Under the pieces are notes generated by a model. The model saw only the letters and a list, made by a program, of their open reading frames with translations. It was not told where the DNA came from and did not search any database. Both the position numbers and the translations under genes were made by a program. A DNA stretch of 64,000 bases from Nakamurella deserti (lineage in GTDB: Bacteria > Actinomycetota > Actinomycetes > Mycobacteriales > Nakamurellaceae), in the NCBI RefSeq assembly GCF_003260015.1, contig NZ_QCXS01000002.1, positions 248,001 to 312,000 of the forward strand. Direction: 5' to 3'. Shown here piece by piece: positions 1-64,000 of the stretch (within the stretch, counting starts at the first letter, position 1; every line of letters begins with the position of its first letter).

Positions 1-147
1 GATCGACTGCTGCACCTCTCCACCTTCGGGAGCGACGGTCGGGCGAGTGACCACAAGTCAAGTCAGAGCCTCCAGCTCGAGGCGGTCCGAGCTCAGGAGC
101 TGGTCGACGTCATCGAGGACGCGTTTCCGGGCACCAGGCGTCGTTGA
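1..147 (+). CDS. C-terminal 48 residues of an unidentified protein (5' truncated by window edge)
   Basis: Frame 1 is open from the first base to a TGA at 145-147. The stop overlaps the ATG of the cytosine methyltransferase (TGATG), so the two are probably translationally coupled. The visible residues end in a charged helix-like stretch (AQELVDVIEDAFPG) and give no family identification. Because it is coupled to a C5 methyltransferase it could be the partner of a restriction-modification unit, but that rests on position only. Confidence 0.55.
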   Translation, partial: DRLLHLSTFGSDGRASDHKSSQSLQLEAVRAQELVDVIEDAFPGTRRR

Positions 148-1319
148 TGCCAGCTCAGCCCCTTCAGACCCTGTCGCTGTTCAGCGGCATCGGCGGTATC
201 GAGGTTGGGTTGGCGGAAGCCGGGGCAGCCGAGATCAGCGGATTTGTCGACAGTTGGGCCTCTGCGCGGTCCGTGCTCACGGACCGATTCCCAGGTGTCC
301 CTGTAGGTACTGACGTTTCCGAACTCGAAAATCTCGGAGGCGCAGATCTGGTCACGGCCGGGTTCCCTTGTACCGATCTCAGTCAGGCAGGCCGTACGCG
401 GGGTCTCGCCGGGGACGCCTCCAGCCTGGTTTTGAAGGTCCTCGAGCTGGTAGACCGCGATCGCCCAGCCTGGCTGATGCTCGAGAACGTCCCGAATCTG
501 CTTCATCTCGGTGGGGGCAGTGCCATATCGCCGATCGTCGATTCTCTCGAGGACAGCGGCTACTCATGGGCGTACAGGGTGGTGGACAGCCGGTTCACCG
601 GTCTGGCACAGCGGAGGAGGCGCGTGATCCTCCTGGCTTCGAACGTACGTGATCCTGCACCGATGTTGCTGGCCGAGGATTCTGGTCCGCCCGTTGGCGA
701 TCAGGGGGTGACTGCCTACGGATTCTCGTGGACGGAAGGTAACCGGGGTGTCGGTTGGGCACCCGGTGCTGTACCGACGATCAAGGGCGGTACAACGCAG
801 AGGGTCGCGAGCCCGCCGGCTGTGTGGCTCCCCGGTGCGGAGCTGCGTCATCAGATCGTCCGACCGAGCATCGAGTCGGTGGAGGTCCTTCAGGGGTTCT
901 CACCGGGGTGGACGTCCGTGGCGCCAGTGCGGGACAGATGGAAGTTGGTCGGCAATGCCGTCAGTACGCGCGTCGCGAGGTGGGTCGCTGATCGGCTTGC
1001 GCTTCGGGACCGTCCGATCGACTCCGTCTGGCCAGAAGAACTGCTCGTCGACGGGGCCAGGTGGCCGAGCGCGGCCCGCGGCGCTGATGGCAAACGTTGG
1101 AAGGTGATCGCATCTGAGTACCCCCAAACGCCCAGCTCAGGAGAGCATCAAGATCTCCTGACGGTGCTGAAGACGCATGGCGCTCAGCCGCTCTCGCTCC
1201 GTGCCACCAAGGGATTCCGCGACAGACTGATCCGGAGCCGGCTGACTTTCTCTGACGAGTTCTTGGCTTCCTTGAACGATCACATCGTTGCCTACTCTGA
1301 CGATCGATCTTCGGGATAG
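147..1319 (+). CDS. dcm: DNA (cytosine-5-)-methyltransferase
   Basis: A 390-residue C5-cytosine DNA methyltransferase that transfers methyl groups from S-adenosylmethionine to a target cytosine. The motifs are in canonical order: motif I LFSGIGGIEVG (about 11-21), catalytic Pro-Cys in GFPCTDLSQAG (Cys about 75), ENV in LMLENVPN (Glu about 113), QRRRRV (motif VIII), and motifs IX/X ending in WKLVGNAVS. The variable target-recognition region lies between VIII and IX and is short. I chose ATG 147, which overlaps the upstream stop; a TTG at 144 is also in frame. It faces vsr convergently, which fits Vsr repairing T:G mismatches made by deamination of this enzyme's product. It may also serve as an extra modification enzyme for the adjacent DISARM operon; the recognition site cannot be read from sequence. 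Confidence 0.93.
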   Translation: MPAQPLQTLSLFSGIGGIEVGLAEAGAAEISGFVDSWASARSVLTDRFPGVPVGTDVSELENLGGADLVTAGFPCTDLSQAGRTRGLAGDASSLVLKVLELVDRDRPAWLMLENVPNLLHLGGGSAISPIVDSLEDSGYSWAYRVVDSRFTGLAQRRRRVILLASNVRDPAPMLLAEDSGPPVGDQGVTAYGFSWTEGNRGVGWAPGAVPTIKGGTTQRVASPPAVWLPGAELRHQIVRPSIESVEVLQGFSPGWTSVAPVRDRWKLVGNAVSTRVARWVADRLALRDRPIDSVWPEELLVDGARWPSAARGADGKRWKVIASEYPQTPSSGEHQDLLTVLKTHGAQPLSLRATKGFRDRLIRSRLTFSDEFLASLNDHIVAYSDDRSSG

Positions 1320-1409
1320 TCAAGTGGCGCAGCTCGAAGCCAGATACTGCCCACCCGATTCGCGGGATGCGTGATCTCGCGCTGCAGGGACCTGTTGATG
1401 ACGTCGAGC

Positions 1410-1835
1410 TCAGCGACGTGCATCGAGGACAGACTCCAGTCGCTCGACCGCGTGTTCGACCGTTTCATGCTCCCAAATTCTCACGACGGCCCATCCGAGT
1501 GACTCCAGAGCTGCAGTGTTCCTCGCATCCCGAGCGATGTTTGCCATCAGCTTTTCGGCCCACCACGAAGCGTTGTTCTTGGGTGCAGTCGCGTGGAGTG
1601 GGCAACCATGCCAGAAGCATCCATCAACGAAAATGGTCACCTTGCGTCTCGTGAAAACAAGGTCGCCTCGGCATCGGAGCGATTGCTCGGCGCGGTAATC
1701 TACTCGATACCTGTGACCGCGAGCGTGCAGCTGGCGTCGTATTGATAGCTCCAATTTGGTGTCTCGACGTCGCTGCGCACGCATTCGGCGGCGCACGATC
1801 TCGTCGAGCGGTTGAGGCCCGGACGGCTTCGTCAC
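1410..1835 (-). CDS. vsr: Very short patch repair (Vsr) endonuclease
   Basis: A 141-residue Vsr-type nuclease that nicks 5' of the T in T:G mismatches created by deamination of 5-methylcytosine. It shows the family signature FVDGCFWHGCP, the catalytic-region Asp in RGDLVF, an N-terminal basic helix ending in DTKLELSIRRQLHARG, and the C-terminal GWAVVRIWEHE. I chose GTG 1835 because GGGAGG lies just upstream and it gives the usual family length; the open frame runs further to 1889 but crosses a tandem repeat. It lies 106 bp downstream of drmC on the same strand and converges on the cytosine methyltransferase. Confidence 0.93.
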   Translation of the reverse strand: MTKPSGPQPLDEIVRRRMRAQRRRDTKLELSIRRQLHARGHRYRVDYRAEQSLRCRGDLVFTRRKVTIFVDGCFWHGCPLHATAPKNNASWWAEKLMANIARDARNTAALESLGWAVVRIWEHETVEHAVERLESVLDARR

Positions 1836-1852
1836 GCGATCCCTCCCACTTG

Positions 1853-1898
1853 TACCGATTGACACCTGACCAAGTATACCGATTGACACCTGACCAAG
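1853..1898 (-). repeat. Two tandem 24-bp direct repeats in the vsr leader
   Basis: On the minus strand the block reads TTGGTCAGGTGTCAATCGG plus a few bases, twice, with 22 identical bases per copy and a 24-bp period. It lies between drmC and the vsr start. A TATACT hexamer sits at the junction of the copies, so the block may hold a vsr promoter with a repeated operator, but the -35 spacing is not good. Confidence 0.85.
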
Positions 1899-1941
1899 CC
1901 TGTATCAGCGCCGAGTCGACCGCCGACGTTGCTGCCCACTT

Positions 1942-2652
1942 TCAATGGGCGTCGTAATCCACGAGAATCCCGTTCTGACGCAGCAATTCCAAGTGGGTGC
2001 GCAACGCGCGGGCCACGTTCGGGTCAGAGCTGTGGACACCGCACTCCAGACTGCGGTGAGCAGCTGCGGAGGAGAAATTCGCACTGGTCACGAAAGACAC
2101 GCTGTCATCAACGGTGATCAGCTTGGAATGCTGGATCGCCCACGAGCCGTCCTCCGGCTCGGAGAGTGTCCACATCCGTGCTTTCGGGAGAACGGCCCTC
2201 ACCATGGTCGCGTGGTCACTGCGCTCTCTGGTGTCCACGACAACGGTCAGTGCAACTCCCCGGTTGCTGGCGTTGGCGAGTGCAACGAGGTGCGGTGAGT
2301 ACTGGCCCGCAGAGTAAGTTGCTGCATAGATTGCGACCTGAGCGTTGTTGATGAGATCGAGTGCCGCCAGAGTCGTTCTACCTTCACCTCCAGGTACACG
2401 TGGTGAAGTCCAGACCAGATCCGGCCGTACCGTTCGAGGAACAGCAGCGATGCCGTCCAAGACCGCGGCAGCGCGGAAGACGTCACCGCTGTCGGCCACG
2501 AGCTCAGCGAGCAGCACCTTGACTTCGGCACGGTTCGGCGGGAAAGCGCGTTTGGCAGCGAGGTGAGCGAGCTTCCGTTGCCGGAGTTCTGCGGCGATTC
2601 GTCCGGCCTCATCAGCGCCTAACAGGGCACCGAGCCTTGTGATCGCCGACAT
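1942..2652 (-). CDS. drmC: DISARM protein DrmC, phospholipase D-like
   Basis: A 236-residue protein of the phospholipase D superfamily with one HxK...D signature: HSKLITVDD near residue 171, followed by NFSS. DrmC is the PLD-like component of DISARM anti-phage systems, where it is reported to be dispensable for some phages. The longer open frame back to 2874 overlaps drmB; ATG 2652 is preferred because it begins one base after the drmB stop (TGAGATG), the arrangement expected for a coupled operon. N-terminal residues are alanine and arginine rich. It is the last drm gene before vsr. Confidence 0.88.
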   Translation of the reverse strand: MSAITRLGALLGADEAGRIAAELRQRKLAHLAAKRAFPPNRAEVKVLLAELVADSGDVFRAAAVLDGIAAVPRTVRPDLVWTSPRVPGGEGRTTLAALDLINNAQVAIYAATYSAGQYSPHLVALANASNRGVALTVVVDTRERSDHATMVRAVLPKARMWTLSEPEDGSWAIQHSKLITVDDSVSFVTSANFSSAAAHRSLECGVHSSDPNVARALRTHLELLRQNGILVDYDAH

Positions 2653-2653
2653 C

Positions 2654-4759
2654 TCAGCGCACCTCGACCATGGACTCCAGGAAGCCCGGAGTACGGACCG
2701 TCGGGTCAGTAGGAAGACCGAGCAAGAGACGGCGGTCGAGGAACCGGTTGGTCCGCTCACAGCTCGTTTCGCTGAGGAACAAGCAAAAGTGGCACGCCGC
2801 GCCATGCAGGAACTCCTCCTTGCCCGTTGGCACTCGGTGCGAACAGATCGGATCCGAGGAGCACCGCTGACCACGACGGAGCGCGTCGAAGACGATCTTT
2901 TCGAGCTTGTCGGGCCGGGCGAGAGCGACGAGCCCGCCGAGTGTGCCTTCGCTGTCGGACGCAGTGGTGCTGATCAGCAACCCCGCAGCGGGCTCATGGT
3001 CTGCGTCGCCCGGCCAGGCGTAGACCCGCTCGGTCAAGCTTGCCGATCCGTAGCCGCTCGACATCGCAGCCTCTCGGATCAACAGATGGGACAAAGTGTG
3101 GATGGCCCAATACCGCGGTGCGGGAAATCGCGAGTCGGGGTTGATGTCACCGGCAGTCTTGCTGGTGCGCCGTCGGAAGTTGCGATCGTGGGCCCGGCGG
3201 AAGGCTTCCCACACCGGCAGGCCCAGGACGCCGCCCTCCCATGCTGCCATGCGCTCCTCAGAAAACTGGATGAAGACGCCTTCGCCTCGGTCCTCAGTTG
3301 CCGGGACCCAGGTTGGCTTGCCATTGCGGGCCAGTGGAGCGACTCTTGTCGCCGCGTCATCGATACGGTCAAGCGCGTCGATACGAGTGAACCCGATGAA
3401 GGCGTTCACCTTCTTGAGCTTTTCGACCGCGACGACTTCAGCGATGGGTCCCGTGAGGTGACCGGCAACATCCCGGCGTAGTGCCCTGAAATCGGGTGAT
3501 CCGCTGTGCCGCGTGTACTTCTTGTGATCGGTCAGAACGGTCCACTCGGGTGCAAGGATCGTCCGTGGATCGGTGCGCCTGACCGCTTCGACAACGGGGG
3601 GTTCGATCTCGCCCCGAGCAAGGAGAATTGCTTCCCAGAGGACCTCGTCGGTGACAGCTGCGAGCTCGTCGGTCTTGACCGCCATCGCGACCAATTTGCG
3701 GAACATTTTCAGCTCGCCGGGTCCTGACACGTCACCAAGAGTCTCTTTGTCCAGAGCTTGCAAAATCGGCACCAGATCTGCAGCCGACGCAGCCTCCTCG
3801 CGGGGGAGTGCCAGCAAGCTCAGTGTGGAAGAGAACCACTGGTTCGCTGCACCCAGCATCATCAACTTTCCTGGCTGTGTGCACGGGTAGAACGCGTCCA
3901 GGTGCGGGTGTCTTCCGCGGCAATTGGGGAGCTTGTCCCCAGCCTTGGGGCCTGTCGCCTCGAGCATGCCGCGCTGTGCGTTGTTGCATGACGTGCACAT
4001 GATCTGGACGTCCGGACCGAGGTTGCTCTTCCACTCACGCATCCGCAGGCGGGGGAATGGGCCACTCGGACATGAACCACCGCGATGCACCCAAGCTACA
4101 TAAGGGAATTCGTCGAGGTGTCCGTTGACGCAAGCGATGAGGTAACGGGCTGGAACTGCAGGTTGCGGGGTCGCCTTGCGCTTTGTCGCTGTCTTTGCTT
4201 GACCAGCCCAACCAGTACATGACTTGTGTTCGAACTGCGCCTGATCCGGACGAAATCTATTCGTGTTCGTGTACGCGAACTGCTCGTTCGACACCGGCGC
4301 CAGTAACCCGCACCCAGTGCAACGGAGCCACTGCGGGAAAATCCTCCCCGGAATGCCCAGATCGACGGCGTCGCCTGCACTGTGCCCCTTCTCCTCCGGG
4401 GCCCACGGTGGTTTTCGAAGCTGCGCAACCTGGTTGCCGATGTGTGACCGGACCAACTCGAGCAATCGCGGTTCGAGCACGGTGTCAACTGGGCCGGGCC
4501 GTCTGGCGTAGATCGGCTCCCAAGCGTCGATTCCATGCGGCATCACGGCTAGGTGGGGTAGGTCGACCGTCGCGCCGATGCCGTTGGTGTAGAGCAAGGC
4601 CGAAGGCCTGACAGATCCAACGCGTGCCCGGTTTTTGGGCTTGTTCGTTTCGACGTCCTGGATTGGATCTAGAAGCTCCACGCTCGAGACAACAGGCTCT
4701 GGCGGTGTGAGCGTTGCTCCGAGGTCGGCCTCTTGTGCAACCGCGGTTGGTTCACTCAC
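2654..4759 (-). CDS. drmB: DISARM protein DrmB (DUF1998)
   Basis: A 701-residue DrmB. The C-terminal DUF1998 region (about 570-700) carries a cysteine-rich metal-binding pattern with CSHRVPTG and HGAACHFCLFLSETSC; an earlier cluster has CTGCGLLAP and CTSCNNAQRG. DrmB partners DrmA, the complex that in studied DISARM systems loads on DNA with 5' ends. I chose GTG 4759, which overlaps the drmA stop (GTGA), over the longer frame to 4948, whose extra residues lie within drmA in another frame. The downstream drmC begins one base after its stop. Confidence 0.9.
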   Translation of the reverse strand: MSEPTAVAQEADLGATLTPPEPVVSSVELLDPIQDVETNKPKNRARVGSVRPSALLYTNGIGATVDLPHLAVMPHGIDAWEPIYARRPGPVDTVLEPRLLELVRSHIGNQVAQLRKPPWAPEEKGHSAGDAVDLGIPGRIFPQWLRCTGCGLLAPVSNEQFAYTNTNRFRPDQAQFEHKSCTGWAGQAKTATKRKATPQPAVPARYLIACVNGHLDEFPYVAWVHRGGSCPSGPFPRLRMREWKSNLGPDVQIMCTSCNNAQRGMLEATGPKAGDKLPNCRGRHPHLDAFYPCTQPGKLMMLGAANQWFSSTLSLLALPREEAASAADLVPILQALDKETLGDVSGPGELKMFRKLVAMAVKTDELAAVTDEVLWEAILLARGEIEPPVVEAVRRTDPRTILAPEWTVLTDHKKYTRHSGSPDFRALRRDVAGHLTGPIAEVVAVEKLKKVNAFIGFTRIDALDRIDDAATRVAPLARNGKPTWVPATEDRGEGVFIQFSEERMAAWEGGVLGLPVWEAFRRAHDRNFRRRTSKTAGDINPDSRFPAPRYWAIHTLSHLLIREAAMSSGYGSASLTERVYAWPGDADHEPAAGLLISTTASDSEGTLGGLVALARPDKLEKIVFDALRRGQRCSSDPICSHRVPTGKEEFLHGAACHFCLFLSETSCERTNRFLDRRLLLGLPTDPTVRTPGFLESMVEVR

Positions 4760-7700
4760 GGCTTGTTCGCCCCCAACGGAAATGACCAGCTCGGACTGTC
4801 GATCGGCTCCTTGAACGCGAGACGCTGGGGGCTCGGACTCACCAGCAGGTTGATCTCCGGTTGGACCTCGCGCATCGAGTTGGCCACCACGAACACCTGG
4901 TCGGCCGGCTGCGGAACCTGATCTTCCGGACTGATCAGCAGCGGCCACGTCACCTTGTTTTTCGGCTTGCGTTCGTAGACGAGGGCGCCCTGGACTCCGG
5001 AGGCCTTCTCATACCAACGGTCTTTCCGCTGCAGGAGCTTCCCGCGCATTCGTTCCGCGGATGCGATGTCGTCGACAGCCGGTTCTGCTCGATCGATGAG
5101 TTGCTCGATCAGTTGCTCCACTGCTGCGAGACCACTCAGGATCTGGCCGGCGCCTACTTCTGCGGACATGGAGGAGGTTCCGCCGGCTGCCTGGGTGACA
5201 CGTGTGACGCTGACCAATACCCCGGTGAGGCCTCGCTCCATTGCCGTTTCCGAGTAGGGGGTGACACTGAGCGCCTCGACCTGGGCGTAGAAGGTCTCGT
5301 GATAGTGGCGGAACTGCTCGAAGTGCGCCATATCTCGTGGTCGCGACCAGTTCGCGAGCGACACGACCAAACCTGGCTTGGAAGCATCGCGGCCGACCCG
5401 AGACGACGCTTGGATGTACTCAGCTGTGTTCTTCGGCTGACCGACGACCATCATCAACCCGAGCCGAGGTACGTCCACGCCGACCTGGAGCATCGAGGTG
5501 GCCAACACGACGTCGTACGGTTTGACCCCCCACGGCTCGGTTGGCTTACCGGAGTCGCGCAGCACAGCATTTCGTTTCCTGAACTCATCCCTGCCCCTGG
5601 TGCTCCAACGGTCTGCGGTGAACGGGAGGGACAACTTGTCGAGAGTCTTCGAGATGTCCTCGGCGGATATGCGAGACGTGAGTTCGCCGATCTCGAGCCG
5701 CTCCCAGTCGTTGGTGCGTCGAGGGAATGGCTCGGTGTTGCCGGTGACACGAGTCGTGACGTCGTCATCGAGGTAGCGCCGCATACCGGCCAGCTCTCGG
5801 GTGGCCGAGAAATATCCGACCGTCGTGAGATAGGGGTCCGCAGCATCGCCGTGATCGTCGAAGAGCTTCTGCCCGGCGAGGAGTAGCACCTCAGCGAGGC
5901 GGATCTCGGCCAGTGTGAGCCGGATGCCGTGTGCGCAAACACCGAGATACTTACGTCCGGGATCGGCATCGGACACAGTCTTTTCCTTAGAGAAAAATGT
6001 GTCCCTGACGTCGAGAACTTGTGGTGGGAATACGTCGACACCACGGCCGTACAGTGCTTGGACCTGGCCTTCGGCGTTCCGTACTGTAGCTGTCGACGCA
6101 ATAATGAGCGGGCGGACGGTCAGCCCGTTCCGGCGATAGGACGACAACAGGTCCACAGCGTTCTCGAAGAGGCCGACAGCCGTACCCAACGCGCCGGTAA
6201 TCAGGTGCAGCTCGTCTTGGATGATCAGGTCCGGCGGTCGTAAGCGCGCGACCTTCTGGACTGTGACCTTGGGGTAGGTGACGCCACTCTCGACTTTGGC
6301 GTTGTGTGACGCACCGGAGCAGCCACCCTGCGAGTCGGGGTGACGATAGCCATGACGCGGACACCACTCCGCCACATAACCGAACAGACTCGCTGCCTCG
6401 CCTTCTCGGGCGAGGCGCGCGAATTTGTCGACCGTGGCCAGCAAGAATGTCGGTGGGTTGCGATAGATCTCGTCATCGACCGTGATGATCGGCAACGCCC
6501 CGTCGGCGTCGCCGTCTTTCGAGAACGGACACAGCCCATGTCGCTCGCCGCAGAAGACCTCGATCCGCTCCGTGGTCTCGACTGCCCCCACATCTCGCTT
6601 GGGGTTGATCTTCTCGCCGCACCATGGGCAGCGCTGCAACTGCAGCACAGTGAGGCCATAGGCGCGCTGGCTGTCGTCGGCACGAACAGCCTTGACCTGA
6701 TCCCGTGCCGCGGTATACCGCTTGGGGCTCACCGCAGACCCCACCCAGAGGCCGATGCTGAACGGCTTGGCTCCCCAGGTTCCAGTGTCTTCCTGGCGAA
6801 TCAGTTCGGCTGCACAGACTAACGCCGCGGCCCGCTGAAATTGCTGAGACGTCAGTAACCGCAGCGTATAACGCATCAGGACCGCGACGCCGTCACCGCC
6901 GTCGAGAACACCGCTCTCGGTTTCGACCTTGCCCTGAAGTCGGCGCATGGCGAACACGTACGCGGCGAGGCCCAGGTAAGCCTCGGTCTTGCCGCCACCG
7001 GTCGGGAAGAACAACAATTCGACATTGGCGGCGTCGCCACTGCGGATCGCATGAGCGGGGTCGGTCAGTGCGGGGAGTTGCAGCAAGATGAAAGCGAGCT
7101 GAAAGGGCCGCCAAGATGCGGCTTTATCGCCGTCGGCCTCAATCTCTTTTATGGCGTCAGCGATGGACAAGCCCTCGTTCGCAGCGCGCTTCGCTGCGAT
7201 TTGGCTACGAATGCGCTGGTCGCGCATCGCGCGGTTCATGAATCGAAACGCTTGAAGCGCTTGGCCGCCGCGCTTCAGCAAGGCCACGCCTTCCCTCAGA
7301 CGATCCGCGACGACTTCAGCTTCGGCGATTGCCTCTGAGGCGATGACCTGAAGATGCTCAGGAAGATTCAAGGTGGCGTCGCGTTGCTCGTCGAGCCACG
7401 TCGAGTAGCCGTCGATCAGTGGCCCCAAGGCACCTTCGACGTCGGCAGCAGAGGTCTCGGCTAGTCGACGCATTAGCATGACCGCTGTTCCTGCTGAGCC
7501 AGCGATCGTCTGCGGAACGTCGGCCGTCGGAAGCCATGTCGTTTCCACTTTCGTCGCGCGGCGCACAGGATCGTCTGCTTGCACCCAGGTGACGGAACAG
7601 GTTCTACCGATGGCAAACTCAAGTCGGTGCCGGTACTGCAGGTCAAGCCGGCGCCGCTCCTCGTCAAGCTCGTCGTACCCACTGTCCAGCACGTCCCGAG

Positions 7701-8457
7701 TCGGTAGAAAAACCGGTTCGCCGTTGTTCGCTTCGACCTGGATCCTCGTCTGAAAGAGCCAGTCGCCGGGAGGTGCATCCATTCCGGTGACTCGGTCATT
7801 CGACAGGGCGAGCTCCACAATGATTCGATCCTTGAGCGGAAAGAGCTCGACCCGCAAAGACACGTCAGTGTCGAGTGGAAAGGGCTCCAGCGAGACGTAG
7901 TTATAATGTCCTGTAACGTCGACTTTCACGGTCTTCGCGCCTGGAATTCGGCGGGAATACAGGACCCGCCGACCTTCGGAGTTCTCCTGGCGGAAACCTT
8001 CGTAGCGACCCCAAGCAGCGTTGACCGCGAGCAATCCACAATCCAGGGGAACCTGAAAGCGAAGGCCCATTGCTGACGGGTGGGTCAAAGCCCCTTTAGG
8101 TCCCTCGTCACGATCCTCCGAATCATCCGCGTTGCCGGTCTCTTCATCCGTAATCACAGGGACTCCGCGTTGACCCGAAACTGCTGGATCGCCATCATTA
8201 ACGCCCAACCCAGTTTCGTTAGGGTTGCCTCCCTGGTCTGGGTCGGTGTCACTCCCTCTCGACGGCCCCGCTAAAGACGGATCAACTGTTACCGGCGCTA
8301 GGGCGCCCACTGCGTAACGACCGCGTGGAGTTCCCGCGATCTCTTCAGTGCTGCCACCCCGCGGCCCAAGCAGTTCTCTATTGATAAGCGTAATTAATTC
8401 GGATCTGACCACTGTGGATCTACGTTTAGTCATCGATTGTGTCCTCGACTCGCTCAT
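4756..8457 (-). CDS. drmA: DISARM helicase DrmA
   Basis: A 1,233-residue superfamily 2 helicase, the core subunit of DISARM. Walker A is FFPTGGGKTEAYLG (about 482-495), the DExH box is IIQDELHLITG (about 745), motif III is ASTATVR (about 790), and the C-terminal lobe has LQVGVDVPRLG and ASSRVGRD. Between the lobes lies a CPWCGEKINP...CGERHGLC zinc cluster. The N-terminal LLGPRGG segment is typical of the family. ATG 8457 overlaps the drmMI stop (ATGA); a second ATG at 8433 is possible. Confidence 0.92.
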   Translation of the reverse strand: MSESRTQSMTKRRSTVVRSELITLINRELLGPRGGSTEEIAGTPRGRYAVGALAPVTVDPSLAGPSRGSDTDPDQGGNPNETGLGVNDGDPAVSGQRGVPVITDEETGNADDSEDRDEGPKGALTHPSAMGLRFQVPLDCGLLAVNAAWGRYEGFRQENSEGRRVLYSRRIPGAKTVKVDVTGHYNYVSLEPFPLDTDVSLRVELFPLKDRIIVELALSNDRVTGMDAPPGDWLFQTRIQVEANNGEPVFLPTRDVLDSGYDELDEERRRLDLQYRHRLEFAIGRTCSVTWVQADDPVRRATKVETTWLPTADVPQTIAGSAGTAVMLMRRLAETSAADVEGALGPLIDGYSTWLDEQRDATLNLPEHLQVIASEAIAEAEVVADRLREGVALLKRGGQALQAFRFMNRAMRDQRIRSQIAAKRAANEGLSIADAIKEIEADGDKAASWRPFQLAFILLQLPALTDPAHAIRSGDAANVELLFFPTGGGKTEAYLGLAAYVFAMRRLQGKVETESGVLDGGDGVAVLMRYTLRLLTSQQFQRAAALVCAAELIRQEDTGTWGAKPFSIGLWVGSAVSPKRYTAARDQVKAVRADDSQRAYGLTVLQLQRCPWCGEKINPKRDVGAVETTERIEVFCGERHGLCPFSKDGDADGALPIITVDDEIYRNPPTFLLATVDKFARLAREGEAASLFGYVAEWCPRHGYRHPDSQGGCSGASHNAKVESGVTYPKVTVQKVARLRPPDLIIQDELHLITGALGTAVGLFENAVDLLSSYRRNGLTVRPLIIASTATVRNAEGQVQALYGRGVDVFPPQVLDVRDTFFSKEKTVSDADPGRKYLGVCAHGIRLTLAEIRLAEVLLLAGQKLFDDHGDAADPYLTTVGYFSATRELAGMRRYLDDDVTTRVTGNTEPFPRRTNDWERLEIGELTSRISAEDISKTLDKLSLPFTADRWSTRGRDEFRKRNAVLRDSGKPTEPWGVKPYDVVLATSMLQVGVDVPRLGLMMVVGQPKNTAEYIQASSRVGRDASKPGLVVSLANWSRPRDMAHFEQFRHYHETFYAQVEALSVTPYSETAMERGLTGVLVSVTRVTQAAGGTSSMSAEVGAGQILSGLAAVEQLIEQLIDRAEPAVDDIASAERMRGKLLQRKDRWYEKASGVQGALVYERKPKNKVTWPLLISPEDQVPQPADQVFVVANSMREVQPEINLLVSPSPQRLAFKEPIDSPSWSFPLGANKP

Positions 8458-11400
8458 TTCTCGGAGGATCTGTCATGGTTCAGCCTTAGAAGTCGCTCGA
8501 GCAACTCAACTCTAGAATCATCATCTATTGTGAACCGGTGCAGGTTATTTCGCTTCCGAACGCTGTACTGTGGGTGGATATCATTCCAGCCGTACCACCC
8601 CAGCACTTCTTTATCCATCCTAATAAAAGAGTCGCGGAGTTCAGTTATTGATGCGCCCACGTGATTCTGACTGTTGAACATATTCATCAACGGGCGTAGC
8701 CCTCCCGCTTCCAGACAACCGCGCTCCAATGAGGCTTCGAAAGCTTCCGTCGCAGCCAAGTCCGTACGGCTGCGATGTAACCATGGGAAGGTGTCGCTGA
8801 CTCGCCTCGGCGCATAGCTGGGATCGTCGCGAGTTGTCGCCGCAAAGCTCAGAGTCCAATGATAGTGAAGACTCGAAGCAATTTGGCCCCAAAGGGTCAT
8901 GCTGTCATATGGAAAAACGACGACGCCCATATCAAAATGAAGCGAAGCTGATGCGAACCTCGGCATTAATAGATTGCTGGTCCTTGGCAGCACAATGCAC
9001 CTGTCGACAGAGGACAGCTCGCCGTACAATTTATCGGCTGCCGCCTCGAACCACCACCAGTGCTCCTTGAGGCGGGGTTTAGTCGATGGCTGCTGGCGCC
9101 ATGGACGTTGAAACTGCTCAAGATGATCCCAAGCCGGTCCTGCAGTTCGGGCTAACTTCTCAGGCAGCCCATGCACATCGATGATCCATTCTGATGGGGC
9201 GCTGAGATCGCCGATAGACAGGTCCCCGGCCCGAACATAAGGGTAAAGCACTTCGCTTAGACTTTTTTCTTCTTCCATCCACGATGCTGCGAGCCCCGCT
9301 GAGACTCTGAAACCCTCGCCGTTTGGATAGGTTCCCACGAAAGCGTTAACTGGTCGCACGCCCGGCGGTCTGATCGGCTCGGTCACGGTGTGCTCCGTAC
9401 TGTCCTCGCGCAACCGCAACCAAAATCTAACGACTGAGACAGAAGCCTCTCCGCTGCCCCAATCAAATGGCTGGCTGATTGTAGCGTCTGCGCCTTTTCT
9501 CAATATCTGCTCCAATCCAACGAGTCGAGTCGCCGACTGCTGGATGGACTTTGTCACGACTAAACCAATTATAGATGATTTCCGGGCCAGTTGCGCCTGT
9601 CTCAGAAGGAAAAATGCGGCGAGGTCTGCATTACCCTTGATGCCATTGGCCAGTACGGCCTGAAGATAGCTGCGGTAGTTAACACCGTACGCAGTTGATA
9701 TCTTCTTGCTGTGTAGAAAGGCAGGATTTCCAATAATAGCGTCGAACCCGCCGCGCTCCACCAGGATTTGTGGTGCCTGTAAGATCCAGTGAAGTGGCCG
9801 CCATCGTTTGTAATCGGTCCGTGTCTCAGGTGTCAAAAGCCCGTCGATCTGCTTCTCGACCAAGTTTCGACTTCCCGTGGAAACTGGATCTTGGAGTGCT
9901 CTCGCCAAATCTAAACTCAAGCTCACATATTTGGCATTGAGTTGGGTACCGGGTTTGCCGCCGACATGTAAGGCCACCGCGACGATACCGTCGGCAATGA
10001 GGCTGAGCTCCTCAGTCGCTTTTTGCGCCTGGTTCATCAGTGACAGCTTGCTGCGCGTCGAACGCATAGGATCGTGTTCGTCCACCGGAGACGCCAACTC
10101 TTGCTTCAAGCGAACTGCTTCGGCGACCCTGCCATCGACGTCAATGATCTCGTGAAGAAGGTTGCCGCCGCCTTGTGTTTCCGGATAGATGTGTACGGCG
10201 CGTAGCTGATTCAAGCTGGTGAGGCCGAACAGTGAGTTTCCGCAAAAGATCTTATCGTCCACGAAAGAAAATGGTTTGGCCTTGTCCATCGAAATCAACC
10301 ATAAGGAAAGTTTGCACATGTCGACAGCCATTGGATTGATATCCGCACCGTAAAGGCATCGAGCAATGACTTCGCGGATAGCGCGCGCTACTGCCAGATT
10401 TGGCCTAGTTCTCTCCTCCTTGCTTAGATTCCCCTCCCTGGTCCACGCCTCTGCGACGCGGTCAGCAAGAAAGCGGGCAGCAGCCACAAGAAAGGCGCCG
10501 GAGCCTACGGCGATGTCTACGACGCGTAGATCAAGAATCGCGGTACTGGACTTGACCTTCCAAAGATTCTTGTCAGCGGTGGTCCAGGCACCAGGCTCGT
10601 ACACGAGAGGCTCTAATGCATGTTTGACCACATCTTGAGCGAGAATTCGAGGGGTGTAGTGTGCACCTGCGTCTTTTCGAGACGGGGTCTCGATAACGAC
10701 AAGTCCGCCGACAGGAAGGACGAGGGGAATACGGCGAAGATCGCGGCGGATCAGACTGCCCCACCTGACTAATCGTGACATTAAGACGGGGTCAGAACCG
10801 GCGATCGGTGTTAACAGCCGGATTAGCTCAGCCTTTTTGTCGCCGTTCAATCCTTGGAGTAAAAGCTTGTTAATCGTCCCAGCGGATGGACCGATAGCAG
10901 CGGGCTGGTTTACTTTAAACCAGTTAACCAGGCTCGCAGCAAAGCCGTCGATGTCCGAGGCCTGATAGAGGCCTTCAATTATTTGGAGCGGAATCTCGGG
11001 CTCTTGGCCATTCTTTCCGACTAGGCCCAGCACGACGTCACCCGTGACGATTTGACATGTGTATCCGAGTAGACCTTCATATATATAGCCAATTTGTTCG
11101 ACGTCAATCTCACGGAAAGATATGAGACGGCGGTCGTTACTCACATCGACAGATTGAACAGAGTCGAAGACATGCAGCATTACGCGGTCTGAAACTATCA
11201 ATCGAAGGTTGCCTCGATGGTCTACAGCATCCAGCCAAGGAAAACGCGCGGGGTCTAAGAGTGAGCCCCCGTAGGCCGGTATGCGCATTTCGTCATAATT
11301 CACTCCTGAAAATAAGGCGTTACTAACGGCAAGGAGGCGGTGCCAGGCGTTGAAGCTCGTGTCAAGACGCTCTTCACCATCGGCCGCTATTGTCTTAAGT

Positions 11401-12392
11401 TGCTGGAGTAAGTCCCGGATAGCGTACGAATCCCAGTAAAGCTGTTCGGTGGGCAGCATCTCCCGTTCTTCCGCGAAGAGCAGAAACACCACCCGCATCA
11501 TGACGGTGACGGCACCTTGGTAGATGGCGTCAGGCTCATCCGTTAGGGGGTCGGGCTCGCCGGCGGCAGCGGCAGCGAGGCGCGCTTCTGAAAACGCCTG
11601 CACGAGCAGCTCGACGGAACGGCGAACCTGGGTTCCGAGTGCTTCGGTGATCTCCTCAGCTTCCAGTTCACTTCGTTCGAAGAGCCGTGGAAGCCGTTGC
11701 TCTGCGTCCTTGGCGCGGAAGCGACGCTGGTCGATAAGAGTCAAGAAAGCGTCACGAAGAAGGGGCTCCTCGGCCCAGGTCAGCGCGTTGACTATTCCGG
11801 ATCCGGTGGGTTTTCCGTCCTTTGCCCAGACGATTGCCCACCATTGCCCGTCGGTCACGATTCCGACCTCGACCCTGGCTTGGCGCAGGAGCGCGGCCAT
11901 CCGGTCGATCTCGGTGGCCGCCCAACCATCGAGCCCGATGGTGCGCAAGTCGGAGGTCGGGTCGCCCGACAGCACGAGAACGGCGAGTTCGCCGTCCCGC
12001 CCCTCAAGCGCTCCGCTGGGACGGACGGTGATCTCGCCGCCGGGGGAGTTGATCCGAAGTGCAGACAGCCGTTGGTCATCTGCATCCAGCCGGAGGTCTT
12101 GCCAGCCGGCAAGGCGATCGAGAACCAGCTCGATCCAGGCGCGGTTGACTACCTTATAGTCGGCCCTCGCATCGGCACTCTTAGAGTCTGCCGTGTAGGT
12201 GTCGAAAGCCCTTTGCCATTGCACGTACGCCTGCTTGAAGGTGACCGTTCGGTCGTCGGCGTCACCGAGGCGGTCGACGCCCTGGGGCCAGATGTCCTTG
12301 ACGACCGGAAGTGCCAGGAAGGGCCCGTCGGTCTCGATCTGGGCCAGCCAATCCTTGTGCAGCTCCGTGACAGTCGGCGTCTTGGGCTTCAT
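8454..12392 (-). CDS. drmMI: DISARM N6-adenine DNA methyltransferase DrmMI
   Basis: A 1,312-residue class I DISARM methyltransferase that should mark host DNA by N6-adenine methylation. The SAM-binding motif is VDIAVGSGAFLVAAARF (about 625-641). The expected catalytic NPP[YF] motif appears as GNPAF (about 888-892), so the second proline is replaced by alanine. The N-terminal 300 residues resemble the helical and nuclease-like region of large Eco57I/BREX-type methyltransferases. Start ATG 12392 overlaps the drmD stop (ATGA). Base composition changes inside the gene: the first roughly 900 bases are GC rich like drmD, the rest is near 50% GC. Altered activity cannot be excluded. Confidence 0.9.
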   Translation of the reverse strand: MKPKTPTVTELHKDWLAQIETDGPFLALPVVKDIWPQGVDRLGDADDRTVTFKQAYVQWQRAFDTYTADSKSADARADYKVVNRAWIELVLDRLAGWQDLRLDADDQRLSALRINSPGGEITVRPSGALEGRDGELAVLVLSGDPTSDLRTIGLDGWAATEIDRMAALLRQARVEVGIVTDGQWWAIVWAKDGKPTGSGIVNALTWAEEPLLRDAFLTLIDQRRFRAKDAEQRLPRLFERSELEAEEITEALGTQVRRSVELLVQAFSEARLAAAAAGEPDPLTDEPDAIYQGAVTVMMRVVFLLFAEEREMLPTEQLYWDSYAIRDLLQQLKTIAADGEERLDTSFNAWHRLLAVSNALFSGVNYDEMRIPAYGGSLLDPARFPWLDAVDHRGNLRLIVSDRVMLHVFDSVQSVDVSNDRRLISFREIDVEQIGYIYEGLLGYTCQIVTGDVVLGLVGKNGQEPEIPLQIIEGLYQASDIDGFAASLVNWFKVNQPAAIGPSAGTINKLLLQGLNGDKKAELIRLLTPIAGSDPVLMSRLVRWGSLIRRDLRRIPLVLPVGGLVVIETPSRKDAGAHYTPRILAQDVVKHALEPLVYEPGAWTTADKNLWKVKSSTAILDLRVVDIAVGSGAFLVAAARFLADRVAEAWTREGNLSKEERTRPNLAVARAIREVIARCLYGADINPMAVDMCKLSLWLISMDKAKPFSFVDDKIFCGNSLFGLTSLNQLRAVHIYPETQGGGNLLHEIIDVDGRVAEAVRLKQELASPVDEHDPMRSTRSKLSLMNQAQKATEELSLIADGIVAVALHVGGKPGTQLNAKYVSLSLDLARALQDPVSTGSRNLVEKQIDGLLTPETRTDYKRWRPLHWILQAPQILVERGGFDAIIGNPAFLHSKKISTAYGVNYRSYLQAVLANGIKGNADLAAFFLLRQAQLARKSSIIGLVVTKSIQQSATRLVGLEQILRKGADATISQPFDWGSGEASVSVVRFWLRLREDSTEHTVTEPIRPPGVRPVNAFVGTYPNGEGFRVSAGLAASWMEEEKSLSEVLYPYVRAGDLSIGDLSAPSEWIIDVHGLPEKLARTAGPAWDHLEQFQRPWRQQPSTKPRLKEHWWWFEAAADKLYGELSSVDRCIVLPRTSNLLMPRFASASLHFDMGVVVFPYDSMTLWGQIASSLHYHWTLSFAATTRDDPSYAPRRVSDTFPWLHRSRTDLAATEAFEASLERGCLEAGGLRPLMNMFNSQNHVGASITELRDSFIRMDKEVLGWYGWNDIHPQYSVRKRNNLHRFTIDDDSRVELLERLLRLNHDRSSEK

Positions 12393-15300
12393 CGGATGAC
12401 AACTCCGTCCTGAACGTCTTTCGGGGAGAGCGCGAAAACGACGGCGGCCGGGAACTCCCAGGCACGAACTTCGTCATAGCGGGCCTCCACTGCATCGATC
12501 TCGCGTTGTCGTTCGTCGCGGATCAAATCGATCCGCCGGCGAATCTCTCGAAGGTCGCGTGCCGTCTGACGGCGCTCGTCATCGAAAAGACCGAGCTGGC
12601 TGTCATTGTCGAGTGCTGTCGCTTCGCCCAGCGCGTCGCGAAGGGTGCTGCCGAACCGGTCGAAGATCTCGACTATCCGCACTCGGTCGCCCTCCCTGCG
12701 GGCGTCGAGCTGACTGCCCACCTCGTCGCGGCGCCGCTTGGCACGCGCATCGATGGCCTCACGAACACGAGCTGCGATCCCGCCGGCAGCAGCATCGTTC
12801 CAGGCCGTCGCCAGCTCTGCAGCCAACTTCATCGGAACAGGCTGCAAGCCGCCGCTGTCGAGGGCATGCTCGAGGAGCTCCTCAGCGCGGTGCTCCCCGA
12901 TCGCCTGTCGACGAGCTAGGCGAGTTCCAGCAAGGAAGACCTCCTCATGAAGTCGGAGACCAGCTCGGCCCACGAGTACCAGACGGGTCACCGCCACCGC
13001 GAAGGACTCGTCGAGGTCCGGAACGACCATCGCAGTGACTCTGGACAGCGAGCTGTCACTCCCCCATAGAGCAGACCGGAGACGACGGGTGGTGCGCTGC
13101 AGCAAGGGGCTGCCCAGGTGCATGTAGACGACATCCGGATCTTCGCGGAGGACATCAGGATTGAAGGCGATGGGCCTCGCGCGCGTCGGATCGAGGCGGG
13201 TGTGTAGCCCACGCGTCACGGGCTCCCACGCCGAGCTGAGAGAAGGCAAGTGGAAGACTGGCACCTCGGTGCGGCCGGATCCGACTTCCACCAAGGGCGG
13301 GAGCTTCTCCAAAACGAATGCTGTCTCGACCACCCGCTGCAGATTGGCCGGGTGGAGGTGCAGCTTGTTCCGACTGTCGGCGAGATCCTGCTCCAACCGC
13401 GTGAGATCGGCGTTCTTGACTCGGTCTCCTGCCATGACGCCGGCAATCGGATCTCTCTCTGCTTTGGCTTTGCGCGGGACGACCTCGATTCCGCCTAGCT
13501 GACGCTGGATGTCCGGGGCGATGATCTCGTTGGCCGATCCCAAGTCCTGCATGATCTTGGAGATCTTCTGAGCCACGCGGGCGAGCATCTCGACGTCTTT
13601 GGCGTACGGGGTGTCGGTCCTCAACGCGGGCGCGAAATGACGCACTTCGGGGTTGTGGGTCTGGCCGTATCGGTCGATCCGACCGATGCGCTGCTCGAGC
13701 CGGTTGGGGTTGAACGGGATGTCGAAGTTCACCAATCGGTGGCAGTGATTCTGTAGATCGATACCTTCGCCAGCGGCATCTGTGGCAAGCAGGATCCGGA
13801 CCTTGGTTTTCGCCGGGTCCTCGTTGAAGCGTTCCCGGACCAGCTCGCGGTTGAGGGGATCGGTTCCGCCGTCGATGATCTCGATGCGATCGTTCTCGTA
13901 GCCCTTCTGACGAAAGATCTCGCGGATCCATCCCAGGGTGTCGACGTATTCGGTGAATATCACGAGGCGCTCGTTGTACCAGTGACCGCCTGGACGCAAC
14001 TCGCCTTCTATATATGCGATGAGGGCTTGGAGGCGGCTGTCCGCCTTCCCTTCCTGGGCGTGTCCCCAGTTGCTGAGCCACGTCAAGTCAGCCTGGTCTT
14101 GCGCCGTGAGGGGTGGCAGTGTCCCTGTTGCCTGCGCGAGTGTTTGGAGTTCAGGCTGGTCGAGCTTTCCCTCTTCGAGATCATCTGCGTCCGCGCCCAG
14201 CAACTCGTCGTACTCGATGTCGAAGTCGACGTTCAGACCTTGACTACGCGTGCTTTGATAAACGTCGACGGTGCGAGCGAAAGCGACCGGCGAAGAGAAG
14301 AAGCGCTTCTTGAGCAGTAGGGTCGTCAGGTCTTTCGCGCTGCGACTACCGCTCCCTGTTGCGACCGCCTTGTCGCGACGTCGAGTGAAGGCGAGGAGCC
14401 GGTCATAAGCCTCTGACTCGCCCGCGGAGGGTTCGAATTCTAGCGGAAGCACCTTGCGTTCGGCGAAGCCTTGGGCCTCCCTCAGGTCCCGCTTGAGGCG
14501 GCGAACAGCGACCTCCTTCAGCGCTTTCTCGTCGAACGTCTTGCCACGAACGAACCGCTGGGGATCGATCATCTCCAGAAGTGCCGTGAAGGACTCGGTG
14601 TACCCGTTGTGGGGCGTTGCGGACAGGAACAGGCGGTGTTCGACCCGCTCCGCGAGTTCTCGCACCGCTCGCGTGCGGTGGGAATCGACGGCGTATCCCT
14701 GCCGCGCCACACCAGCCGCGTCGGTACGAGTCGGGCTGCTCGGTGCTACGTGGTGGGCCTCGTCGACGACCAGGATGTCGAAGACGAACCTTTCCGTCGT
14801 CGACCCGAAGGCATCGCGTAGTTGCCGTTGAGCGCGCTGACCAGGGAGCCACGCCATCGAGACAATGATCCGGGGAAAGAGCGTGAACGGGTTGGCGTGT
14901 ATGCCGTGTGATCGGCGTACGTCTTTCATCGTCTGCGAGTTGATGATCTCGAAGCGCAGGCCGAACTTCTGGTCCATCTCGTCCTGCCACTTGAGGCACA
15001 GACCAGCAGGACACACGATGATCGCGGTGCGAGCGCGGTGCCGAAGGAACAATTCTTGGATGACCAGCCCCGCCTCGATCGTCTTGCCGAGACCGACGTC
15101 GTCTGCCAACAACAGATTTGCGCGAGGGCTGCGCAGCGCTCGTACGAGTGGCTCGAGCTGGTAGGCCTCGACGTTGGCTCCGCTGCGGAACGGGGCTTGG
15201 ATCGTCTGGTTGTCAGCGCTGGTTATGGCGCCCCATCGGAGCGCGTCGATGAACGCTGCCAGTCGATTGGGGTCGTCGAACTTGGTCGCATCGATGCGGG

Positions 15301-15571
15301 TCGGAAGTCCGCGGGCGGCGTGAAGGCTGCGTCCGGGCTCGAGCTCCCACACCACACGCAGTTCGTCGCCCAGGCGTTCTTCCTCGACGCTCTGCAGGGT
15401 CACCGCGTGCTGGAGCTCTTGGACAGCGTCGTCAGCGCTGCTGCGGGTCAGGCTCTGCTGTCGGACGGCGGTCACCACCCAGTTGGCGGCGCGGACGCTG
15501 ACGAGCTGCCCGACCTCGGGCACCGAGGTGCGAAGTCGCTCATCCGAGTGGGGTGTCGTCGTCGAGGTCAC
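12389..15571 (-). CDS. drmD: DISARM SNF2-family helicase DrmD
   Basis: A SNF2-like ATPase of about 1,060 residues, the marker gene of class 1 DISARM. It shows Walker A LLADDVGLGKTIEAG (about 150), VVDEAHH (about 270), LSATPHNGYTESF (about 320), and a C-terminal lobe with DAAGEGIDLQNHCHR and QRIGRIDRYGQ (about 600-635). The open frame extends to 16162 but crosses the divergent second SNF2 gene. GTG 15571 gives VTSTTTPHSD followed by the conserved-looking VPEVGQLVSVR; GTG 15619 is an alternative, and neither has a strong ribosome-binding site. First gene of the five-gene drm operon. Confidence 0.88.
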   Translation of the reverse strand: MTSTTTPHSDERLRTSVPEVGQLVSVRAANWVVTAVRQQSLTRSSADDAVQELQHAVTLQSVEEERLGDELRVVWELEPGRSLHAARGLPTRIDATKFDDPNRLAAFIDALRWGAITSADNQTIQAPFRSGANVEAYQLEPLVRALRSPRANLLLADDVGLGKTIEAGLVIQELFLRHRARTAIIVCPAGLCLKWQDEMDQKFGLRFEIINSQTMKDVRRSHGIHANPFTLFPRIIVSMAWLPGQRAQRQLRDAFGSTTERFVFDILVVDEAHHVAPSSPTRTDAAGVARQGYAVDSHRTRAVRELAERVEHRLFLSATPHNGYTESFTALLEMIDPQRFVRGKTFDEKALKEVAVRRLKRDLREAQGFAERKVLPLEFEPSAGESEAYDRLLAFTRRRDKAVATGSGSRSAKDLTTLLLKKRFFSSPVAFARTVDVYQSTRSQGLNVDFDIEYDELLGADADDLEEGKLDQPELQTLAQATGTLPPLTAQDQADLTWLSNWGHAQEGKADSRLQALIAYIEGELRPGGHWYNERLVIFTEYVDTLGWIREIFRQKGYENDRIEIIDGGTDPLNRELVRERFNEDPAKTKVRILLATDAAGEGIDLQNHCHRLVNFDIPFNPNRLEQRIGRIDRYGQTHNPEVRHFAPALRTDTPYAKDVEMLARVAQKISKIMQDLGSANEIIAPDIQRQLGGIEVVPRKAKAERDPIAGVMAGDRVKNADLTRLEQDLADSRNKLHLHPANLQRVVETAFVLEKLPPLVEVGSGRTEVPVFHLPSLSSAWEPVTRGLHTRLDPTRARPIAFNPDVLREDPDVVYMHLGSPLLQRTTRRLRSALWGSDSSLSRVTAMVVPDLDESFAVAVTRLVLVGRAGLRLHEEVFLAGTRLARRQAIGEHRAEELLEHALDSGGLQPVPMKLAAELATAWNDAAAGGIAARVREAIDARAKRRRDEVGSQLDARREGDRVRIVEIFDRFGSTLRDALGEATALDNDSQLGLFDDERRQTARDLREIRRRIDLIRDERQREIDAVEARYDEVRAWEFPAAVVFALSPKDVQDGVVIR

Positions 15572-15800
15572 CCACGCACCATATGGGAGCCGTCCGACAG
15601 TCCGTGGTCCGATTGTCACTTTCGGTGTGTCTGAGCAACCGACGGGCGCGAATTGGCCAGCGGGGCCTCCTACGATCAGGTCAGGTAGCTGCGGGAAACG
15701 GGTGCTCAACCAGATCCAGGGGCTCATGGCCGCGTTTGGGTGCTGTGGCCAGTGGCTCCCAGGTGGTGTGACGCGATCTGCAGGAGCGGCAGGGGGCGGG
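15572..15800. promoter_or_regulatory. Divergent intergenic region between drmD and the second SNF2 gene
   Basis: About 230 bp separate the likely starts of two divergent ATPase genes, so both promoters should be here. I see no convincing -35/-10 pair on either strand. An AGGGGG purine run directly precedes the plus-strand GTG at 15801. Confidence 0.35.
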
Positions 15801-18473
15801 GTGGAACCCATCGACAAGCGACGAATGCAGTCGATCACGGAAGAGCTGTCGAGCTGGGTGCAGGCGGCCCGGTCGATCCGGAAGCGACGAGCTGACCTGC
15901 AGCGGTCGGCCGACGATGCTGTGTCGTCGCTCGTGAAGGGCGCGTTAGAGGTGCCGTCGGCCCAGGGTCCTGGATGGCGGGTTCTTCTGATCCGCTCGCA
16001 GCAGAGAGAAAGGATTGGCCAGGTTCTGCAATTCTCTCGGATGCAGGTCATCACCGCGGGCGACGACGCAGTCCTTGAGGTCCTGACCACACGTGTCGCG
16101 GAAGCGCTCGCAAATGAAGCGAAGATCAAGGGCGTTCGCGGATGGTTCTCGGGCCGTGACAAACGTGAAGCCGCAACTGCAGCTGCAGCGTTCCTTGCTG
16201 ACTACCACGCGGATTCATCGACGCGCGGAGTCGAAGCTACCTTGCGGCGCCTGGATGCGGAGGTGGATGGCCCTTCGCCGGTCGACATGTCCTCGGTTCT
16301 GGAACCACGGACGGGTCTCGGTGCTCGTCTCGGATCACTCGGGGCGAACGCGAGGATCGCCAACGGAAGCGTGTTCGCAGAGTTGCCAACGGCTGTACAT
16401 GCAATCCAACAGGCGCTCGCCAGCGGCGACGCCACACGAGACGAAGCGGTCGCGGCGGCAGCTGAGGTCAGGGGCGCCGCCGCTCGCGCGTTGATCGCGA
16501 CAATGCCGGTGGAGCGACTCCGCGAGGCGACACGAGGACGGCTCCTCACAGGACCACTGATCGAAGCGGGGATCACATCCGTGCTCGACGTGATCACGTC
16601 AGGCGACCGGCTGGTGCGCCTGCGTGGAATCGGCGACGCCTCAGCCAAGCAATTGCAAGGTGCAGCTCAGACCCTCTGGAAGACAATTCTCGACGAGACG
16701 CCGCTCAAGATCGACGTGTCTGCCCGCGGTCCTGCGGCCACTGAGCTGTTGAGGGCCCTTTCGGCATGGGAGTCCGTCCGCGACCTAAGAGCTGCGTCGC
16801 GGGACCTAGAAGCCGCCTGGAGGCTCGCCCCACTCGCCCGCGGCTTCGATCGGCACGTCAGCCATGTCGCAGTCTTCGACGCGGGGCGGCGACCGCAATC
16901 GGAATTGCGTAGTGATGTCGAGTTGGTTGTCGCACGTGCCCGCCAACTTCGCGCTCACTTGCAGGCGGGTAATCGGGTCGATCCTTGGGCAGATTTCATT
17001 GCGCGTCCTGCAGCTTACTACGCCCTTTTGTCGGACCTCGGCTTGCTGGCCGAGGACGACCAGAAGAGTTTGGGCGACCTGCCAAAACACATCCTGGAAG
17101 CGATTCGTAAATTTAAACTGAGCGACAAACTGTTGATCGGATCGCTCCGCGGCTATCAGAGTTTCGGAGCGCGCTTCGCCCTCGTGCAGAAGAAGGTCGT
17201 CATTGGGGACGAGATGGGTTTGGGCAAGACCTTCGAGGCCCTCGCTGTGCTGGCGCATCTGCACGCGAAGGGCGAACGTCATGCGGTAGTTGTCTGCCCC
17301 GCAGCTGTCGTAGCCAACTGGATGCGCGAGGTGTCGGAGAAGTCGAAGCTGACCCCTCATCGGCTGCATGGGCCGGGTCGTCAGTTGGCTGCCGACGAAT
17401 GGTCAGCTGACGGAGGTGTAGCGGTGACAACGTACGAGACGCTGGGATGGTGCCGCGACCAATTCCTGGCAGTGCCCAAACTGTATTGTGTGGTGGTCGA
17501 TGAGGCTCACTACGTCAAAAACCCCGACGCGAACCGCTCGCGCCGCGTCGCTGAGCTGATCACGCTGGCGGATCGCGCCGTACTCCTCACTGGTACACCA
17601 ATGGAAAATCGTACCGAGGAGTTCCGCAACCTGATCAGTTATCTGCGGCCGGATTTGACTGTCGATGCTGGTGAACTGTCTCCAGCTCGGTTCCGGAAAC
17701 AAGTGGCGCCCGCGTACTTGAGGCGGAATCAAGAAGATGTCCTCAAGGAATTACCACCGCTGATCGAGGTCGATGAATGGGTACCCATGACGCCAGAAGA
17801 TCTCGCACTTTACCGCCGCGCCGTTGGGGAATCGAATTTCATGGCCATGCGGCAAGCAGCCGCTGCGGCTGGGCATCAGTCGGGGAAGATGAAGCGTCTG
17901 GTCGAACTCGTCAATGAAGCCAGGGAAAACGGACGCAAGGTGCTGGTGTTCTCGTATTTCAGAGCGGTGCTCGAGAGCGCAGTCGAGTTGCTGCCTGGGC
18001 AGGTCTTCGGGCCGATCACCGGATCTGTGCCGGCCCCGAAGCGGCAGGCACTGGTTGACGACTTCTCTGCAGCCCAGGGCAGCGCCGTGTTAGTGGCGCA
18101 GATCGTCGCCGGAGGGGTTGGCCTCAACATCCAAGAGGCATCCGTTGTGATCATCTGCGAGCCGCAGCTCAAGCCGACAGTCGAATGGCAGGCGATCGCG
18201 CGGGCTCATCGCATGGGTCAGCTCAGCTCGGTCCAGGTCCACCGGTTGCTGTCGGATCAAGGGGTCGATGTGAGGGTCACCGAGATCCTGGCTCGTAAGG
18301 GCGCTCTGTTCGATGAATTCGCCAGGCCTAGCGACACCGCAGCGAGTGCGCCTGAAGCCGTGGATGTGTCCGAGGCCCAGCTGGCTCGCGAAGTCATTGC
18401 CGCTGAGCGCGAGCGGCTGTTTCCGGCGGCGCCCGGATCGCAGGGGCCGGCATCTGACACGCTGAACGGGTGA
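15801..18473 (+). CDS. SNF2-family DNA helicase with N-terminal helix-hairpin-helix region
   Basis: An 890-residue SNF2/RapA-type ATPase. The first 420 residues are alpha-helical, without enzyme motifs, and include a helix-hairpin-helix-like LRGIGDASAKQL (about 275-287), suggesting DNA binding. The ATPase core follows: GDEMGLGKTFEA (about 470), VVVDEAHYVKN (about 567), LLTGTPMENRTEEF, then the second lobe with AGGVGLNIQEASVV and ARAHRMGQ (about 800). GTG 15801 is chosen for the AGGGGG preceding it; ATG 15825 is an alternative. It diverges from drmD and is not one of the standard DISARM genes. It could be an accessory of the island or a separate system with the convergent GIY-YIG gene. Function is unassigned beyond ATP-dependent DNA translocation. 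Confidence 0.85.
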   Translation: MEPIDKRRMQSITEELSSWVQAARSIRKRRADLQRSADDAVSSLVKGALEVPSAQGPGWRVLLIRSQQRERIGQVLQFSRMQVITAGDDAVLEVLTTRVAEALANEAKIKGVRGWFSGRDKREAATAAAAFLADYHADSSTRGVEATLRRLDAEVDGPSPVDMSSVLEPRTGLGARLGSLGANARIANGSVFAELPTAVHAIQQALASGDATRDEAVAAAAEVRGAAARALIATMPVERLREATRGRLLTGPLIEAGITSVLDVITSGDRLVRLRGIGDASAKQLQGAAQTLWKTILDETPLKIDVSARGPAATELLRALSAWESVRDLRAASRDLEAAWRLAPLARGFDRHVSHVAVFDAGRRPQSELRSDVELVVARARQLRAHLQAGNRVDPWADFIARPAAYYALLSDLGLLAEDDQKSLGDLPKHILEAIRKFKLSDKLLIGSLRGYQSFGARFALVQKKVVIGDEMGLGKTFEALAVLAHLHAKGERHAVVVCPAAVVANWMREVSEKSKLTPHRLHGPGRQLAADEWSADGGVAVTTYETLGWCRDQFLAVPKLYCVVVDEAHYVKNPDANRSRRVAELITLADRAVLLTGTPMENRTEEFRNLISYLRPDLTVDAGELSPARFRKQVAPAYLRRNQEDVLKELPPLIEVDEWVPMTPEDLALYRRAVGESNFMAMRQAAAAAGHQSGKMKRLVELVNEARENGRKVLVFSYFRAVLESAVELLPGQVFGPITGSVPAPKRQALVDDFSAAQGSAVLVAQIVAGGVGLNIQEASVVIICEPQLKPTVEWQAIARAHRMGQLSSVQVHRLLSDQGVDVRVTEILARKGALFDEFARPSDTAASAPEAVDVSEAQLAREVIAAERERLFPAAPGSQGPASDTLNG

Positions 18474-18487
18474 CGCGGACACGCACG

Positions 18488-18507
18488 ACGACCTGACTTG
18501 AGGTCGT
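18488..18507. terminator. Short hairpin between convergent genes
   Basis: ACGACCT and AGGTCGT pair across a six-base loop just after the SNF2 stop. There is no T-run, so termination is only suggested. The rest of 18474-18652 shows nothing recognisable. Confidence 0.35.
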
Positions 18508-18652
18508 GTGAAGGCCACTTGTGAGCTGCTGTCCGTCGACAGTGCCGGTCACTCACCAGGCGGGGTCGCCGGTGCAGTCGAGGGCTTCCCGGGCAGCAAG
18601 AGTGGTCCGGCTGCTGAAATGTCACCTGCTGCTGCCCGGCTTGCGCGAGGTT

Positions 18653-19702
18653 TCACCTGGGGCCGCTCGAGCTTCGTCTCCAGATCCGCGGACTTGAAGT
18701 CTCGATCGTCGATAGATCCGCCGAAGACTTTCTGGCGCGGGTGGCAACGTCACGAAAGGTCGACGAGCTTAGTACATCGGCCGCAAAGTAGGCATTGTGG
18801 AACCGGCTGAACATCCGGGAGCCTTGACGCATGAGGGCAATATTGCGATGATAGGCGGCGTCTGCCAAGAAGTCGTGCAAGAGTTCGGCCGGTGCGGAGG
18901 TGTAGTTGTCAAATCGAACAGTTGTCACCGGATAGGAAATGGAATGGGTACCGGGAGAAAATGTCAGACGGTATGATCTAGAGCGTAGTCGGAAAAGCCG
19001 TCGATAAAGCTTGGGATCTGACCAGAGGTTGATGTAGACCGCGGTTTCCTGTCGGCCACTGGGTCGGCTGCGACTGATGACAAACAGCGTTTCCATCTGT
19101 CCGATGCTGAGGGTCGCCAGTCGACGCGTACTCGCAGTACGGCTCGTTCTGGGTAATGCCGTGAGAGACCATGCGCCTTGCGTGTCGCCAGGGGCGGGCA
19201 CCGCCTGCACCAGATACATTCCGAGCGCCGCGGTGAGGTCGGGGTAGCCCTCTCGCAAACGTAGCTTGTTGTACGCAGTTCTTGAGGTGGACGAAGCACG
19301 TGCGGCTGAATCGAGTTGACTCGTGTTACTCGGGGCAGGCGTCGCGTACGATTGGGGCCGCTCTGCGCGGTTCCCAGGGAGTGTGATGCTCTTACCTTCT
19401 GCCACCATTGTCTCCAGGTCCAAAGCCCCGCCAGGCTGGCCCGTCGGGTTCAAGTTGCGCAAGCTGTAGGTGCGTTCCTGGATGCGGACTGTTTCTCGTT
19501 CTCGTTGGTTGAGTTCCGCCGCGGTGCACGATGCAAACTGCAGCGCGTGGATGTCAACGTAACGCCGCCGGTGCGTCGTATACCGGTTAACTATGTCTCG
19601 CGTTTGGCCGACGTAGCGCATGCCGTCCCGAAATTCGAGGATGTAAATCCCGCAACGCTCTCGCCCGGCGAAAACAGGGTATGCGGAGCCCGCCTGTGAC
19701 AT
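18653..19702 (-). CDS. GIY-YIG nuclease-domain protein
   Basis: A 349-residue protein with an N-terminal GIY-YIG domain: CGIYILEF and MRYVGQT (about 18-33), Arg in NRYTTHRRRY, and a candidate metal-binding Glu in NQRERETV. The remaining 250 residues have no motif I recognise; a Ser/Thr-rich linker (about 115-145) precedes a basic domain of mixed helices and strands. ATG 19702 is preceded by AGG. It converges on the SNF2 helicase. It may be a restriction-type or homing-type nuclease; the C-terminal half would set the target. The family fold is clear, the role is not. Confidence 0.78.
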   Translation of the reverse strand: MSQAGSAYPVFAGRERCGIYILEFRDGMRYVGQTRDIVNRYTTHRRRYVDIHALQFASCTAAELNQRERETVRIQERTYSLRNLNPTGQPGGALDLETMVAEGKSITLPGNRAERPQSYATPAPSNTSQLDSAARASSTSRTAYNKLRLREGYPDLTAALGMYLVQAVPAPGDTQGAWSLTALPRTSRTASTRRLATLSIGQMETLFVISRSRPSGRQETAVYINLWSDPKLYRRLFRLRSRSYRLTFSPGTHSISYPVTTVRFDNYTSAPAELLHDFLADAAYHRNIALMRQGSRMFSRFHNAYFAADVLSSSTFRDVATRARKSSADLSTIETSSPRIWRRSSSGPR

Positions 19703-20144
19703 GTCGTACCTGACGAACGCTAGCCGCCGTGGGCCGAGGTGTATCGCTGAGTCTCAAATCTTCGGGTGGGCCGGCGCGGAGCCGCTGCACCAGCACGGGT
19801 GACTACTGAAGTGACGGGGATCAGGCGATGCCGTCACGCTGCCTTCCGGGTGCCACCGGAACGAGGCCGAGCTTCGACGCCAGGCTGCGAACATGAGGGA
19901 GGTCGAGCCCGCTCGCTCGGATCTTCGACTACAGGAGCGCCGAGCCTGTGGCACGCTCGTGGACGACGGTGGCCGCCGGTCGTCGATGCAACACAAGGGT
20001 TACCGGTCGGTGACTAGCTTGAGTTTAACGCTCCGGCCGATCGCGGCTGTAGCCACGGATTTGGTCGATTTCGCCCAGGACTGCGAGCTTCCCTGGGCTG
20101 CTGGGGTCAGTCCGCCAAACGCGATGATGACGCGTTGAACGACG
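19703..20144. other. Intergenic stretch without recognisable gene
   Basis: Frames open here are under 90 codons, have no homology I recognise and unlikely composition. No RNA gene, repeat or terminator was seen. Confidence 0.5.
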
Positions 20145-21059
20145 TCAGCTGGCTTGACGGAACTCCTGGTACCGCTCCTCTAGACGCACTGGGTCGGGTT
20201 TGTCGCGCCGTTGGCGCGGGAGAGCCATCAGGGGTTGGCCGTGCCGACCCTGCAGGCCGTGCAGGAGCATCGGCCCGTCGATTTCGTCGAGGAGCCGATG
20301 ATGGATCTCGACGGTGTAGTCCGGTCGGATGGCCATGATGTTGCGGTCGTAAGCGGCGTGGTGGATCTTGCACAGTGCCAGCGCGTTGGGGACAATCGGG
20401 AGTCCGTGGGGCTGGCTGTCCGCGATGATGTGGGCGGCGTCCAAGAGCTCGCGATGGTTCAAGGCACACACCGCACAGCGCTGCTCATAGGCCAGCATCA
20501 CCTGACTGGCGAACACCGGCTGATGGAGGCGCTGACGCGTCTCGCGGATGAGGTATCGGCGCATGCGTTCTTCGATCGGGCTCCCGGGCCGGACCATGCG
20601 CTGCATGTCCGTCAGCGTCAGGGAGAACTGGTCGAGCTCGGGTTCCTCCTCGCGGAGATAGACAGGGCTGATGACCTGGAAGATGCCGGGCTCAAGGCCG
20701 TAGAACCACGCCAGCGGAAGGTCCAGCGCGAGAGCAGCGCGTAGGCCGTTGTTCTCAGCGGACCCGCCGTCGTCCCTGCGCAACTTGTACCGATGCAGGC
20801 CGTCAGCACCCTCGACGTCGTCGTATGGGCGCGCTCGGCCGGACTTGGGCGCAGCTGTGGCGATGGACAGGGCCGCTCGCCAACCTGCCGGCTTTCGGAT
20901 GCCGCGCCCGCGGTCGATCAAAGGGAAACGCTCGCCGCCGACGATGAAGTCGGTGGCGAGCTGCGCCCGGGTCAACGGCACTTCGCCGCCGAACGACGTT
21001 CGTTCGAGCCACGCGAGCGCTGCCGAGCGGATCTCCGGCTCGGTCCACGCTGCCGTCAT
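20145..21059 (-). CDS. HNH endonuclease
   Basis: A 304-residue protein with a C-terminal HNH nuclease domain. RCAVCALNHRELLDAAHI carries the CxxC and first His region, ALALCKIHHAAYDRN gives the Asn-region Cys and His-His, and IRPDYTVEI is the typical strand after it (about 200-260). The first 170 residues are probably a target-recognition domain, as in McrA-like and related HNH restriction enzymes. Start ATG 21059 overlaps the stop of the broken helicase gene upstream (ATGA), so it was originally co-translated with it. The coding frame here is intact. It could act alone as a modification-dependent nuclease or be a leftover of the damaged module. Confidence 0.85.
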   Translation of the reverse strand: MTAAWTEPEIRSAALAWLERTSFGGEVPLTRAQLATDFIVGGERFPLIDRGRGIRKPAGWRAALSIATAAPKSGRARPYDDVEGADGLHRYKLRRDDGGSAENNGLRAALALDLPLAWFYGLEPGIFQVISPVYLREEEPELDQFSLTLTDMQRMVRPGSPIEERMRRYLIRETRQRLHQPVFASQVMLAYEQRCAVCALNHRELLDAAHIIADSQPHGLPIVPNALALCKIHHAAYDRNIMAIRPDYTVEIHHRLLDEIDGPMLLHGLQGRHGQPLMALPRQRRDKPDPVRLEERYQEFRQAS

Positions 21060-23861
21060 CGTCTCTCCGACTTCTTTGCGTAAGCGGTTGTGCGCCGGGG
21101 CGGCTCGAGCAGTACATCACCACAGTGAAGGCAACCGTTGCGGGCGGGCATCGCCTCGAAGCGAACCATAAGACGCCGGCAACCGCACCGACCTGCGAAG
21201 CCGTCGTGGCCCGCATGGCCGGCCAGTTCGCGTCGCTGCAGCGTCCTGAGCACCGCAGCGGCCACCCCGGCATGCCGATATCGCAGGAGGGTGCCGGGCT
21301 TGACTCCCAGGATGGCGTCTCACGAGGTCCAGACGACGTCGTCGACGATGGCCACTGCCTCGCGCACTGGCACACACGGGCGAAGTCGCACTTCGGAGTT
21401 GATCAACGGGCGCAGCGGATCGGGTAGATCGCCGTTCCCCGGCGGAGTGAACCACAGCGATACCCGACAGCCTCGCCGGGCTGCGTCCGCGAGGCGGCCG
21501 ACAACCTGCGAGGTTGCGGGACCGGTGACCGATTCGGACCAGACCTGGACCGTGGAGACCGCGGCATCGATGTCCGACAGGAGCTGGTGCAGGTCAGGTT
21601 GTCGGAAGCCAGCTCGTTGCAACAGCTCTAGGGGATTGACGAAGTCCGCATCGCGTACTGCTGCTCTGAAGAAGCGGCCGAGCGGATCCGTCCGCGCCGT
21701 CTTTCCCACAAGGTGCGCTCGGTCCTTGACCAACACGAGGCGCTCCCTCGCCCGGCTGACCGCAACGTTGATGAGTCGAGGTCCGTCGGCACTGTCGCTG
21801 CTCTCATGAAACCAAGGGTGCGGCTTGTCGACCCCTCGCGGCGCGTCCACTGTGTCGAAGACGACGACGCCCCGCTCACCACCCTGGAAGCGGTGAACGG
21901 TCGACCCGATTCCGAAACCGTGGCCATCGCCGACCAGCGCCTCCAACAATCGCGCTTGAGGAGTGAAAGGCGTGATCAGGGCCGGCGCCGACCCACACAG
22001 GGGTTCCTTCTTCGTGGAGAGCCGCCGATACCAGGGCGCTCATCAGGTTGTATCTGGATCCGAGTCCGTTCGCCCTACCGACCCGAGGCCTCAGGGCGGT
22101 GGTGTCGACAACGACGATCGGGGTCGTCATCGATGGAGCCGGGGGACCGAGTGAGCACGCTGCCAGCGGTGATCAATGGATTCTCCGGGTCAAATCCGGC
22201 GCTCACCGCATCGGCAACAGCTGCCGCCATTCGGTGCTGTACGTTGAGAGCCACAAGGTTTGTCGGGGGAGTGGCCGATGTGACTTTGCTCGCAATACCG
22301 CTGGCCCCGAAAGCGCTCCGGTAGAGCCAGTCGTGCGCCGGTCCGGACTCCGCCAGCACAACGGGCCGGAGCTGTCGGAAGTCGCCGGCGACGACGGTAT
22401 GTCCGTGACCTGCACCAGCGGCCAACATCGTCAGGCTAGCTGGCAGCATGCTGGCTTCATCGACGACAACGGCATCGAATCGGAGACCGCTCAGGGTCGT
22501 CATCGCCAACTGATGCGCCGTCGCCGCCACCAGCCGTGCGTCCTTGCGGACCTGACGCTTGACCTCTCCCATGAGCCCTTTCAAGGCCTTGGCGTAGGCG
22601 GAGGCCTCTGCAAGCTCCAGCTGGATGTCGCTGAGTCGTCGACGGTGGCCGCTGGGGTCACGTTTCACCGCCAACTGCTCAGCCTGCAGTTTCCGTATCT
22701 GCTTCGACACCTCCCCGTGTGCACGTCCGACAGCGACGCCTCGAACCGCTGCGATCTCCTCGATCAGCACGTTTCCGTCTGCCCGATCCACAAGTGAGAT
22801 GTCGCTCGGCTGGCCGGCCCGGACTACCTGGCCAGGCCGGAACCTGCCCAGTCGTGTGAGCGCGCCCTGGAGGGCGATGTCCACACCGGTATTCGTGGGC
22901 GCGACCAGCAGCACACGCTTGCCTGCCTGGAGGAGTTCCTTTATCAGCACCGAGAAGGTCGTGGTCTTGCCGGTGCCGGGTGGCCCCCACAACCATGTGA
23001 GCTGGTCAGCCAGCCCGTGATCGACCGCCGAGCTCTAGATGTTGTTGAGAGGACGGTCGTTTCGCGTCGGTGACACCGACCGTCCACCAGGGTCGCTACG
23101 CGATACAACCGCCAGCGCCGCGTGCGGGTCGAACCCATCCGTGCTCGCAGCGAGTTCGCGGAACCGACGAGTCTGGGCGGACAAGAGCCACGACAAGTCG
23201 CACCTGAGTCGCACCGTCTTCGGTCGAGGTGCGGAAATCGGTAGCGACAGCGTGACTGTCGATCCGAACTGCGACACGATCTCCACGTCGATCGATTGCT
23301 GGTCGACCATCAAGGTCGCTGACATCCCATCCCGCGACGCCAACTCGGCGTCGGTGTCGAAGCGCATGACCACCCGAGACGCGCCTGTCGCGACCACGGA
23401 ACCACCGCTGCGAGGAACGTCAGTCTGGGTGCGACGTCGGGAGACGGCGTCGAGCTCGTCGGTCAGGGCCCTTGCTGCCTCGTTCGCGACCTCTGCCCAT
23501 TTCGCGGGGACAGGGGCTGCCTTCTGAGGTTCGTGACCCGTGAGAGCGAGCGTTTCCCTGAGGTGCCTGATCTCGTGTCGGTCGCTCGCGCGGAGGCGCT
23601 CCGCTGGCGGCTCGGCGACGAGATTGCTGTCGGGACCGGCCTTACGGGCGTGCTCGCGCTGCGGATCAGTCGCTGACCACCCCCGGGGATCCACGTGCGA
23701 TCCGCAAGGTCGGCGATGCCGTGCTCATGGCAGATCGTCCACACCGACGAGTTCGGTACCCGCCCGAACCCCATTTGGTCCAGAACGCGTTCGAGCTCGG
23801 CCATGGGGAGTGGTCCGTTGCGCAAGGCGCGCTGGAGCGCTGACACCAAGGGGAGAGTCAC
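21056..23861 (-). pseudogene. Disrupted DNA2/NAM7-type helicase with degenerate PLD-like domain and zinc ribbon
   Basis: Read minus-strand from GTG 23861, the parts of one superfamily 1 helicase are recoverable in order but in different frames. They are an N-terminal domain; WGPPGTGKTTT (Walker A); VVVDEAS (Walker B); HRFQGGERGVVVFD and INVAVSRARERLVLV (motifs V/VI); a PLD-like segment; and a Cys4 zinc ribbon (CGCRR, CLHCGD). Lesions: a frame change near 23,680-23,690 in a C/G run, an in-frame TAG at 23,035-23,037 just before Walker A (expected Gln), frame changes near 22,118-22,126 and near 21,975-22,000, and an in-frame TGA at 21,320-21,322. Two isolated stops and three shifts make a sequencing artefact unlikely. 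Intact length would be about 930 residues. It lies between the hydrolase and the HNH gene. Confidence 0.82.
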
Positions 23862-23954
23862 TACCGGGCACCTGGCCTCACTGCGGGACGGGTTCGAAAG
23901 GTTGGAGCCTGGCACGACTGGGGTGAACGCACGATGCCTCGACAGATCACGTGG

Positions 23955-25940
23955 TCAGTATTGAGTGGGCGGGCGCCCGGTCTCCAGCGCCTTTCGTGCT
24001 TCTAATTGGAGTCCGACCTCAGGAACTGACGTCAACGAGTCAAGCGCTGCGAGTGCACGTACCAAGAGATCTTGTTTTCGGCGCCACTTCTTCGTCCCGT
24101 CCGCCCCCGGAGCAATCTCTTCATGAATCGACTGCTCGGCCCGGACGGAGTCAAGGGCCGCGGTGACGACTGCTCGCGCATACGGCTCGGTGCTCCGGAA
24201 CCCAGGCAACTGGGTTTGAGCGTGAATGACGGCCAGCATTCCGATCAGGGTCACTGTCAGGGTTTCCGGGGACAGGGGAGCCAGGTCCGCGACAATGCGG
24301 GCAGTTGCTGCTGCGGTGTGCATCGTTTCAGCGTCGTCAGCCTCGAACTCAGCTGAGACGCCCAAGGCGCCCAGCGCACTGGCCGAGCCAGTCAACGCTC
24401 CCAGCGTCAACAACCCTCCGACCATGCCCCCAGGCCCGAAGGCTGCGAGGGTAGAGGTCACCACCGCCGCTCCCGCGAGTCCGGCGGGTGCAGCGAGCAT
24501 GATCCCGATTCCGGTGGCCGCCAGGACGACCACTCCGGTACCGATCAGAACGGTGCCCCATGGGAACTTGCTCTCGACCATCTGCTTTTGGGCCCAGACA
24601 AGGGAGTCCCTCACCTGATGTGCATATGTTTGGTCTGCCAGATCTCCGCGATGGTCGCGGACCACGTTGAGAGTGAGCACCAATGCTGGAAGCCTCTGCT
24701 TGAGGTCCGCTTGAACGTCGAAAGGATCTACAAGCGGCTGCATCAGCAATCCCACTGCGAGGGCCAAGAGATCTTCGTCATCCCACGTGCCTCTCAGAAG
24801 TGATGCCGCGCCCGTTGTCAGGTCCAACAGGGTCGGGTAGCGGTTGTCGGCCAGAGGATGATCTGTGAGCTGACGGGGCTCCCACGACACCCCTCTTTCC
24901 TGCATCGAACGGATCAGTTCCGCTCGCTGCGCGCGCTTGCCGACGATGTCATCGACGGCCCGCCGGGCAACCTCCGACCTCGCTGCATCGAGCCTCAGGC
25001 GAGCTTTCCACTCGCCCGTCGGCAGCGACTTCGCCAACTGGTGAGTGAATGCCGTCCCCAGCAGCAGGGGGAACCACGCCTCGTGGATAGGACGCGCGAC
25101 GGCCCGGTTGTTGGCTGTCGCAGCACCAGACGCTGGTCGATCGAGCGGGAAAACGACTGAGCGGATCGCTGCTGCCGTCGCAGGATGCGACATGTAAGCG
25201 CCGAGGGAGTGTGCGTGGGTCTGAATGGCGACATCGATCGCGGAACTGATGCTGCCAGCGACCCCCCGGCCGCCGGTGACGAAGTCACGCAGGCCGTGCA
25301 CGTTGAGCCACCGGTGCACTTGACGGTAGGGAAAGGAGGACGCGAGCGCGCCCAGGTGAGACCGGTAACGAGGTATGCCCAGGGGGCTGCCGATGGTGAT
25401 GAACAGGTCCACTGTCAACTCGGCAGGTAGTCGCCGCAGCAGCCCTGCCGCAACGACGCTGCCGAGGCTGTGAGCGACCAGGATGATGTGGCCCGATTGC
25501 GGCAGCTGCGCAAGTACATGACGGTAGACCGCAGATCTCATGGCCGGCATCTTCATGAACTTCGTGACTTCTTCGAACTTGAGTAGTTCTGCCACGCCCG
25601 CAAGAGGCTCGACGACCGGACCCGGAACGCGGTGCAGGCCAACGATTTCCTCAGATTCCGCATGTCTTCGGACGACCCGCTCCAGCTCTTTCTGGCGCGC
25701 CCAGAAGGTCAGCCTGTGTTCGAGTGACGTTCTCTCGTCGTCTTTGCGGGAAGTCTCTAGCGCCTCCGGGCCTGACGGCGTTTTCGCAAAAAGATTGCCG
25801 TAATCCGGAAGAAAGATGCTGTCGGTCGGCTCACCTATCCGAGGGGCTTCCTGGCTTGCCAGGCCCGAGTTCAGTGGCTGTAGCCACGCGGATTCTGGAC
25901 TTGCGCCTCCGACACCGTGAAGGAAAACAACATTCGCCAA
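23955..25940 (-). CDS. Alpha/beta hydrolase (lipase-like) with C-terminal membrane segments
   Basis: A protein of about 661 residues. The N-terminus is an alpha/beta hydrolase: VVFLHGVGG (oxyanion-type HG) at residues 4-12 and the nucleophile elbow VAHSLGSVVA with Ser about 158, then ITIGSPLG. Between residues about 460 and 530 lie glycine/alanine-rich hydrophobic segments able to span a membrane two or three times. The tail is helical. I chose TTG 25940 because GAGGCGG lies upstream and the sequence then begins directly with the hydrolase strand; the frame remains open to 26147. It is followed at 94 bp by the broken helicase and then the HNH gene. A membrane-attached esterase in a defence island could be an effector, but the substrate is unknown. 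Confidence 0.75.
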   Translation of the reverse strand: MANVVFLHGVGGASPESAWLQPLNSGLASQEAPRIGEPTDSIFLPDYGNLFAKTPSGPEALETSRKDDERTSLEHRLTFWARQKELERVVRRHAESEEIVGLHRVPGPVVEPLAGVAELLKFEEVTKFMKMPAMRSAVYRHVLAQLPQSGHIILVAHSLGSVVAAGLLRRLPAELTVDLFITIGSPLGIPRYRSHLGALASSFPYRQVHRWLNVHGLRDFVTGGRGVAGSISSAIDVAIQTHAHSLGAYMSHPATAAAIRSVVFPLDRPASGAATANNRAVARPIHEAWFPLLLGTAFTHQLAKSLPTGEWKARLRLDAARSEVARRAVDDIVGKRAQRAELIRSMQERGVSWEPRQLTDHPLADNRYPTLLDLTTGAASLLRGTWDDEDLLALAVGLLMQPLVDPFDVQADLKQRLPALVLTLNVVRDHRGDLADQTYAHQVRDSLVWAQKQMVESKFPWGTVLIGTGVVVLAATGIGIMLAAPAGLAGAAVVTSTLAAFGPGGMVGGLLTLGALTGSASALGALGVSAEFEADDAETMHTAAATARIVADLAPLSPETLTVTLIGMLAVIHAQTQLPGFRSTEPYARAVVTAALDSVRAEQSIHEEIAPGADGTKKWRRKQDLLVRALAALDSLTSVPEVGLQLEARKALETGRPPTQY

Positions 25941-26368
25941 GATGACCGCCTCTTGCTCAGGCCACGTCACGCGTTGCGGACTTGCGGCAATTGACCGGCG
26001 AGGGCGACCGTGTGTGTTGGTCGCGTCCCCGTCGAAACCATAGACCAGCCAGAAGTCCGGCGTGCAGAGTTGCGGAGTCTCAACCGATCGAGAAGTCCCA
26101 GCTCGACACACCGTGGTGGCGGTTGAGCTCTTCGATGACTGGTCCACTCATTCGGCGCCCTATCCTGATTGCATCAGAGGATCGGGATGCGGCAACGGTG
26201 CGGGTCAGTCCGGCTTGTTGGCGCGGGTATAAGCAGGCTGCCACCATATCGGAGTTCGCCCTGGCCAGCCTTCTGATCACCCGGTTTGCAGTACGCCGGA
26301 ACCCTTGGAACCGCATAGGGGCAACTGACAAAGCAGGTGAACCTGCGACAACTCCTGGGCGAAATAAC
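25941..26368. other. Intergenic stretch at the island edge
   Basis: No credible gene. Frames of up to 150 codons overlap the tRNA on the opposite strand and have no recognisable content. An integrase or excisionase remnant was looked for and not seen. Confidence 0.45.
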
Positions 26369-26412
26369 GAAAAGACTTCCAGGCAACGTTTCCGTTGCTG
26401 GAAGCCTTTTCG
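26369..26412. terminator. Bidirectional terminator downstream of tRNA-Val
   Basis: CTTCCAG-CAACG pairs with CGTTG-CTGGAAG across a short loop, with AAAA before and TTTT after. Either strand therefore reads as a stem followed by a T-run. It ends three bases from the encoded CCA of tRNA-Val. Confidence 0.8.
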
Positions 26413-26415
26413 CAA

Positions 26416-26490
26416 TGGTGGGCGATACTGGGATTGAACCAGTGACCCCTTCCGTGTCAGGGAAGTGCTCTCCCGCTGAGCTAATCACCC
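26416..26490 (-). tRNA. tRNA-Val (anticodon GAC)
   Basis: The minus strand gives a full cloverleaf with acceptor GGGTGAT/ATCGCCC (one G-U pair), anticodon stem-loop CTTCC-CTGACAC-GGAAG and T-loop TTCAATC. The encoded CCA is present. Its 3' end faces the defence island. Confidence 0.95.
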
Positions 26491-26538
26491 GGGGTGTGAA
26501 GTTGTGGACGACCTGCCGGCCGATCCTTGCGAACCGTG

Positions 26539-26609
26539 AGGTGGGAACGGGATTCGAACCCGTGTACACGGCTTTGCAGGCCGTTGCCTCGCCTCTCGGC
26601 CATCCCACC
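26539..26609 (-). tRNA. tRNA-Cys (anticodon GCA)
   Basis: The acceptor stem is GGTGGGA/TCCCACC, the discriminator base is U as expected for cysteine, the anticodon loop is CTGCAAA and the T-loop TTCGAATC. CCA is not encoded. Confidence 0.95.
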
Positions 26610-26633
26610 GAGATGGAGCTTCGGTGTACCTCG

Positions 26634-26706
26634 AGCGGACGACGGGATTCGAACCCGCGACCCTCACCTTGGCAAGGTGATGCGCTACCAACTGCGCTAC
26701 GTCCGC
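26634..26706 (-). tRNA. tRNA-Gly (anticodon GCC)
   Basis: Acceptor GCGGACG/CGTCCGC, anticodon stem-loop CACCT-TGCCAAG-GTG and T-loop TTCGAATC; CCA is not encoded. It is first of the three-tRNA cluster in transcription order. Confidence 0.95.
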
Positions 26707-26855
26707 ACCGCACGTCTCCGTGCTGCTGGACGAGCTTATCCGAACCGCGGGGGAGAACCCAAATCGCGAGGCCCGCACCTGGTGTGACCCCACCCGGCGA
26801 GCCCCGCCGCCGCCTCCGCCGGACCTGGTCAGGGGCCCTGCCGAGACGCCGTGGG

Positions 26856-27305
26856 TCAAGCTGCGGCGTCGCCGTCGCGCTGGGCGTACAGCTCCGACAG
26901 CATGTCCAGCTCGGCGTCGACCGAGAAGTAGTCACCCTCGGCGCCCTCGGGCACCGTGGCGAACACCGAGCCGATGAACTCGATCACCGGCGCGATCGGC
27001 GCCTCCAGGATCGCCCGGCCGCTCGGCGAGGCCAGCTCCATGTACAGCGTGTCCGACACCGGGTACACCCGGATGTCGCCCAGTCCCGTCGGCATCACCA
27101 CACCCTCGCGCAGCAGATCGCGGGACATCACCCACTGGACCGCCGGGCCCTCGCCCAGCACGAACGACGCGGTCACCGCGAACGGCTCGAACACGTTGTA
27201 CTTCAGGGTCGCGGCGATCGGGTCGTCGGACTCGCTGCCGGCGAAGGTCATCTCGAAGGCGGTGGTCACGGCGACGTTCTCGACCTTGGTGCGCGAGGGG
27301 TTCAT
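26856..27305 (-). CDS. SsgA-family sporulation/cell-division regulator
   Basis: A 149-residue SsgA-like protein. Recognisable family features are TTAFEMTFAG near the start, the central NVFEPFAVTASF and VQWVMSRDLLREG, and IRVYPVS. It ends in an acidic helix (DYFSVDAELDMLSELYAQ). In Streptomyces these proteins recruit FtsZ and steer peptidoglycan synthesis at septa; the SsgB branch also occurs in non-streptomycete actinobacteria, and a lone copy here is most likely SsgB-like. I chose ATG 27305, with AGGA six bases upstream; ATG 27311 is two codons earlier and the frame opens at 27392. Confidence 0.85.
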   Translation of the reverse strand: MNPSRTKVENVAVTTAFEMTFAGSESDDPIAATLKYNVFEPFAVTASFVLGEGPAVQWVMSRDLLREGVVMPTGLGDIRVYPVSDTLYMELASPSGRAILEAPIAPVIEFIGSVFATVPEGAEGDYFSVDAELDMLSELYAQRDGDAAA

Positions 27306-27653
27306 GGTCATCCTGCTCTGGGGTGGTCCGGCGGGCCGCCGTACCGTGCGGGTGGAGTCGGAAAGGGAACGCATCAGCCCGGTTTCCATCACGCAGCCCG
27401 CCGTACTTCACCCTGTCGGGTGCGTTGGAACCCGAGAGGTCACGGGCGGCCACCTCGCCCGCTCCCGCCCGGCGCAACTGAGCGGACAGTGACCGACACG
27501 CCGCTCGTCGTGCCCGGAAGTCACGCTGTGCGATCGTCTGTGTCGGATGCGTGGACGACATGCCGCCCGGGTTCATGCAGATGCATCGACCTTGACCGGG
27601 AGTGGTTCCACTCGGCGCAGCGGCAGGTGGACAATCGCACGCCCGACATCGGG

Positions 27654-27659
27654 TAGGGT
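27654..27659 (+). promoter_or_regulatory. Candidate -10 element of tRNA-Val(CAC)
   Basis: TAGGGT lies 14 bp before the mature 5' end. The nearest -35-like hexamer, TGGACA at 27628, is spaced 20 bp, longer than ideal. Confidence 0.35.
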
Positions 27660-27673
27660 ATTGAGGTCCCTGA

Positions 27674-27745
27674 GGGCGATTAGCTCAGGGGGAGAGCGCT
27701 TCGTTCACACCGAAGAGGTCACTGGTTCGATCCCAGTATCGCCCA
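27674..27745 (+). tRNA. tRNA-Val (anticodon CAC)
   Basis: Acceptor GGGCGAT/ATCGCCC, anticodon stem-loop CTTCG-TTCACAC-CGAAG, T-loop TTCGATC. CCA is not fully encoded (CCG follows). It shares most of its D- and T-arms with the oppositely oriented tRNA-Val(GAC). Confidence 0.95.
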
Positions 27746-27756
27746 CCGTATTACCG

Positions 27757-27785
27757 CTGGTCAGGTGCCCCAGGCGCCTGACCAG
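27757..27785 (+). terminator. Terminator after tRNA-Val(CAC)
   Basis: CTGGTCAGGTGCC pairs with GGCGCCTGACCAG across a three-base loop. TGGTGTTTC follows, a weak T-rich tail. Confidence 0.75.
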
Positions 27786-27880
27786 TGGTGTTTCGGGGCC
27801 GACCGGGCATGCTCCCGTCGCAGCCCTCCAGCGGCCCCGCCGTCTCCAGGACGCCCCGCCGCCCGCAACGCCCGAACGTC

Positions 27881-27940
27881 CCGGCCGCTTCACGCCCGGC
27901 CGCTTCACGCCCGGCCGCTTCACGCCCGGCCGCTTCACGC
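27881..27940. repeat. Four tandem copies of a 15-bp unit
   Basis: CCGGCCGCTTCACGC is repeated exactly four times in the otherwise gene-free stretch 27,786-28,176. The period is a multiple of three, so several frames stay open, but they run through the tRNA and are not credible genes. Confidence 0.9.
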
Positions 27941-28176
27941 CCGGCGGGTGCCTCGCCGTCACGTGTCGCACCGTGGCGCAGCGACGACCGCCGCCCGGCG
28001 ACGGCACCCACCGCGCGCCCTCCGCCGTGCACATCACCCACGGCCGGGTGCACCGGCACCCGTCAGGGTCCGCCTCGCACCGGCCTCGGTGCACGGTCGG
28101 TGACGCCCGGTCCCCGGCGGACTGATGCCCACCCCGTACCGCTGTCTGTGACTTCTCGTCTACCTACGGTGAGCGG

Positions 28177-29172
28177 GTGTCTTCCGTCGCGCTCAGTCCC
28201 CGCCGTGCCGTCGCGTTTCTGATCGTGCTGATCGCGCTGTCCGCCACTGCGGTGCTGTCCGGATCGCAGAGCGCCACCGCGAGTCCGCAGCGGCCTGGAG
28301 ACCTCGCTGCCCCGAGCCCGTTGGCCTTCGGCGTCAGCACCTGGGGCGGCCCGCTCGACACCGCGGGCATGGCCGAGGTCGCGCGACTCGCGGGGGAGAC
28401 CCCGACCCTCGAGCTGTTCTACGAGGACTTCGAGCAACCGGTTCCGCTGGCCAAGCTCGACGCCGTCCGGTCCCGCGGGGCGACGCCCGTCATCACCTGG
28501 GAGCCATGGCAGTGGGGCGGCGGGCCGGTGCAGCCCGCCTACGCGCTGGACCGCATCGCCGACGGCACCTACGACGCCCACATCGCCGACTGGGCTCGCG
28601 GACTGCAGGCGTGGGGTCACCCGCTGACGCTGCGCTTCGCGCACGAGATGAACGGCGACTGGTACCCGTGGGCGGCCGGCGTCAGCGGCAACACGGCCGC
28701 CGATTACGTCGCCGCCTGGCGCCACGTGCACGACCTGTTCACCGCCGCCGACGCCACCAACGTCACCTGGCTGTGGAGCCCGAACACGCCCTACGACGGG
28801 TCCGCGCCGATGGCCGACTTCTACCCCGGGGCCGCCTACGTCGACACCGTCGGCCTGGACGGCTACAACTGGGGCGGCACCACCGCCTGGAACCCGTGGA
28901 TCGAGCCGCGGGCGCTGTTCGCGAACGGCCTCACGCAGCTACGGGCGCTGGCCCCGGGGAAGCCGATCCTCATCGCCGAGACCGGGTCAGCCGACGCCGG
29001 CGGCGACAAAGCGCGCTGGATCGGTCGTCTCGTGCGCTACCTCGACGCGCAGCCCGACGTCACCGGCTTCGTCTGGTTCGACCACGTCAAGGAGACCGAC
29101 TGGCGGTTCCACAGCACGCCGCGCACCACCGCGGCCTTCGCCGCCGCCCTCGACCGCCGCGTCGCGGGCTGA
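28177..29172 (+). CDS. Secreted glycoside hydrolase family 26 protein (beta-mannanase-like)
   Basis: A 331-residue exported glycosidase. A signal peptide (basic Arg-Arg, then AVAFLIVLIALSATAVL) precedes the barrel. The acid/base Glu lies in RFAHEMNGDWYPW (about 156) and the nucleophile Glu in ILIAETGSAD (about 268), both as in GH26; WLWSPN and FVWFDHVKETDWR are further family features. GH26 enzymes cleave beta-1,4-mannan or related glucans. GTG 28177 fits the signal peptide and has GGTGAG upstream. It stands near a GT2 synthase and a second GH26 protein, so it may trim the polysaccharide made next door rather than digest food. Confidence 0.88.
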   Translation: MSSVALSPRRAVAFLIVLIALSATAVLSGSQSATASPQRPGDLAAPSPLAFGVSTWGGPLDTAGMAEVARLAGETPTLELFYEDFEQPVPLAKLDAVRSRGATPVITWEPWQWGGGPVQPAYALDRIADGTYDAHIADWARGLQAWGHPLTLRFAHEMNGDWYPWAAGVSGNTAADYVAAWRHVHDLFTAADATNVTWLWSPNTPYDGSAPMADFYPGAAYVDTVGLDGYNWGGTTAWNPWIEPRALFANGLTQLRALAPGKPILIAETGSADAGGDKARWIGRLVRYLDAQPDVTGFVWFDHVKETDWRFHSTPRTTAAFAAALDRRVAG

Positions 29173-29280
29173 CCCGGACACCCGGGCGGCCCGCTACCGC
29201 ATGCACAGCATCGATGACCGAATTCAGTGGGTGTCCGGTCGGCGGAGGGCTTGATCCGCTGCATCGCCGGTTGGCTCGGA

Positions 29281-29640
29281 CCCGGCCGGCTCACGACAGC
29301 ACCCACAGCATCGACGGCCGGGTGTCGTGCGGGTTCCGGCCGGTGAGCCGGGGGCGGTCGATAAAGGACCAGGACCGCCGCGCCGCGGGCTGACCTTGAC
29401 GCCGGCCGGCTCACGACAGCACCCACAGCATCGACGGCCGGGTGTCGTGCGGGTTCCGGCCTGTGAGGCGGGGGTGGTAGATGCAGGACCAGCACCGCCG
29501 CGTCCCGGGCTGACCCTGACGCCGGCCGGCCCGCGACAGCACCCACATCATCGACAGCCGGACGTCGTGCGGGTTCCGGCCGGTGAGCCGGGGGCGGTCG
29601 ATGCAGGACCAGGACCGCCGCGCTGCTGCCTGACCCGGAC
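29281..29640. repeat. Three tandem 120-bp repeats plus degenerate flanking copies
   Basis: Three units with an exact 120-bp period (29,281, 29,401 and 29,521) share most bases; more diverged partial copies lie at 29,161-29,280 and after 29,641. The unit contains sequence resembling the 3' end of the GH26 gene (CCGCCGCG-CGCGGGCTGACC). This fills the 29,173-29,718 gap. Frames on both strands stay open because 120 is a multiple of three; none has a start site or known domain. Confidence 0.88.
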
Positions 29641-29718
29641 ACCGGCCCGCAACGCTCATCCCCGGAAACGCCGACGACCGGGCACCCATCGGGCATCCGG
29701 TCGTCGGGACAGGAAAGG

Positions 29719-31536
29719 TCAGCGCACCGCGTCGACCGCGGGCGTCCCCAGCAGTGCGTCCGTGCCGCAATCCCCGGCCACGCTGATCGAGGGAACGGAC
29801 GACCCGACCGCCCGGGCGGCCCGCCGTCCGGCCAGCACGGTCCGGCCGTGCAGCAGGATCGGCGCGGAGCACGTCACCGCGGTGACCACCAGCCAGAAGA
29901 CCAGCGTCGGGTAGCTACCGCCGACCCCGAAGCCCAGGGTGGCGACGAGCAGGGCCGCGGAGGTCCCCAGCCAGAACAGGTGCGGCCGGAAGGTGGCCAG
30001 CGTGTCGCCACTGGTCAGCTTGCCCTTCGCGGTCACGGCGTAGGCCAGCGGCCGCCGGGTCAGGAACTGGAACGCCGCCGCCACGTAGACCGGGGCACAC
30101 ACCAGCATCAGCCCGAGACCGGCCATGCCCCATTCCTTGCGCTCGTGGGTGTCGAGGTTGAAGCGGCGCAGCCAGAAGAACGTCCCCAGGCTGGTCCCCA
30201 TCGACAGCGCCCACAGCACCAGCCACTCACCGACCGGCAACCGCACCGCGGACCCGCCGAGCAGGTACAGCGCGGTCAGCAGGTTGCCCAGCACCCAGGA
30301 CACCGCGACCGACGGGTAGAACATCTGCAGCAGCGAGAACGACAGTCGCTGAGCGGGTTTCATGTCACCGAAGATCTTCGGCGAGTGCTTGACCATGATC
30401 TCCCAGATGCCGTACGCCCACCGCTTCTGCTGGCTGAAGTAGTCGGTGTAGGAGGTGGGGCCTTCGCCGACGGCGAGGATGTCGGGCGTGTAGACGCCCT
30501 TGAAGCGGTTGCCCGTCCGCGGGTTGACGGTGGCGTACATGGCCATCGAGGTGAGGTGGTCCTCGATGATCGAGTCCTGGTAGCCGCCGATGGTCTTGAA
30601 CGCCGACGGCCGGTACAGGTGGTTGGTGCCGATCAGCAGCGGCGCCTCCATGCCGTTGCCGCCGCGCTGGATGATGCCGTGGAAGACGTACGCCTGGATG
30701 GCCGAGCCCTTGGCGATCCAGTTCTCCTCGAGGTTGCCGTAGACCTGCGGGGCGACGACGAAGCCCACGTCGGAGTCGCGGAAGTAGCCGAGGCTGCGCT
30801 CGAGGAAGTCCGGCGTCGGGACGTGGTCGGGATCCATCTGGGCCACCACGTCGTAGTCGGCCTCGTGGGAGTCGCGCCAGGCGTTGTGGTTACCGGCCTT
30901 GGTCTTCGCCTTGAACTCGCCGCCGGGGGTGTTGTACGCGGCGATGCCCTTGCGCGAGAAGTGATGGACGCCGATGGCTGCACACGCGGCCGCGACGGCC
31001 GGGTCCCCGCCCTCGTCGAGCAGCCAGACGTCGACCTGCCCGTCGTAGCGCACGTCCTTCATCGCCGTGAGGGTCTCGAGGATCATCTCGAGCGGTTCCT
31101 TGTTGGGGACGATGGTGGTGAGCAGTGCGACCCGCATGCCGGTCTCGGGCCGCAGTGGGACCGGGTCCTTCGCGCGGGTGGAGAACAGCCACAGCGCCGC
31201 GCCCTGCGCCATCCGGATCACCTCGATCCCCACCATCAGCACCACGCCGACCACCGACGTCGCGAACAGCCATCCGCCGGCCTGCGACAGCAACGGCAGG
31301 TGGCTCGGCCACACGAGCCATCCGATGAACGTCAGACCGGTCAACACCTGAGCCGCGATCAACCCGAGCAGCGTCTTCTTCTGCCGGGCCGAGAAGACGT
31401 CGGTGTACCGGACGGTGGACCCGGACCGGAGCGGGCCGGTGATGGTGCTGGTGCCCTGGTACGGGCCGGGCGTGGACGGGCGGCGGTCGGGGCCGCTCGA
31501 CGACGGTGCGGTGGTGGGGTCGGACAGGAGCGTCAT
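29719..31536 (-). CDS. Membrane glycosyltransferase family 2, cellulose/mannan-synthase-like
   Basis: A processive-type GT2 of about 605 residues. Two N-terminal membrane helices (about 50-110) precede the catalytic domain: WLLDEGGDP (about 173), MDPDHVPTPD (DxD, about 232), IIEDHLTS (about 328) and QQKRWAYG (QxxRW, about 370), the set diagnostic of cellulose, curdlan and mannan synthases. Five C-terminal helices form the translocation channel. No PilZ domain is visible, so direct c-di-GMP control is not indicated. ATG 31536 is chosen; GTG 31554 is possible and the frame extends to 31926. Flanking GH26 genes suggest a beta-mannan-like or mixed-linkage product. Confidence 0.88.
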   Translation of the reverse strand: MTLLSDPTTAPSSSGPDRRPSTPGPYQGTSTITGPLRSGSTVRYTDVFSARQKKTLLGLIAAQVLTGLTFIGWLVWPSHLPLLSQAGGWLFATSVVGVVLMVGIEVIRMAQGAALWLFSTRAKDPVPLRPETGMRVALLTTIVPNKEPLEMILETLTAMKDVRYDGQVDVWLLDEGGDPAVAAACAAIGVHHFSRKGIAAYNTPGGEFKAKTKAGNHNAWRDSHEADYDVVAQMDPDHVPTPDFLERSLGYFRDSDVGFVVAPQVYGNLEENWIAKGSAIQAYVFHGIIQRGGNGMEAPLLIGTNHLYRPSAFKTIGGYQDSIIEDHLTSMAMYATVNPRTGNRFKGVYTPDILAVGEGPTSYTDYFSQQKRWAYGIWEIMVKHSPKIFGDMKPAQRLSFSLLQMFYPSVAVSWVLGNLLTALYLLGGSAVRLPVGEWLVLWALSMGTSLGTFFWLRRFNLDTHERKEWGMAGLGLMLVCAPVYVAAAFQFLTRRPLAYAVTAKGKLTSGDTLATFRPHLFWLGTSAALLVATLGFGVGGSYPTLVFWLVVTAVTCSAPILLHGRTVLAGRRAARAVGSSVPSISVAGDCGTDALLGTPAVDAVR

Positions 31537-31853
31537 GCTGTGCGGCGCCTTCACTCTTATGAGGTAGAGGTTCCGCGCGAATGCGGTCCTCGACACGGAC
31601 AGACGACACTGTAAGTAAGATCTGAATCGATTTTCAGGGCGATCTACCGCTCGAATCGGTGATTCACCGCACAGTCCTCTACCCAGAGTGATCAATGGAG
31701 TTGCCAAGGGGAGAAGCTGCCGGCGCGCTGAGGAAAACGCTGTGGCGTGCGGCACGATCGGGCGGGCTGATCGATGGACCGGACGTACCCCGTCCGGGAC
31801 AGGGCCGCGGCGACGCCCTCGGACCGAAGTCGGGAGCCGGCGACCCGAGGCGT
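31537..31853 (-). promoter_or_regulatory. AT-richer leader upstream of the GT2 gene
   Basis: About 317 bp lie between the GH26 lipoprotein stop and the GT2 start. The part 31,600-31,690 is distinctly AT richer than its surroundings and contains the small inverted repeat GAATC-ACC-GATTC. This is the likely promoter region of the synthase; no clear -35/-10 or riboswitch was recognised. Confidence 0.35.
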
Positions 31854-32849
31854 TCAGCTCGGGGGTGCGGGCGGTGCTGCGGGGCTGCTGGCGGGTGCCG
31901 GGCGGCGGTCGACGGCGTCCCGCCACGCCTGCACCGCCTCATCGCTGGAATCGAGCCGCCAGTCCCGCTGGGTGTCGCGCCGGTCGTCCTCGCTGAACCA
32001 GATGACGGCGGTCAGCCGGGGGAAGGCGCGGCTGCCGAACATGTCCCGGATCCAGTCGGCCTTGCCCGGTTCCGTCGTGCCGAACTCACAGAGCCAGATC
32101 TCCTTGCCGGGTGCCAGCCGGCTGATGCGCTCGTACGGGGCCTCGACGATCTCCTCGAAGCTCCGGTTCTCGCCGTCCCCCCGGCGCGGCTCCGCGTCGC
32201 CCCAGTCGTAGGCGTCGAAGCCGGCGATGTCGACGTAGTCGGTCCCGGGCCAGTAGTCCTCCAACCGGTTGCCGTCGACGTCGGGATCATCGGACTCGTT
32301 GGGTGACCACACGAACCGGGCGTTGCCGGCTCCGGCCAGCCGGAAGCGGTCGACGACGTGCCGCCAGGCGGCGACGAACTCGCCGGCGGTCGGGCCGCCC
32401 CCGCCGGCGGAGTACGACATCCAGGAGCCGTTCATCTCGTGACCGAAACGGAGGAAGACGGGGCGGCCGAAGGCCGCGACCTGACCGGCGAAGGTGTCCA
32501 GGTAGCCGTCCTGAGCGCCCGCGTTGATCTGCCGGACGAGGTCACCGTCGGGCTTCAGCGACAGCAGCAGGTCGTGGTCGACGCTGGTGCTGTTGCGGAA
32601 CTCGTCGAACTGCCGTCCCCAGGTGACGAAGGAGTGCACGATGTCCAGCCGGCCGAGGCGGCTCTCGAACGACGCCAGATCCTGCGGGGCGACCGGATCC
32701 AGGAACGGACGATCCTGCAGGTGGATGTACGCACCGACGCGGACCCGCTCGATCAGCGGGGGGCCGTCGGGTCCCGCGCAGCCGGTCAGGGTCAGCACGA
32801 CAGCGGCGGCCAGTACGGCGCGGATCCGGGCGGTGGCACCGTGTCTCAC
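31854..32849 (-). CDS. GH26-family lipoprotein glycosidase
   Basis: A 331-residue lipoprotein. The signal sequence ends in the lipobox LTLTGCAG, placing the enzyme on the outer face of the membrane. The GH26 acid/base Glu is in LRFGHEMNGSW (about 137) and the nucleophile Glu in IWLCEFGTTEPG (about 252). A Pro/Ala-rich tail closes the protein. GTG 32849 is chosen for its GGGAG and the short signal peptide; the frame runs to 32945. It lies between the GT2 synthase and the kinase on the same strand, like the membrane-anchored hydrolases that accompany bacterial cellulose or alginate synthases. Confidence 0.87.
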   Translation of the reverse strand: MRHGATARIRAVLAAAVVLTLTGCAGPDGPPLIERVRVGAYIHLQDRPFLDPVAPQDLASFESRLGRLDIVHSFVTWGRQFDEFRNSTSVDHDLLLSLKPDGDLVRQINAGAQDGYLDTFAGQVAAFGRPVFLRFGHEMNGSWMSYSAGGGGPTAGEFVAAWRHVVDRFRLAGAGNARFVWSPNESDDPDVDGNRLEDYWPGTDYVDIAGFDAYDWGDAEPRRGDGENRSFEEIVEAPYERISRLAPGKEIWLCEFGTTEPGKADWIRDMFGSRAFPRLTAVIWFSEDDRRDTQRDWRLDSSDEAVQAWRDAVDRRPAPASSPAAPPAPPS

Positions 32850-32970
32850 TGATCTCCCACGCAGCGCTCGACGGTCTGCGGTCCGAGCGTAGCCGGGCGG
32901 CCGGAATCTTCGGGGTCGGCGACCACGCACGTTCAGGGCCCACACGCCTGCGTGGGTGTCCTCCGGACGC

Positions 32971-34779
32971 TCAGGGGGATCGGCTGCTCAGGACTGTCGA
33001 GCTGTCGATCTTCAAGCTGTCATCGGCGCGGACCAGCGTGTACCGGGTCCGCTCCTCCGACACCTGGCCGTCGGCGAAGTAGTAGGTGACGGTGGCCTCC
33101 ACCGTGCCCGGGGGAGTCGCGTCGACGTCGGCGACCTCGACGCGGTCGATCCCGCCCCAGAAGTTGCCGTAGTTGGCGCGGTTGCGGGCGATACCGGTCT
33201 GGAAGCCTTCGGTCAGGCGTTCCCAGCCCTGATCGGTGTCCCCGGGCAGCCGGGAGTAGTAGTCGGTCACGAACCCGGCGAGCTCGTCGGCGGTGGGCGC
33301 ACCGGCCACCTCGGGCGACGACTCGGTGCTGGTCGACGACTCCGTGCTCACGGACGACTCCGTGCTCGTCGACGTCTCGGCGGTCGGCGCCGAGGAGGAC
33401 GGTGCCGAGGAGGACGGTGCCGGCGTCGACTCGACCGGCTCGCCGGCGTCGACCGGTGCGGTGGACTCGCCGACCTCCGCCGGAGACGGCTGGGACGTGT
33501 CCGACACCGGGGGTGGCGCCACCCCGCCCGACGGCTCCGACCCCGCCGTCGACGCGCTCGTTTCCACGGTCGAGGTGCCGGTCGTGGTCGTGGGGTCGGC
33601 GCCGTCCGCGGACCCGTCCCCCCTCGTCCGGGTCAGCACCAGGATGACCGCTCCGGCCACCAGCACCGCGACCAGTGCGGCGAGTGCCGGACGCAGCCAG
33701 CGGCGGTCCCGCGCGGCCGCCGGTCGGCGGGGAGCGCGGGTCGAGGACGCGGGTGCGGACAGCGGCAGCAGCGGCGACTCCACCGAGTCATCTGGGTCCG
33801 GTTCCGGCTCCGGGTGATCCGCCGGCGCCTCGCCCCGGACGAGGCCCTGCCACGGGCCGGGCGGCAGCGGCGCCGTCCCGGCCGGCCACTCCCGCACGGT
33901 CTGCGGCGGAAGCACCACCGTCGGCCCGTGCAGGAGCTCCGCTCCGGTGCTCCCGGCGGCCTGGCGGGCGGCCAGCATGCGGGCGACCTCGGCCATCGTC
34001 GGCCGCTCGCCCGGTTCGGGGGTCAGCATCGCCAGGAGCACCGGTGTCAACGAACCGCTGCGACGCGGCGGGATCATCTGCCCGGAGGCGACGCGGTGCA
34101 GGATCGCCATCGGGTTCGGGTCGGTACCGAACGGCGGCGTGCCCTCCAGCGCGGCGTACAGCGTCGCCCCGAACGAGAAGACGTCCGCCGGGAAGCCGGC
34201 CGCGCCACCGCGGGCCACCTCCGGGGCCAGGTACGACGGCGTGCCGGTGACCATGCCGGTGGCCGTCAGGTTCGCGTCGCCCACGGCGTGCGAGATCCCG
34301 AAGTCGGTGAGTTTGGCGGCGCCGTCCTCGGTGATCAGCACATTGCCGGGTTTGACGTCGCGGTGCACGATGCCGACCTCGTGCGCGGCCGCCAGCCCGG
34401 CCGCGAGTTCGGCGCCGAGCCGCAGCACGGTCGCCTCGGGCAGCACGCCGCGTTCCTGCAGAACGGCGTTGAGGCTGCGGGAGGGGACGTACTGCATGAT
34501 CAGGCACGGGCAGTCGTCGTGCTGGACGACGTCGTACAGCGTGACCACGTGCGGGTGGTGCAGCCGGGCGGTGATCCGGGCCTCGCGGATGAGGCGACGA
34601 CGGGCCATCTCGGCGTCCTCGGCGCTCACACCGGGCTGCGGCAGGAGCTGTTTGACCGCGACCCTGCGGTGCAGCAGCTCGTCCCAGGCCTCCCAGACCG
34701 ATCCCATTCCGCCGGCGGCGATCCGCTCGACCAGGCGGTACCGGCCGGCCATCAGGGTCCCGGGTGCGGTCATGAACAC
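32971..34779 (-). CDS. Transmembrane serine/threonine protein kinase
   Basis: A 602-residue PknB-like kinase. The cytosolic domain has the glycine loop IAAGGMGSVWEAWD, Lys in VAVKQ (about 43), HRDVKPGN (about 139), DFG (about 160) and APE. One membrane helix lies at about 364-386. The extracellular part is a Ser/Thr/Pro-rich stalk (about 390-490), then a roughly 100-residue folded domain (ADELAGFVTDYYSRLPG to the end) resembling NTF2-like sensor domains rather than PASTA repeats. ATG 34779 or 34773 can start. Nearby polysaccharide and adhesin genes make envelope targets plausible. Confidence 0.9.
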   Translation of the reverse strand: MFMTAPGTLMAGRYRLVERIAAGGMGSVWEAWDELLHRRVAVKQLLPQPGVSAEDAEMARRRLIREARITARLHHPHVVTLYDVVQHDDCPCLIMQYVPSRSLNAVLQERGVLPEATVLRLGAELAAGLAAAHEVGIVHRDVKPGNVLITEDGAAKLTDFGISHAVGDANLTATGMVTGTPSYLAPEVARGGAAGFPADVFSFGATLYAALEGTPPFGTDPNPMAILHRVASGQMIPPRRSGSLTPVLLAMLTPEPGERPTMAEVARMLAARQAAGSTGAELLHGPTVVLPPQTVREWPAGTAPLPPGPWQGLVRGEAPADHPEPEPDPDDSVESPLLPLSAPASSTRAPRRPAAARDRRWLRPALAALVAVLVAGAVILVLTRTRGDGSADGADPTTTTGTSTVETSASTAGSEPSGGVAPPPVSDTSQPSPAEVGESTAPVDAGEPVESTPAPSSSAPSSSAPTAETSTSTESSVSTESSTSTESSPEVAGAPTADELAGFVTDYYSRLPGDTDQGWERLTEGFQTGIARNRANYGNFWGGIDRVEVADVDATPPGTVEATVTYYFADGQVSEERTRYTLVRADDSLKIDSSTVLSSRSP

Positions 34780-35121
34780 CTTTCCACCGCACTCGTCGGG
34801 GTCACGTCGGTCATCGGTCGCATCGTCACAGGTGCCGGCGCGCGGCGACCAGTCGCGGCCGTGCCACAGACTCTCCTACCCGCGGGCCCTACGGGAGAAG
34901 CCGCGCCGCAGTCGCCCCGCCGCACCATCAGACCGGCGCCGGTGCGACCGATCGCGCTGCGACCGACGGTGCGACCGTTCGCGGTGCGACCGGGGTCACG
35001 CAGCCGGCGCCGTGACCGGGATCCGGCCGGATCGTTCTCTGGACAGAGTCGCCCCCGGGTGCCGCGGTCCCGCCGCCTGGGGGCTTCTTCGCGTCCGGGG
35101 CTCCCCGGCGGCTCCCCACAT
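34780..35121. other. GC-rich intergenic stretch with short direct repeats
   Basis: No gene was recognised between the kinase start and the adhesin terminator. Around 34,937-34,993 the octamer TGCGACCG recurs several times at close spacing. The kinase promoter should lie at the low-coordinate end. Confidence 0.4.
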
Positions 35122-35163
35122 ACGGACGACGGCCCGGACCTGGAGGTCCGAGCCGTCGTCCGT
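35122..35163. terminator. 42-bp near-perfect palindrome downstream of the adhesin gene
   Basis: ACGGACGACGGC-CGGACCT pairs with its complement across a GG centre, a 20-bp stem with a single mismatch or wobble. It lies 30 bp past the adhesin stop and probably terminates it, although there is no T-run. Confidence 0.7.
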
Positions 35164-35192
35164 CAGCACAAGGGGTCAGTGACCCCGTCCCG

Positions 35193-38100
35193 TCAGGTGT
35201 GGTCCCCGCGTCGGCGGCGCCCCACCAGGGCGAACCCGACGCCGACCACCAGCAGGCCGAGGCCACCGGTGAGCACCGCCGTCGTGTCGATCCCGGCGCC
35301 GGTGTAGGCCAGCGGGGTGACCGACGTCCGGGTGGTCGTCGTCGAGACGACAGCCGTGGTCGTCCGGGTGGTGGTGGCGGACGGCGTGCCGGCGGCCGGC
35401 GTGCTCGTGGTGGGGGTGGCGTCCACCGGGGTGGTTTCCACCGGGGTCGTCGGCTCCGGCGTGGTTCCCGCCGGCGTGGTGGGCGGTGTGGTGGTCGGCG
35501 CCGCCACCGTCAGCGCCTGGTCGAGCACCGACACGTTGCCCGCCGCGTCGGTGAAGCTCGCCTGCACGGTGTAGCTCCCCTCGGGCAGCTCCGACACCTC
35601 AACGCTCCAGCTGCCGTCGTCGGCCACGGTGGTGGTCAGCGTCCGTCCGCCGACGGTCACGACGACCGGGGATCCGGCCGGCGCGTCGGTGGTGCCGCTG
35701 ATGGTGAACGACGCGGTGCCGACCGTGACCGCGTCGCCGTCGTCGAACGCGGCCTGCGGGGCGACGGTGTCGATCGTCAGGGTCTGGGTCTGGGGTGCGC
35801 TCGCGTTGCCCGCCGGGTCGGTGACGACCACCGTCACCGGGTGGTCGCCGTCGTCGAGACCGGGCTCCGGGACGGTCACCGACCAGGTCCCGTCCGCGCC
35901 GACCGTGGCGGTGAGGACGAAGCCCTCGACGGTCACGGTGACGGTGGAGCCCGCGGGGGCGTCGGTGGTGCCGGAGATGACGGGGGTGGCGCTGTTGCCC
36001 AGTGGCGTCGCGCCACCGTCGATCTCGCCGGCGGGCGGCGTGGTGTCGACGGTGAGGACCTGGGTGGCGGTGCCGGTGTTCAGCGCCGCGTCGACGAAGC
36101 CCACGACGACGGTGTGCTCGCCCTCGCCCAGCTCGACCTCGAGGGTCAGCGCCCAGGTGCCGTCCTCGCGCACGACGGTCTCGAAGACGCCGTCGTCGAC
36201 GGCCACCAGGACGGTGCTGCCGACGGGTGCGTCGGTGGTGCCGGAGATGGTCGGCGTCGGCGAACCGGTCAGGGCCGGGCTGGTGACGGCGCCGACGGGG
36301 GCCGTGGTGTCCACCACGAGGGTGAGCTGCGCTTCGCTGGAGGTGTTGTCGGCCTCGTCGGTCACCGTGGCGCGGACGACGTACTCGCCGTCGTCGAGCG
36401 CCGGCAGCACGACACTCCAGGTGCCGCCGGCACTCACCGTGCCGCTCGCGACGGCGGTTCCGGCGGTCACCACGACCCGGCTGCCCGCCGGGGCGTCCGA
36501 GGTGCCGGTGAAGGTCGGGGTCTTCGTCGCCGAGACGACCGATCCGGCGACGTCGAACGACAGCGACGGAGCCTCGCGGTCGACCACCAGGGCCTGGGTG
36601 ACGGTGGTGGTGTTCCCGGCCGGGTCGGACACGGACACGGACACGGAGTGCTCGCCGTCCGTCAGCCCGGTCCCCTCGGTCCCCGGGGTCACGCTCCAGC
36701 GCTGGTCGTCGCCGACGACCGCGGCGTAGGGCACGCCGTCGACGGTGACCGTGACGGTGGTCCCCGCCGCGGCGTCGGTGGTGCCGCTCACGGTCGGCGT
36801 CGCGTCGTTGGTGGCGACGCGGCTGCCGCCCGTGACGGTGAGCAGCGGGGCGACCGTGTCGACGGTCAGCGTGCGGGTCACGGTGGTGACGTTCTCGACC
36901 TCGTCGAAGACGGTGGCCGAGATCTCGACGTCCCCGTCGGGCAGCGACTGCTCGGGGGTGACACTCCACGTTCCCGCGTCGGTGACCGTGGCGGTCAGCG
37001 GCGGGAGACTCCCGATCACCACGAGGACCGTGGTGCCGGCCGGCGCGTCGGTGGTGCCGGAGACGGTCGGGGTCGAGGTGGTGGCGAACGCCGGGGTGGG
37101 GCCGTCGATGGTCAGCGCCGGCGGGGTGGTGTCCACCGTGTAGCGCTGGGTGGCGGTGGCGACGTTGCCGACGGCGTCGGTGACCGACGCGCTGACGGTG
37201 TACCCGCCCTCGGGGAGCTCCACGGGGGTGACCGACCAGGTGCCGGCGTCCGTCACGGTGCCGGTCAGGGTCTGGCCGCCGACCGTCACGGTGACGATCG
37301 AACCGGCGGGTGCGTCGGAGGTGCCGGTGATCCGCTCGTCGCCGTGGTGGGTGCCGGCGGCCTCACCGCCGTCGATTCCCACACCCGGCGGCGTGAGATC
37401 GACGGTCAGCGACTGGGTGGCGGGCGTGGAGACGTTGAGCGCCTGGTCGACGGCGGTGGCCGACACGGTGTAGGTGCCTTCGGCCAGCGTGGCGGCCGTG
37501 ACCGACCAGGTCCCGCCGTCGACGACGGTCGCCGTGAGCGTCTGGTCGGCGACGGTGACCGTGACGGTCGAGCCGACCGGCGCGGTGGTGGTACCGGACA
37601 CCGTCGGCGTCGGGTCGTTGGTCGCGCGTTCCGGCGCGCCGTCGATCGTCACGGTGGGGGCGGTGGTGTCGACGACGATCGTCTGCTCCCCGGTGCCGGT
37701 CTTGCCCGCCACGGTGACCGAGGCGACCACCGGGTAGCTGCCCTCGCCGAGCGCGGTGGGCGTCACCGACCAGGCGCCGCCGGCCGCGACCGTGGTGCTC
37801 AGGGTCTGACCGCCGACGGTGACGGTCACGGTGGTGCCGGCGGGTGCGTCGGTGGTCCCGGTGACGGTCGGGGTGGTGTCGGCGGTCCAGACGGTGTCGC
37901 CGCCGGTGATGGTCACGACGGGTGCGGCGGTGAAGCCGCCGTCGGAGATCTTGGCGTCGAACGCGGCGATCGTGGTGGCGGTGCCGGCGGCGTCGGTCTC
38001 CAACGTCACGACCGGATCGGTGGGCGTGCTGAAGCTGTTGTGCGTGGCGCAGCAGTTGACCATGCCCGCGGTGATGCCGAGCCCGGCGCCGCGCGTCGTC

Positions 38101-38720
38101 GGGGTGAACGGGGGGTTCACGTCGACGGCGTTGATGGTGATCGGCACGAAGTCGTAGTAGCCGGGCATACCCGCGCCGGACTGGGCGAGGATGCCGCCGC
38201 CGGCGTTGAAGAACGTCCGGATGTCGGTGGACCGCGCGTTGATCGTCGCCGAGTCCGACTCACTGATGTCGGCGACGTACCAGGACGAGCCGACGACGAT
38301 GGCGCTGTACAGCTTGGCCCCCGATCCGTCGACCAGAGGGATCGCGTTAAACGCGGCGGCGTCCGACGGGTCGGCCACGACCACCGGCGTCACCCCGGCG
38401 AGCTCGAGTGCCTCGGTGGTGATGGTCCCGCTGTCGATGGACAGCACCGGCAGGGTCGAGCCCTTCCGGACCAGGTCCACCGACACCCGGAGGAAGTCGC
38501 AGGATTCGCTGCTGCCTCCCTGGGAGCAGTGCCAATCCTGGTCGTGCCCGGTGGCGATGAAGTTGGCGCCGGTCTCGGCGGCCGCGGCCACGGGTACCGG
38601 GAGCGCCGCGGTGGGCAGCACCGCGAACGCGAGGGCCGTCAGCAGGGACGCGGTGCGCCGGGCCAGGCTTCCCCTCCGGCCCGGGTGGCTTCGCGGTCGC
38701 GACGGTCGGGATGTCGTCAT
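35193..38720 (-). CDS. Cell-wall-anchored multi-domain Ig-like adhesin with LAYTG sorting signal
   Basis: A surface protein of about 1,175 residues. A long signal peptide (RRTASLLTALAFAVLP...AAA) is followed by a unique N-terminal domain (about 45-255) with a conserved-looking Cys pair. Then come nine Ig-like modules of 85-90 residues, each with a [ST]GT[TS]DAPAG[ST] turn and GTWSVT. A Thr/Pro-rich stalk precedes the anchor: LAYTG, a hydrophobic helix and RRRR. LAxTG is the motif of class E sortases in high-GC Gram-positives. ATG 38720 is chosen for the signal peptide; the frame opens at 38765. It is transcribed divergently from pilB. Confidence 0.87.
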   Translation of the reverse strand: MTTSRPSRPRSHPGRRGSLARRTASLLTALAFAVLPTAALPVPVAAAAETGANFIATGHDQDWHCSQGGSSESCDFLRVSVDLVRKGSTLPVLSIDSGTITTEALELAGVTPVVVADPSDAAAFNAIPLVDGSGAKLYSAIVVGSSWYVADISESDSATINARSTDIRTFFNAGGGILAQSGAGMPGYYDFVPITINAVDVNPPFTPTTRGAGLGITAGMVNCCATHNSFSTPTDPVVTLETDAAGTATTIAAFDAKISDGGFTAAPVVTITGGDTVWTADTTPTVTGTTDAPAGTTVTVTVGGQTLSTTVAAGGAWSVTPTALGEGSYPVVASVTVAGKTGTGEQTIVVDTTAPTVTIDGAPERATNDPTPTVSGTTTAPVGSTVTVTVADQTLTATVVDGGTWSVTAATLAEGTYTVSATAVDQALNVSTPATQSLTVDLTPPGVGIDGGEAAGTHHGDERITGTSDAPAGSIVTVTVGGQTLTGTVTDAGTWSVTPVELPEGGYTVSASVTDAVGNVATATQRYTVDTTPPALTIDGPTPAFATTSTPTVSGTTDAPAGTTVLVVIGSLPPLTATVTDAGTWSVTPEQSLPDGDVEISATVFDEVENVTTVTRTLTVDTVAPLLTVTGGSRVATNDATPTVSGTTDAAAGTTVTVTVDGVPYAAVVGDDQRWSVTPGTEGTGLTDGEHSVSVSVSDPAGNTTTVTQALVVDREAPSLSFDVAGSVVSATKTPTFTGTSDAPAGSRVVVTAGTAVASGTVSAGGTWSVVLPALDDGEYVVRATVTDEADNTSSEAQLTLVVDTTAPVGAVTSPALTGSPTPTISGTTDAPVGSTVLVAVDDGVFETVVREDGTWALTLEVELGEGEHTVVVGFVDAALNTGTATQVLTVDTTPPAGEIDGGATPLGNSATPVISGTTDAPAGSTVTVTVEGFVLTATVGADGTWSVTVPEPGLDDGDHPVTVVVTDPAGNASAPQTQTLTIDTVAPQAAFDDGDAVTVGTASFTISGTTDAPAGSPVVVTVGGRTLTTTVADDGSWSVEVSELPEGSYTVQASFTDAAGNVSVLDQALTVAAPTTTPPTTPAGTTPEPTTPVETTPVDATPTTSTPAAGTPSATTTRTTTAVVSTTTTRTSVTPLAYTGAGIDTTAVLTGGLGLLVVGVGFALVGRRRRGDHT

Positions 38721-39093
38721 CTGGGTCTTTCTGTCGGACGGACGCACGCCTGACGGTCGCGCCACGACTTGACTGTCTGTGGCTCATCGATCACGTCAGG
38801 TAGGCAGATTTTCATATCGGTCCCGATCGAGGCACCACCGAACGGGTGAAGGTCTGACTGTGGGCGACGACTCGCTCACAGACGGCTGACGGTGTCGGCG
38901 GTTCCGCCCACTGATCGAGGACCGCCTGTGCGCCGAGGTGGTGGGCGTGACGAGCGTCGCGCCGGCGCCGATCGCGGCTCACTCCTCAAGTCCCGACCGG
39001 TGCTGCCGATGGGGAGGGGACAACCGCGTCCAGGTGCCACGCCGGTCCCGACCCGGGGCCGGCGCACAGGTACCACCTCGCGGAGGGAGACGG
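38721..39093. promoter_or_regulatory. Divergent promoter region, adhesin and pil operon
   Basis: About 370 bp separate the two start codons, with an AT-richer patch around 38,795-38,825 (AGATTTTCATATCGG). The pilB side has a strong GGAGGGAGA ribosome-binding site at 39,082. No unambiguous promoter hexamers were assigned. Confidence 0.4.
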
Positions 39094-40764
39094 ATGTACG
39101 AATCGTTCCAACCGCTGCTCGACGCCCTCGCCGACCGCGGTGCCGACCTCAACGACCTGGAGGACGCCGCCCTCGAGACGCGGCGTTCCGGCCGGTCCAT
39201 CCGTGACGTCCTCGTCAACGACTCGGTCATCACCGAGTTCAAGCTCGCCGAGGGCCTCGGCGACGCCCACGGCATGGGCAGCGTCGACCTCGTCGGCTAC
39301 CCCGTGGACCCCGCCGCGATCGCCAAGATCCCGCTCCCGATGGTCATGCGGCACCGGGCGCTGGGCATCTCGATCGACAACGGCGAACTCGTCGTCGCCA
39401 TCAGCGATCCCGACGACGTCGTCGCCCTCGACGACATCCGCGCCGCCACCCGGATGACCGTCCGCCCGGTCGTCGCCGCCCGCAGTGAGCTGCGCAAGCT
39501 GATCGACCGGGTCAAGCGGCAGGACAGCAACCTCGGCGCGATCATCCCCACCGTCCGCGCCGAGGACGAGGACAGCGTCGCCAACCTCACCGCGGTCGGC
39601 GACGACGGCCCGGTGGTCCGCTACGTGAACTCGCTGCTCGAGCAGGCCATCCAGAACCGCGCCTCCGACCTGCATCTCGAGCCGACCGCGACCGACATGC
39701 GGGTCCGGTTCCGCATCGACGGCGTGCTGCACGAGATCGACAAGGTCCCCGGCGGCGTCCAGTCGGCACTGATCTCGCGGCTGAAGATCATGTCGGGCGT
39801 CGACATCACCGAGCGGCGGCTGCCGCAGAACGGCCGCATCACCGTCCAGCTCAACGGCCGCAAGGTCGACCTGCGCACCGCGACGCTGCCCACGGTGTGG
39901 GGCGAGAAGGTCGTCCTGCGGGTCCTGGACACCAGCGGCATCGACCTGGACCTGAAGAAGCTCGGCTTCACCGACGCCAACTACGCCCGGTTCTCCGGCT
40001 CGTTCCGCAAGCCCCACGGCATGGTGCTGGTCACCGGGCCCACCGGCTCGGGCAAGTCGACGACGCTCTACGCGACGCTGTCGGAGATCAGCAAGCCCGG
40101 GGTCAACATCATCACCGTCGAGGACCCCGTCGAGTACCGCCTCGACGGCATCAACCAGGTCCAGGTCAACCACAAGGCCGGCCTGAACTTCGCGGCCATC
40201 CTGCCGGCCATCCTGCGGTCGGACCCCGACATCATCATGATCGGCGAGATCCGCGACCGGGCCACCGCGCAGCTCGGCGTCGAGGCCGCCCTCACCGGTC
40301 ACCTCGTGCTGTCGACCCTGCACACCAACGACGCGCCCAGTGCCGTCACCCGTCTCGTCGAGATGGGCATCGAGCCCTTTCTCGTCGGGTCCGCGCTGGA
40401 CTGCGTCCTCGCCCAGCGGCTCGCCCGCCGGCTCTGCGACTGGTGCAAGGAGGAGTACACCGCCACCGCGGCGGACCGCTCGCCCACCCGCTGGCCCAGC
40501 ACGACCGTGTCGCCGCCGGACACCCTGTGGCGCCCGGTCGGCTGCCGCAACTGCAGCCAGACCGGCTTCCGCGGCCGGATGGCCGTCAACGAGGTGATGC
40601 CCGTCGGTGAGGAGATCGAGCACCTGGCGCTGGCCCGCGCCTCGGCCGGCGAGATCCGCAAGGTCGCCCTCGCCGACGGCATGGTCACCCTGCGCGACGA
40701 CGGCCTGCGCAAGGTCGCCGCCGGCGACACCACGCTCGACGAGGTCATCCGGGTCACCGTCTGA
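39094..40764 (+). CDS. pilB: Type IV pilus assembly ATPase PilB
   Basis: A 556-residue GspE/PilB extension ATPase that powers pilin polymerisation at the inner face of the membrane. It has an N-terminal GspE-N/MshEN-like domain (about 1-150), Walker A TGPTGSGKSTTLYA (about 312-325), the Asp box TVEDPVEY, Walker B IMIGEIRDRATA, the His box STLHTNDAPSA and a tetracysteine zinc site (CDWC...CRNC). ATG 39094 follows a strong GGAGGGAGA; the longer frame to 38938 is in the promoter region. First gene of a single-strand operon that runs to 52,891. Confidence 0.94.
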   Translation: MYESFQPLLDALADRGADLNDLEDAALETRRSGRSIRDVLVNDSVITEFKLAEGLGDAHGMGSVDLVGYPVDPAAIAKIPLPMVMRHRALGISIDNGELVVAISDPDDVVALDDIRAATRMTVRPVVAARSELRKLIDRVKRQDSNLGAIIPTVRAEDEDSVANLTAVGDDGPVVRYVNSLLEQAIQNRASDLHLEPTATDMRVRFRIDGVLHEIDKVPGGVQSALISRLKIMSGVDITERRLPQNGRITVQLNGRKVDLRTATLPTVWGEKVVLRVLDTSGIDLDLKKLGFTDANYARFSGSFRKPHGMVLVTGPTGSGKSTTLYATLSEISKPGVNIITVEDPVEYRLDGINQVQVNHKAGLNFAAILPAILRSDPDIIMIGEIRDRATAQLGVEAALTGHLVLSTLHTNDAPSAVTRLVEMGIEPFLVGSALDCVLAQRLARRLCDWCKEEYTATAADRSPTRWPSTTVSPPDTLWRPVGCRNCSQTGFRGRMAVNEVMPVGEEIEHLALARASAGEIRKVALADGMVTLRDDGLRKVAAGDTTLDEVIRVTV

Positions 40765-40823
40765 CCCCGTCGGCACGACCGAGGAACTCCCATCAACCAC
40801 CTCCCCACCCCGGACGGACGGCA

Positions 40824-41933
40824 ATGCACCCGACAACCCTGGCGGATCTCGTGCCGCCGCCGCCCACGGCCCCGCTGCGGCTGGACGACCTGCTCGCCGC
40901 GACGGTGCGGATGGGCGGCTCCGACCTGCACCTGACCGCCGGCATCCCGCCGTGCGTCCGGCTGCACGGATCGCTCGCGCCGCTCCCCGGGCTCGCCCCG
41001 CTGGAGGCCGCGGACACCCAGCGGCTCGTGCGGAGCGCCCTGACCGACGACCAGTGGCAGCTCTACGCCCGTGAACACGAGCTCGACACCGCCCACGCCC
41101 TCCCGGGGGTCAGCCGGTTCCGGCTCAACGTCTACCGCCAGCGGGGCTCCGTCGGTGCGGTGTTCCGGGTGATCGCGCACGCCATCCCCAGGCTCGAGGA
41201 CCTCGGTCTGCCGCTGGCCATCGAGAGTTTCGCGCACCTGCCGCGCGGTCTGGTGCTCGTCACCGGCCCGACCGGCTCCGGCAAGTCCACGACGATGGCG
41301 TCGCTGCTGGACGTGGCCAACCGGACCCGCTCGGCGCACATCATGACCATCGAGGATCCCATCGAGTACGTCCACACCCATCAGAGGTCGGTGGTCAACC
41401 AGCGCGAGGTCGGTGTCGACACCGCCGATTTCGCGGTGGCGCTCAAGCACGTGCTGCGGCAGGACCCGGACATCATCCTGGTGGGGGAGCTGCGCGACCT
41501 GGAGACCACCTCGGTCGCCGTCACCGCCGCCGAGACCGGCCACCTGGTGCTCGCGACCCTGCACACGCAGTCCGCGGCGCAGACCATCGACCGGCTCATC
41601 GACATCTACCCGGCGCACCAGCAGCCGCAGATCCGGGCGCAGCTGTCGAACTGCCTGCAGGGGGTGCTGACCCAGGCACTGGCGCCGCGGCGCGACGGGC
41701 GCGGCCGCGTCGCCATCACCGAGGTGATGATCGCCAACCCCGCGGTGCGCAACCTCATCCGCGAGGGCAAGGCCCACCAGATCCCGACCGTCATCCAGTC
41801 GTCGGGAGGGCTGGGGATGGTGACGTTCGACCAGAGCCTGGCCCAGGCGTTCCAGGACCAGTCGATCAGCATGCAGACCGCACTCGAGCTGGCGCACGAC
41901 CCGGCCGAGTTCCGACGACTCGCGAGGGTGTGA
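40824..41933 (+). CDS. pilT: Type IV pilus retraction ATPase PilT
   Basis: A 369-residue PilT, the hexameric ATPase that depolymerises pili and drives twitching. Features are ASDLHLT-like GSDLHLTAGIPP, Walker A TGPTGSGKSTTMAS (about 149-162), Asp box TIEDPIEYVH, Walker B ILVGELRDLET, His box LATLHTQSAAQT, and a C-terminal helix where PilT has AIRNLIRE-like AVRNLIREGKAHQ. It lacks the GspE N-domain and zinc site of PilB, as expected. It follows pilB by 59 bp and precedes pilC by four bases. Presence of PilT indicates retractile pili. Confidence 0.94.
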   Translation: MHPTTLADLVPPPPTAPLRLDDLLAATVRMGGSDLHLTAGIPPCVRLHGSLAPLPGLAPLEAADTQRLVRSALTDDQWQLYAREHELDTAHALPGVSRFRLNVYRQRGSVGAVFRVIAHAIPRLEDLGLPLAIESFAHLPRGLVLVTGPTGSGKSTTMASLLDVANRTRSAHIMTIEDPIEYVHTHQRSVVNQREVGVDTADFAVALKHVLRQDPDIILVGELRDLETTSVAVTAAETGHLVLATLHTQSAAQTIDRLIDIYPAHQQPQIRAQLSNCLQGVLTQALAPRRDGRGRVAITEVMIANPAVRNLIREGKAHQIPTVIQSSGGLGMVTFDQSLAQAFQDQSISMQTALELAHDPAEFRRLARV

Positions 41934-41937
41934 CGAC

Positions 41938-43170
41938 ATGCCGGGTGTGAAGACGTTCAGCTACGAGGCCGTCGACGCGACGGGCGCCGTCCGCAAGGGC
42001 AGCATCGACTCCGAGTCGGCCGACGCGGCCGCCGTCGCGCTCAGCGGCCAGCGGCTGATCCCGCTCCGCGTCGCCGCCGCCGGTCAGGGCCTGAACCGGG
42101 AACTGTCGATCCCCGGCCTCGGCAAGCGCCGCACCAGCCTGAAGGACCTGGCGGTGCTGTCGCGGCAGTTCGCCTCGATGACGTCGTCCGGGCTGACGCT
42201 GACCCGCTCGCTGGGCATCCTCGAGGAGCAGACGGTCAAGCCCGGCCTCAAGGCCGCGGTCGGGCAGTTGCTCGCCGACGTTCAGGCCGGGTCGACGCTG
42301 TCGGCGGCGATGGCCCGCCACCCCGAGCACTTCCCGCTGCTGATGGTCAACATGGTGGGCGCCGGCGAGACCGGCGGCTTCCTCGACGGGGCGCTGGACC
42401 GCATCGCGAAGATGTTCGAGTCCGACGCGGCGCTGCGCGCCAAGATCAAGTCGGCGATGACCTACCCGGTGATCGTGCTGCTGTTCTCGCTGCTGATGGG
42501 CGTCGGCGTCGTCATCTTCATCGTGCCGATCTTCGAGACGATGTTCGCCCAGCTCGGTGGCGAGCTGCCGCTGCCCACCCAGACGCTGGTGGTGCTGTCG
42601 CACAACGCCTACTGGGCACTGCCTCTCGTCGTGGTGCTGACGGTGGTGGCGCTGCGGCTGTACCGGCGGGGGATGCGCACCAGTGCCGAGTTCCGGCTCC
42701 GGGCCGACACGGTCAAGCTCAAGCTGCCCGTGTTCGGCAACCTGTTCGGCAAGCTCGCGATCTCGCGGTGGGCCCGCAACTTCGGCACCCTGCTGGCGGT
42801 GGGCGTGCCGGTGATCCAGGCCCTCGACATCGTCGGCGGCACCTCCGGCAACGCGCTGATCGGCCGGGCGATGGCCGACGTCCGCGACTCGGTGCGCACC
42901 GGCAGCACGATCTCCGAGCCGATGGCCCGGCACGACGTGTTCCCGTCGATGGTGGTGCAGATGCTCGAGGTGGGGGAGGAGACGGGCCAGACCAGCGACA
43001 TGCTCGCCAAGGTCGCCGACTACTACGACCAGGAGGTCGAGAGCGCCACCGAGGCGCTGACGTCCGCGCTGGAGCCGATCCTCGTCGTGCTGATGGGCGT
43101 GGTGATCGGCGGCATGGTCATCTGCCTCTACCTGCCGATGTTCACGATCTACCAGAACATCGGCGGATAA
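41938..43170 (+). CDS. pilC: Type IV pilus platform protein PilC
   Basis: A 410-residue polytopic membrane protein of the GspF/PilC family, the inner-membrane platform for pilus assembly. Two repeated GspF domains are visible, each with the FxRQFASMTSSGL-type and MARHP/MARHDVFP segments and ending in VGAGETGG or VGEETGQ. Three hydrophobic helices lie at about 180-205, 220-240 and 378-402. ATG 41938 is four bases after the pilT stop. Confidence 0.94.
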   Translation: MPGVKTFSYEAVDATGAVRKGSIDSESADAAAVALSGQRLIPLRVAAAGQGLNRELSIPGLGKRRTSLKDLAVLSRQFASMTSSGLTLTRSLGILEEQTVKPGLKAAVGQLLADVQAGSTLSAAMARHPEHFPLLMVNMVGAGETGGFLDGALDRIAKMFESDAALRAKIKSAMTYPVIVLLFSLLMGVGVVIFIVPIFETMFAQLGGELPLPTQTLVVLSHNAYWALPLVVVLTVVALRLYRRGMRTSAEFRLRADTVKLKLPVFGNLFGKLAISRWARNFGTLLAVGVPVIQALDIVGGTSGNALIGRAMADVRDSVRTGSTISEPMARHDVFPSMVVQMLEVGEETGQTSDMLAKVADYYDQEVESATEALTSALEPILVVLMGVVIGGMVICLYLPMFTIYQNIGG

Positions 43171-43203
43171 TTTTCTGTAACCGCTTATGTGCGGTGCGTA
43201 GCG

Positions 43204-43211
43204 ACCGATAG
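43204..43211 (+). promoter_or_regulatory. Candidate FliA/WhiG-type -10 element upstream of the first pilin
   Basis: ACCGATAG resembles the GCCGATAA -10 of FliA/WhiG sigma factors and lies 70 bp before the pilin ATG. A TTAT sits 15 bp upstream where TAAA would be expected. The match is partial; the reason to note it is the sigma factor gene of this class at 53,716-54,816. Confidence 0.25.
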
Positions 43212-43281
43212 GGAGAGGGACAGCCTGTCCGGACCGGCCGACATGACCGGATCCGCCCCCTCGTCGCCCTTGGAGGCGCAG

Positions 43282-43758
43282 ATGTACAAGACCTTTGCCG
43301 ATCTTCGCGCCAAGCGCGCCAAGGGCGACAACGGCTTCACCCTGATCGAACTGCTCGTCGTGGTGGTCATCCTCGGCGTGCTGATCGCGATCGCGATCCC
43401 GGTCTACCTGAACTACCGCAAGGGCGCCAACGACTCGGCCGCCGAGTCGGATGTCCGCAACGCCATCAGCGTCATGGAGGTCTGCAACGCCGGCACGGGC
43501 AAGTATCCCACTGCTGCGACGACCTACCCGTTGGCCACCGCTTCGACCACCACCCCCTGCTCTGGCCAGACAGTCACGACCAGCACCGGAACGACGCTGA
43601 AGTACATCGCCAACACGGCGGGCACCTGCTACACGATCATCGCCCGCAACACCGGTGGAGCGCCGAAGTACTGGATCTACAACAGTGCCACTGCTGGCTC
43701 CGTGACCGATGCCGGGACCGAGTCGCTGTTCAACACTCCGGTCGCTCCGAGCTGCTGA
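43282..43758 (+). CDS. pilA: Type IV pilin PilA, first copy
   Basis: A 158-residue prepilin. A short basic leader ends in DNG; cleavage before Phe exposes FTLIELLVVVVILGVL, the classic pilin helix with Glu at +5. The body carries four cysteines, giving disulphide loops, and ends in APSC. ATG 43282 has GGAGG six bases upstream. An AT-rich stretch with an ACCGC/GCGGT hairpin separates it from pilC, so it may have its own strong promoter. The N-terminal half is almost identical, also at DNA level, to the second pilin. Confidence 0.93.
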   Translation: MYKTFADLRAKRAKGDNGFTLIELLVVVVILGVLIAIAIPVYLNYRKGANDSAAESDVRNAISVMEVCNAGTGKYPTAATTYPLATASTTTPCSGQTVTTSTGTTLKYIANTAGTCYTIIARNTGGAPKYWIYNSATAGSVTDAGTESLFNTPVAPSC

Positions 43759-43775
43759 CCCTGCTTCCATCAGCT

Positions 43776-43808
43776 CAGGTGGGGCGCCGATAACCGGCGC
43801 CCCACCTG
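43776..43808 (+). terminator. Hairpin between the two pilin genes
   Basis: CAGGTGGGGCGCCG pairs perfectly with CGGCGCCCCACCTG across ATAAC. It lacks a T-run; it may attenuate transcription so that the first pilin is made in excess, or protect the pilin mRNA 3' end. GCCGATAA lies across the stem-loop junction. Confidence 0.7.
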
Positions 43809-43835
43809 GTGCGGTCCGTCCCCGGAGGTCCTCCC

Positions 43836-44312
43836 GTGCATCACCGCCTCACCACGCTGCGGGGCCGAAAGGCCGCTGGCGACAAGGGCTTCACGCTGAT
43901 CGAGCTGCTCGTCGTGGTGGTCATCCTCGGCGTGCTCATCACGATCGCGATCCCGGTCTACCTGAACTACCGCAAGGGCGCCAACGACGCGGCTGCCGAG
44001 TCGGACGTACGTAACGCCATCAGCATTCTCGAGGTGTGCAACGCCTCCGACGGCAAGTACCCGGTCGCGGATTTCCCTGCATCATTCGGTTCAGAAACCG
44101 GTGCAACGGTCGTGGACGCCTGTTCCGGCCAGCGCTACAACACCAGCAAGGGCACCCAGCTCACGTACCGGACCAACAGCTCGGGTTCGTGCTACAGCAT
44201 GGTGGCAAAGAATGCCGGTGGCGCCCCGAAGTACTGGCAGTACGTCAGCTCCGCCGGGGGAAGTGTCGCCCCCTCCGATGCGGCCCGGTTCGCCGCGCCG
44301 CCCCCCTGCTGA
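43836..44312 (+). CDS. pilA2: Type IV pilin PilA, second copy
   Basis: A 158-residue prepilin, the same length as the first. The leader ends in GDKG, then FTLIELLVVVVILGVLI. The next 45 residues match the first pilin nearly exactly (YLNYRKGAND, AESDVRNAIS), after which the sequences diverge while keeping cysteine spacing and GGAPKYW. GTG 43836 is preferred because GGAGGT precedes it; an upstream GTG at 43809 has none. A tandem duplication with a diversified C-terminal head suggests two pilus types or a major/minor pair. Confidence 0.92.
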   Translation: MHHRLTTLRGRKAAGDKGFTLIELLVVVVILGVLITIAIPVYLNYRKGANDAAAESDVRNAISILEVCNASDGKYPVADFPASFGSETGATVVDACSGQRYNTSKGTQLTYRTNSSGSCYSMVAKNAGGAPKYWQYVSSAGGSVAPSDAARFAAPPPC

Positions 44313-44372
44313 CGCTGACACCTGCTGGACCACCCTCCCCCTCGTCCGACCCCGACCCGAACGGAGACCACC

Positions 44373-45164
44373 GTGACGCCACTGCTCGTCGTGGCCGCGC
44401 TGTTCGGTCTGGCCGTCGGCTCGTTCCTCAACGTGGTCATCCACCGGGTACCGGCGGCGATGTCGTTGTCCCGGCCCGGTTCCCACTGTCCCGCCTGCGA
44501 CCACCCGATCCGGACCCGGCACAACGTGCCGGTGGTCGGCTGGCTGGTGCTGCGCGGCCGGTGCGCCGACTGCCGGGCCCCGATCAGCGTGCGCTACCCG
44601 CTGGTGGAGCTCGCCACCGCCGTGCTGTTCGTCGGGATCGCTTGGCGGCTGGCGGATCTGGACCTGCTGCCGGCGCTGCCGGCGCTGCTGTGGTTCACCG
44701 CCATGGGCGTGAGTCTGACCATGATCGACCTCGACGTGCGGCGGCTGCCGGACGCGATCGTCTTCCCGTCGTACGGGGTGATCGCCGCACTGCTCGTCAC
44801 CGCCGCTTGGATCGGTCACGACCCGGCCGCGCTGCTGCGGGCCGCCGTCGGCGCCGTCGCGCTCTTCGCCGGCTACTTCCTGCTGGCGTTCTTCTACCCG
44901 GGCGGGATGGGCTTCGGCGACGTCAAGCTGGCCGGGATCGTCGGTGGCGTCCTGGGTTTCCTCGGTTACCCGGTCCTGCTCGTCGGCGCCTTCGCCGCGT
45001 TCTTCATCGGCGCGTTCGTCGGGATCGCCAAGGTGCTGGTCAGCCGCGGCACCGCCGGGCGGTCGCTGGCGTTCGGGCCGTTCATGATCGCCGGTGCCCT
45101 GCTGTCCGTCTTCGTCGGCCCGACCGTGGCCGATGTCTACTCACGTCTCGCGTTGGGCGGTTGA
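44373..45164 (+). CDS. pilD: Prepilin peptidase PilD
   Basis: A 263-residue bifunctional leader peptidase/N-methyltransferase. The cytoplasmic zinc loop has two CxxC pairs (CPACDH and CADCRA), and the aspartic protease residues lie in MIDLDVRRLPD and GFGDVK. About seven hydrophobic helices are visible. GTG 44373 follows GGAGA. It should process the two pilins and the three large prepilin-like proteins downstream. Confidence 0.94.
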   Translation: MTPLLVVAALFGLAVGSFLNVVIHRVPAAMSLSRPGSHCPACDHPIRTRHNVPVVGWLVLRGRCADCRAPISVRYPLVELATAVLFVGIAWRLADLDLLPALPALLWFTAMGVSLTMIDLDVRRLPDAIVFPSYGVIAALLVTAAWIGHDPAALLRAAVGAVALFAGYFLLAFFYPGGMGFGDVKLAGIVGGVLGFLGYPVLLVGAFAAFFIGAFVGIAKVLVSRGTAGRSLAFGPFMIAGALLSVFVGPTVADVYSRLALGG

Positions 45165-45202
45165 CCCATGACCACGAACACTCCCGCGTCGGCGGTGCGG
45201 CG

Positions 45203-46327
45203 ATGAAGCTCAGCCGGCGCTCGGCCCGCTCCCAGGCGGTGAACACCGACGGCCACGTCATCGGGCTCGACATCGGGGCCACCGCCGTCCGGGCCGCGGT
45301 GCTCGCGCTCAACGGCAAGGGCGGTGGCCGGCCGGTCGTCACCGTGCACGGCCTCGGCTCCGCGCCGCTGCCGCCCGGTGCCGTGGTCAACGGTGTGGTG
45401 ATGGAGCCGGCCGCGGTGACCGCCGCGATCCAGACCCTCTGGCAGACGCACAAGTTCAAGTGCCGCCGGGTCATCCTGGGCACCTCGAGCCCACAGGCGG
45501 TCGTGCGGCCGCTGCAGATCCCCAACCTCAACGCCCAGCAGCGGGCCAAGGCGCTGCCCTTCCAGGCGCGCGAGATCATCGCGCTGCCGCTGGACGAGGT
45601 GGTGCTGGACTATGCCCAGATCGGCGACGTCGACGCCACCACCGGCATGGTCTCCGGGCTGCTCATCGCCACCCCGCGCCGGCCGGTGCTGGCCGCCGTC
45701 GAGGCCGTGCAGAAGGCCGGCCTGAAGGTCGTCCGGGTCGACCTGTCGTCCTTCGGCGCACTGCGGTCCGTCGCCACCGACGCCCTCGCCGTGCAGGCGG
45801 TCGTCGACATCGGCGCCCACCTCACCTCGATCGTCATCCACCACGACGGCGTCCCGAGGCTGGTGCGCACCGTCGCCCGTGGCGGCCAGGAGCTCACCGA
45901 CCTGCTGGTCGAGAACCACGGCCTGCCCGCCGACGAGGCCGAGCGGCTCAAGCGTGAGACCGGGATGAGCGGCGAACACCAGGCCGCGGCCGAGGTGATC
46001 AGGGCCGGCGTCCGGCCCCTGCTCGCCGAGATCCGCAGCTCGGTCAACTACTTCCGCTCCGCCAACGACGGGATCGCGCTGCAGGGCGTGGTTCTCACCG
46101 GCGGCGGCGCGCAGCTGGCCGGCCTCGCCGACGCGGTCGCCCGCCAGGTCGGGGTGGCCACCACCATCGGCTCGGCGATGTCGGCCGTCAGCACCGGCCC
46201 GGTACAGCCCGTCGGCGCGGCGGCCGGCCGGCCGCCGGTCATCGAGAAGCCCGGCCGTGCCACCGGCCACGACATCTCCGGCGCGACCGCGGTGTCCGTC
46301 GGACTGGCTCTGGGAGCGGCCGCATGA
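45203..46327 (+). CDS. pilM: Type IV pilus assembly protein PilM
   Basis: A 374-residue actin-like ATPase. It shows the phosphate-1 loop IGLDIGATAVRAAVL (about 19-33), AVVDIGAHLTSIVIHHDG (phosphate 2) and VVLTGGGAQLAGL (adenosine). PilM forms the cytoplasmic ring that binds the PilN N-terminus. ATG 45203 overlaps the stop of a 12-codon reading frame (45,168-45,205, MTTNTPASAVRR) in an ATGA arrangement. That leader frame may couple pilM to pilD, or be chance. Confidence 0.9.
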   Translation: MKLSRRSARSQAVNTDGHVIGLDIGATAVRAAVLALNGKGGGRPVVTVHGLGSAPLPPGAVVNGVVMEPAAVTAAIQTLWQTHKFKCRRVILGTSSPQAVVRPLQIPNLNAQQRAKALPFQAREIIALPLDEVVLDYAQIGDVDATTGMVSGLLIATPRRPVLAAVEAVQKAGLKVVRVDLSSFGALRSVATDALAVQAVVDIGAHLTSIVIHHDGVPRLVRTVARGGQELTDLLVENHGLPADEAERLKRETGMSGEHQAAAEVIRAGVRPLLAEIRSSVNYFRSANDGIALQGVVLTGGGAQLAGLADAVARQVGVATTIGSAMSAVSTGPVQPVGAAAGRPPVIEKPGRATGHDISGATAVSVGLALGAAA

Positions 46328-47031
46328 GCGAGACCCCGACCACCCCGCCCGGCGCCGGGGCCACCGGCCGCGCCCCGCTCTGGACCGCGGCGCCCGGCTG
46401 GGGGATCGCGGCCGACCTGACCCCGCCGGAGATCCTGAAGAGCCGCCAGATCAGCGTGCTGCGGCGGGTGATGGCGGCCGGCCTCGTCGGCCTCGTCCTG
46501 GCCTGCGGCGGCGGCTGGTACCTCGCCGCCCGCGACAACGACGACGCCGTGGCCGATCTCGCCTTCGCCTCCGACCAGACCGTCCGGTTGCAGGCCGCCG
46601 CGCGCGACTACGCCGACGTCGTGTCCATCCAGAACCGGGTGCTGCAGATCGACGAGCAGATCGCCGACGTGATGGCCGGTGACGTGGATCTCGTGGAGCT
46701 GATGGACCTGCTGCAGACCAATCTGCCGCCGACCATGACCATCACCCAGCAGTCGATCACCGTGAGCACCTCGGGGGTCGCCGGTGCGAGCGCCGGCGGG
46801 GTCGATCCCGCCGGCGGAGCGCGCATCGGCACCATCACCATGAGCGGCACCGGTACGACCCTGGACGACCTGTCCGACTACGTCGACCGGCTGCAGACGG
46901 TGCCGGGCATCGTCGACGTGGTGCCGCTGGCCAACAGCGTGACCGCCGACGGCGGCGCCGGTACCCAGTTCAGCTTGACCGTGGGGTTGACCGACGCCCT
47001 GCTCAGCAACCGATTCGCCGTGGGTGGGTGA
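46324..47031 (+). CDS. pilN: Type IV pilus assembly protein PilN
   Basis: A 235-residue bitopic membrane protein. It has a cytoplasmic N-terminus with LTPPEILKSRQ, one membrane helix (about 46-68), a coiled-coil region and a C-terminal ferredoxin-like PilN fold. The LPPTMTITQQSI strand is typical. It overlaps pilM by ATGA and should anchor PilM to the membrane and pair with PilO. In this monoderm there is no PilQ/PilP, consistent with their absence from the operon. Confidence 0.86.
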   Translation: MSETPTTPPGAGATGRAPLWTAAPGWGIAADLTPPEILKSRQISVLRRVMAAGLVGLVLACGGGWYLAARDNDDAVADLAFASDQTVRLQAAARDYADVVSIQNRVLQIDEQIADVMAGDVDLVELMDLLQTNLPPTMTITQQSITVSTSGVAGASAGGVDPAGGARIGTITMSGTGTTLDDLSDYVDRLQTVPGIVDVVPLANSVTADGGAGTQFSLTVGLTDALLSNRFAVGG

Positions 47032-47035
47032 CCTG

Positions 47036-47737
47036 ATGACGACACGTACGGGTTCGTACAACCAACGGCGGGTCTGGCTCGGCGGCGGGCTGGTCCTGGG
47101 CCTCGTCATCGCTCTGGTGGGCTGGTTGCTGGTCATCGAGCCGGAGCTGACCGACACCGCGGCGAAGCGCGACCAGCTGGAGTCCGTGGAGCTGCAGAAC
47201 ACCGTCCTGGCGGCCAAGAACGCCAAGCTCAAGGCGGAGAACGACGACGCCGCCGCGCTGCGGGACAGCCTGTCGACCGCGCTGGCCGAGCTGCCCGCCG
47301 ACGGCGGCCTGCCCGCCTTCACCCGGCAGCTCTCGTCGCAGGCGACGGCGCACGGGGTCACCCTGACCAGCGTCATCGTCGGCGCCACCGCCACCGCCGC
47401 CGTCGCCGACCCCGCCGCGGCGGCGACGCCCGCGACCATCGACGACACGGCGACCGCCGCGACCACCGGCACGACCGCCGCGACGGGCCCGCTGCAGATC
47501 ACCGTCACGGTGGCGGCCTCCGGCCTCGGCCGCGATCTGGCGGCCTTCCTCTACGACATCCAGGTCACCGGCCCGCGCCGCGCCCTGGTCACCGCCACCC
47601 AGCTGGCGCCCACCGAGGGCAGCAGCTCCATCGGGCCCGACGCCGGCAGCACCCTGGACCTCACCCTCTCGGTGTTCTCGGCGCCGATGACCGCCGACGA
47701 GCAGGCCGCCCTGCAGAAGCTGCTCAGCGGTTCCTAG
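47036..47737 (+). CDS. pilO: Type IV pilus assembly protein PilO
   Basis: A 233-residue bitopic protein with one N-terminal helix (VWLGGGLVLGLVIALVGWLLV), a coiled coil (KRDQLESVELQNTVLAAKNAKLKAE) interrupted for display here, and a C-terminal PilO-like domain with FTRQLSSQATAHGV. An Ala/Thr-rich insertion lies at about 120-150. ATG 47036 is preferred; a GTG at 47024 would overlap the pilN end. It forms the PilN-PilO heterodimer of the alignment complex. Confidence 0.86.
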   Translation: MTTRTGSYNQRRVWLGGGLVLGLVIALVGWLLVIEPELTDTAAKRDQLESVELQNTVLAAKNAKLKAENDDAAALRDSLSTALAELPADGGLPAFTRQLSSQATAHGVTLTSVIVGATATAAVADPAAAATPATIDDTATAATTGTTAATGPLQITVTVAASGLGRDLAAFLYDIQVTGPRRALVTATQLAPTEGSSSIGPDAGSTLDLTLSVFSAPMTADEQAALQKLLSGS

Positions 47738-47745
47738 GCCCGCCC

Positions 47746-50718
47746 ATGACACCGTCTCCGCCGTCCCGGTTCCGGGGCGCGCTCGCCGCCACCGACCTGC
47801 GCCTCGCCGCACTCCTGCAGCGACGCGCCGCGCTCCAGGGACGGCGCGGCACCGGCGCCGACGGCGCTGACGGCGGTTTCTCGCTGCTCGAGACCGTGGT
47901 CGCGATCAGTCTCATCGTGGTGGTGATGGCCGCGTTCGGCGTCTTCTTCGTCAACTCGGTGGCCTTCACCAGCCTGCAGCGGGCCACCCAGGCGGCCACC
48001 GCCATCGCCAACAGCCAGCTGGAGATCATCCGGGCGCTGCCCGCGTCCGACCTGATCAAGGGCCGCACCTCCGCCGCCGTCGGTGCCCAGGTGACTGCCG
48101 CGCCGGTCCCGGTCAGGACGTCCCTGGCCGGGATGACCGTGGGCAACGGGGCCGCGGTGGATCCGGCCACGGCCACAGCCACGCCGACGCTACCCACCAC
48201 GCCGGTCACGCAGACCCTGAACGGGATCACCTACAGCACCACCACCTACCTCGGCCACTGCGGTCTGCCCGCCGGGGTCACTCGCGACGCCGGGTGCACC
48301 CCGTCCACGGTGCCGACCGGCTACATCCGTGCCGTCGTGGCCGTCACCTGGTCGCAGAACAAGTGCCCGGCGGCCGGGTGCTCCTACGTCACCTCCACCC
48401 TGCTGAGCACCGGCGACGACCCGTTGTTCAACCTCAACCAGACGCCGCCCGCCGCGCCGGCGCTGACCAACCCGGGGCCGCAGACCTCCGCCGTCGGCGA
48501 CGACGTGAACCTGGTGGTCGCGTCGTCGGCGGTACCCACCTACCGGATCAACCTGACCTCCGGCGTGCTGCCCGCCGGCCTCGCGCTGGACACCGCCACC
48601 GGCGTGATCACCGGCCGCCCGGTGACCGTCGCGCCCGCGACCACGCTGACCCTGACGCTGGTCGACGGCTTCGGCCGCACCGCCACCCAGACCTTCACCT
48701 GGACCATCGTCGCGCCGCTGTCCGTGGAGACGCCGCCCGGTCAGTCCGGAGTCATCGGCACCCCGGTGACGTCGCTCACCGTGCGCGCCGCCGGCGGCAC
48801 CGCCCCCTACACCTGGAGCGACCCGAACGGCACCCTGCCGCCGGGCCTGTCCCTGGCGACCAGCTCCGACACCGGCGTCGTCAGCGGCACTCCCACCACC
48901 TACGGCACCTACCCCGTGGTCCTGCAGGTGACCGATGCGGCCGGCCGCACCAGCTCGGCCACCTTCAGCTGGACGATCGACTACCCGCCGTTCGCCGCCA
49001 CCAACCCGGGGCCGCAGTCCGCCACCGCCGGTACCGCCGACACCCTCCAGCTGACCGTCACGGGCGGCTCCGGCTCGTTCGCCTGGACCGGTGGCACCAC
49101 CCTGCCCGCCGGACTGACCCTGACCCCGGCCGGGCTCATCTCCGGCACCCCGACCATCGTCGGCACCACCTCGGTGGCGCTGACCGCCACCGACACCGTC
49201 ACCAAGGTGGCGCGGCCGGTCGCCTTCAGCTGGACGGTGTACGGCAAGCCGTCGGTGACCGCACCCGGTCCGCAGCAGTCGACCGTGGGCTCCGCGGTGT
49301 CGGTCCAGGTGGGGGCGAACTGCCCGAACTCGCCGTGCACCTTCCGCCTCGACAACGCACCGGCCGCGCTCGGGATCAGCAGCACCGGTCTGATCACCGG
49401 CACCGTCACCAGCAACCCGCAGGTGTTCGGTGCGGTCACCTTCACGATGACCGACAGTGCCGGCGCGTCGGTGACCAGCAGCGCATTCAGTTGGACCGTC
49501 ATCAGCAGCACGCCGACGGCGCCGCAAGCGGTCTCGGTGACAGAGGCGGACGGCGCCCTGACCGTGTCGTGGACGCCGCCGACCAGCGGCGCCACTCCGA
49601 CGTCCTACACGGTCACGCTGAACCCCGGCGGCGCTACCTGCACGACCTCCGGAACCAATTGCAGCATCGCCGGTCTCACCAACGGCGTGGTGTACTCAGC
49701 CACTGTGGCGGCGACCAACAGCGGTGGCACGAGCGCGCCGAGCACCGGCGCGCAGGGCATCCCGTATCCCGCGGTGCTGTCGGCGGCCAGCGGGCTGACC
49801 CTGTGGCTCGACGGCACCGACCCCGGGGTGTTTCTCACCGCCGCCAACTGCACCGGACCCGCGGCGCCGGCGTCGACGAAGATCGGCTGCTGGAAGGACA
49901 AGAGCGGGGCGAATCGCAGCTTCTCGCAGGCCGTGACCGGGAATCAGCCCGTCGTCGGAACCTGGAACGGCCTGCAGGCCGCCTCGTTCACCGACACCAG
50001 CGACGTCCTCAACGCGGTGAACGCCGGCAGCTACCAGACGGTGTTCACGGCAGCGAACATCCTCAATTCCGGCACCGCTGCACGGTGGGTGAACGTGTTC
50101 GGGCAGGTCAACACCGATTACAACGTGCGCCTGGGCACCTATGGCGAGCGCAGTGCGCCCAACGCCAACGACTGGGCGACTGGCACCGGCACGCCCCCGC
50201 TCAACTGGATCAACAGTGTTCAGGGGGTCAACGGCAGCCCGCCGGGACCGATGATCACCACGGACCAGGCGTCGGCGGTCCGGACCTTCACGGCGAGCGT
50301 CTCCAACACCGTCTTCACCGACCGCGCCCTGGTCGGCCAGGTCGGTGACATCATCACCTTCAACCGGGTGCTGACCGCCGCCGAGCGCCGCTCGGTGGAG
50401 GAGTACCTCGGCCGCAAGTGGGGCGTGGTCATCGCGCCGACGGCGCCGACGGTCACGTCGGCGACCGTCACGGGAAACGGCAGCGTGGCGGTGTCCTGGA
50501 CCGCGCCGGCGTCCAACGGCGGCGCTGCTGTCACCGGATACCGCGTCACCGCCTCTCCGGGCACGGCTCCCAACATCCCCACCTGCTCCACAACCGGAGC
50601 CACCACCTGCACCGTGTCCGGTCTGTCGAGGAACACCAACTACACGTTCACCGTCGCGGCGATCAACGCGGCAGGCGCCGGTCCGTCGTCCGCGCCCTCG
50701 GCGGTGGTGCGCCCATGA
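47746..50718 (+). CDS. Giant PilV-like minor prepilin carrying Ig-like, FN3 and LamG-like modules
   Basis: A 990-residue prepilin-like protein. A 43-residue leader ends in DGG, then FSLLETVVAISLIVVVMAAF forms a type IV pilin helix. After a short pilin-like body (to about 235) come four He_PIG/putative-Ig modules (each with NPGPQ or similar, LPAGL, ISGTP), a fibronectin type III domain (PTAPQAVSVTEADG), a LamG/concanavalin-like domain beginning LWLDGTDPGVF and ending LTAAERRSVEEYLGRKWG, and a final FN3. Such a protein can sit only at a pilus tip. It likely presents an adhesive head outside the wall. It overlaps the next gene by ATGA. Confidence 0.85.
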   Translation: MTPSPPSRFRGALAATDLRLAALLQRRAALQGRRGTGADGADGGFSLLETVVAISLIVVVMAAFGVFFVNSVAFTSLQRATQAATAIANSQLEIIRALPASDLIKGRTSAAVGAQVTAAPVPVRTSLAGMTVGNGAAVDPATATATPTLPTTPVTQTLNGITYSTTTYLGHCGLPAGVTRDAGCTPSTVPTGYIRAVVAVTWSQNKCPAAGCSYVTSTLLSTGDDPLFNLNQTPPAAPALTNPGPQTSAVGDDVNLVVASSAVPTYRINLTSGVLPAGLALDTATGVITGRPVTVAPATTLTLTLVDGFGRTATQTFTWTIVAPLSVETPPGQSGVIGTPVTSLTVRAAGGTAPYTWSDPNGTLPPGLSLATSSDTGVVSGTPTTYGTYPVVLQVTDAAGRTSSATFSWTIDYPPFAATNPGPQSATAGTADTLQLTVTGGSGSFAWTGGTTLPAGLTLTPAGLISGTPTIVGTTSVALTATDTVTKVARPVAFSWTVYGKPSVTAPGPQQSTVGSAVSVQVGANCPNSPCTFRLDNAPAALGISSTGLITGTVTSNPQVFGAVTFTMTDSAGASVTSSAFSWTVISSTPTAPQAVSVTEADGALTVSWTPPTSGATPTSYTVTLNPGGATCTTSGTNCSIAGLTNGVVYSATVAATNSGGTSAPSTGAQGIPYPAVLSAASGLTLWLDGTDPGVFLTAANCTGPAAPASTKIGCWKDKSGANRSFSQAVTGNQPVVGTWNGLQAASFTDTSDVLNAVNAGSYQTVFTAANILNSGTAARWVNVFGQVNTDYNVRLGTYGERSAPNANDWATGTGTPPLNWINSVQGVNGSPPGPMITTDQASAVRTFTASVSNTVFTDRALVGQVGDIITFNRVLTAAERRSVEEYLGRKWGVVIAPTAPTVTSATVTGNGSVAVSWTAPASNGGAAVTGYRVTASPGTAPNIPTCSTTGATTCTVSGLSRNTNYTFTVAAINAAGAGPSSAPSAVVRP

Positions 50719-51383
50719 CCCGCCATCCGCATTCTGCACCGTCGGCATGGCGTCGCCGCTGCCGCGCGCTGCGCGACGAGGCCCGCCGCGACGACGGCAC
50801 CACCCTGCTCGAACTGACCGTCGGCATGGCCCTGATGGCCGTCTTCATGGTCATCTTCACCGGAGCGATCATGATGATGTTCAACGCGATGAAGACCTCG
50901 CAGACCGTGAACAACGCGGCCGCGCAGGTCAACACGGCCTTCCTTCAGCTCGACGAGTCGGTGCGCTCCGCCTCCTACATCGGCACCCCGGGACAGGCCA
51001 ACGGCAGTTGGTACGTCGAGTACAAGTCGCTGGACAGCACGGGGCAGGACCAGTGCACCCAGCTGCGGGTCACCACCGCCGACCAGCAGCTGCAGAGCCG
51101 TACCTGGAGGGTGGTCAACGCGACGCCGACCGCGCCGAGCGCGTGGCGGCCGATCGCCTCGGGCGTGTCCAACGGAGCCGGCGCCGCCGGCACGCGGGAC
51201 CAGCCGTTCGTCCTCGGCGCGGGGGCGGGGTCCACCCAGTTCCAGCAGCTCGTCGTGACGCTGGTGCCGACGGCGGGGCCGGGCGCGACCACGGCAACCC
51301 GCGGCACCCAGTTCACCGTGACCGCGCTCAACAGCGTGCTCCCGGCGCCCGCGACCAACCCGTGCGCGCAGGTGCGGCCGTGA
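50715..51383 (+). CDS. PilW-like minor prepilin
   Basis: A 222-residue protein with a basic leader ending in DDG, followed by TTLLELTVGMALMAVFMVIF, a prepilin helix with Glu at +5 (Thr instead of Phe at +1). The body has a CTQLRVTT strand and few cysteines. It is coupled by ATGA to the giant minor pilin and by GTGA to the next gene, so the three are probably made in fixed ratio as a tip-priming complex, like PilV-PilW-PilX. Confidence 0.85.
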   Translation: MTRHPHSAPSAWRRRCRALRDEARRDDGTTLLELTVGMALMAVFMVIFTGAIMMMFNAMKTSQTVNNAAAQVNTAFLQLDESVRSASYIGTPGQANGSWYVEYKSLDSTGQDQCTQLRVTTADQQLQSRTWRVVNATPTAPSAWRPIASGVSNGAGAAGTRDQPFVLGAGAGSTQFQQLVVTLVPTAGPGATTATRGTQFTVTALNSVLPAPATNPCAQVRP

Positions 51384-52891
51384 GGTCCGTCCGGCGGGAC
51401 CGCGCCCTCGCCACCGACGACCAGGGGTCGATGGCGATCCTGCTGCTCGTGGTGCTACTCGGGTTGATGCTCGGCGCCGTGCTGGTGCCGATGGTCGTCA
51501 CCACCAGCCGGGCGTCGGCGTTCGACAAGACCAGGGTGCAGGCGCTGGACGCCGCCCAGGCCGGTATCGACGTCACCCTCGGCGGCATCCGGGCCGGGGT
51601 CACCGCCGGCGTCGGTGACAGCACCCGGTTGCCGTGCGGCCCCGGCTCGGGCAGCGTGAACACGGCGTCGATCGCCCGCTACGACGTCGTGGTCGAGTAC
51701 TTCGTCACCGACCCCAGGTCCGAGCCGTACCCGTCGACGCGGGCCATGCGCTGCATCCCCGGTTACGGGACGTACGACAGCGCCACCGGCAGGACGACCC
51801 CCGCGTTCGCGCGGATCACCTCCGTGGGCAGTGTGGGCACGCCGGCCAACGGCTCCAGCCCCAGCCGGACCCTCACCACCACCTACGTCTTCCGGACCAG
51901 CAACGTCAACATCCTCGGCGGCCTGCTGATGCTCGAAGGCACACCCAGCCTGTGCGCCGACGCCGGCGGGGCAGCGCCGACCGAGGGCAGCATCCCGGTG
52001 CTGCGGGCCTGTACGTCGGCGAGCCCGGCGGCCCCCCAGCAGGTGTTCGCCTACCGCAGCGACCTGACGCTGCAACTGGTCTCGTCGATCACCAACGCCT
52101 ATCCGAACGGGCTGTGCCTCACGCCGGCCCGGACACCGGCGGTCGCCGGCGACGCGGTCAAGCTGCTGCAGTGCGGTCCGCTGGGCAGCCCCGCGAGTTA
52201 CACCCAGCAGTGGAGCTACAACGACAGCGCCAACTACCAGGCGGCCCAGGCCGACTCGGCCACCACCGGCAACCTGCCCAACCTGTGCCTCAACGCGGTG
52301 AGCCAGGCCGCCGGTCAGAGCCTGGTCGTCGGGGGCTGCGGAAACGTCTGGCGGCCGACGGCGGCCGTCGGCCCGGGCGCAGCGGCGCTGCCCCAGTGGA
52401 TCAACTTCGCCGAATTCGGGCGCTGCCTCGACGTCACCTACCAGGACGTCAACTACGCGTTCCTGATCAGCTACCCGTGCAAGCAGAACCCGTTCCCGGC
52501 GGCGAAGCTGTGGAACCAGCTGTTCACCGCTCCGTCGCTGGCCGGAGTGGTGAGCGCGACCGGGCAGATCTACACCACGCCGGTGGCCAACGGCACGAAG
52601 TACTGCCTGACCAGCCCCGGCACCGCCGGCGGGTACGCCACCGTGCGGCCCTGCATCACCGGCAGCGCGCAGCAGACCTGGACGCTGTACGGCGGGGACG
52701 CCTCGCTGAGCTACTCGACGAAGTACACCATCGTCAACGGCTCGACCTGCCTGGGGCTCGGTCCGGTCAACGCCGCGGCGTCGTTCTCCTCGACCATCGT
52801 GGTGAAGAGCTGCACCGGCGCGACCGACCAGAAATGGAACGCGGTGGCGAACACGCTCAACCCGGCGCAGCGCGACACCTTCGAGAGGTGA
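51380..52891 (+). CDS. PilX-like pilus tip protein with ricin-type lectin region
   Basis: A 503-residue protein. One N-terminal membrane helix (MAILLLVVLLGLMLGAVLVP) lacks the canonical G/F-TLxE site but has the PilX-like AAQAGID. From about 185 onward the sequence is a ricin B/beta-trefoil-like repeat: Cys-rich units with CLTPA, QQWSY, RCLDVT, CLTSPG, QQTWTLY, CLGLG and QKWNAV, the QxW pattern of sugar-binding trefoils. Start GTG 51380 overlaps the previous stop. Last gene of the pil operon. A lectin head on the pilus complex would bind host, plant or self polysaccharide. Confidence 0.8.
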   Translation: MRSVRRDRALATDDQGSMAILLLVVLLGLMLGAVLVPMVVTTSRASAFDKTRVQALDAAQAGIDVTLGGIRAGVTAGVGDSTRLPCGPGSGSVNTASIARYDVVVEYFVTDPRSEPYPSTRAMRCIPGYGTYDSATGRTTPAFARITSVGSVGTPANGSSPSRTLTTTYVFRTSNVNILGGLLMLEGTPSLCADAGGAAPTEGSIPVLRACTSASPAAPQQVFAYRSDLTLQLVSSITNAYPNGLCLTPARTPAVAGDAVKLLQCGPLGSPASYTQQWSYNDSANYQAAQADSATTGNLPNLCLNAVSQAAGQSLVVGGCGNVWRPTAAVGPGAAALPQWINFAEFGRCLDVTYQDVNYAFLISYPCKQNPFPAAKLWNQLFTAPSLAGVVSATGQIYTTPVANGTKYCLTSPGTAGGYATVRPCITGSAQQTWTLYGGDASLSYSTKYTIVNGSTCLGLGPVNAAASFSSTIVVKSCTGATDQKWNAVANTLNPAQRDTFER

Positions 52892-53029
52892 GGGGAGTGG
52901 AGCGGACGTGCGGAGCCGGGGCGGGTGAGGTGCACGTCCCGGTCGCGCGGCACCGGACGACGGCGTGGCCTGTCTCGGGGACGACGAACGGGTGAGCCCC
53001 GGCCGGTGCGGCCGAACTCCCACCCGTCA

Positions 53030-53680
53030 GGGTCAAGACCTGGGGCCGGAACTCGGGGTCGGGACTCAGCGTCGCAACTAGGGGTCGGAACTCGGGGTCG
53101 GGACTCAGCGTCGCAACTCGGGGTCGGGACTCGGGGTTGGAGCCCAGCTCCGATCTCGGGCGTCGGCACCTGGAGTTTGAACCCGAGTGTCGGAGCTCGG
53201 GTGTCGGGTGTCGAGACCCGGAGAACCCGGGTGTGGGAAGTCGGGCGTCGTGAACCCGGAGTGCGGACTCGGGAGTCGGGACTCGGGGGTCGGAGCCCAG
53301 CTCCGATCTCGGGCGTCGGCACCTGGAGTTTGAACCCGAGTGTCGGAGCTCGGGTGTCGGGTGTCGAGACCCGGACGAATCGGGGTGTGGGAAGTCGGGT
53401 GTCGTGAAACCCGGAGTGCGGACTCGGGAGTCGGGACTCGGGGGTCGGAGCCCAGCTCCGATCTCGGGCGTCGGCACCTGGAGTCCGAACTCGGGTGTCG
53501 GAGCTCGGGTGTCGGGTGTCGAGACCCGGAGAACCCGGGTGTGGGAAGTCGGGCGTCGTGAACCCGGAGTGCGGACTCGGGAGTCGGAACTCGGGGGTCC
53601 ACACACGGACGTCGGCACCCGGAGCTCGGACCCGGGGGTCGGAACTCGGGGCGGTCGGAACTCCGTGCGGAAGCGATCCC
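53030..53680. repeat. Imperfect long tandem repeats built from GTCGGAACTCGGGG-like modules
   Basis: Three long units begin at 53,140, 53,293 and 53,458 (spacings 153 and 165 bp). Each has GAGCCCAGCTCCGATCTCGG, a CTCGGGTGTCGGGTGTCGAG stretch and GAACCCGGAGTGCGGACTCG. Simpler copies of the short module flank them. Open frames on both strands encode only Pro/Ser/Thr/Arg-rich repeats. It occupies the convergent gap between the pil operon and the sigma factor; no gene is supported in 52,892-53,715. Confidence 0.88.
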
Positions 53681-53715
53681 GCCGACGGCCCGGGTCGAGC
53701 GTCGGCGGGCAGCGG

Positions 53716-54816
53716 TCAGGCGATGCGCGAACCCACCGTCTCGACCGTGCCGATGCTGCCGACTGCGCCCCTGGCGCCCACGGTGCCCCTGGTGCCCGTC
53801 ACGGCCATCGCGGCCGCTTCGGCCCCGACCCGGCGGCGGATCTCCCCCTGGCAGGTCGACATGGCCAGTCGGCCGGCGACGGTGTGCCGACCGCCCACCG
53901 CCTGGTAGTAGGCCCTGCGGGTGGCGGCGGCGCGCCCCGTGCGGGCCAGTGGCGCCAGCGCTTCCGGGTCGAGCTGCGCGTTGATGCCGTCGCGCATCAA
54001 CGCCGTGGCCTCGGCGCACATCTGCGACACCCGGGACTGGGTGACCGACAGCTCGGCGGCGATCTCACCCATCGGGCGGTTCTCGAAGTAGTAGGCCTCG
54101 ACGACCCGGCGCAGCCGATCGGGGAGCGCGGCGACCGCGTCGTGTAGGTAGCCGAGCTGCTCACGATGCAGCAGCAGCGCCTCGGGACCGTGGGTGCGGT
54201 CGGGCAGCACGTCGTGGACGACCTCCGGAGCGAAGCCCTGCAGGCTGACGACGGTGCCGCGCGCGGCGTCGGCCTGCACCGCGTCGAGTTCCCGCAGGCT
54301 CATGCCCAGGGCCGCGGCCACCTCGGTGTCGCTCGGGCAGCGGCTCAGGGAGACGGTGAGATCGCGACGGGCGGCCTCGACCGCACGCACCCGGGCGCGC
54401 ACCGAGCGGGAGGCCCAGTCCATTCCGCGCAGCTCGTCGATGAGGGCGCCGCGGATGCGGAACGCCGCGAAGCTGCGGAAGGACACGGCGCGGTCGGCGT
54501 CGAAGGCGATCGCACTCAGCACCAGCGCCATCATCCCGGCGGACATCAGATCGTCGCGGTCGACGTGGCGGGGGACCGTCCGCATCCGTTCCGAGACCAG
54601 GATCTCCACCAGCGACACGTTGTCCTCGACCAGTTCGGCGACGGCGGCGCGGTCGGTGGCGTGACACAACGTGATGACCGCGACGGCGAGCGGGTGTTCG
54701 CCCCCCGTGGGCTCGACGTCCACGGTCGCCTCTGACTCTGCGTAGCCGCCCTGCGCTTCGAGCGAGCGAGGATCGACATCGTCGGCTTCACTCGAATGAA
54801 TGATGTGGAGGGTCAT
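53716..54816 (-). CDS. FliA/WhiG-family RNA polymerase sigma factor
   Basis: A 366-residue group 3 sigma factor. Region 2 has RDDLMSAGMMALVLSAIAFD and the FliA/WhiG hallmark FRIRGALIDELRGMDW; region 3 follows, and region 4 contains the HTH GEIAAELSVTQSRVSQM. ATG 54816 has GGGAG close upstream. The last 90 residues (after DPEALAPLAR) are an unusual extension ending in Gly/Thr/Val-rich low complexity. No flagellar gene is in the window; its position facing the pil operon makes pilus or surface genes likely targets. Confidence 0.88.
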   Translation of the reverse strand: MTLHIIHSSEADDVDPRSLEAQGGYAESEATVDVEPTGGEHPLAVAVITLCHATDRAAVAELVEDNVSLVEILVSERMRTVPRHVDRDDLMSAGMMALVLSAIAFDADRAVSFRSFAAFRIRGALIDELRGMDWASRSVRARVRAVEAARRDLTVSLSRCPSDTEVAAALGMSLRELDAVQADAARGTVVSLQGFAPEVVHDVLPDRTHGPEALLLHREQLGYLHDAVAALPDRLRRVVEAYYFENRPMGEIAAELSVTQSRVSQMCAEATALMRDGINAQLDPEALAPLARTGRAAATRRAYYQAVGGRHTVAGRLAMSTCQGEIRRRVGAEAAAMAVTGTRGTVGARGAVGSIGTVETVGSRIA

Positions 54817-55348
54817 GAGGCTCCCATGTGCGGGGAAAACGGTTGATCTGGCGGTCTGATGAGCGATGCTAGCGAGTTCTGGCCGCGGTTAGCACTCGAA
54901 TGGGTGCCGATGCAGTGTCGCAGCGACGCTGCAGACGGTCATCATGGACCGTAGATCCGGCACGGAGCGTGACGTTCGCGGGTGTCGGCAGGGCTGGATG
55001 TATGAGCGGATGCGGCGAGCGGGACCGAGCCGGTGTCCCGTCCTCAGCCCGGTGCGACGGAGCGGTCCGCCGATGCGGCAAGCGGGTGATTTTCGACGGT
55101 GATCGGGCGCGGGTCGGTACGCAGGGTCCCGGACGCTGTCCGGAACGGGCTGCGGATCATGTCGGTCAGCTCTGCAGCTGCGCGCCGGCGTCGTGGTCGG
55201 GCGGCGGCCGGACGGCGGGGGCGGGGAGTCGACGCCCGGGCGCGGCCGTCGACGTGCCGGTGGTGTGGCGGCAGGACCCGGGGAACGGACCGGTGAACCG
55301 GCGGCGGTGGCCGGGTGGCGTCGGGACGGCCTCGGTAGCATCGGGCCG
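54817..55348. other. Intergenic region upstream of the sigma factor and DUF1707 genes
   Basis: About 530 bp between divergent genes. The part near 54,840-54,960 is AT richer and probably holds the sigma promoter. Open frames up to 150 codons have no recognisable domain and end in the DUF1707 start region. No repeat or RNA gene was seen. Confidence 0.4.
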
Positions 55349-55924
55349 ATGACGGACCCCGCATCCGACGCCCTCCGCGTCGGCGACCGCGAGCGCGAGC
55401 TGGCCGTCGCCGTCCTGCACGAGGCGGTCGGCGGTGGCTACCTCGATCTGCAGGAGTTCGAGGAGCGTTCCGTCACGGTGTACGCCGCGAGGACCCGCGG
55501 CGACCTCCGCTCGGCCCTCGCCGACCTACCGGACGCCGCCCGACTGTTCCCGCCGGCCGCCGCCGCTCCGGGTGGGGCGGGAGTGGACGTGGACGCGATC
55601 GCCGTCGACTGGACGACGGTCAGGCGGCAGGGCCCGTGGCGGGTGCCCGGCCACCTCTACATCACCGGCACGATGGGCACCGCCGACCTCGATCTGCGCG
55701 CCGCGAACCTCCCGCCGGGCGGCTGCGTCATCGAGGTCCGCGCCACCTGGAGCACCGTCAAGATCAGACTCGGTGACGCGGTGATCGCCCGGACCGACGA
55801 TTTCGGCGGCGGGTCGATGACCACCGTGAAGGACAAGGCAGGCCCGCCGACGGTGCCCGGCGGCCCCGTGGTCGACATCCGGGGCGAGACCAGCTGGACG
55901 ACGGTCACCCTCCGGCGGAAGTGA
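55349..55924 (+). CDS. DUF1707 domain protein
   Basis: A 191-residue protein. The N-terminal DUF1707 motif is recognisable: LRVGDRERELAVAVLHEAVGGG, then LDLQEFEERSVTVYAART and DLRSALADLP (split here for display). The C-terminal half (about 80-191) is a beta-rich domain repeating TTV and GT-containing strands, like the cell-wall-active antibiotics response (LiaF-like) fold. ATG 55349 starts directly at the conserved segment; an upstream frame to 55193 lacks family similarity. Cytosolic or membrane-associated; role unknown. Confidence 0.85.
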   Translation: MTDPASDALRVGDRERELAVAVLHEAVGGGYLDLQEFEERSVTVYAARTRGDLRSALADLPDAARLFPPAAAAPGGAGVDVDAIAVDWTTVRRQGPWRVPGHLYITGTMGTADLDLRAANLPPGGCVIEVRATWSTVKIRLGDAVIARTDDFGGGSMTTVKDKAGPPTVPGGPVVDIRGETSWTTVTLRRK

Positions 55925-56557
55925 CGAGCGCAGCGTCGGTCACCGCGCGCCCGCGCCGGCCTCCCGGGCAGCGGTGGCGCGACCGGACGGTCGGCGGTGC
56001 GGTGGGCCTTGGGGGACCGCAGAGAGGACCCGGCGACATGCCTGTGCGCCGCGTGACGAACGTGCGCCGGGATCGTCCCTGAGTTGTCAGGCGCCCTCCG
56101 GTGCCGCGGATCCGCCGCCGGAGGGCTTCGCCGTTCCCCGCCTCCTGTCACTCCTCCACGCAGGCCTCCCCCTGATCGGGTGGACCCTTTCGGGCTGTAC
56201 CACCCGTCAGGAGCAGTGTGCGGGGTGCATCCAGCGCGGTTCTGGGCCGCGATGCGACGCCTGAAGGCATCGATTCGCCCCGCAAACACCGCCGTTTACC
56301 GTGTTTTCGCAGCTCAGGACAGGTGGTTACGCTGAGTTCGCCGCGCCGGGCCGGCTCGCTCCATCGAGGTGAGCGCGTGGTTCCGGTCGGAACACAGCGT
56401 GACGGAGGCAAAAAACGGTCACGATGCGTTGTGCTCCATCCGACGGACAGTCAGAAGAAGCTGCCCTAAGCTCAGCGTTGTCACCACAGCAGTACACCGA
56501 AGCACCAGTGAGTGACTGATCCGTTCGAGATGCACCAGCGCCCATCCGGAGGCCGAC
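55925..56557. other. Intergenic stretch with one GC hairpin
   Basis: GCCCTCCGG (56,093) pairs with CCGGAGGGC (56,118), probably ending the DUF1707 transcript. No gene is supported in the remaining bases. 56,370-56,560 is AT richer and likely contains the promoter of the small membrane protein. Confidence 0.45.
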
Positions 56558-56803
56558 ATGTTGTGGTTCCTGCTCCTCGCCTTCCCGGCCATCGTCGTCG
56601 GGCTGGCCGTCGTGGCCCGCTCCGGCAAGGTCACCGAGACCGACACCGCGTGCGCCGTGCTGGACCTCCGACTGGATCGCCAGGCCGACCTGCTCCGCGC
56701 CGGCGCCGCCGCCCAGCCTGGCTGGGTGCCGCAGCAGCGCACCCCCTCCCGGGTCGCCCCCCGCCCGATGGCCGCCCGCGGCGTCGAGTTGCTGGCCGGC
56801 TGA
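56558..56803 (+). CDS. Small membrane protein of unknown function
   Basis: An 81-residue protein with GGAGG five bases before ATG 56558. One N-terminal hydrophobic helix (WFLLLAFPAIVVGLAVVA) is followed by an amphipathic, charged segment and a Pro/Arg-rich tail. No family is recognised. A perfect hairpin follows at 56,823, supporting it as a real monocistronic gene. Confidence 0.65.
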   Translation: MLWFLLLAFPAIVVGLAVVARSGKVTETDTACAVLDLRLDRQADLLRAGAAAQPGWVPQQRTPSRVAPRPMAARGVELLAG

Positions 56804-56822
56804 CTCCACCTCCGACCCTCCC

Positions 56823-56856
56823 AGGGCCGGTCACGCCTCCGGGCGTGACCGGCCCT
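56823..56856 (+). terminator. Perfect 15-bp hairpin after the small membrane protein
   Basis: AGGGCCGGTCACGCC and GGCGTGACCGGCCCT pair fully across TCCG. A further inverted repeat (GTCGGGAC...GTCCCGAC) lies at 56,890-56,921, before thrS. No T-run follows either. Confidence 0.75.
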
Positions 56857-57008
56857 GCGCGTTTCCCGGGTGGTGGTGGGCGGTCGGCGGTCGGGACGGG
56901 CCACCGCCGGCCTGTCCCGACCGTCCCCTCGTCCGGAATCGCGGTTGTCGGCGGCGACTAGTCTGCGAGGGTCGGAATCACCGCTGACCTACCTCTGGAG
57001 CAACTCTC

Positions 57009-59078
57009 GTGTCTGCCGCTGCCTGGTTCCCCTCGCCCGCCCGCATCCGGGTCGCGGCCGGCACCACGGCCGGCAGCGCGGTCCAGACCGCCGACCTGCC
57101 CCGCACCGGCCCGGACGCGATCGTCGTCGTCCGCGACGCCGAGGGCCGGTTGCGCGACCTCGCCTGGACACCTGACAGCGAGGCGGAGGTGGAGGCCGTG
57201 GCGGCGTCGAGTGAGGACGGACGCTCGGTCATCCGGCACAGCGCCGCGCACGTCCTCGCGCAGGCCGTCCAGCAGAAGTTCCCGGACGCGAAGCTCGGCA
57301 TCGGACCGTTCATCACCGACGGCTTCTACTACGACTTCGACGTCGAGAAGCCGTTCACTCCTGAGGATCTCGCCGACCTCGAGAAGCGGATGGCGAAGAT
57401 CGTCAAGGCCGGGCAGCGGTTCTCGCGACGCAGCTACGCCTCCCGGGAGGCCGCCCGCGAGGAACTGGCGGGGGAGCCCTACAAGCTGGAGCTGATCGAC
57501 CTCAAGGCGACCGACTCCGCCGACTCCGGCGAACTCATGGAGATCGACGCCGCCGACCCGCATCTCACCGCCTACGACAACCTGCACGCGCACACCGGCG
57601 ACCGCATCTGGGGCGACCTGTGCCGCGGCCCGCACGTGCCCACCACCCGCTACATCCCGGCCGTCAAGCTCATGCGCAGCGCCGCCGCGTACTGGCGGGG
57701 CAGTGACAAGAACCCGCAGTTGCAGCGCATCTACGGCACCGCCTGGGAGTCCACCGACGCGCTGGACGCCCACCTGACCCGGATCGCCGAGGCCGAGCGC
57801 CGCGACCACCGCCGGCTGGGCACCGAGCTCGACCTGTTCTCGTTCCCGGACGAGATCGGCTCGGGGTTGGCGGTGTTCCACCCCAAGGGCGGCATCATCC
57901 GGCAGGAGATGGAGAACTACTCCCGGCAGCGGCACACCGAGGCCGGCTACGAGTTCGTCTACTCGCCGCACATCACCAAGGGTGCGCTGTTCGAGACCTC
58001 GGGCCACCTGCAGTGGTACGCCGACGGCATGTTCCCGCCCATGCACCTCGACGAGGAGCACCACCCCGACGGCACCGTGAAGCGGCAGGGGCAGGACTAC
58101 TACCTCAAGCCGATGAACTGCCCGTTCCACAACCTGATCTTCCGGTCCCGCGGCCGCTCCTACCGGGAGCTGCCGCTGCGGCTGTTCGAGTTCGGCTCGG
58201 TGTACCGCTACGAGAAGTCCGGCGTCATCCACGGTCTCACCCGGGTCCGGGGGATGACGCAGGACGACGCGCACATCTACTGCACCCCCGACCAGCTGCA
58301 GGACGAGATCAAGTCGCTGCTGAAGTTCGTCATCGACCTGCTGCGTGACTACGGCCTGGACGACTTCTACCTGGAGCTGTCCACCCGCAACCTCGAGAAG
58401 TCCGTCGGCACGGACGAGCAGTGGGAGACTGCGACCGACGCGCTGCGCACGGCCGCGGAGGATTCGGGGCTGGACCTCGTGCTCGACGAGGGCGGGGCGG
58501 CGTTCTACGCCCCCAAGATCTCCGTACAGGCCAAGGACGCGATCGGGCGCACCTGGCAGATGAGCACCATCCAGGTCGACTTCCAGCTGCCGGAGCGGTT
58601 CCACCTCGAGTACACCGGGTCCGACGGCCAGAAGGCCCAGCCGTACATGATCCACCGGGCCCTGTTCGGCTCCATCGAGCGGTTCTTCGGTGTGCTCACC
58701 GAGCACTACGCGGGCGCCTTCCCGGCCTGGCTGGCGCCGGTCCAGGTCGTCGGCATCCCGGTCGCCGAGGCGTTCGGTGACCACCTGCAGGAGGTGGTGG
58801 ACGGGCTGCGCCGGAAGGGGATCCGCGCCGAGGTCGACCACTCCGACGACCGGATGCAGAAGAAGATCCGCAACCACACCGCGCTCAAGGTGCCGTTCCA
58901 GCTGCTGGCCGGCGCCAAGGACGTCGAGGCCGGGGCGGTGTCGTTCCGGTTCCGCGACGGCAGCCAGGTCAACCAGGTGCCGGTGGCCGATGCGGTCGAC
59001 GCGATCGTGGCCTGGGTGGGCGAGCGCCGCAACGAGTCGCCGTCCGCGGTGGCGCCGGCGTTCGCGTCGCTGGGCTAG
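57009..59078 (+). CDS. thrS: Threonyl-tRNA synthetase
   Basis: A 689-residue class II synthetase. Domain order is complete: an N-terminal TGS-like region; the editing/SAD domain with [11 protein letters not shown] (about 77); the catalytic core with class II motif 1 around [16 protein letters not shown], zinc ligand Cys in [10 protein letters not shown], motif 2 [24 protein letters not shown] and motif 3 [15 protein letters not shown]; then an anticodon-binding domain. GTG 57009 has GGAG upstream. No T-box leader was found. Gene order with the following genes equals the mycobacterial thrS-pimA cluster. Confidence 0.97.
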
Positions 59079-59080
59079 GC

Positions 59081-59632
59081 GTGGCCGTGGACGGACAGGT
59101 GCTGGAACCCCAGGACGGCGCGGGGGAGCGGGACGGGCTGCAACGGCTGTGGACGCCGCACCGGATGGCCTACATCCAGGGCGAGAACAAGCCGTCGGGT
59201 CCGGGCGCCGGTGACGACTGCCCGTTCTGCCGGATCCCGGCGATGGACGACGCCGACGGGCTGATCCTGGCCCGCGGGACGTCGGTGTTCGCGGTGCTGA
59301 ACCTGTTCCCCTACAACCCGGGCCATCTGATGGTCGTCCCGTACCGACACGTCGCCGACTACACCGAGCTGACGCTCGACGAGACCGCGGAGCTGGCGGC
59401 GATGACCCGCCGCGCCATGACGGTCGTCCGTCAGGTGTCCGCGCCGCACGGGTTCAACCTCGGCATGAACCAGGGAGCGGTGGCCGGCGCCGGCATCGCC
59501 GCACACCTGCACCAGCACCTGGTGCCCCGCTGGGGCGGCGACGCCAACTTCATGCCCGTCATCGGCCACACCAAGGTGCTCCCGCAGCTGCTGGGGCAGA
59601 CCCGGCAGATGATCGCCGACGCCTGGGGCTGA
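59081..59632 (+). CDS. HIT-family hydrolase (diadenosine polyphosphate-type)
   Basis: A 183-residue HIT protein with the histidine triad HLHQHLVPRW near residue 147 and the upstream substrate-binding strand NLFPYNPGHLMVVPYRH. A CPFCRI motif may bind zinc. It is the positional equivalent of the mycobacterial HIT gene between thrS and pgsA, an Ap4A phosphorylase. GTG 59081 is chosen; GTG 59087 is also possible. It follows thrS by two bases, so co-transcription is expected. Confidence 0.92.
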   Translation: MAVDGQVLEPQDGAGERDGLQRLWTPHRMAYIQGENKPSGPGAGDDCPFCRIPAMDDADGLILARGTSVFAVLNLFPYNPGHLMVVPYRHVADYTELTLDETAELAAMTRRAMTVVRQVSAPHGFNLGMNQGAVAGAGIAAHLHQHLVPRWGGDANFMPVIGHTKVLPQLLGQTRQMIADAWG

Positions 59633-60291
59633 ACGGGCGCTGATCCCGCGGCCCGGGTTCGGGTCGGCGGGCCCCCGGGCGCGGACCGTCACCCCTGATG
59701 CCGGCCGGCTCGGAGCGGCCGGCCCGCAGCCGGGATGCCGCCGAGGAGCCGTCACCCCCGGTGCCGGCCTCGCCCCGAGAAGTCGCCCGCAGCGGGACGC
59801 GGGGCGGGCCGGCCCGGTCCCGTCCGCGGCGACCCGGTGGACCGATCCTGCCGCGCCCGGTCGGACGGCGGGGCGCGTGTTTCCGCCCGGTAAACATTTC
59901 CCGCCCGTCACGCCGTCCGCTCCGCGTTCCGGCGCATCGTCGCAGCTCACCGCCGCATCGTGGCGGACCGACGGCACCGGTTCCGGGCCTCGGACCGTCG
60001 GTGGCCCGTCCGGGCGTCCCGGCGGCCTGATACTGGTGGGCGGTGCGGCCGGGAGTTCGCCGGCGCGCCCCGACGACGGGATGACCGCCGTCGGTCGCCG
60101 GGGAACGACGATGTTCCCGCCCGGTCCGGGCGTCGGCTGCGGTGACGGACAGTGACCGATCCCGAGCGGAACTCCACCCGTCCAGCACGGTCGTCGGCGT
60201 CGGATCACGGGTTGACTCGAGGTGGCCGGCGTCGTCGCCGGCGGGTGAGGAATGTCGGCGCCGTCCGGCTCGTCCAGAGGAGGTCTTCGCA
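59633..60291. other. Gene-free GC-rich interval
   Basis: About 660 bp with no supported gene, RNA or strong repeat. Open frames are compositional. The 3' end carries the AGGAGG ribosome-binding site of the amidotransferase. Confidence 0.5.
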
Positions 60292-61053
60292 GTGTGTCGT
60301 CTGCTCGGTGTGGTCAGCCCCCGGCCGTTGCCGTTGACCGAATCCATCGGTGAACACCTGGCGCCGTTCGAGGCGCTGTCCAGCCTGCACTGCGACGGCT
60401 GGGGCATCGCCAGCTGGGGCGGCACCGACACCCTCCAGGTGCACAAGGCCCCCGAGCCGGCCCGGACCAGCCGGCGCTTCGACGAGATCGCCGAGAAGAC
60501 GATGACCGACGCCGCGCTGCTGCACCTGCGCAAGGCCTCGCCGGGGATGGAGCTCTCGGTCGCCAACACCCACCCGTTCAGCGACGGCCGCTATGCGCTG
60601 GCCCACAACGGCTACTGCGGCACCGTCGAGGACCTCGACGCGATCGTCGCCGAGGTCGGCGGCGCCCCCGCGGTCGGCACCACCGACAGCGAGCGCTACT
60701 TCTCGATCGTGATGGCCCTGCTGGCGGACCTGCCGCCGGCGGCGGCGCTGCTCGAGGCGGCCGCCCGGATCGGCCGCGGTGCGAACCTCTGTGCCCTGAA
60801 CACCCTGCTGCTCACCCCGGACGCGCTGTACGCCATGTGCTACTACGACCCGGTGAAGTGCGCGGACGAACCGGGCGGCGTCGAGGGCTACTTCCTGCAC
60901 TACACGGTCAGCCGCCGCGAGGTCCTCGTCGCCTCCACCGGGTGGGACCGGGAGATCGACCGCTGGTCGCCGCTGCCCAACGGCGAGGTGCTGGAGATCT
61001 CCCGGCACACGCTCGAGGTCAACCTCTACAGCCGCGCCGAGTCCGCGGCCTGA
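60292..61053 (+). CDS. Class II glutamine amidotransferase domain protein
   Basis: A 253-residue Ntn-type glutaminase. The nucleophile Cys is residue 2 after GTG 60292 (VCRLLGVVSP), which fixes the start; AGGAGGT precedes it. Further family features are CDGWGIASW, LHLRKASPG, NTHPFSDGRYALAHNG and TDSERYF. The fold is shared with EgtC and YafJ-like proteins, but no egtA, egtB or egtD gene is nearby, so an ergothioneine role is not supported. It is inserted between the HIT gene and pgsA. Confidence 0.88.
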   Translation: MCRLLGVVSPRPLPLTESIGEHLAPFEALSSLHCDGWGIASWGGTDTLQVHKAPEPARTSRRFDEIAEKTMTDAALLHLRKASPGMELSVANTHPFSDGRYALAHNGYCGTVEDLDAIVAEVGGAPAVGTTDSERYFSIVMALLADLPPAAALLEAAARIGRGANLCALNTLLLTPDALYAMCYYDPVKCADEPGGVEGYFLHYTVSRREVLVASTGWDREIDRWSPLPNGEVLEISRHTLEVNLYSRAESAA

Positions 61054-61196
61054 GCCGCGGGCGGCGCCACGGACCCGCCCGGCACGCTCTCGGGCCGAAC
61101 GGAAGGACCTCCGGCTGCCGCTATCGTGAACCTTCCACCTGTCCACGGCTCTGCCACCACCCGTGCACGCCCCTGCTCCGAACGAGGATTCCCGTC

Positions 61197-61820
61197 ATGC
61201 TCAACGCGCTCGCCCGTGGCGCTGTGTCACGGGTGACCGATCCGGTCGGTCGCGCGCTGCTCCGGGTGGGTCTGACCCCGGACGCCGTCACCGTCATCGG
61301 CACCGCCGGCGTCGTGGCGGGGGCGGTGTTCCTGATCGGGGCCGGTCACCTGTTCTGGGGCACGATGGCCGTGACCGTCTTCGTGTTCTTCGACCTCTTC
61401 GACGGGGCGATGGCCCGGGCCCGCGGCCACGGCACCGACTTCGGTGTGGTCCTGGACGCCTCGTGCGACCGGATCGCCGACGGCGCGCTCTTCGGCGCCA
61501 TCGCCTTCGCGGCCTTCCAGCACCTGCACAACCCGTCGCTGGCCATCGCCGCGCTGATCTGCCTGACCGCCGGCCAGGTCGTGTCCTACATCAAGGCCCG
61601 CGCCGACTCGGTGGACCTGCGCATCACCGGCGCACTCGCCGAGCGCGCCGAACGCAACGTGCTCGGCCTGGTCGGCGCCGGCCTGCAGGGCATCGGGGTG
61701 CCGTACGCGCTGGCCGTGTGCCTGTGGGTGCTGGCCGCGGCGAGCGTGTTCACGGTGGTGCAGCGCATCGTGCAGGTCAAGCGCGCCTACGTCCGGCGGG
61801 AAGCGGCCCAGCCGCGGTGA
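61197..61820 (+). CDS. pgsA: Phosphatidylinositol phosphate synthase (CDP-alcohol phosphatidyltransferase)
   Basis: A 207-residue integral membrane enzyme that joins CDP-diacylglycerol and inositol phosphate, the first step to phosphatidylinositol mannosides. The CDP-alcohol signature DG-AR-G-D-D is visible in FDGAMARARGHGTDFG and VVLDASCDRIAD (about 62-90). Six hydrophobic helices are present. ATG 61197 follows GAGGA. Its stop overlaps the patA start (GTGA). Confidence 0.93.
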   Translation: MLNALARGAVSRVTDPVGRALLRVGLTPDAVTVIGTAGVVAGAVFLIGAGHLFWGTMAVTVFVFFDLFDGAMARARGHGTDFGVVLDASCDRIADGALFGAIAFAAFQHLHNPSLAIAALICLTAGQVVSYIKARADSVDLRITGALAERAERNVLGLVGAGLQGIGVPYALAVCLWVLAAASVFTVVQRIVQVKRAYVRREAAQPR

Positions 61821-62752
61821 GCGCCCGCACGGACCGCCTGGTCGCCGCCGGGTACGGCGCGGGCTGGTCGTTGGTCAAGGCGCTGCCGGAGGGCTTTACC
61901 GCCCGGGCCGCCGACCGGGCCGCCGACCTCGCGTTCCGGCGCCGCGGACCGGCGACGGTCCGGCTGGCCCGCAATCTCCGCCGGGTCCTCGGCGACGACG
62001 CCACCCCCGCCGCGCTGTCGGCGGTCACCCGCGCCGGGCTGCGGTCCTACGCCCGGTACTGGCGGGAGACCTTCCGGCTGCCGACGATGGACCACGAGGC
62101 GGTGGTTGCGGGATTCCTGCCCCGACTCGCCGGTATCGAGCACATCCGGGCCGCGATGGAGGCCGGCCGCGGTGTGGTCCTGCCGCTGCCGCACTCCGGG
62201 AACTGGGACATCGCCGGGCTGGGGATGACCCACGAGTACGGCACCTTCACCACCGTCGCCGAGCGGCTCAAACCCGAGTCGCTGTACGACAGGTTCGTCG
62301 CCTACCGGGAGAGCCTCGGTTTCGAGGTGCTGCCGCTCACCGGCGGCGCCAACCCGACCACCGTGCTGCGGGAACGGCTGGAGAACGGCGGCATGGTCTG
62401 CCTCGTCGCCGACCGCGACCTGTCGGCGCGGGGCGTCGAGGTGGACTTCTTCGGCGAGCGCACCCGGATGCCCGCCGGCCCGGCGATGCTCGCCGCCGTC
62501 ACCGGCGCCGCGCTGTGCCCCGCCCACATCTGGAACACCGCCGACGGCTGGGCCGGCGACATCGGCGCGCCGCTGGCACTGCGCGGCGAGCGGCTCCGTG
62601 ACCAGGTGCGCGACGGCACCCAGCAGGTCGCCGACTTCTTCGCCTCCCGGATCGCCGAGCACCCCGCCGACTGGCACATGATGCAGCCGCTGTGGCTGTC
62701 GGACCTGCGGCCGCGGCCGGGTGACCCGAACCCACCCGTCGATCCCGCATGA
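61817..62752 (+). CDS. patA: Phosphatidylinositol mannoside acyltransferase
   Basis: A 311-residue LPLAT-family (HtrB/LpxL-like) acyltransferase that adds a fatty acid to the mannose of PIM on the cytosolic face. The catalytic HxxxxD box is HSGNWD (about 127-132), followed by VAERLKPESLYDRFVAYR and LVADRDLSARGVEVDFFG. GTG 61817 overlaps the pgsA stop and its own stop overlaps the pimA ATG, so the three enzymes are translationally coupled in pathway order. Confidence 0.94.
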   Translation: MSARTDRLVAAGYGAGWSLVKALPEGFTARAADRAADLAFRRRGPATVRLARNLRRVLGDDATPAALSAVTRAGLRSYARYWRETFRLPTMDHEAVVAGFLPRLAGIEHIRAAMEAGRGVVLPLPHSGNWDIAGLGMTHEYGTFTTVAERLKPESLYDRFVAYRESLGFEVLPLTGGANPTTVLRERLENGGMVCLVADRDLSARGVEVDFFGERTRMPAGPAMLAAVTGAALCPAHIWNTADGWAGDIGAPLALRGERLRDQVRDGTQQVADFFASRIAEHPADWHMMQPLWLSDLRPRPGDPNPPVDPA

Positions 62753-63879
62753 GGATCGGCCTCGTCTGTCCGTACTCCTTCGACGTGCCCGGCGGCGTGC
62801 AGGGGCACGTGCTCGAGGTCGCCCAGGTACTGACCGATCGCGGCCACGACGTCTCGGTGCTGGCCCCGGGGGAGGAGGACGCGGACCTGCCCGGGTTCGT
62901 CGTCCCCGCCGGCCGCAGCGTCGCCATCCCGTACAACGGCTCGGTGGCGCGACTGTCGTTCGGCCCCGTCAGCTACACCCGGGTGCGGCGGTGGATCCGC
63001 GACGGACGGTTCGACGTCCTGCACGTCCACGAACCGGTGGCGCCCAGCCTGTCGATGCTGGCCCTCATCGTCGCCGAGGGCCCGATCGTGGCGACCTTCC
63101 ACACCGCCAACCCCAAGTCCAAGGCGCTGGCCGCGTTCCAGGGCATGCTGCAGCCGTTCATGGAGAAGATCACCGGCCGGATCGCCGTCAGCGAGCTGGC
63201 CCGGCAGGTGCAGGTGGAACACCTCGGGGGCGACGCGGTCATCATCCCCAACGGGGTGGACACCTCCTTCTACGCCGACGCCCCGCCGCTGCCCGGCTAC
63301 CCGCGGGCCGGCGGCACCATCGGTTTCGTCGGCCGCTACGCCGAGCCCCGCAAGGGGATGGCGGTGCTGCTGGCGGCGATGGAGCTGCTGCTGCCCACCC
63401 ACCCCGCGCTGGAGCTGCTGGTCGCCGGGGCCGGCGACCCCGACGAGCTGATGGACGCCGCCGGGCCACGGCTCGCCGGTCACCTGCGCCTGCTCGGTCA
63501 GGTCAGCAACGGCGACAAGGCCGCCATGCTGTCGTCGGTGGACGTCTACTGCGCTCCCAACACCGGCGGCGAGAGCTTCGGCATGATCCTCACCGAAGCG
63601 ATGGCCGCCGGGGCCGCGGTCGTCGCGTCCGACCTCGACGCCTTCCGCCGCGTGCTCGACAACGGCCGCTGCGGCGTGCTCTTCCCGGTCGGGGACGCGG
63701 TCGGGCTGGCCGCGGCGCTGGCCCGCACCCTGGATGCGGCCGCCGCCCGGGCCGCGACGGTGGCGAGGGCGTCCGCGGCCGTGCGTCGCTACGACTGGTC
63801 AGTCGTCACCGACCAGATCCTGCAGGTCTACGACACCGTCATCGCCGCCGACCCGCGGTCCGTGGTGGAGGCCGAGTGA
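62749..63879 (+). CDS. pimA: Phosphatidyl-myo-inositol mannosyltransferase PimA
   Basis: A 376-residue GT4 enzyme that transfers mannose from GDP-mannose to phosphatidylinositol. The glycine-rich GGVQGHV loop (about 15-21), VLHVHEPVAPS, IPNGVD, FVGRYAEPRKGM and the EX7E motif in GESFGMILTEA (about 274) are all present. ATG 62749 overlaps the patA stop. Length and order equal the mycobacterial protein. Confidence 0.95.
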   Translation: MRIGLVCPYSFDVPGGVQGHVLEVAQVLTDRGHDVSVLAPGEEDADLPGFVVPAGRSVAIPYNGSVARLSFGPVSYTRVRRWIRDGRFDVLHVHEPVAPSLSMLALIVAEGPIVATFHTANPKSKALAAFQGMLQPFMEKITGRIAVSELARQVQVEHLGGDAVIIPNGVDTSFYADAPPLPGYPRAGGTIGFVGRYAEPRKGMAVLLAAMELLLPTHPALELLVAGAGDPDELMDAAGPRLAGHLRLLGQVSNGDKAAMLSSVDVYCAPNTGGESFGMILTEAMAAGAAVVASDLDAFRRVLDNGRCGVLFPVGDAVGLAAALARTLDAAAARAATVARASAAVRRYDWSVVTDQILQVYDTVIAADPRSVVEAE

Positions 63880-63904
63880 ACACGGCCCGGCCGGCGGGCC
63901 CGGC

Positions 63905-64000
63905 GTGAACCTCGTCATCGCCGCGATCATCGTGGTCCTGCTGGTCTGCGCCTTCCGGCTGTACCGGCTGGCCACCCGGCTCGACCGGCTGCACCGCCGG
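63905..64000 (+). CDS. Start of a conserved membrane protein (cut by window edge)
   Basis: GTG 63905 opens 32 codons to the window end: a hydrophobic helix (VIAAIIVVLLVCAF) followed by RLYRLATRLDRLHRR. In mycobacteria the gene after pimA encodes a membrane protein with a hydrolase domain, and this N-terminus fits. A 10-codon frame (63,876-63,908) bridges the pimA stop to this start. Confidence 0.6.
   Translation, partial: MNLVIAAIIVVLLVCAFRLYRLATRLDRLHRR

What the first reader, a model, noticed from the sequence alone, without database searches (positions are those of the whole stretch)
47746..52891. Pilus tip complex with giant Ig/LamG minor pilin and a ricin-like lectin
Three coupled genes end the pil operon: a 990-residue minor pilin with four putative-Ig, two FN3 and one LamG-like module, a PilW-like pilin, and a PilX-like protein with a QxW trefoil region. 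A monoderm pilus with a carbohydrate-binding tip would be a new type of adhesin, perhaps for plant, fungal or self glycans made by the nearby GT2.
Basis: partly seen in the sequence, partly recalled or inferred. Interest (0 to 1): 0.65.

Follow-up and report, generated by a model that had tools for sequence, protein, structure and literature searches.

The report
Lectin-tipped pilus of soil actinobacteria
Three linked genes probably build the tip of a retractable hair-like pilus on a soil actinobacterium; one ends in a sugar-binding (ricin-type) domain whose single intact binding pocket is kept across much of the actinobacteria, so the pilus probably grips a sugar polymer, a design akin to one proven in Streptococcus sanguinis but built from a different lectin on a different tip subunit.

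Summary
The three genes are real, at the stated coordinates, and translationally coupled. They follow pilB-pilT-pilC-pilins-pilD-pilM-N-O in a Nakamurella-type actinobacterium. By gene order and signal peptides they read as an I-J-K minor-pilin set: a 990-aa I-type pilin (4 He_PIG, 2 FN3, 1 divergent LamG-like module), a plain J-type pilin, and a K-type pilin without Glu5 that carries two tandem ricin-type beta-trefoils. The trefoil pair is confirmed by Pfam, by an AlphaFold model (pLDDT 85.6) and by Foldseek matches to ricin B and CBM13. The new result is comparative. In 34 aligned actinobacterial K proteins only one of the six trefoil repeats (R4) keeps the sugar-site triad Asp/aromatic/Asn, in 33 of 34; the other five keep it in none. 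The K lectin and J are constant parts. The I-subunit cargo is not: it is absent in 9 cassettes and variable in 34. Related pil loci carry K subunits without the lectin. A lectin-bearing, modular minor-pilin tip in a monoderm is already known (S. sanguinis PilABC), so this is a new variant, not a new type of adhesin. Sugar binding, tip location and ligand are inferred. Synteny does not support a link to the nearby GT2.

The parts
38938..43170 (+). pilB (MshEN + T2SSE, 38938-40764), pilT (40824-41933), pilC platform protein (41938-43170)
   Evidence: Pfam; homologues 55-80% identical in the same neighbourhood in relatives
43189..44312 (+). two GspG/PilA-like major-type pilins (43189-43758, 43809-44312)
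   Evidence: N_methyl Pfam and TIGR02532/gspG hits
44373..45164 (+). prepilin peptidase PilD
   Evidence: A24_N_bact 1.2e-35 and Peptidase_A24
45242..47737 (+). pilM (about 45242-46327), pilN-like (46324-47031), pilO-like (47024-47737)
   Evidence: PilM_2 1.2e-40, PilN 2e-4, PilO 0.007 (the last two below curated cut-offs)
47746..50718 (+). I-type minor pilin, 990 aa; leader cleaved at G44|FSLLE (Glu5 present)
   Evidence: I-family HMM hits in about 40 loci
48457..49503 (+). four He_PIG (putative Ig) modules of the I subunit
   Evidence: Pfam; boundaries
49516..49767 (+). first FN3 module (approximate bounds)
   Evidence: Pfam, boundaries
49771..50427 (+). LamG-like (ConA-like jelly-roll, tentative) module
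   Evidence: no direct Pfam hit; phrog_10356 6.6e-9; Laminin_G_3 in 3 of 7 relatives, best 7.9e-5; same module in G006 at 56% identity
50443..50706 (+). second FN3 module (approximate bounds)
   Evidence: Pfam, boundaries
50715..51383 (+). J-type minor pilin, 222 aa, G|TTLLE, no extra module
   Evidence: J-family HMM in nearly all cassettes
51380..52891 (+). K-type minor pilin, 503 aa, G16|SMAIL, no Glu5; lectin-bearing
51428..51934 (+). pilin moiety of K (helix 17-71 and beta-sheet to about 185)
   Evidence: AlphaFold2 model
51947..52405 (+). beta-trefoil 1 (QxW repeats R1-R3; pockets degenerate)
52415..52840 (+). beta-trefoil 2 (QxW repeats R4-R6)
52424..52525 (+). repeat R4, C349-F382: predicted sugar pocket D351 / Y365 / N379
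   Evidence: triad in 33 of 34 K proteins, 0 of 34 in each of the other five repeats

Best explanation
The three genes encode the tip-initiating minor-pilin complex (I-J-K) of a retractable type IVa pilus. The I and J prepilins (with Glu5) and the K prepilin (without Glu5) are cleaved by PilD, assemble first, and end up at the filament tip with K outermost. K presents two tandem beta-trefoils; the first repeat of the second trefoil (R4) holds one working galactose/xylose-type pocket (Asp351, stacking Tyr365, Asn379), so the pilus tip binds a terminal or internal sugar of an extracellular polysaccharide. The long I subunit adds an Ig/FN3 stalk with a LamG-like module, a lineage-specific second binding or spacer element. 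PilT-driven retraction would turn sugar binding into attachment or surface movement. Shown by tools: genes, order, signal peptides, domains, trefoil fold, conservation of one pocket, constancy of K and J, variability of I. Inferred: tip location, sugar binding, ligand, role in adhesion.
For: Operon context pilB/T/C/A/D/M/N/O then I-J-K. Coupled start/stop overlaps. Class III signal peptides, Glu5 in I and J and not in K; a Glu5-less subunit caps tip complexes in known systems (PMC10191384). Cassette conserved across the class: Nakamurella, Actinoplanes, Nocardioides-type, Kineosporia, Cellulomonas, Leifsonia, Demequina, Jonesia. Trefoils: Pfam 2.3e-16, AlphaFold pLDDT 85.6, Foldseek ricin B 6.2e-10 and CBM13 1knl TMt 0.82, rmsd 2.6. 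Pocket triad kept in R4 only, 33/34 against 0/34 in each other repeat, matching the ricin 1-alpha residues Asp22/Trp37/Asn46, with Tyr as a known stacking substitute (PMC8705660). Not created by the search patterns: 11 relatives in the first K alignment came from PilM neighbourhoods, not from lectin similarity, and 16 of the 34 K proteins in A3 lack the R4 search pattern.
Against: No experiment. K does not hit PilX_N or GspK profiles, so 'K' rests on missing Glu5, order and size. Five of six pockets are degenerate, so affinity may be low. Adhesion of the studied relative, Actinoplanes zoospore pili, is described for hydrophobic surfaces, not sugars (PMC8325347). The LamG call is weak.
Confidence: 0.62

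Rival explanations
1. The trefoils are a structural cap or protein-protein interface of the tip and bind no sugar in vivo; the R4 residues are kept for folding.
For: Five of six pockets are degenerate; many trefoils are not lectins; the last strand and E502 are invariant in all 34, suggesting tight packing on the pilin moiety, as with the extra domain of GspK.
Against: Cysteines and QxW aromatics, which serve folding, are kept in most repeats, whereas the polar Asp/Asn and the exposed stacking aromatic are kept together only in R4.
Confidence: 0.2
2. The lectin recognises the cell's own envelope or exopolysaccharide (for example arabinogalactan or a matrix glycan), used for passage through the wall, cell-cell aggregation or twitching along matrix, rather than a host or plant glycan. 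This is a ligand choice within the best explanation, not an alternative to it.
For: The same single pocket is kept across many genera of actinobacteria, which fits a shared ligand better than a host-specific one. Nearby GT2 (CelA-like) and GH26 genes exist.
Against: The GT2/GH26 genes are not kept beside pil in relatives; the ligand is untested.
Confidence: 0.3
3. The system is a secretion (type II-like) pseudopilus or a DNA-uptake pilus rather than an adhesive pilus.
For: I-J-K sets are shared with type II secretion; GspG-like pilins match.
Against: A PilT-like retraction ATPase is present, a monoderm has no outer membrane for a type II secretin to span (general knowledge), and modular adhesin-like cargo sits on I and K.
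Confidence: 0.1
4. The Ig/FN3/LamG part of the I subunit is only a variable spacer with no binding role.
For: It is absent in 9 cassettes and differs in the rest; the same fn3-LamG-fn3 block occurs in a protein without a pilin signal in G017/G044, that is, a shuffled block.
Against: A ConA-like lectin module in pilin PilC of S. sanguinis binds glycans; one relative replaces it by a second ricin lectin (L036).
Confidence: 0.35

Closest known systems
Streptococcus sanguinis PilA-PilB-PilC minor-pilin complex (PMC9934059, PMC8179133)
   Same: Monoderm type IVa pilus without PilY1; tip-located minor-pilin complex; modular pilins with Ig-like and lectin modules; PilC shown to bind sialylated glycans and heparin oligosaccharides.
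   Different: There the lectin is a ConA-like jelly-roll on a Glu5-bearing pilin. Here a double ricin trefoil sits on the Glu5-less subunit, with a separate Ig/LamG array on the I-type subunit; J is unmodified.
GspI-GspJ-GspK / PilHIJK tip complex
   Same: Three coupled minor pilins in the order I-J-K, the last without Glu5 and with an extra domain.
   Different: GspK's extra domain is alpha-helical; here it is two beta-trefoils. No GspK or PilX profile match.
Actinoplanes missouriensis zoospore type IV pili (Kimura 2019, cited in PMC8325347)
   Same: Actinobacterial type IV pili in a genus whose other species carry the same I-J-K cassette with lectin K.
   Different: Reported role is adhesion to hydrophobic surfaces; the paper itself could not be read here and A. 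missouriensis K was not examined.
CBM13 / ricin-B (R-type) lectins
   Same: Fold, QxW repeats, disulfides and the 1-alpha-type pocket in R4.
   Different: Fused to a type IV pilin; tandem trefoils with only one canonical pocket.

Membership tests
Type IVa pilus (PilM-PilN-PilO class) | Extension and retraction ATPases, platform protein, PilMNO, prepilin peptidase, N-methylated pilins in one locus | tested here: met
   (PilN and PilO below curated cut-offs but in the right place)
I-J-K minor-pilin tip complex | Three consecutive minor pilins, only the last lacking Glu5 | tested here: met
I-J-K minor-pilin tip complex | Sequence match of the third protein to GspK/PilX profiles | tested here: not met
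   only a lectin-free relative (L123) shows a weak PilX_N hit
I-J-K minor-pilin tip complex | Complex formation and tip location | not testable with these tools
   no heteromer prediction was available
Modular pilins | Class III signal peptide plus an added domain not specific to pili | tested here: met
Ricin-B / CBM13 lectin fold | beta-trefoil with QxW repeats above the Pfam cut-off, structural match | tested here: met
Ricin-B / CBM13 lectin fold | Conserved sugar-pocket residues in at least one repeat | tested here: met
   R4 only, 33/34
Ricin-B / CBM13 lectin fold | Sugar binding | not testable with these tools
   needs a glycan array
LamG / ConA-like jelly-roll | Profile match to Laminin_G_3 or a related family | tested here: inconclusive
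   no direct hit; relatives hit at 7.9e-5; profile-profile match only 25 columns; no PDB match

The most novel reading that the evidence does not exclude
In many actinobacteria the K-type cap of the type IV pilus is itself a dedicated lectin with one invariant pocket, so the pilus tip recognises one shared glycan class across the group (perhaps an envelope or matrix polysaccharide of the bacteria themselves), while the I subunit carries exchangeable lineage-specific cargo.
Probability: 0.3. Interest if true: 0.65.

Novelty: new variant of a known kind. Interest (0 to 1): 0.46.

Why it matters
Tip complexes of type IV pili decide what the filament grips, and little is known of them in actinobacteria. 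A constant lectin with one conserved pocket on the capping subunit gives three residues and one domain to test, and a named set of culturable genera (Actinoplanes, Cellulomonas, Leifsonia, Kineosporia) in which to do it. The contrast between constant K/J and variable I, and between lectin and lectin-free K, shows modular evolution of pilus tips at two positions at once.

Tried and rejected
Single-sequence structure prediction of K failed (pLDDT 35.6); the 34-sequence alignment solved it. Direct evidence for LamG was sought in Pfam, PDB profiles and profile-profile comparison with genus Laminin_G_3 domains and stayed weak. Plasmid and viral-contig searches showed no mobile-element origin of K. 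A WhiG-type promoter for control by the neighbouring sigma factor was searched for and not found. Functional coupling to the GT2 was tested by synteny and rejected as unsupported. The literature library yielded no report of a ricin-type or trefoil minor pilin; most subscription papers, among them the Actinoplanes pilus study, are not held, so absence is weak evidence.

Full report
What is there. The three ORFs at 47746-52891 are real and overlap by 4 bases at each junction (ATGA at 50715, GTGA at 51380), so they are translationally coupled. They end an operon with pilB (MshEN type), pilT, pilC, two GspG-like pilins, pilD, pilM, pilN-like and pilO-like genes. The genome belongs to a genus whose other members include a Nakamurella MAG: contig G003:C236 has the same 19,539-base length as JAFIHI010000011.

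The three pilins. The first has the leader G|FSLLE with Glu5, four He_PIG and two fn3 domains. The second has G|TTLLE and no added domain. The third has G|SMAIL with no Glu5. Order and Glu5 pattern are those of I-J-K tip complexes; a Glu5-less subunit caps such complexes (PMC10191384). No GspK or PilX profile hits the third protein, so the K name rests on topology.

The lectin. Pfam finds Ricin_B_lectin at 2.3e-16, and a profile of 12 K proteins finds ricin B and CBM13 chains in the PDB. An AlphaFold model on 34 sequences (pLDDT 85.6, pTM 0.65) gives an N-terminal helix 17-71, a pilin sheet to about 185, six trefoil repeats to about 487 and a last strand at 496-502. Foldseek returns ricin B first (6.2e-10) and single CBM13 domains with TMt up to 0.82. 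So there are two tandem trefoils.

Which pocket works. In ricin 1-alpha, galactose stacks on Trp37 and is held by Asp22 and Asn46; Tyr can replace Trp in a related lectin (PMC8705660). I scored the equivalent positions (second residue after the first Cys, second before the next Cys, third before the QxW aromatic) in each repeat over 34 K proteins. R4 has all three in 33 of 34; R1, R2, R3, R5 and R6 have them in none. The five other repeats are an internal control that keeps fold constraints but not the pocket. The result is not an artefact of the search: 16 of the 34 K proteins lack the pattern that includes the R4 CLD motif, and 11 relatives in the first alignment were collected through PilM neighbourhoods, with D351 and N379 invariant there.

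Constant and variable parts. Own-built HMMs for I, J and K, run on all fetched loci, show J at about 200 aa and K at about 500 aa nearly everywhere, while the I subunit from its signal peptide on ranges from about 190 to 1040 aa: by my count from that table 9 cassettes have a bare pilin and 34 carry cargo. Where Pfam was run, cargo includes He_PIG arrays, FN3, TIG, Big_9 and, in L036, He_PIG plus a second ricin lectin. Two Actinoplanes loci carry tandem I-J-K cassettes (L057, L059). In other PilM-bearing genomes of the order the K pilin moiety is followed by other, mostly unclassified sequence instead of the lectin, so the lectin is one of several K types. In an even sample of the class 14 of 395 genomes have a lectin K at E <= 1e-10, so it is widespread but in a minority of species.

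The LamG-like module. No profile hits it directly, but homologues from viral contigs and other actinobacteria include members that hit Laminin_G_3, and a phage virion family matches. In G017 and G044 the same fn3-LamG-fn3 block sits in a protein with no pilin signal. I call it LamG-like with moderate confidence.

How it most likely works. The I-J-K set initiates the pilus and sits at its tip; K presents the lectin; R4 binds a sugar; retraction by PilT pulls the cell. Only the anatomy, fold and conservation are shown; location, binding and ligand are inferred. Keeping one pocket across many genera argues for a shared ligand, possibly self-made glycan, but the particular GT2 near this operon is not conserved with it.

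Compared with the known. S. sanguinis PilABC already provides a monoderm, modular, glycan-binding minor-pilin tip, and He_PIG, FN3 and Laminin_G_3 pilins are common. The difference here is a double R-type lectin on the Glu5-less subunit, kept across many actinobacterial lineages. I found no report of this in the held literature. Hence: new variant of a known kind, moderate interest.

Noticed in passing
53716-54816 (-): FliA/WhiG-family sigma factor (TIGR02479 1.6e-48, below its curated cut-off), tail-to-tail with the pil operon; a 62% identical gene lies beside pil in G006. WhiG-like sigma factors control type IV pili in Actinoplanes and probably Rubrobacter (PMC8325347); no WhiG-type promoter was found here.
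   Followed up: partly
1942-16162 (-): A DISARM-like defence cluster (DrmC, DrmB, DrmA, DrmMI, DrmD) followed by a DpdE-like SNF2 helicase at 15483-18473 (+), in a stretch of lower G+C, with a tRNA group at 26416-27747 about 8-11 kb beyond it.
   Followed up: partly
35193-38765 (-): 1190-aa adhesin with nine Ca_tandemer/Big_13 Ig repeats, divergent from pilB; not kept beside pil in relatives.
   Followed up: partly
29719-32945 (-): CelA-like GT2 next to a GH26-like gene, a possible exopolysaccharide pair.
   Followed up: partly
53042-53663: GC-rich tandem repeat between K and the sigma gene: 153-bp unit in about 3.2 copies at 94%, built on a 14-bp subunit; function unknown.
   Followed up: no
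L119, L120, L121, L125, L126: Giant lectin-free K-like pilins (670 to 1021 aa) with no Pfam match in the two scanned (L119, L126), in related pil loci.
   Followed up: partly
L117 556-2460 (reverse-complement coordinates), L118 397-2466: Proteins without a pilin signal, probably secreted, that carry the same fn3-LamG-fn3 block as the I subunit.
   Followed up: no
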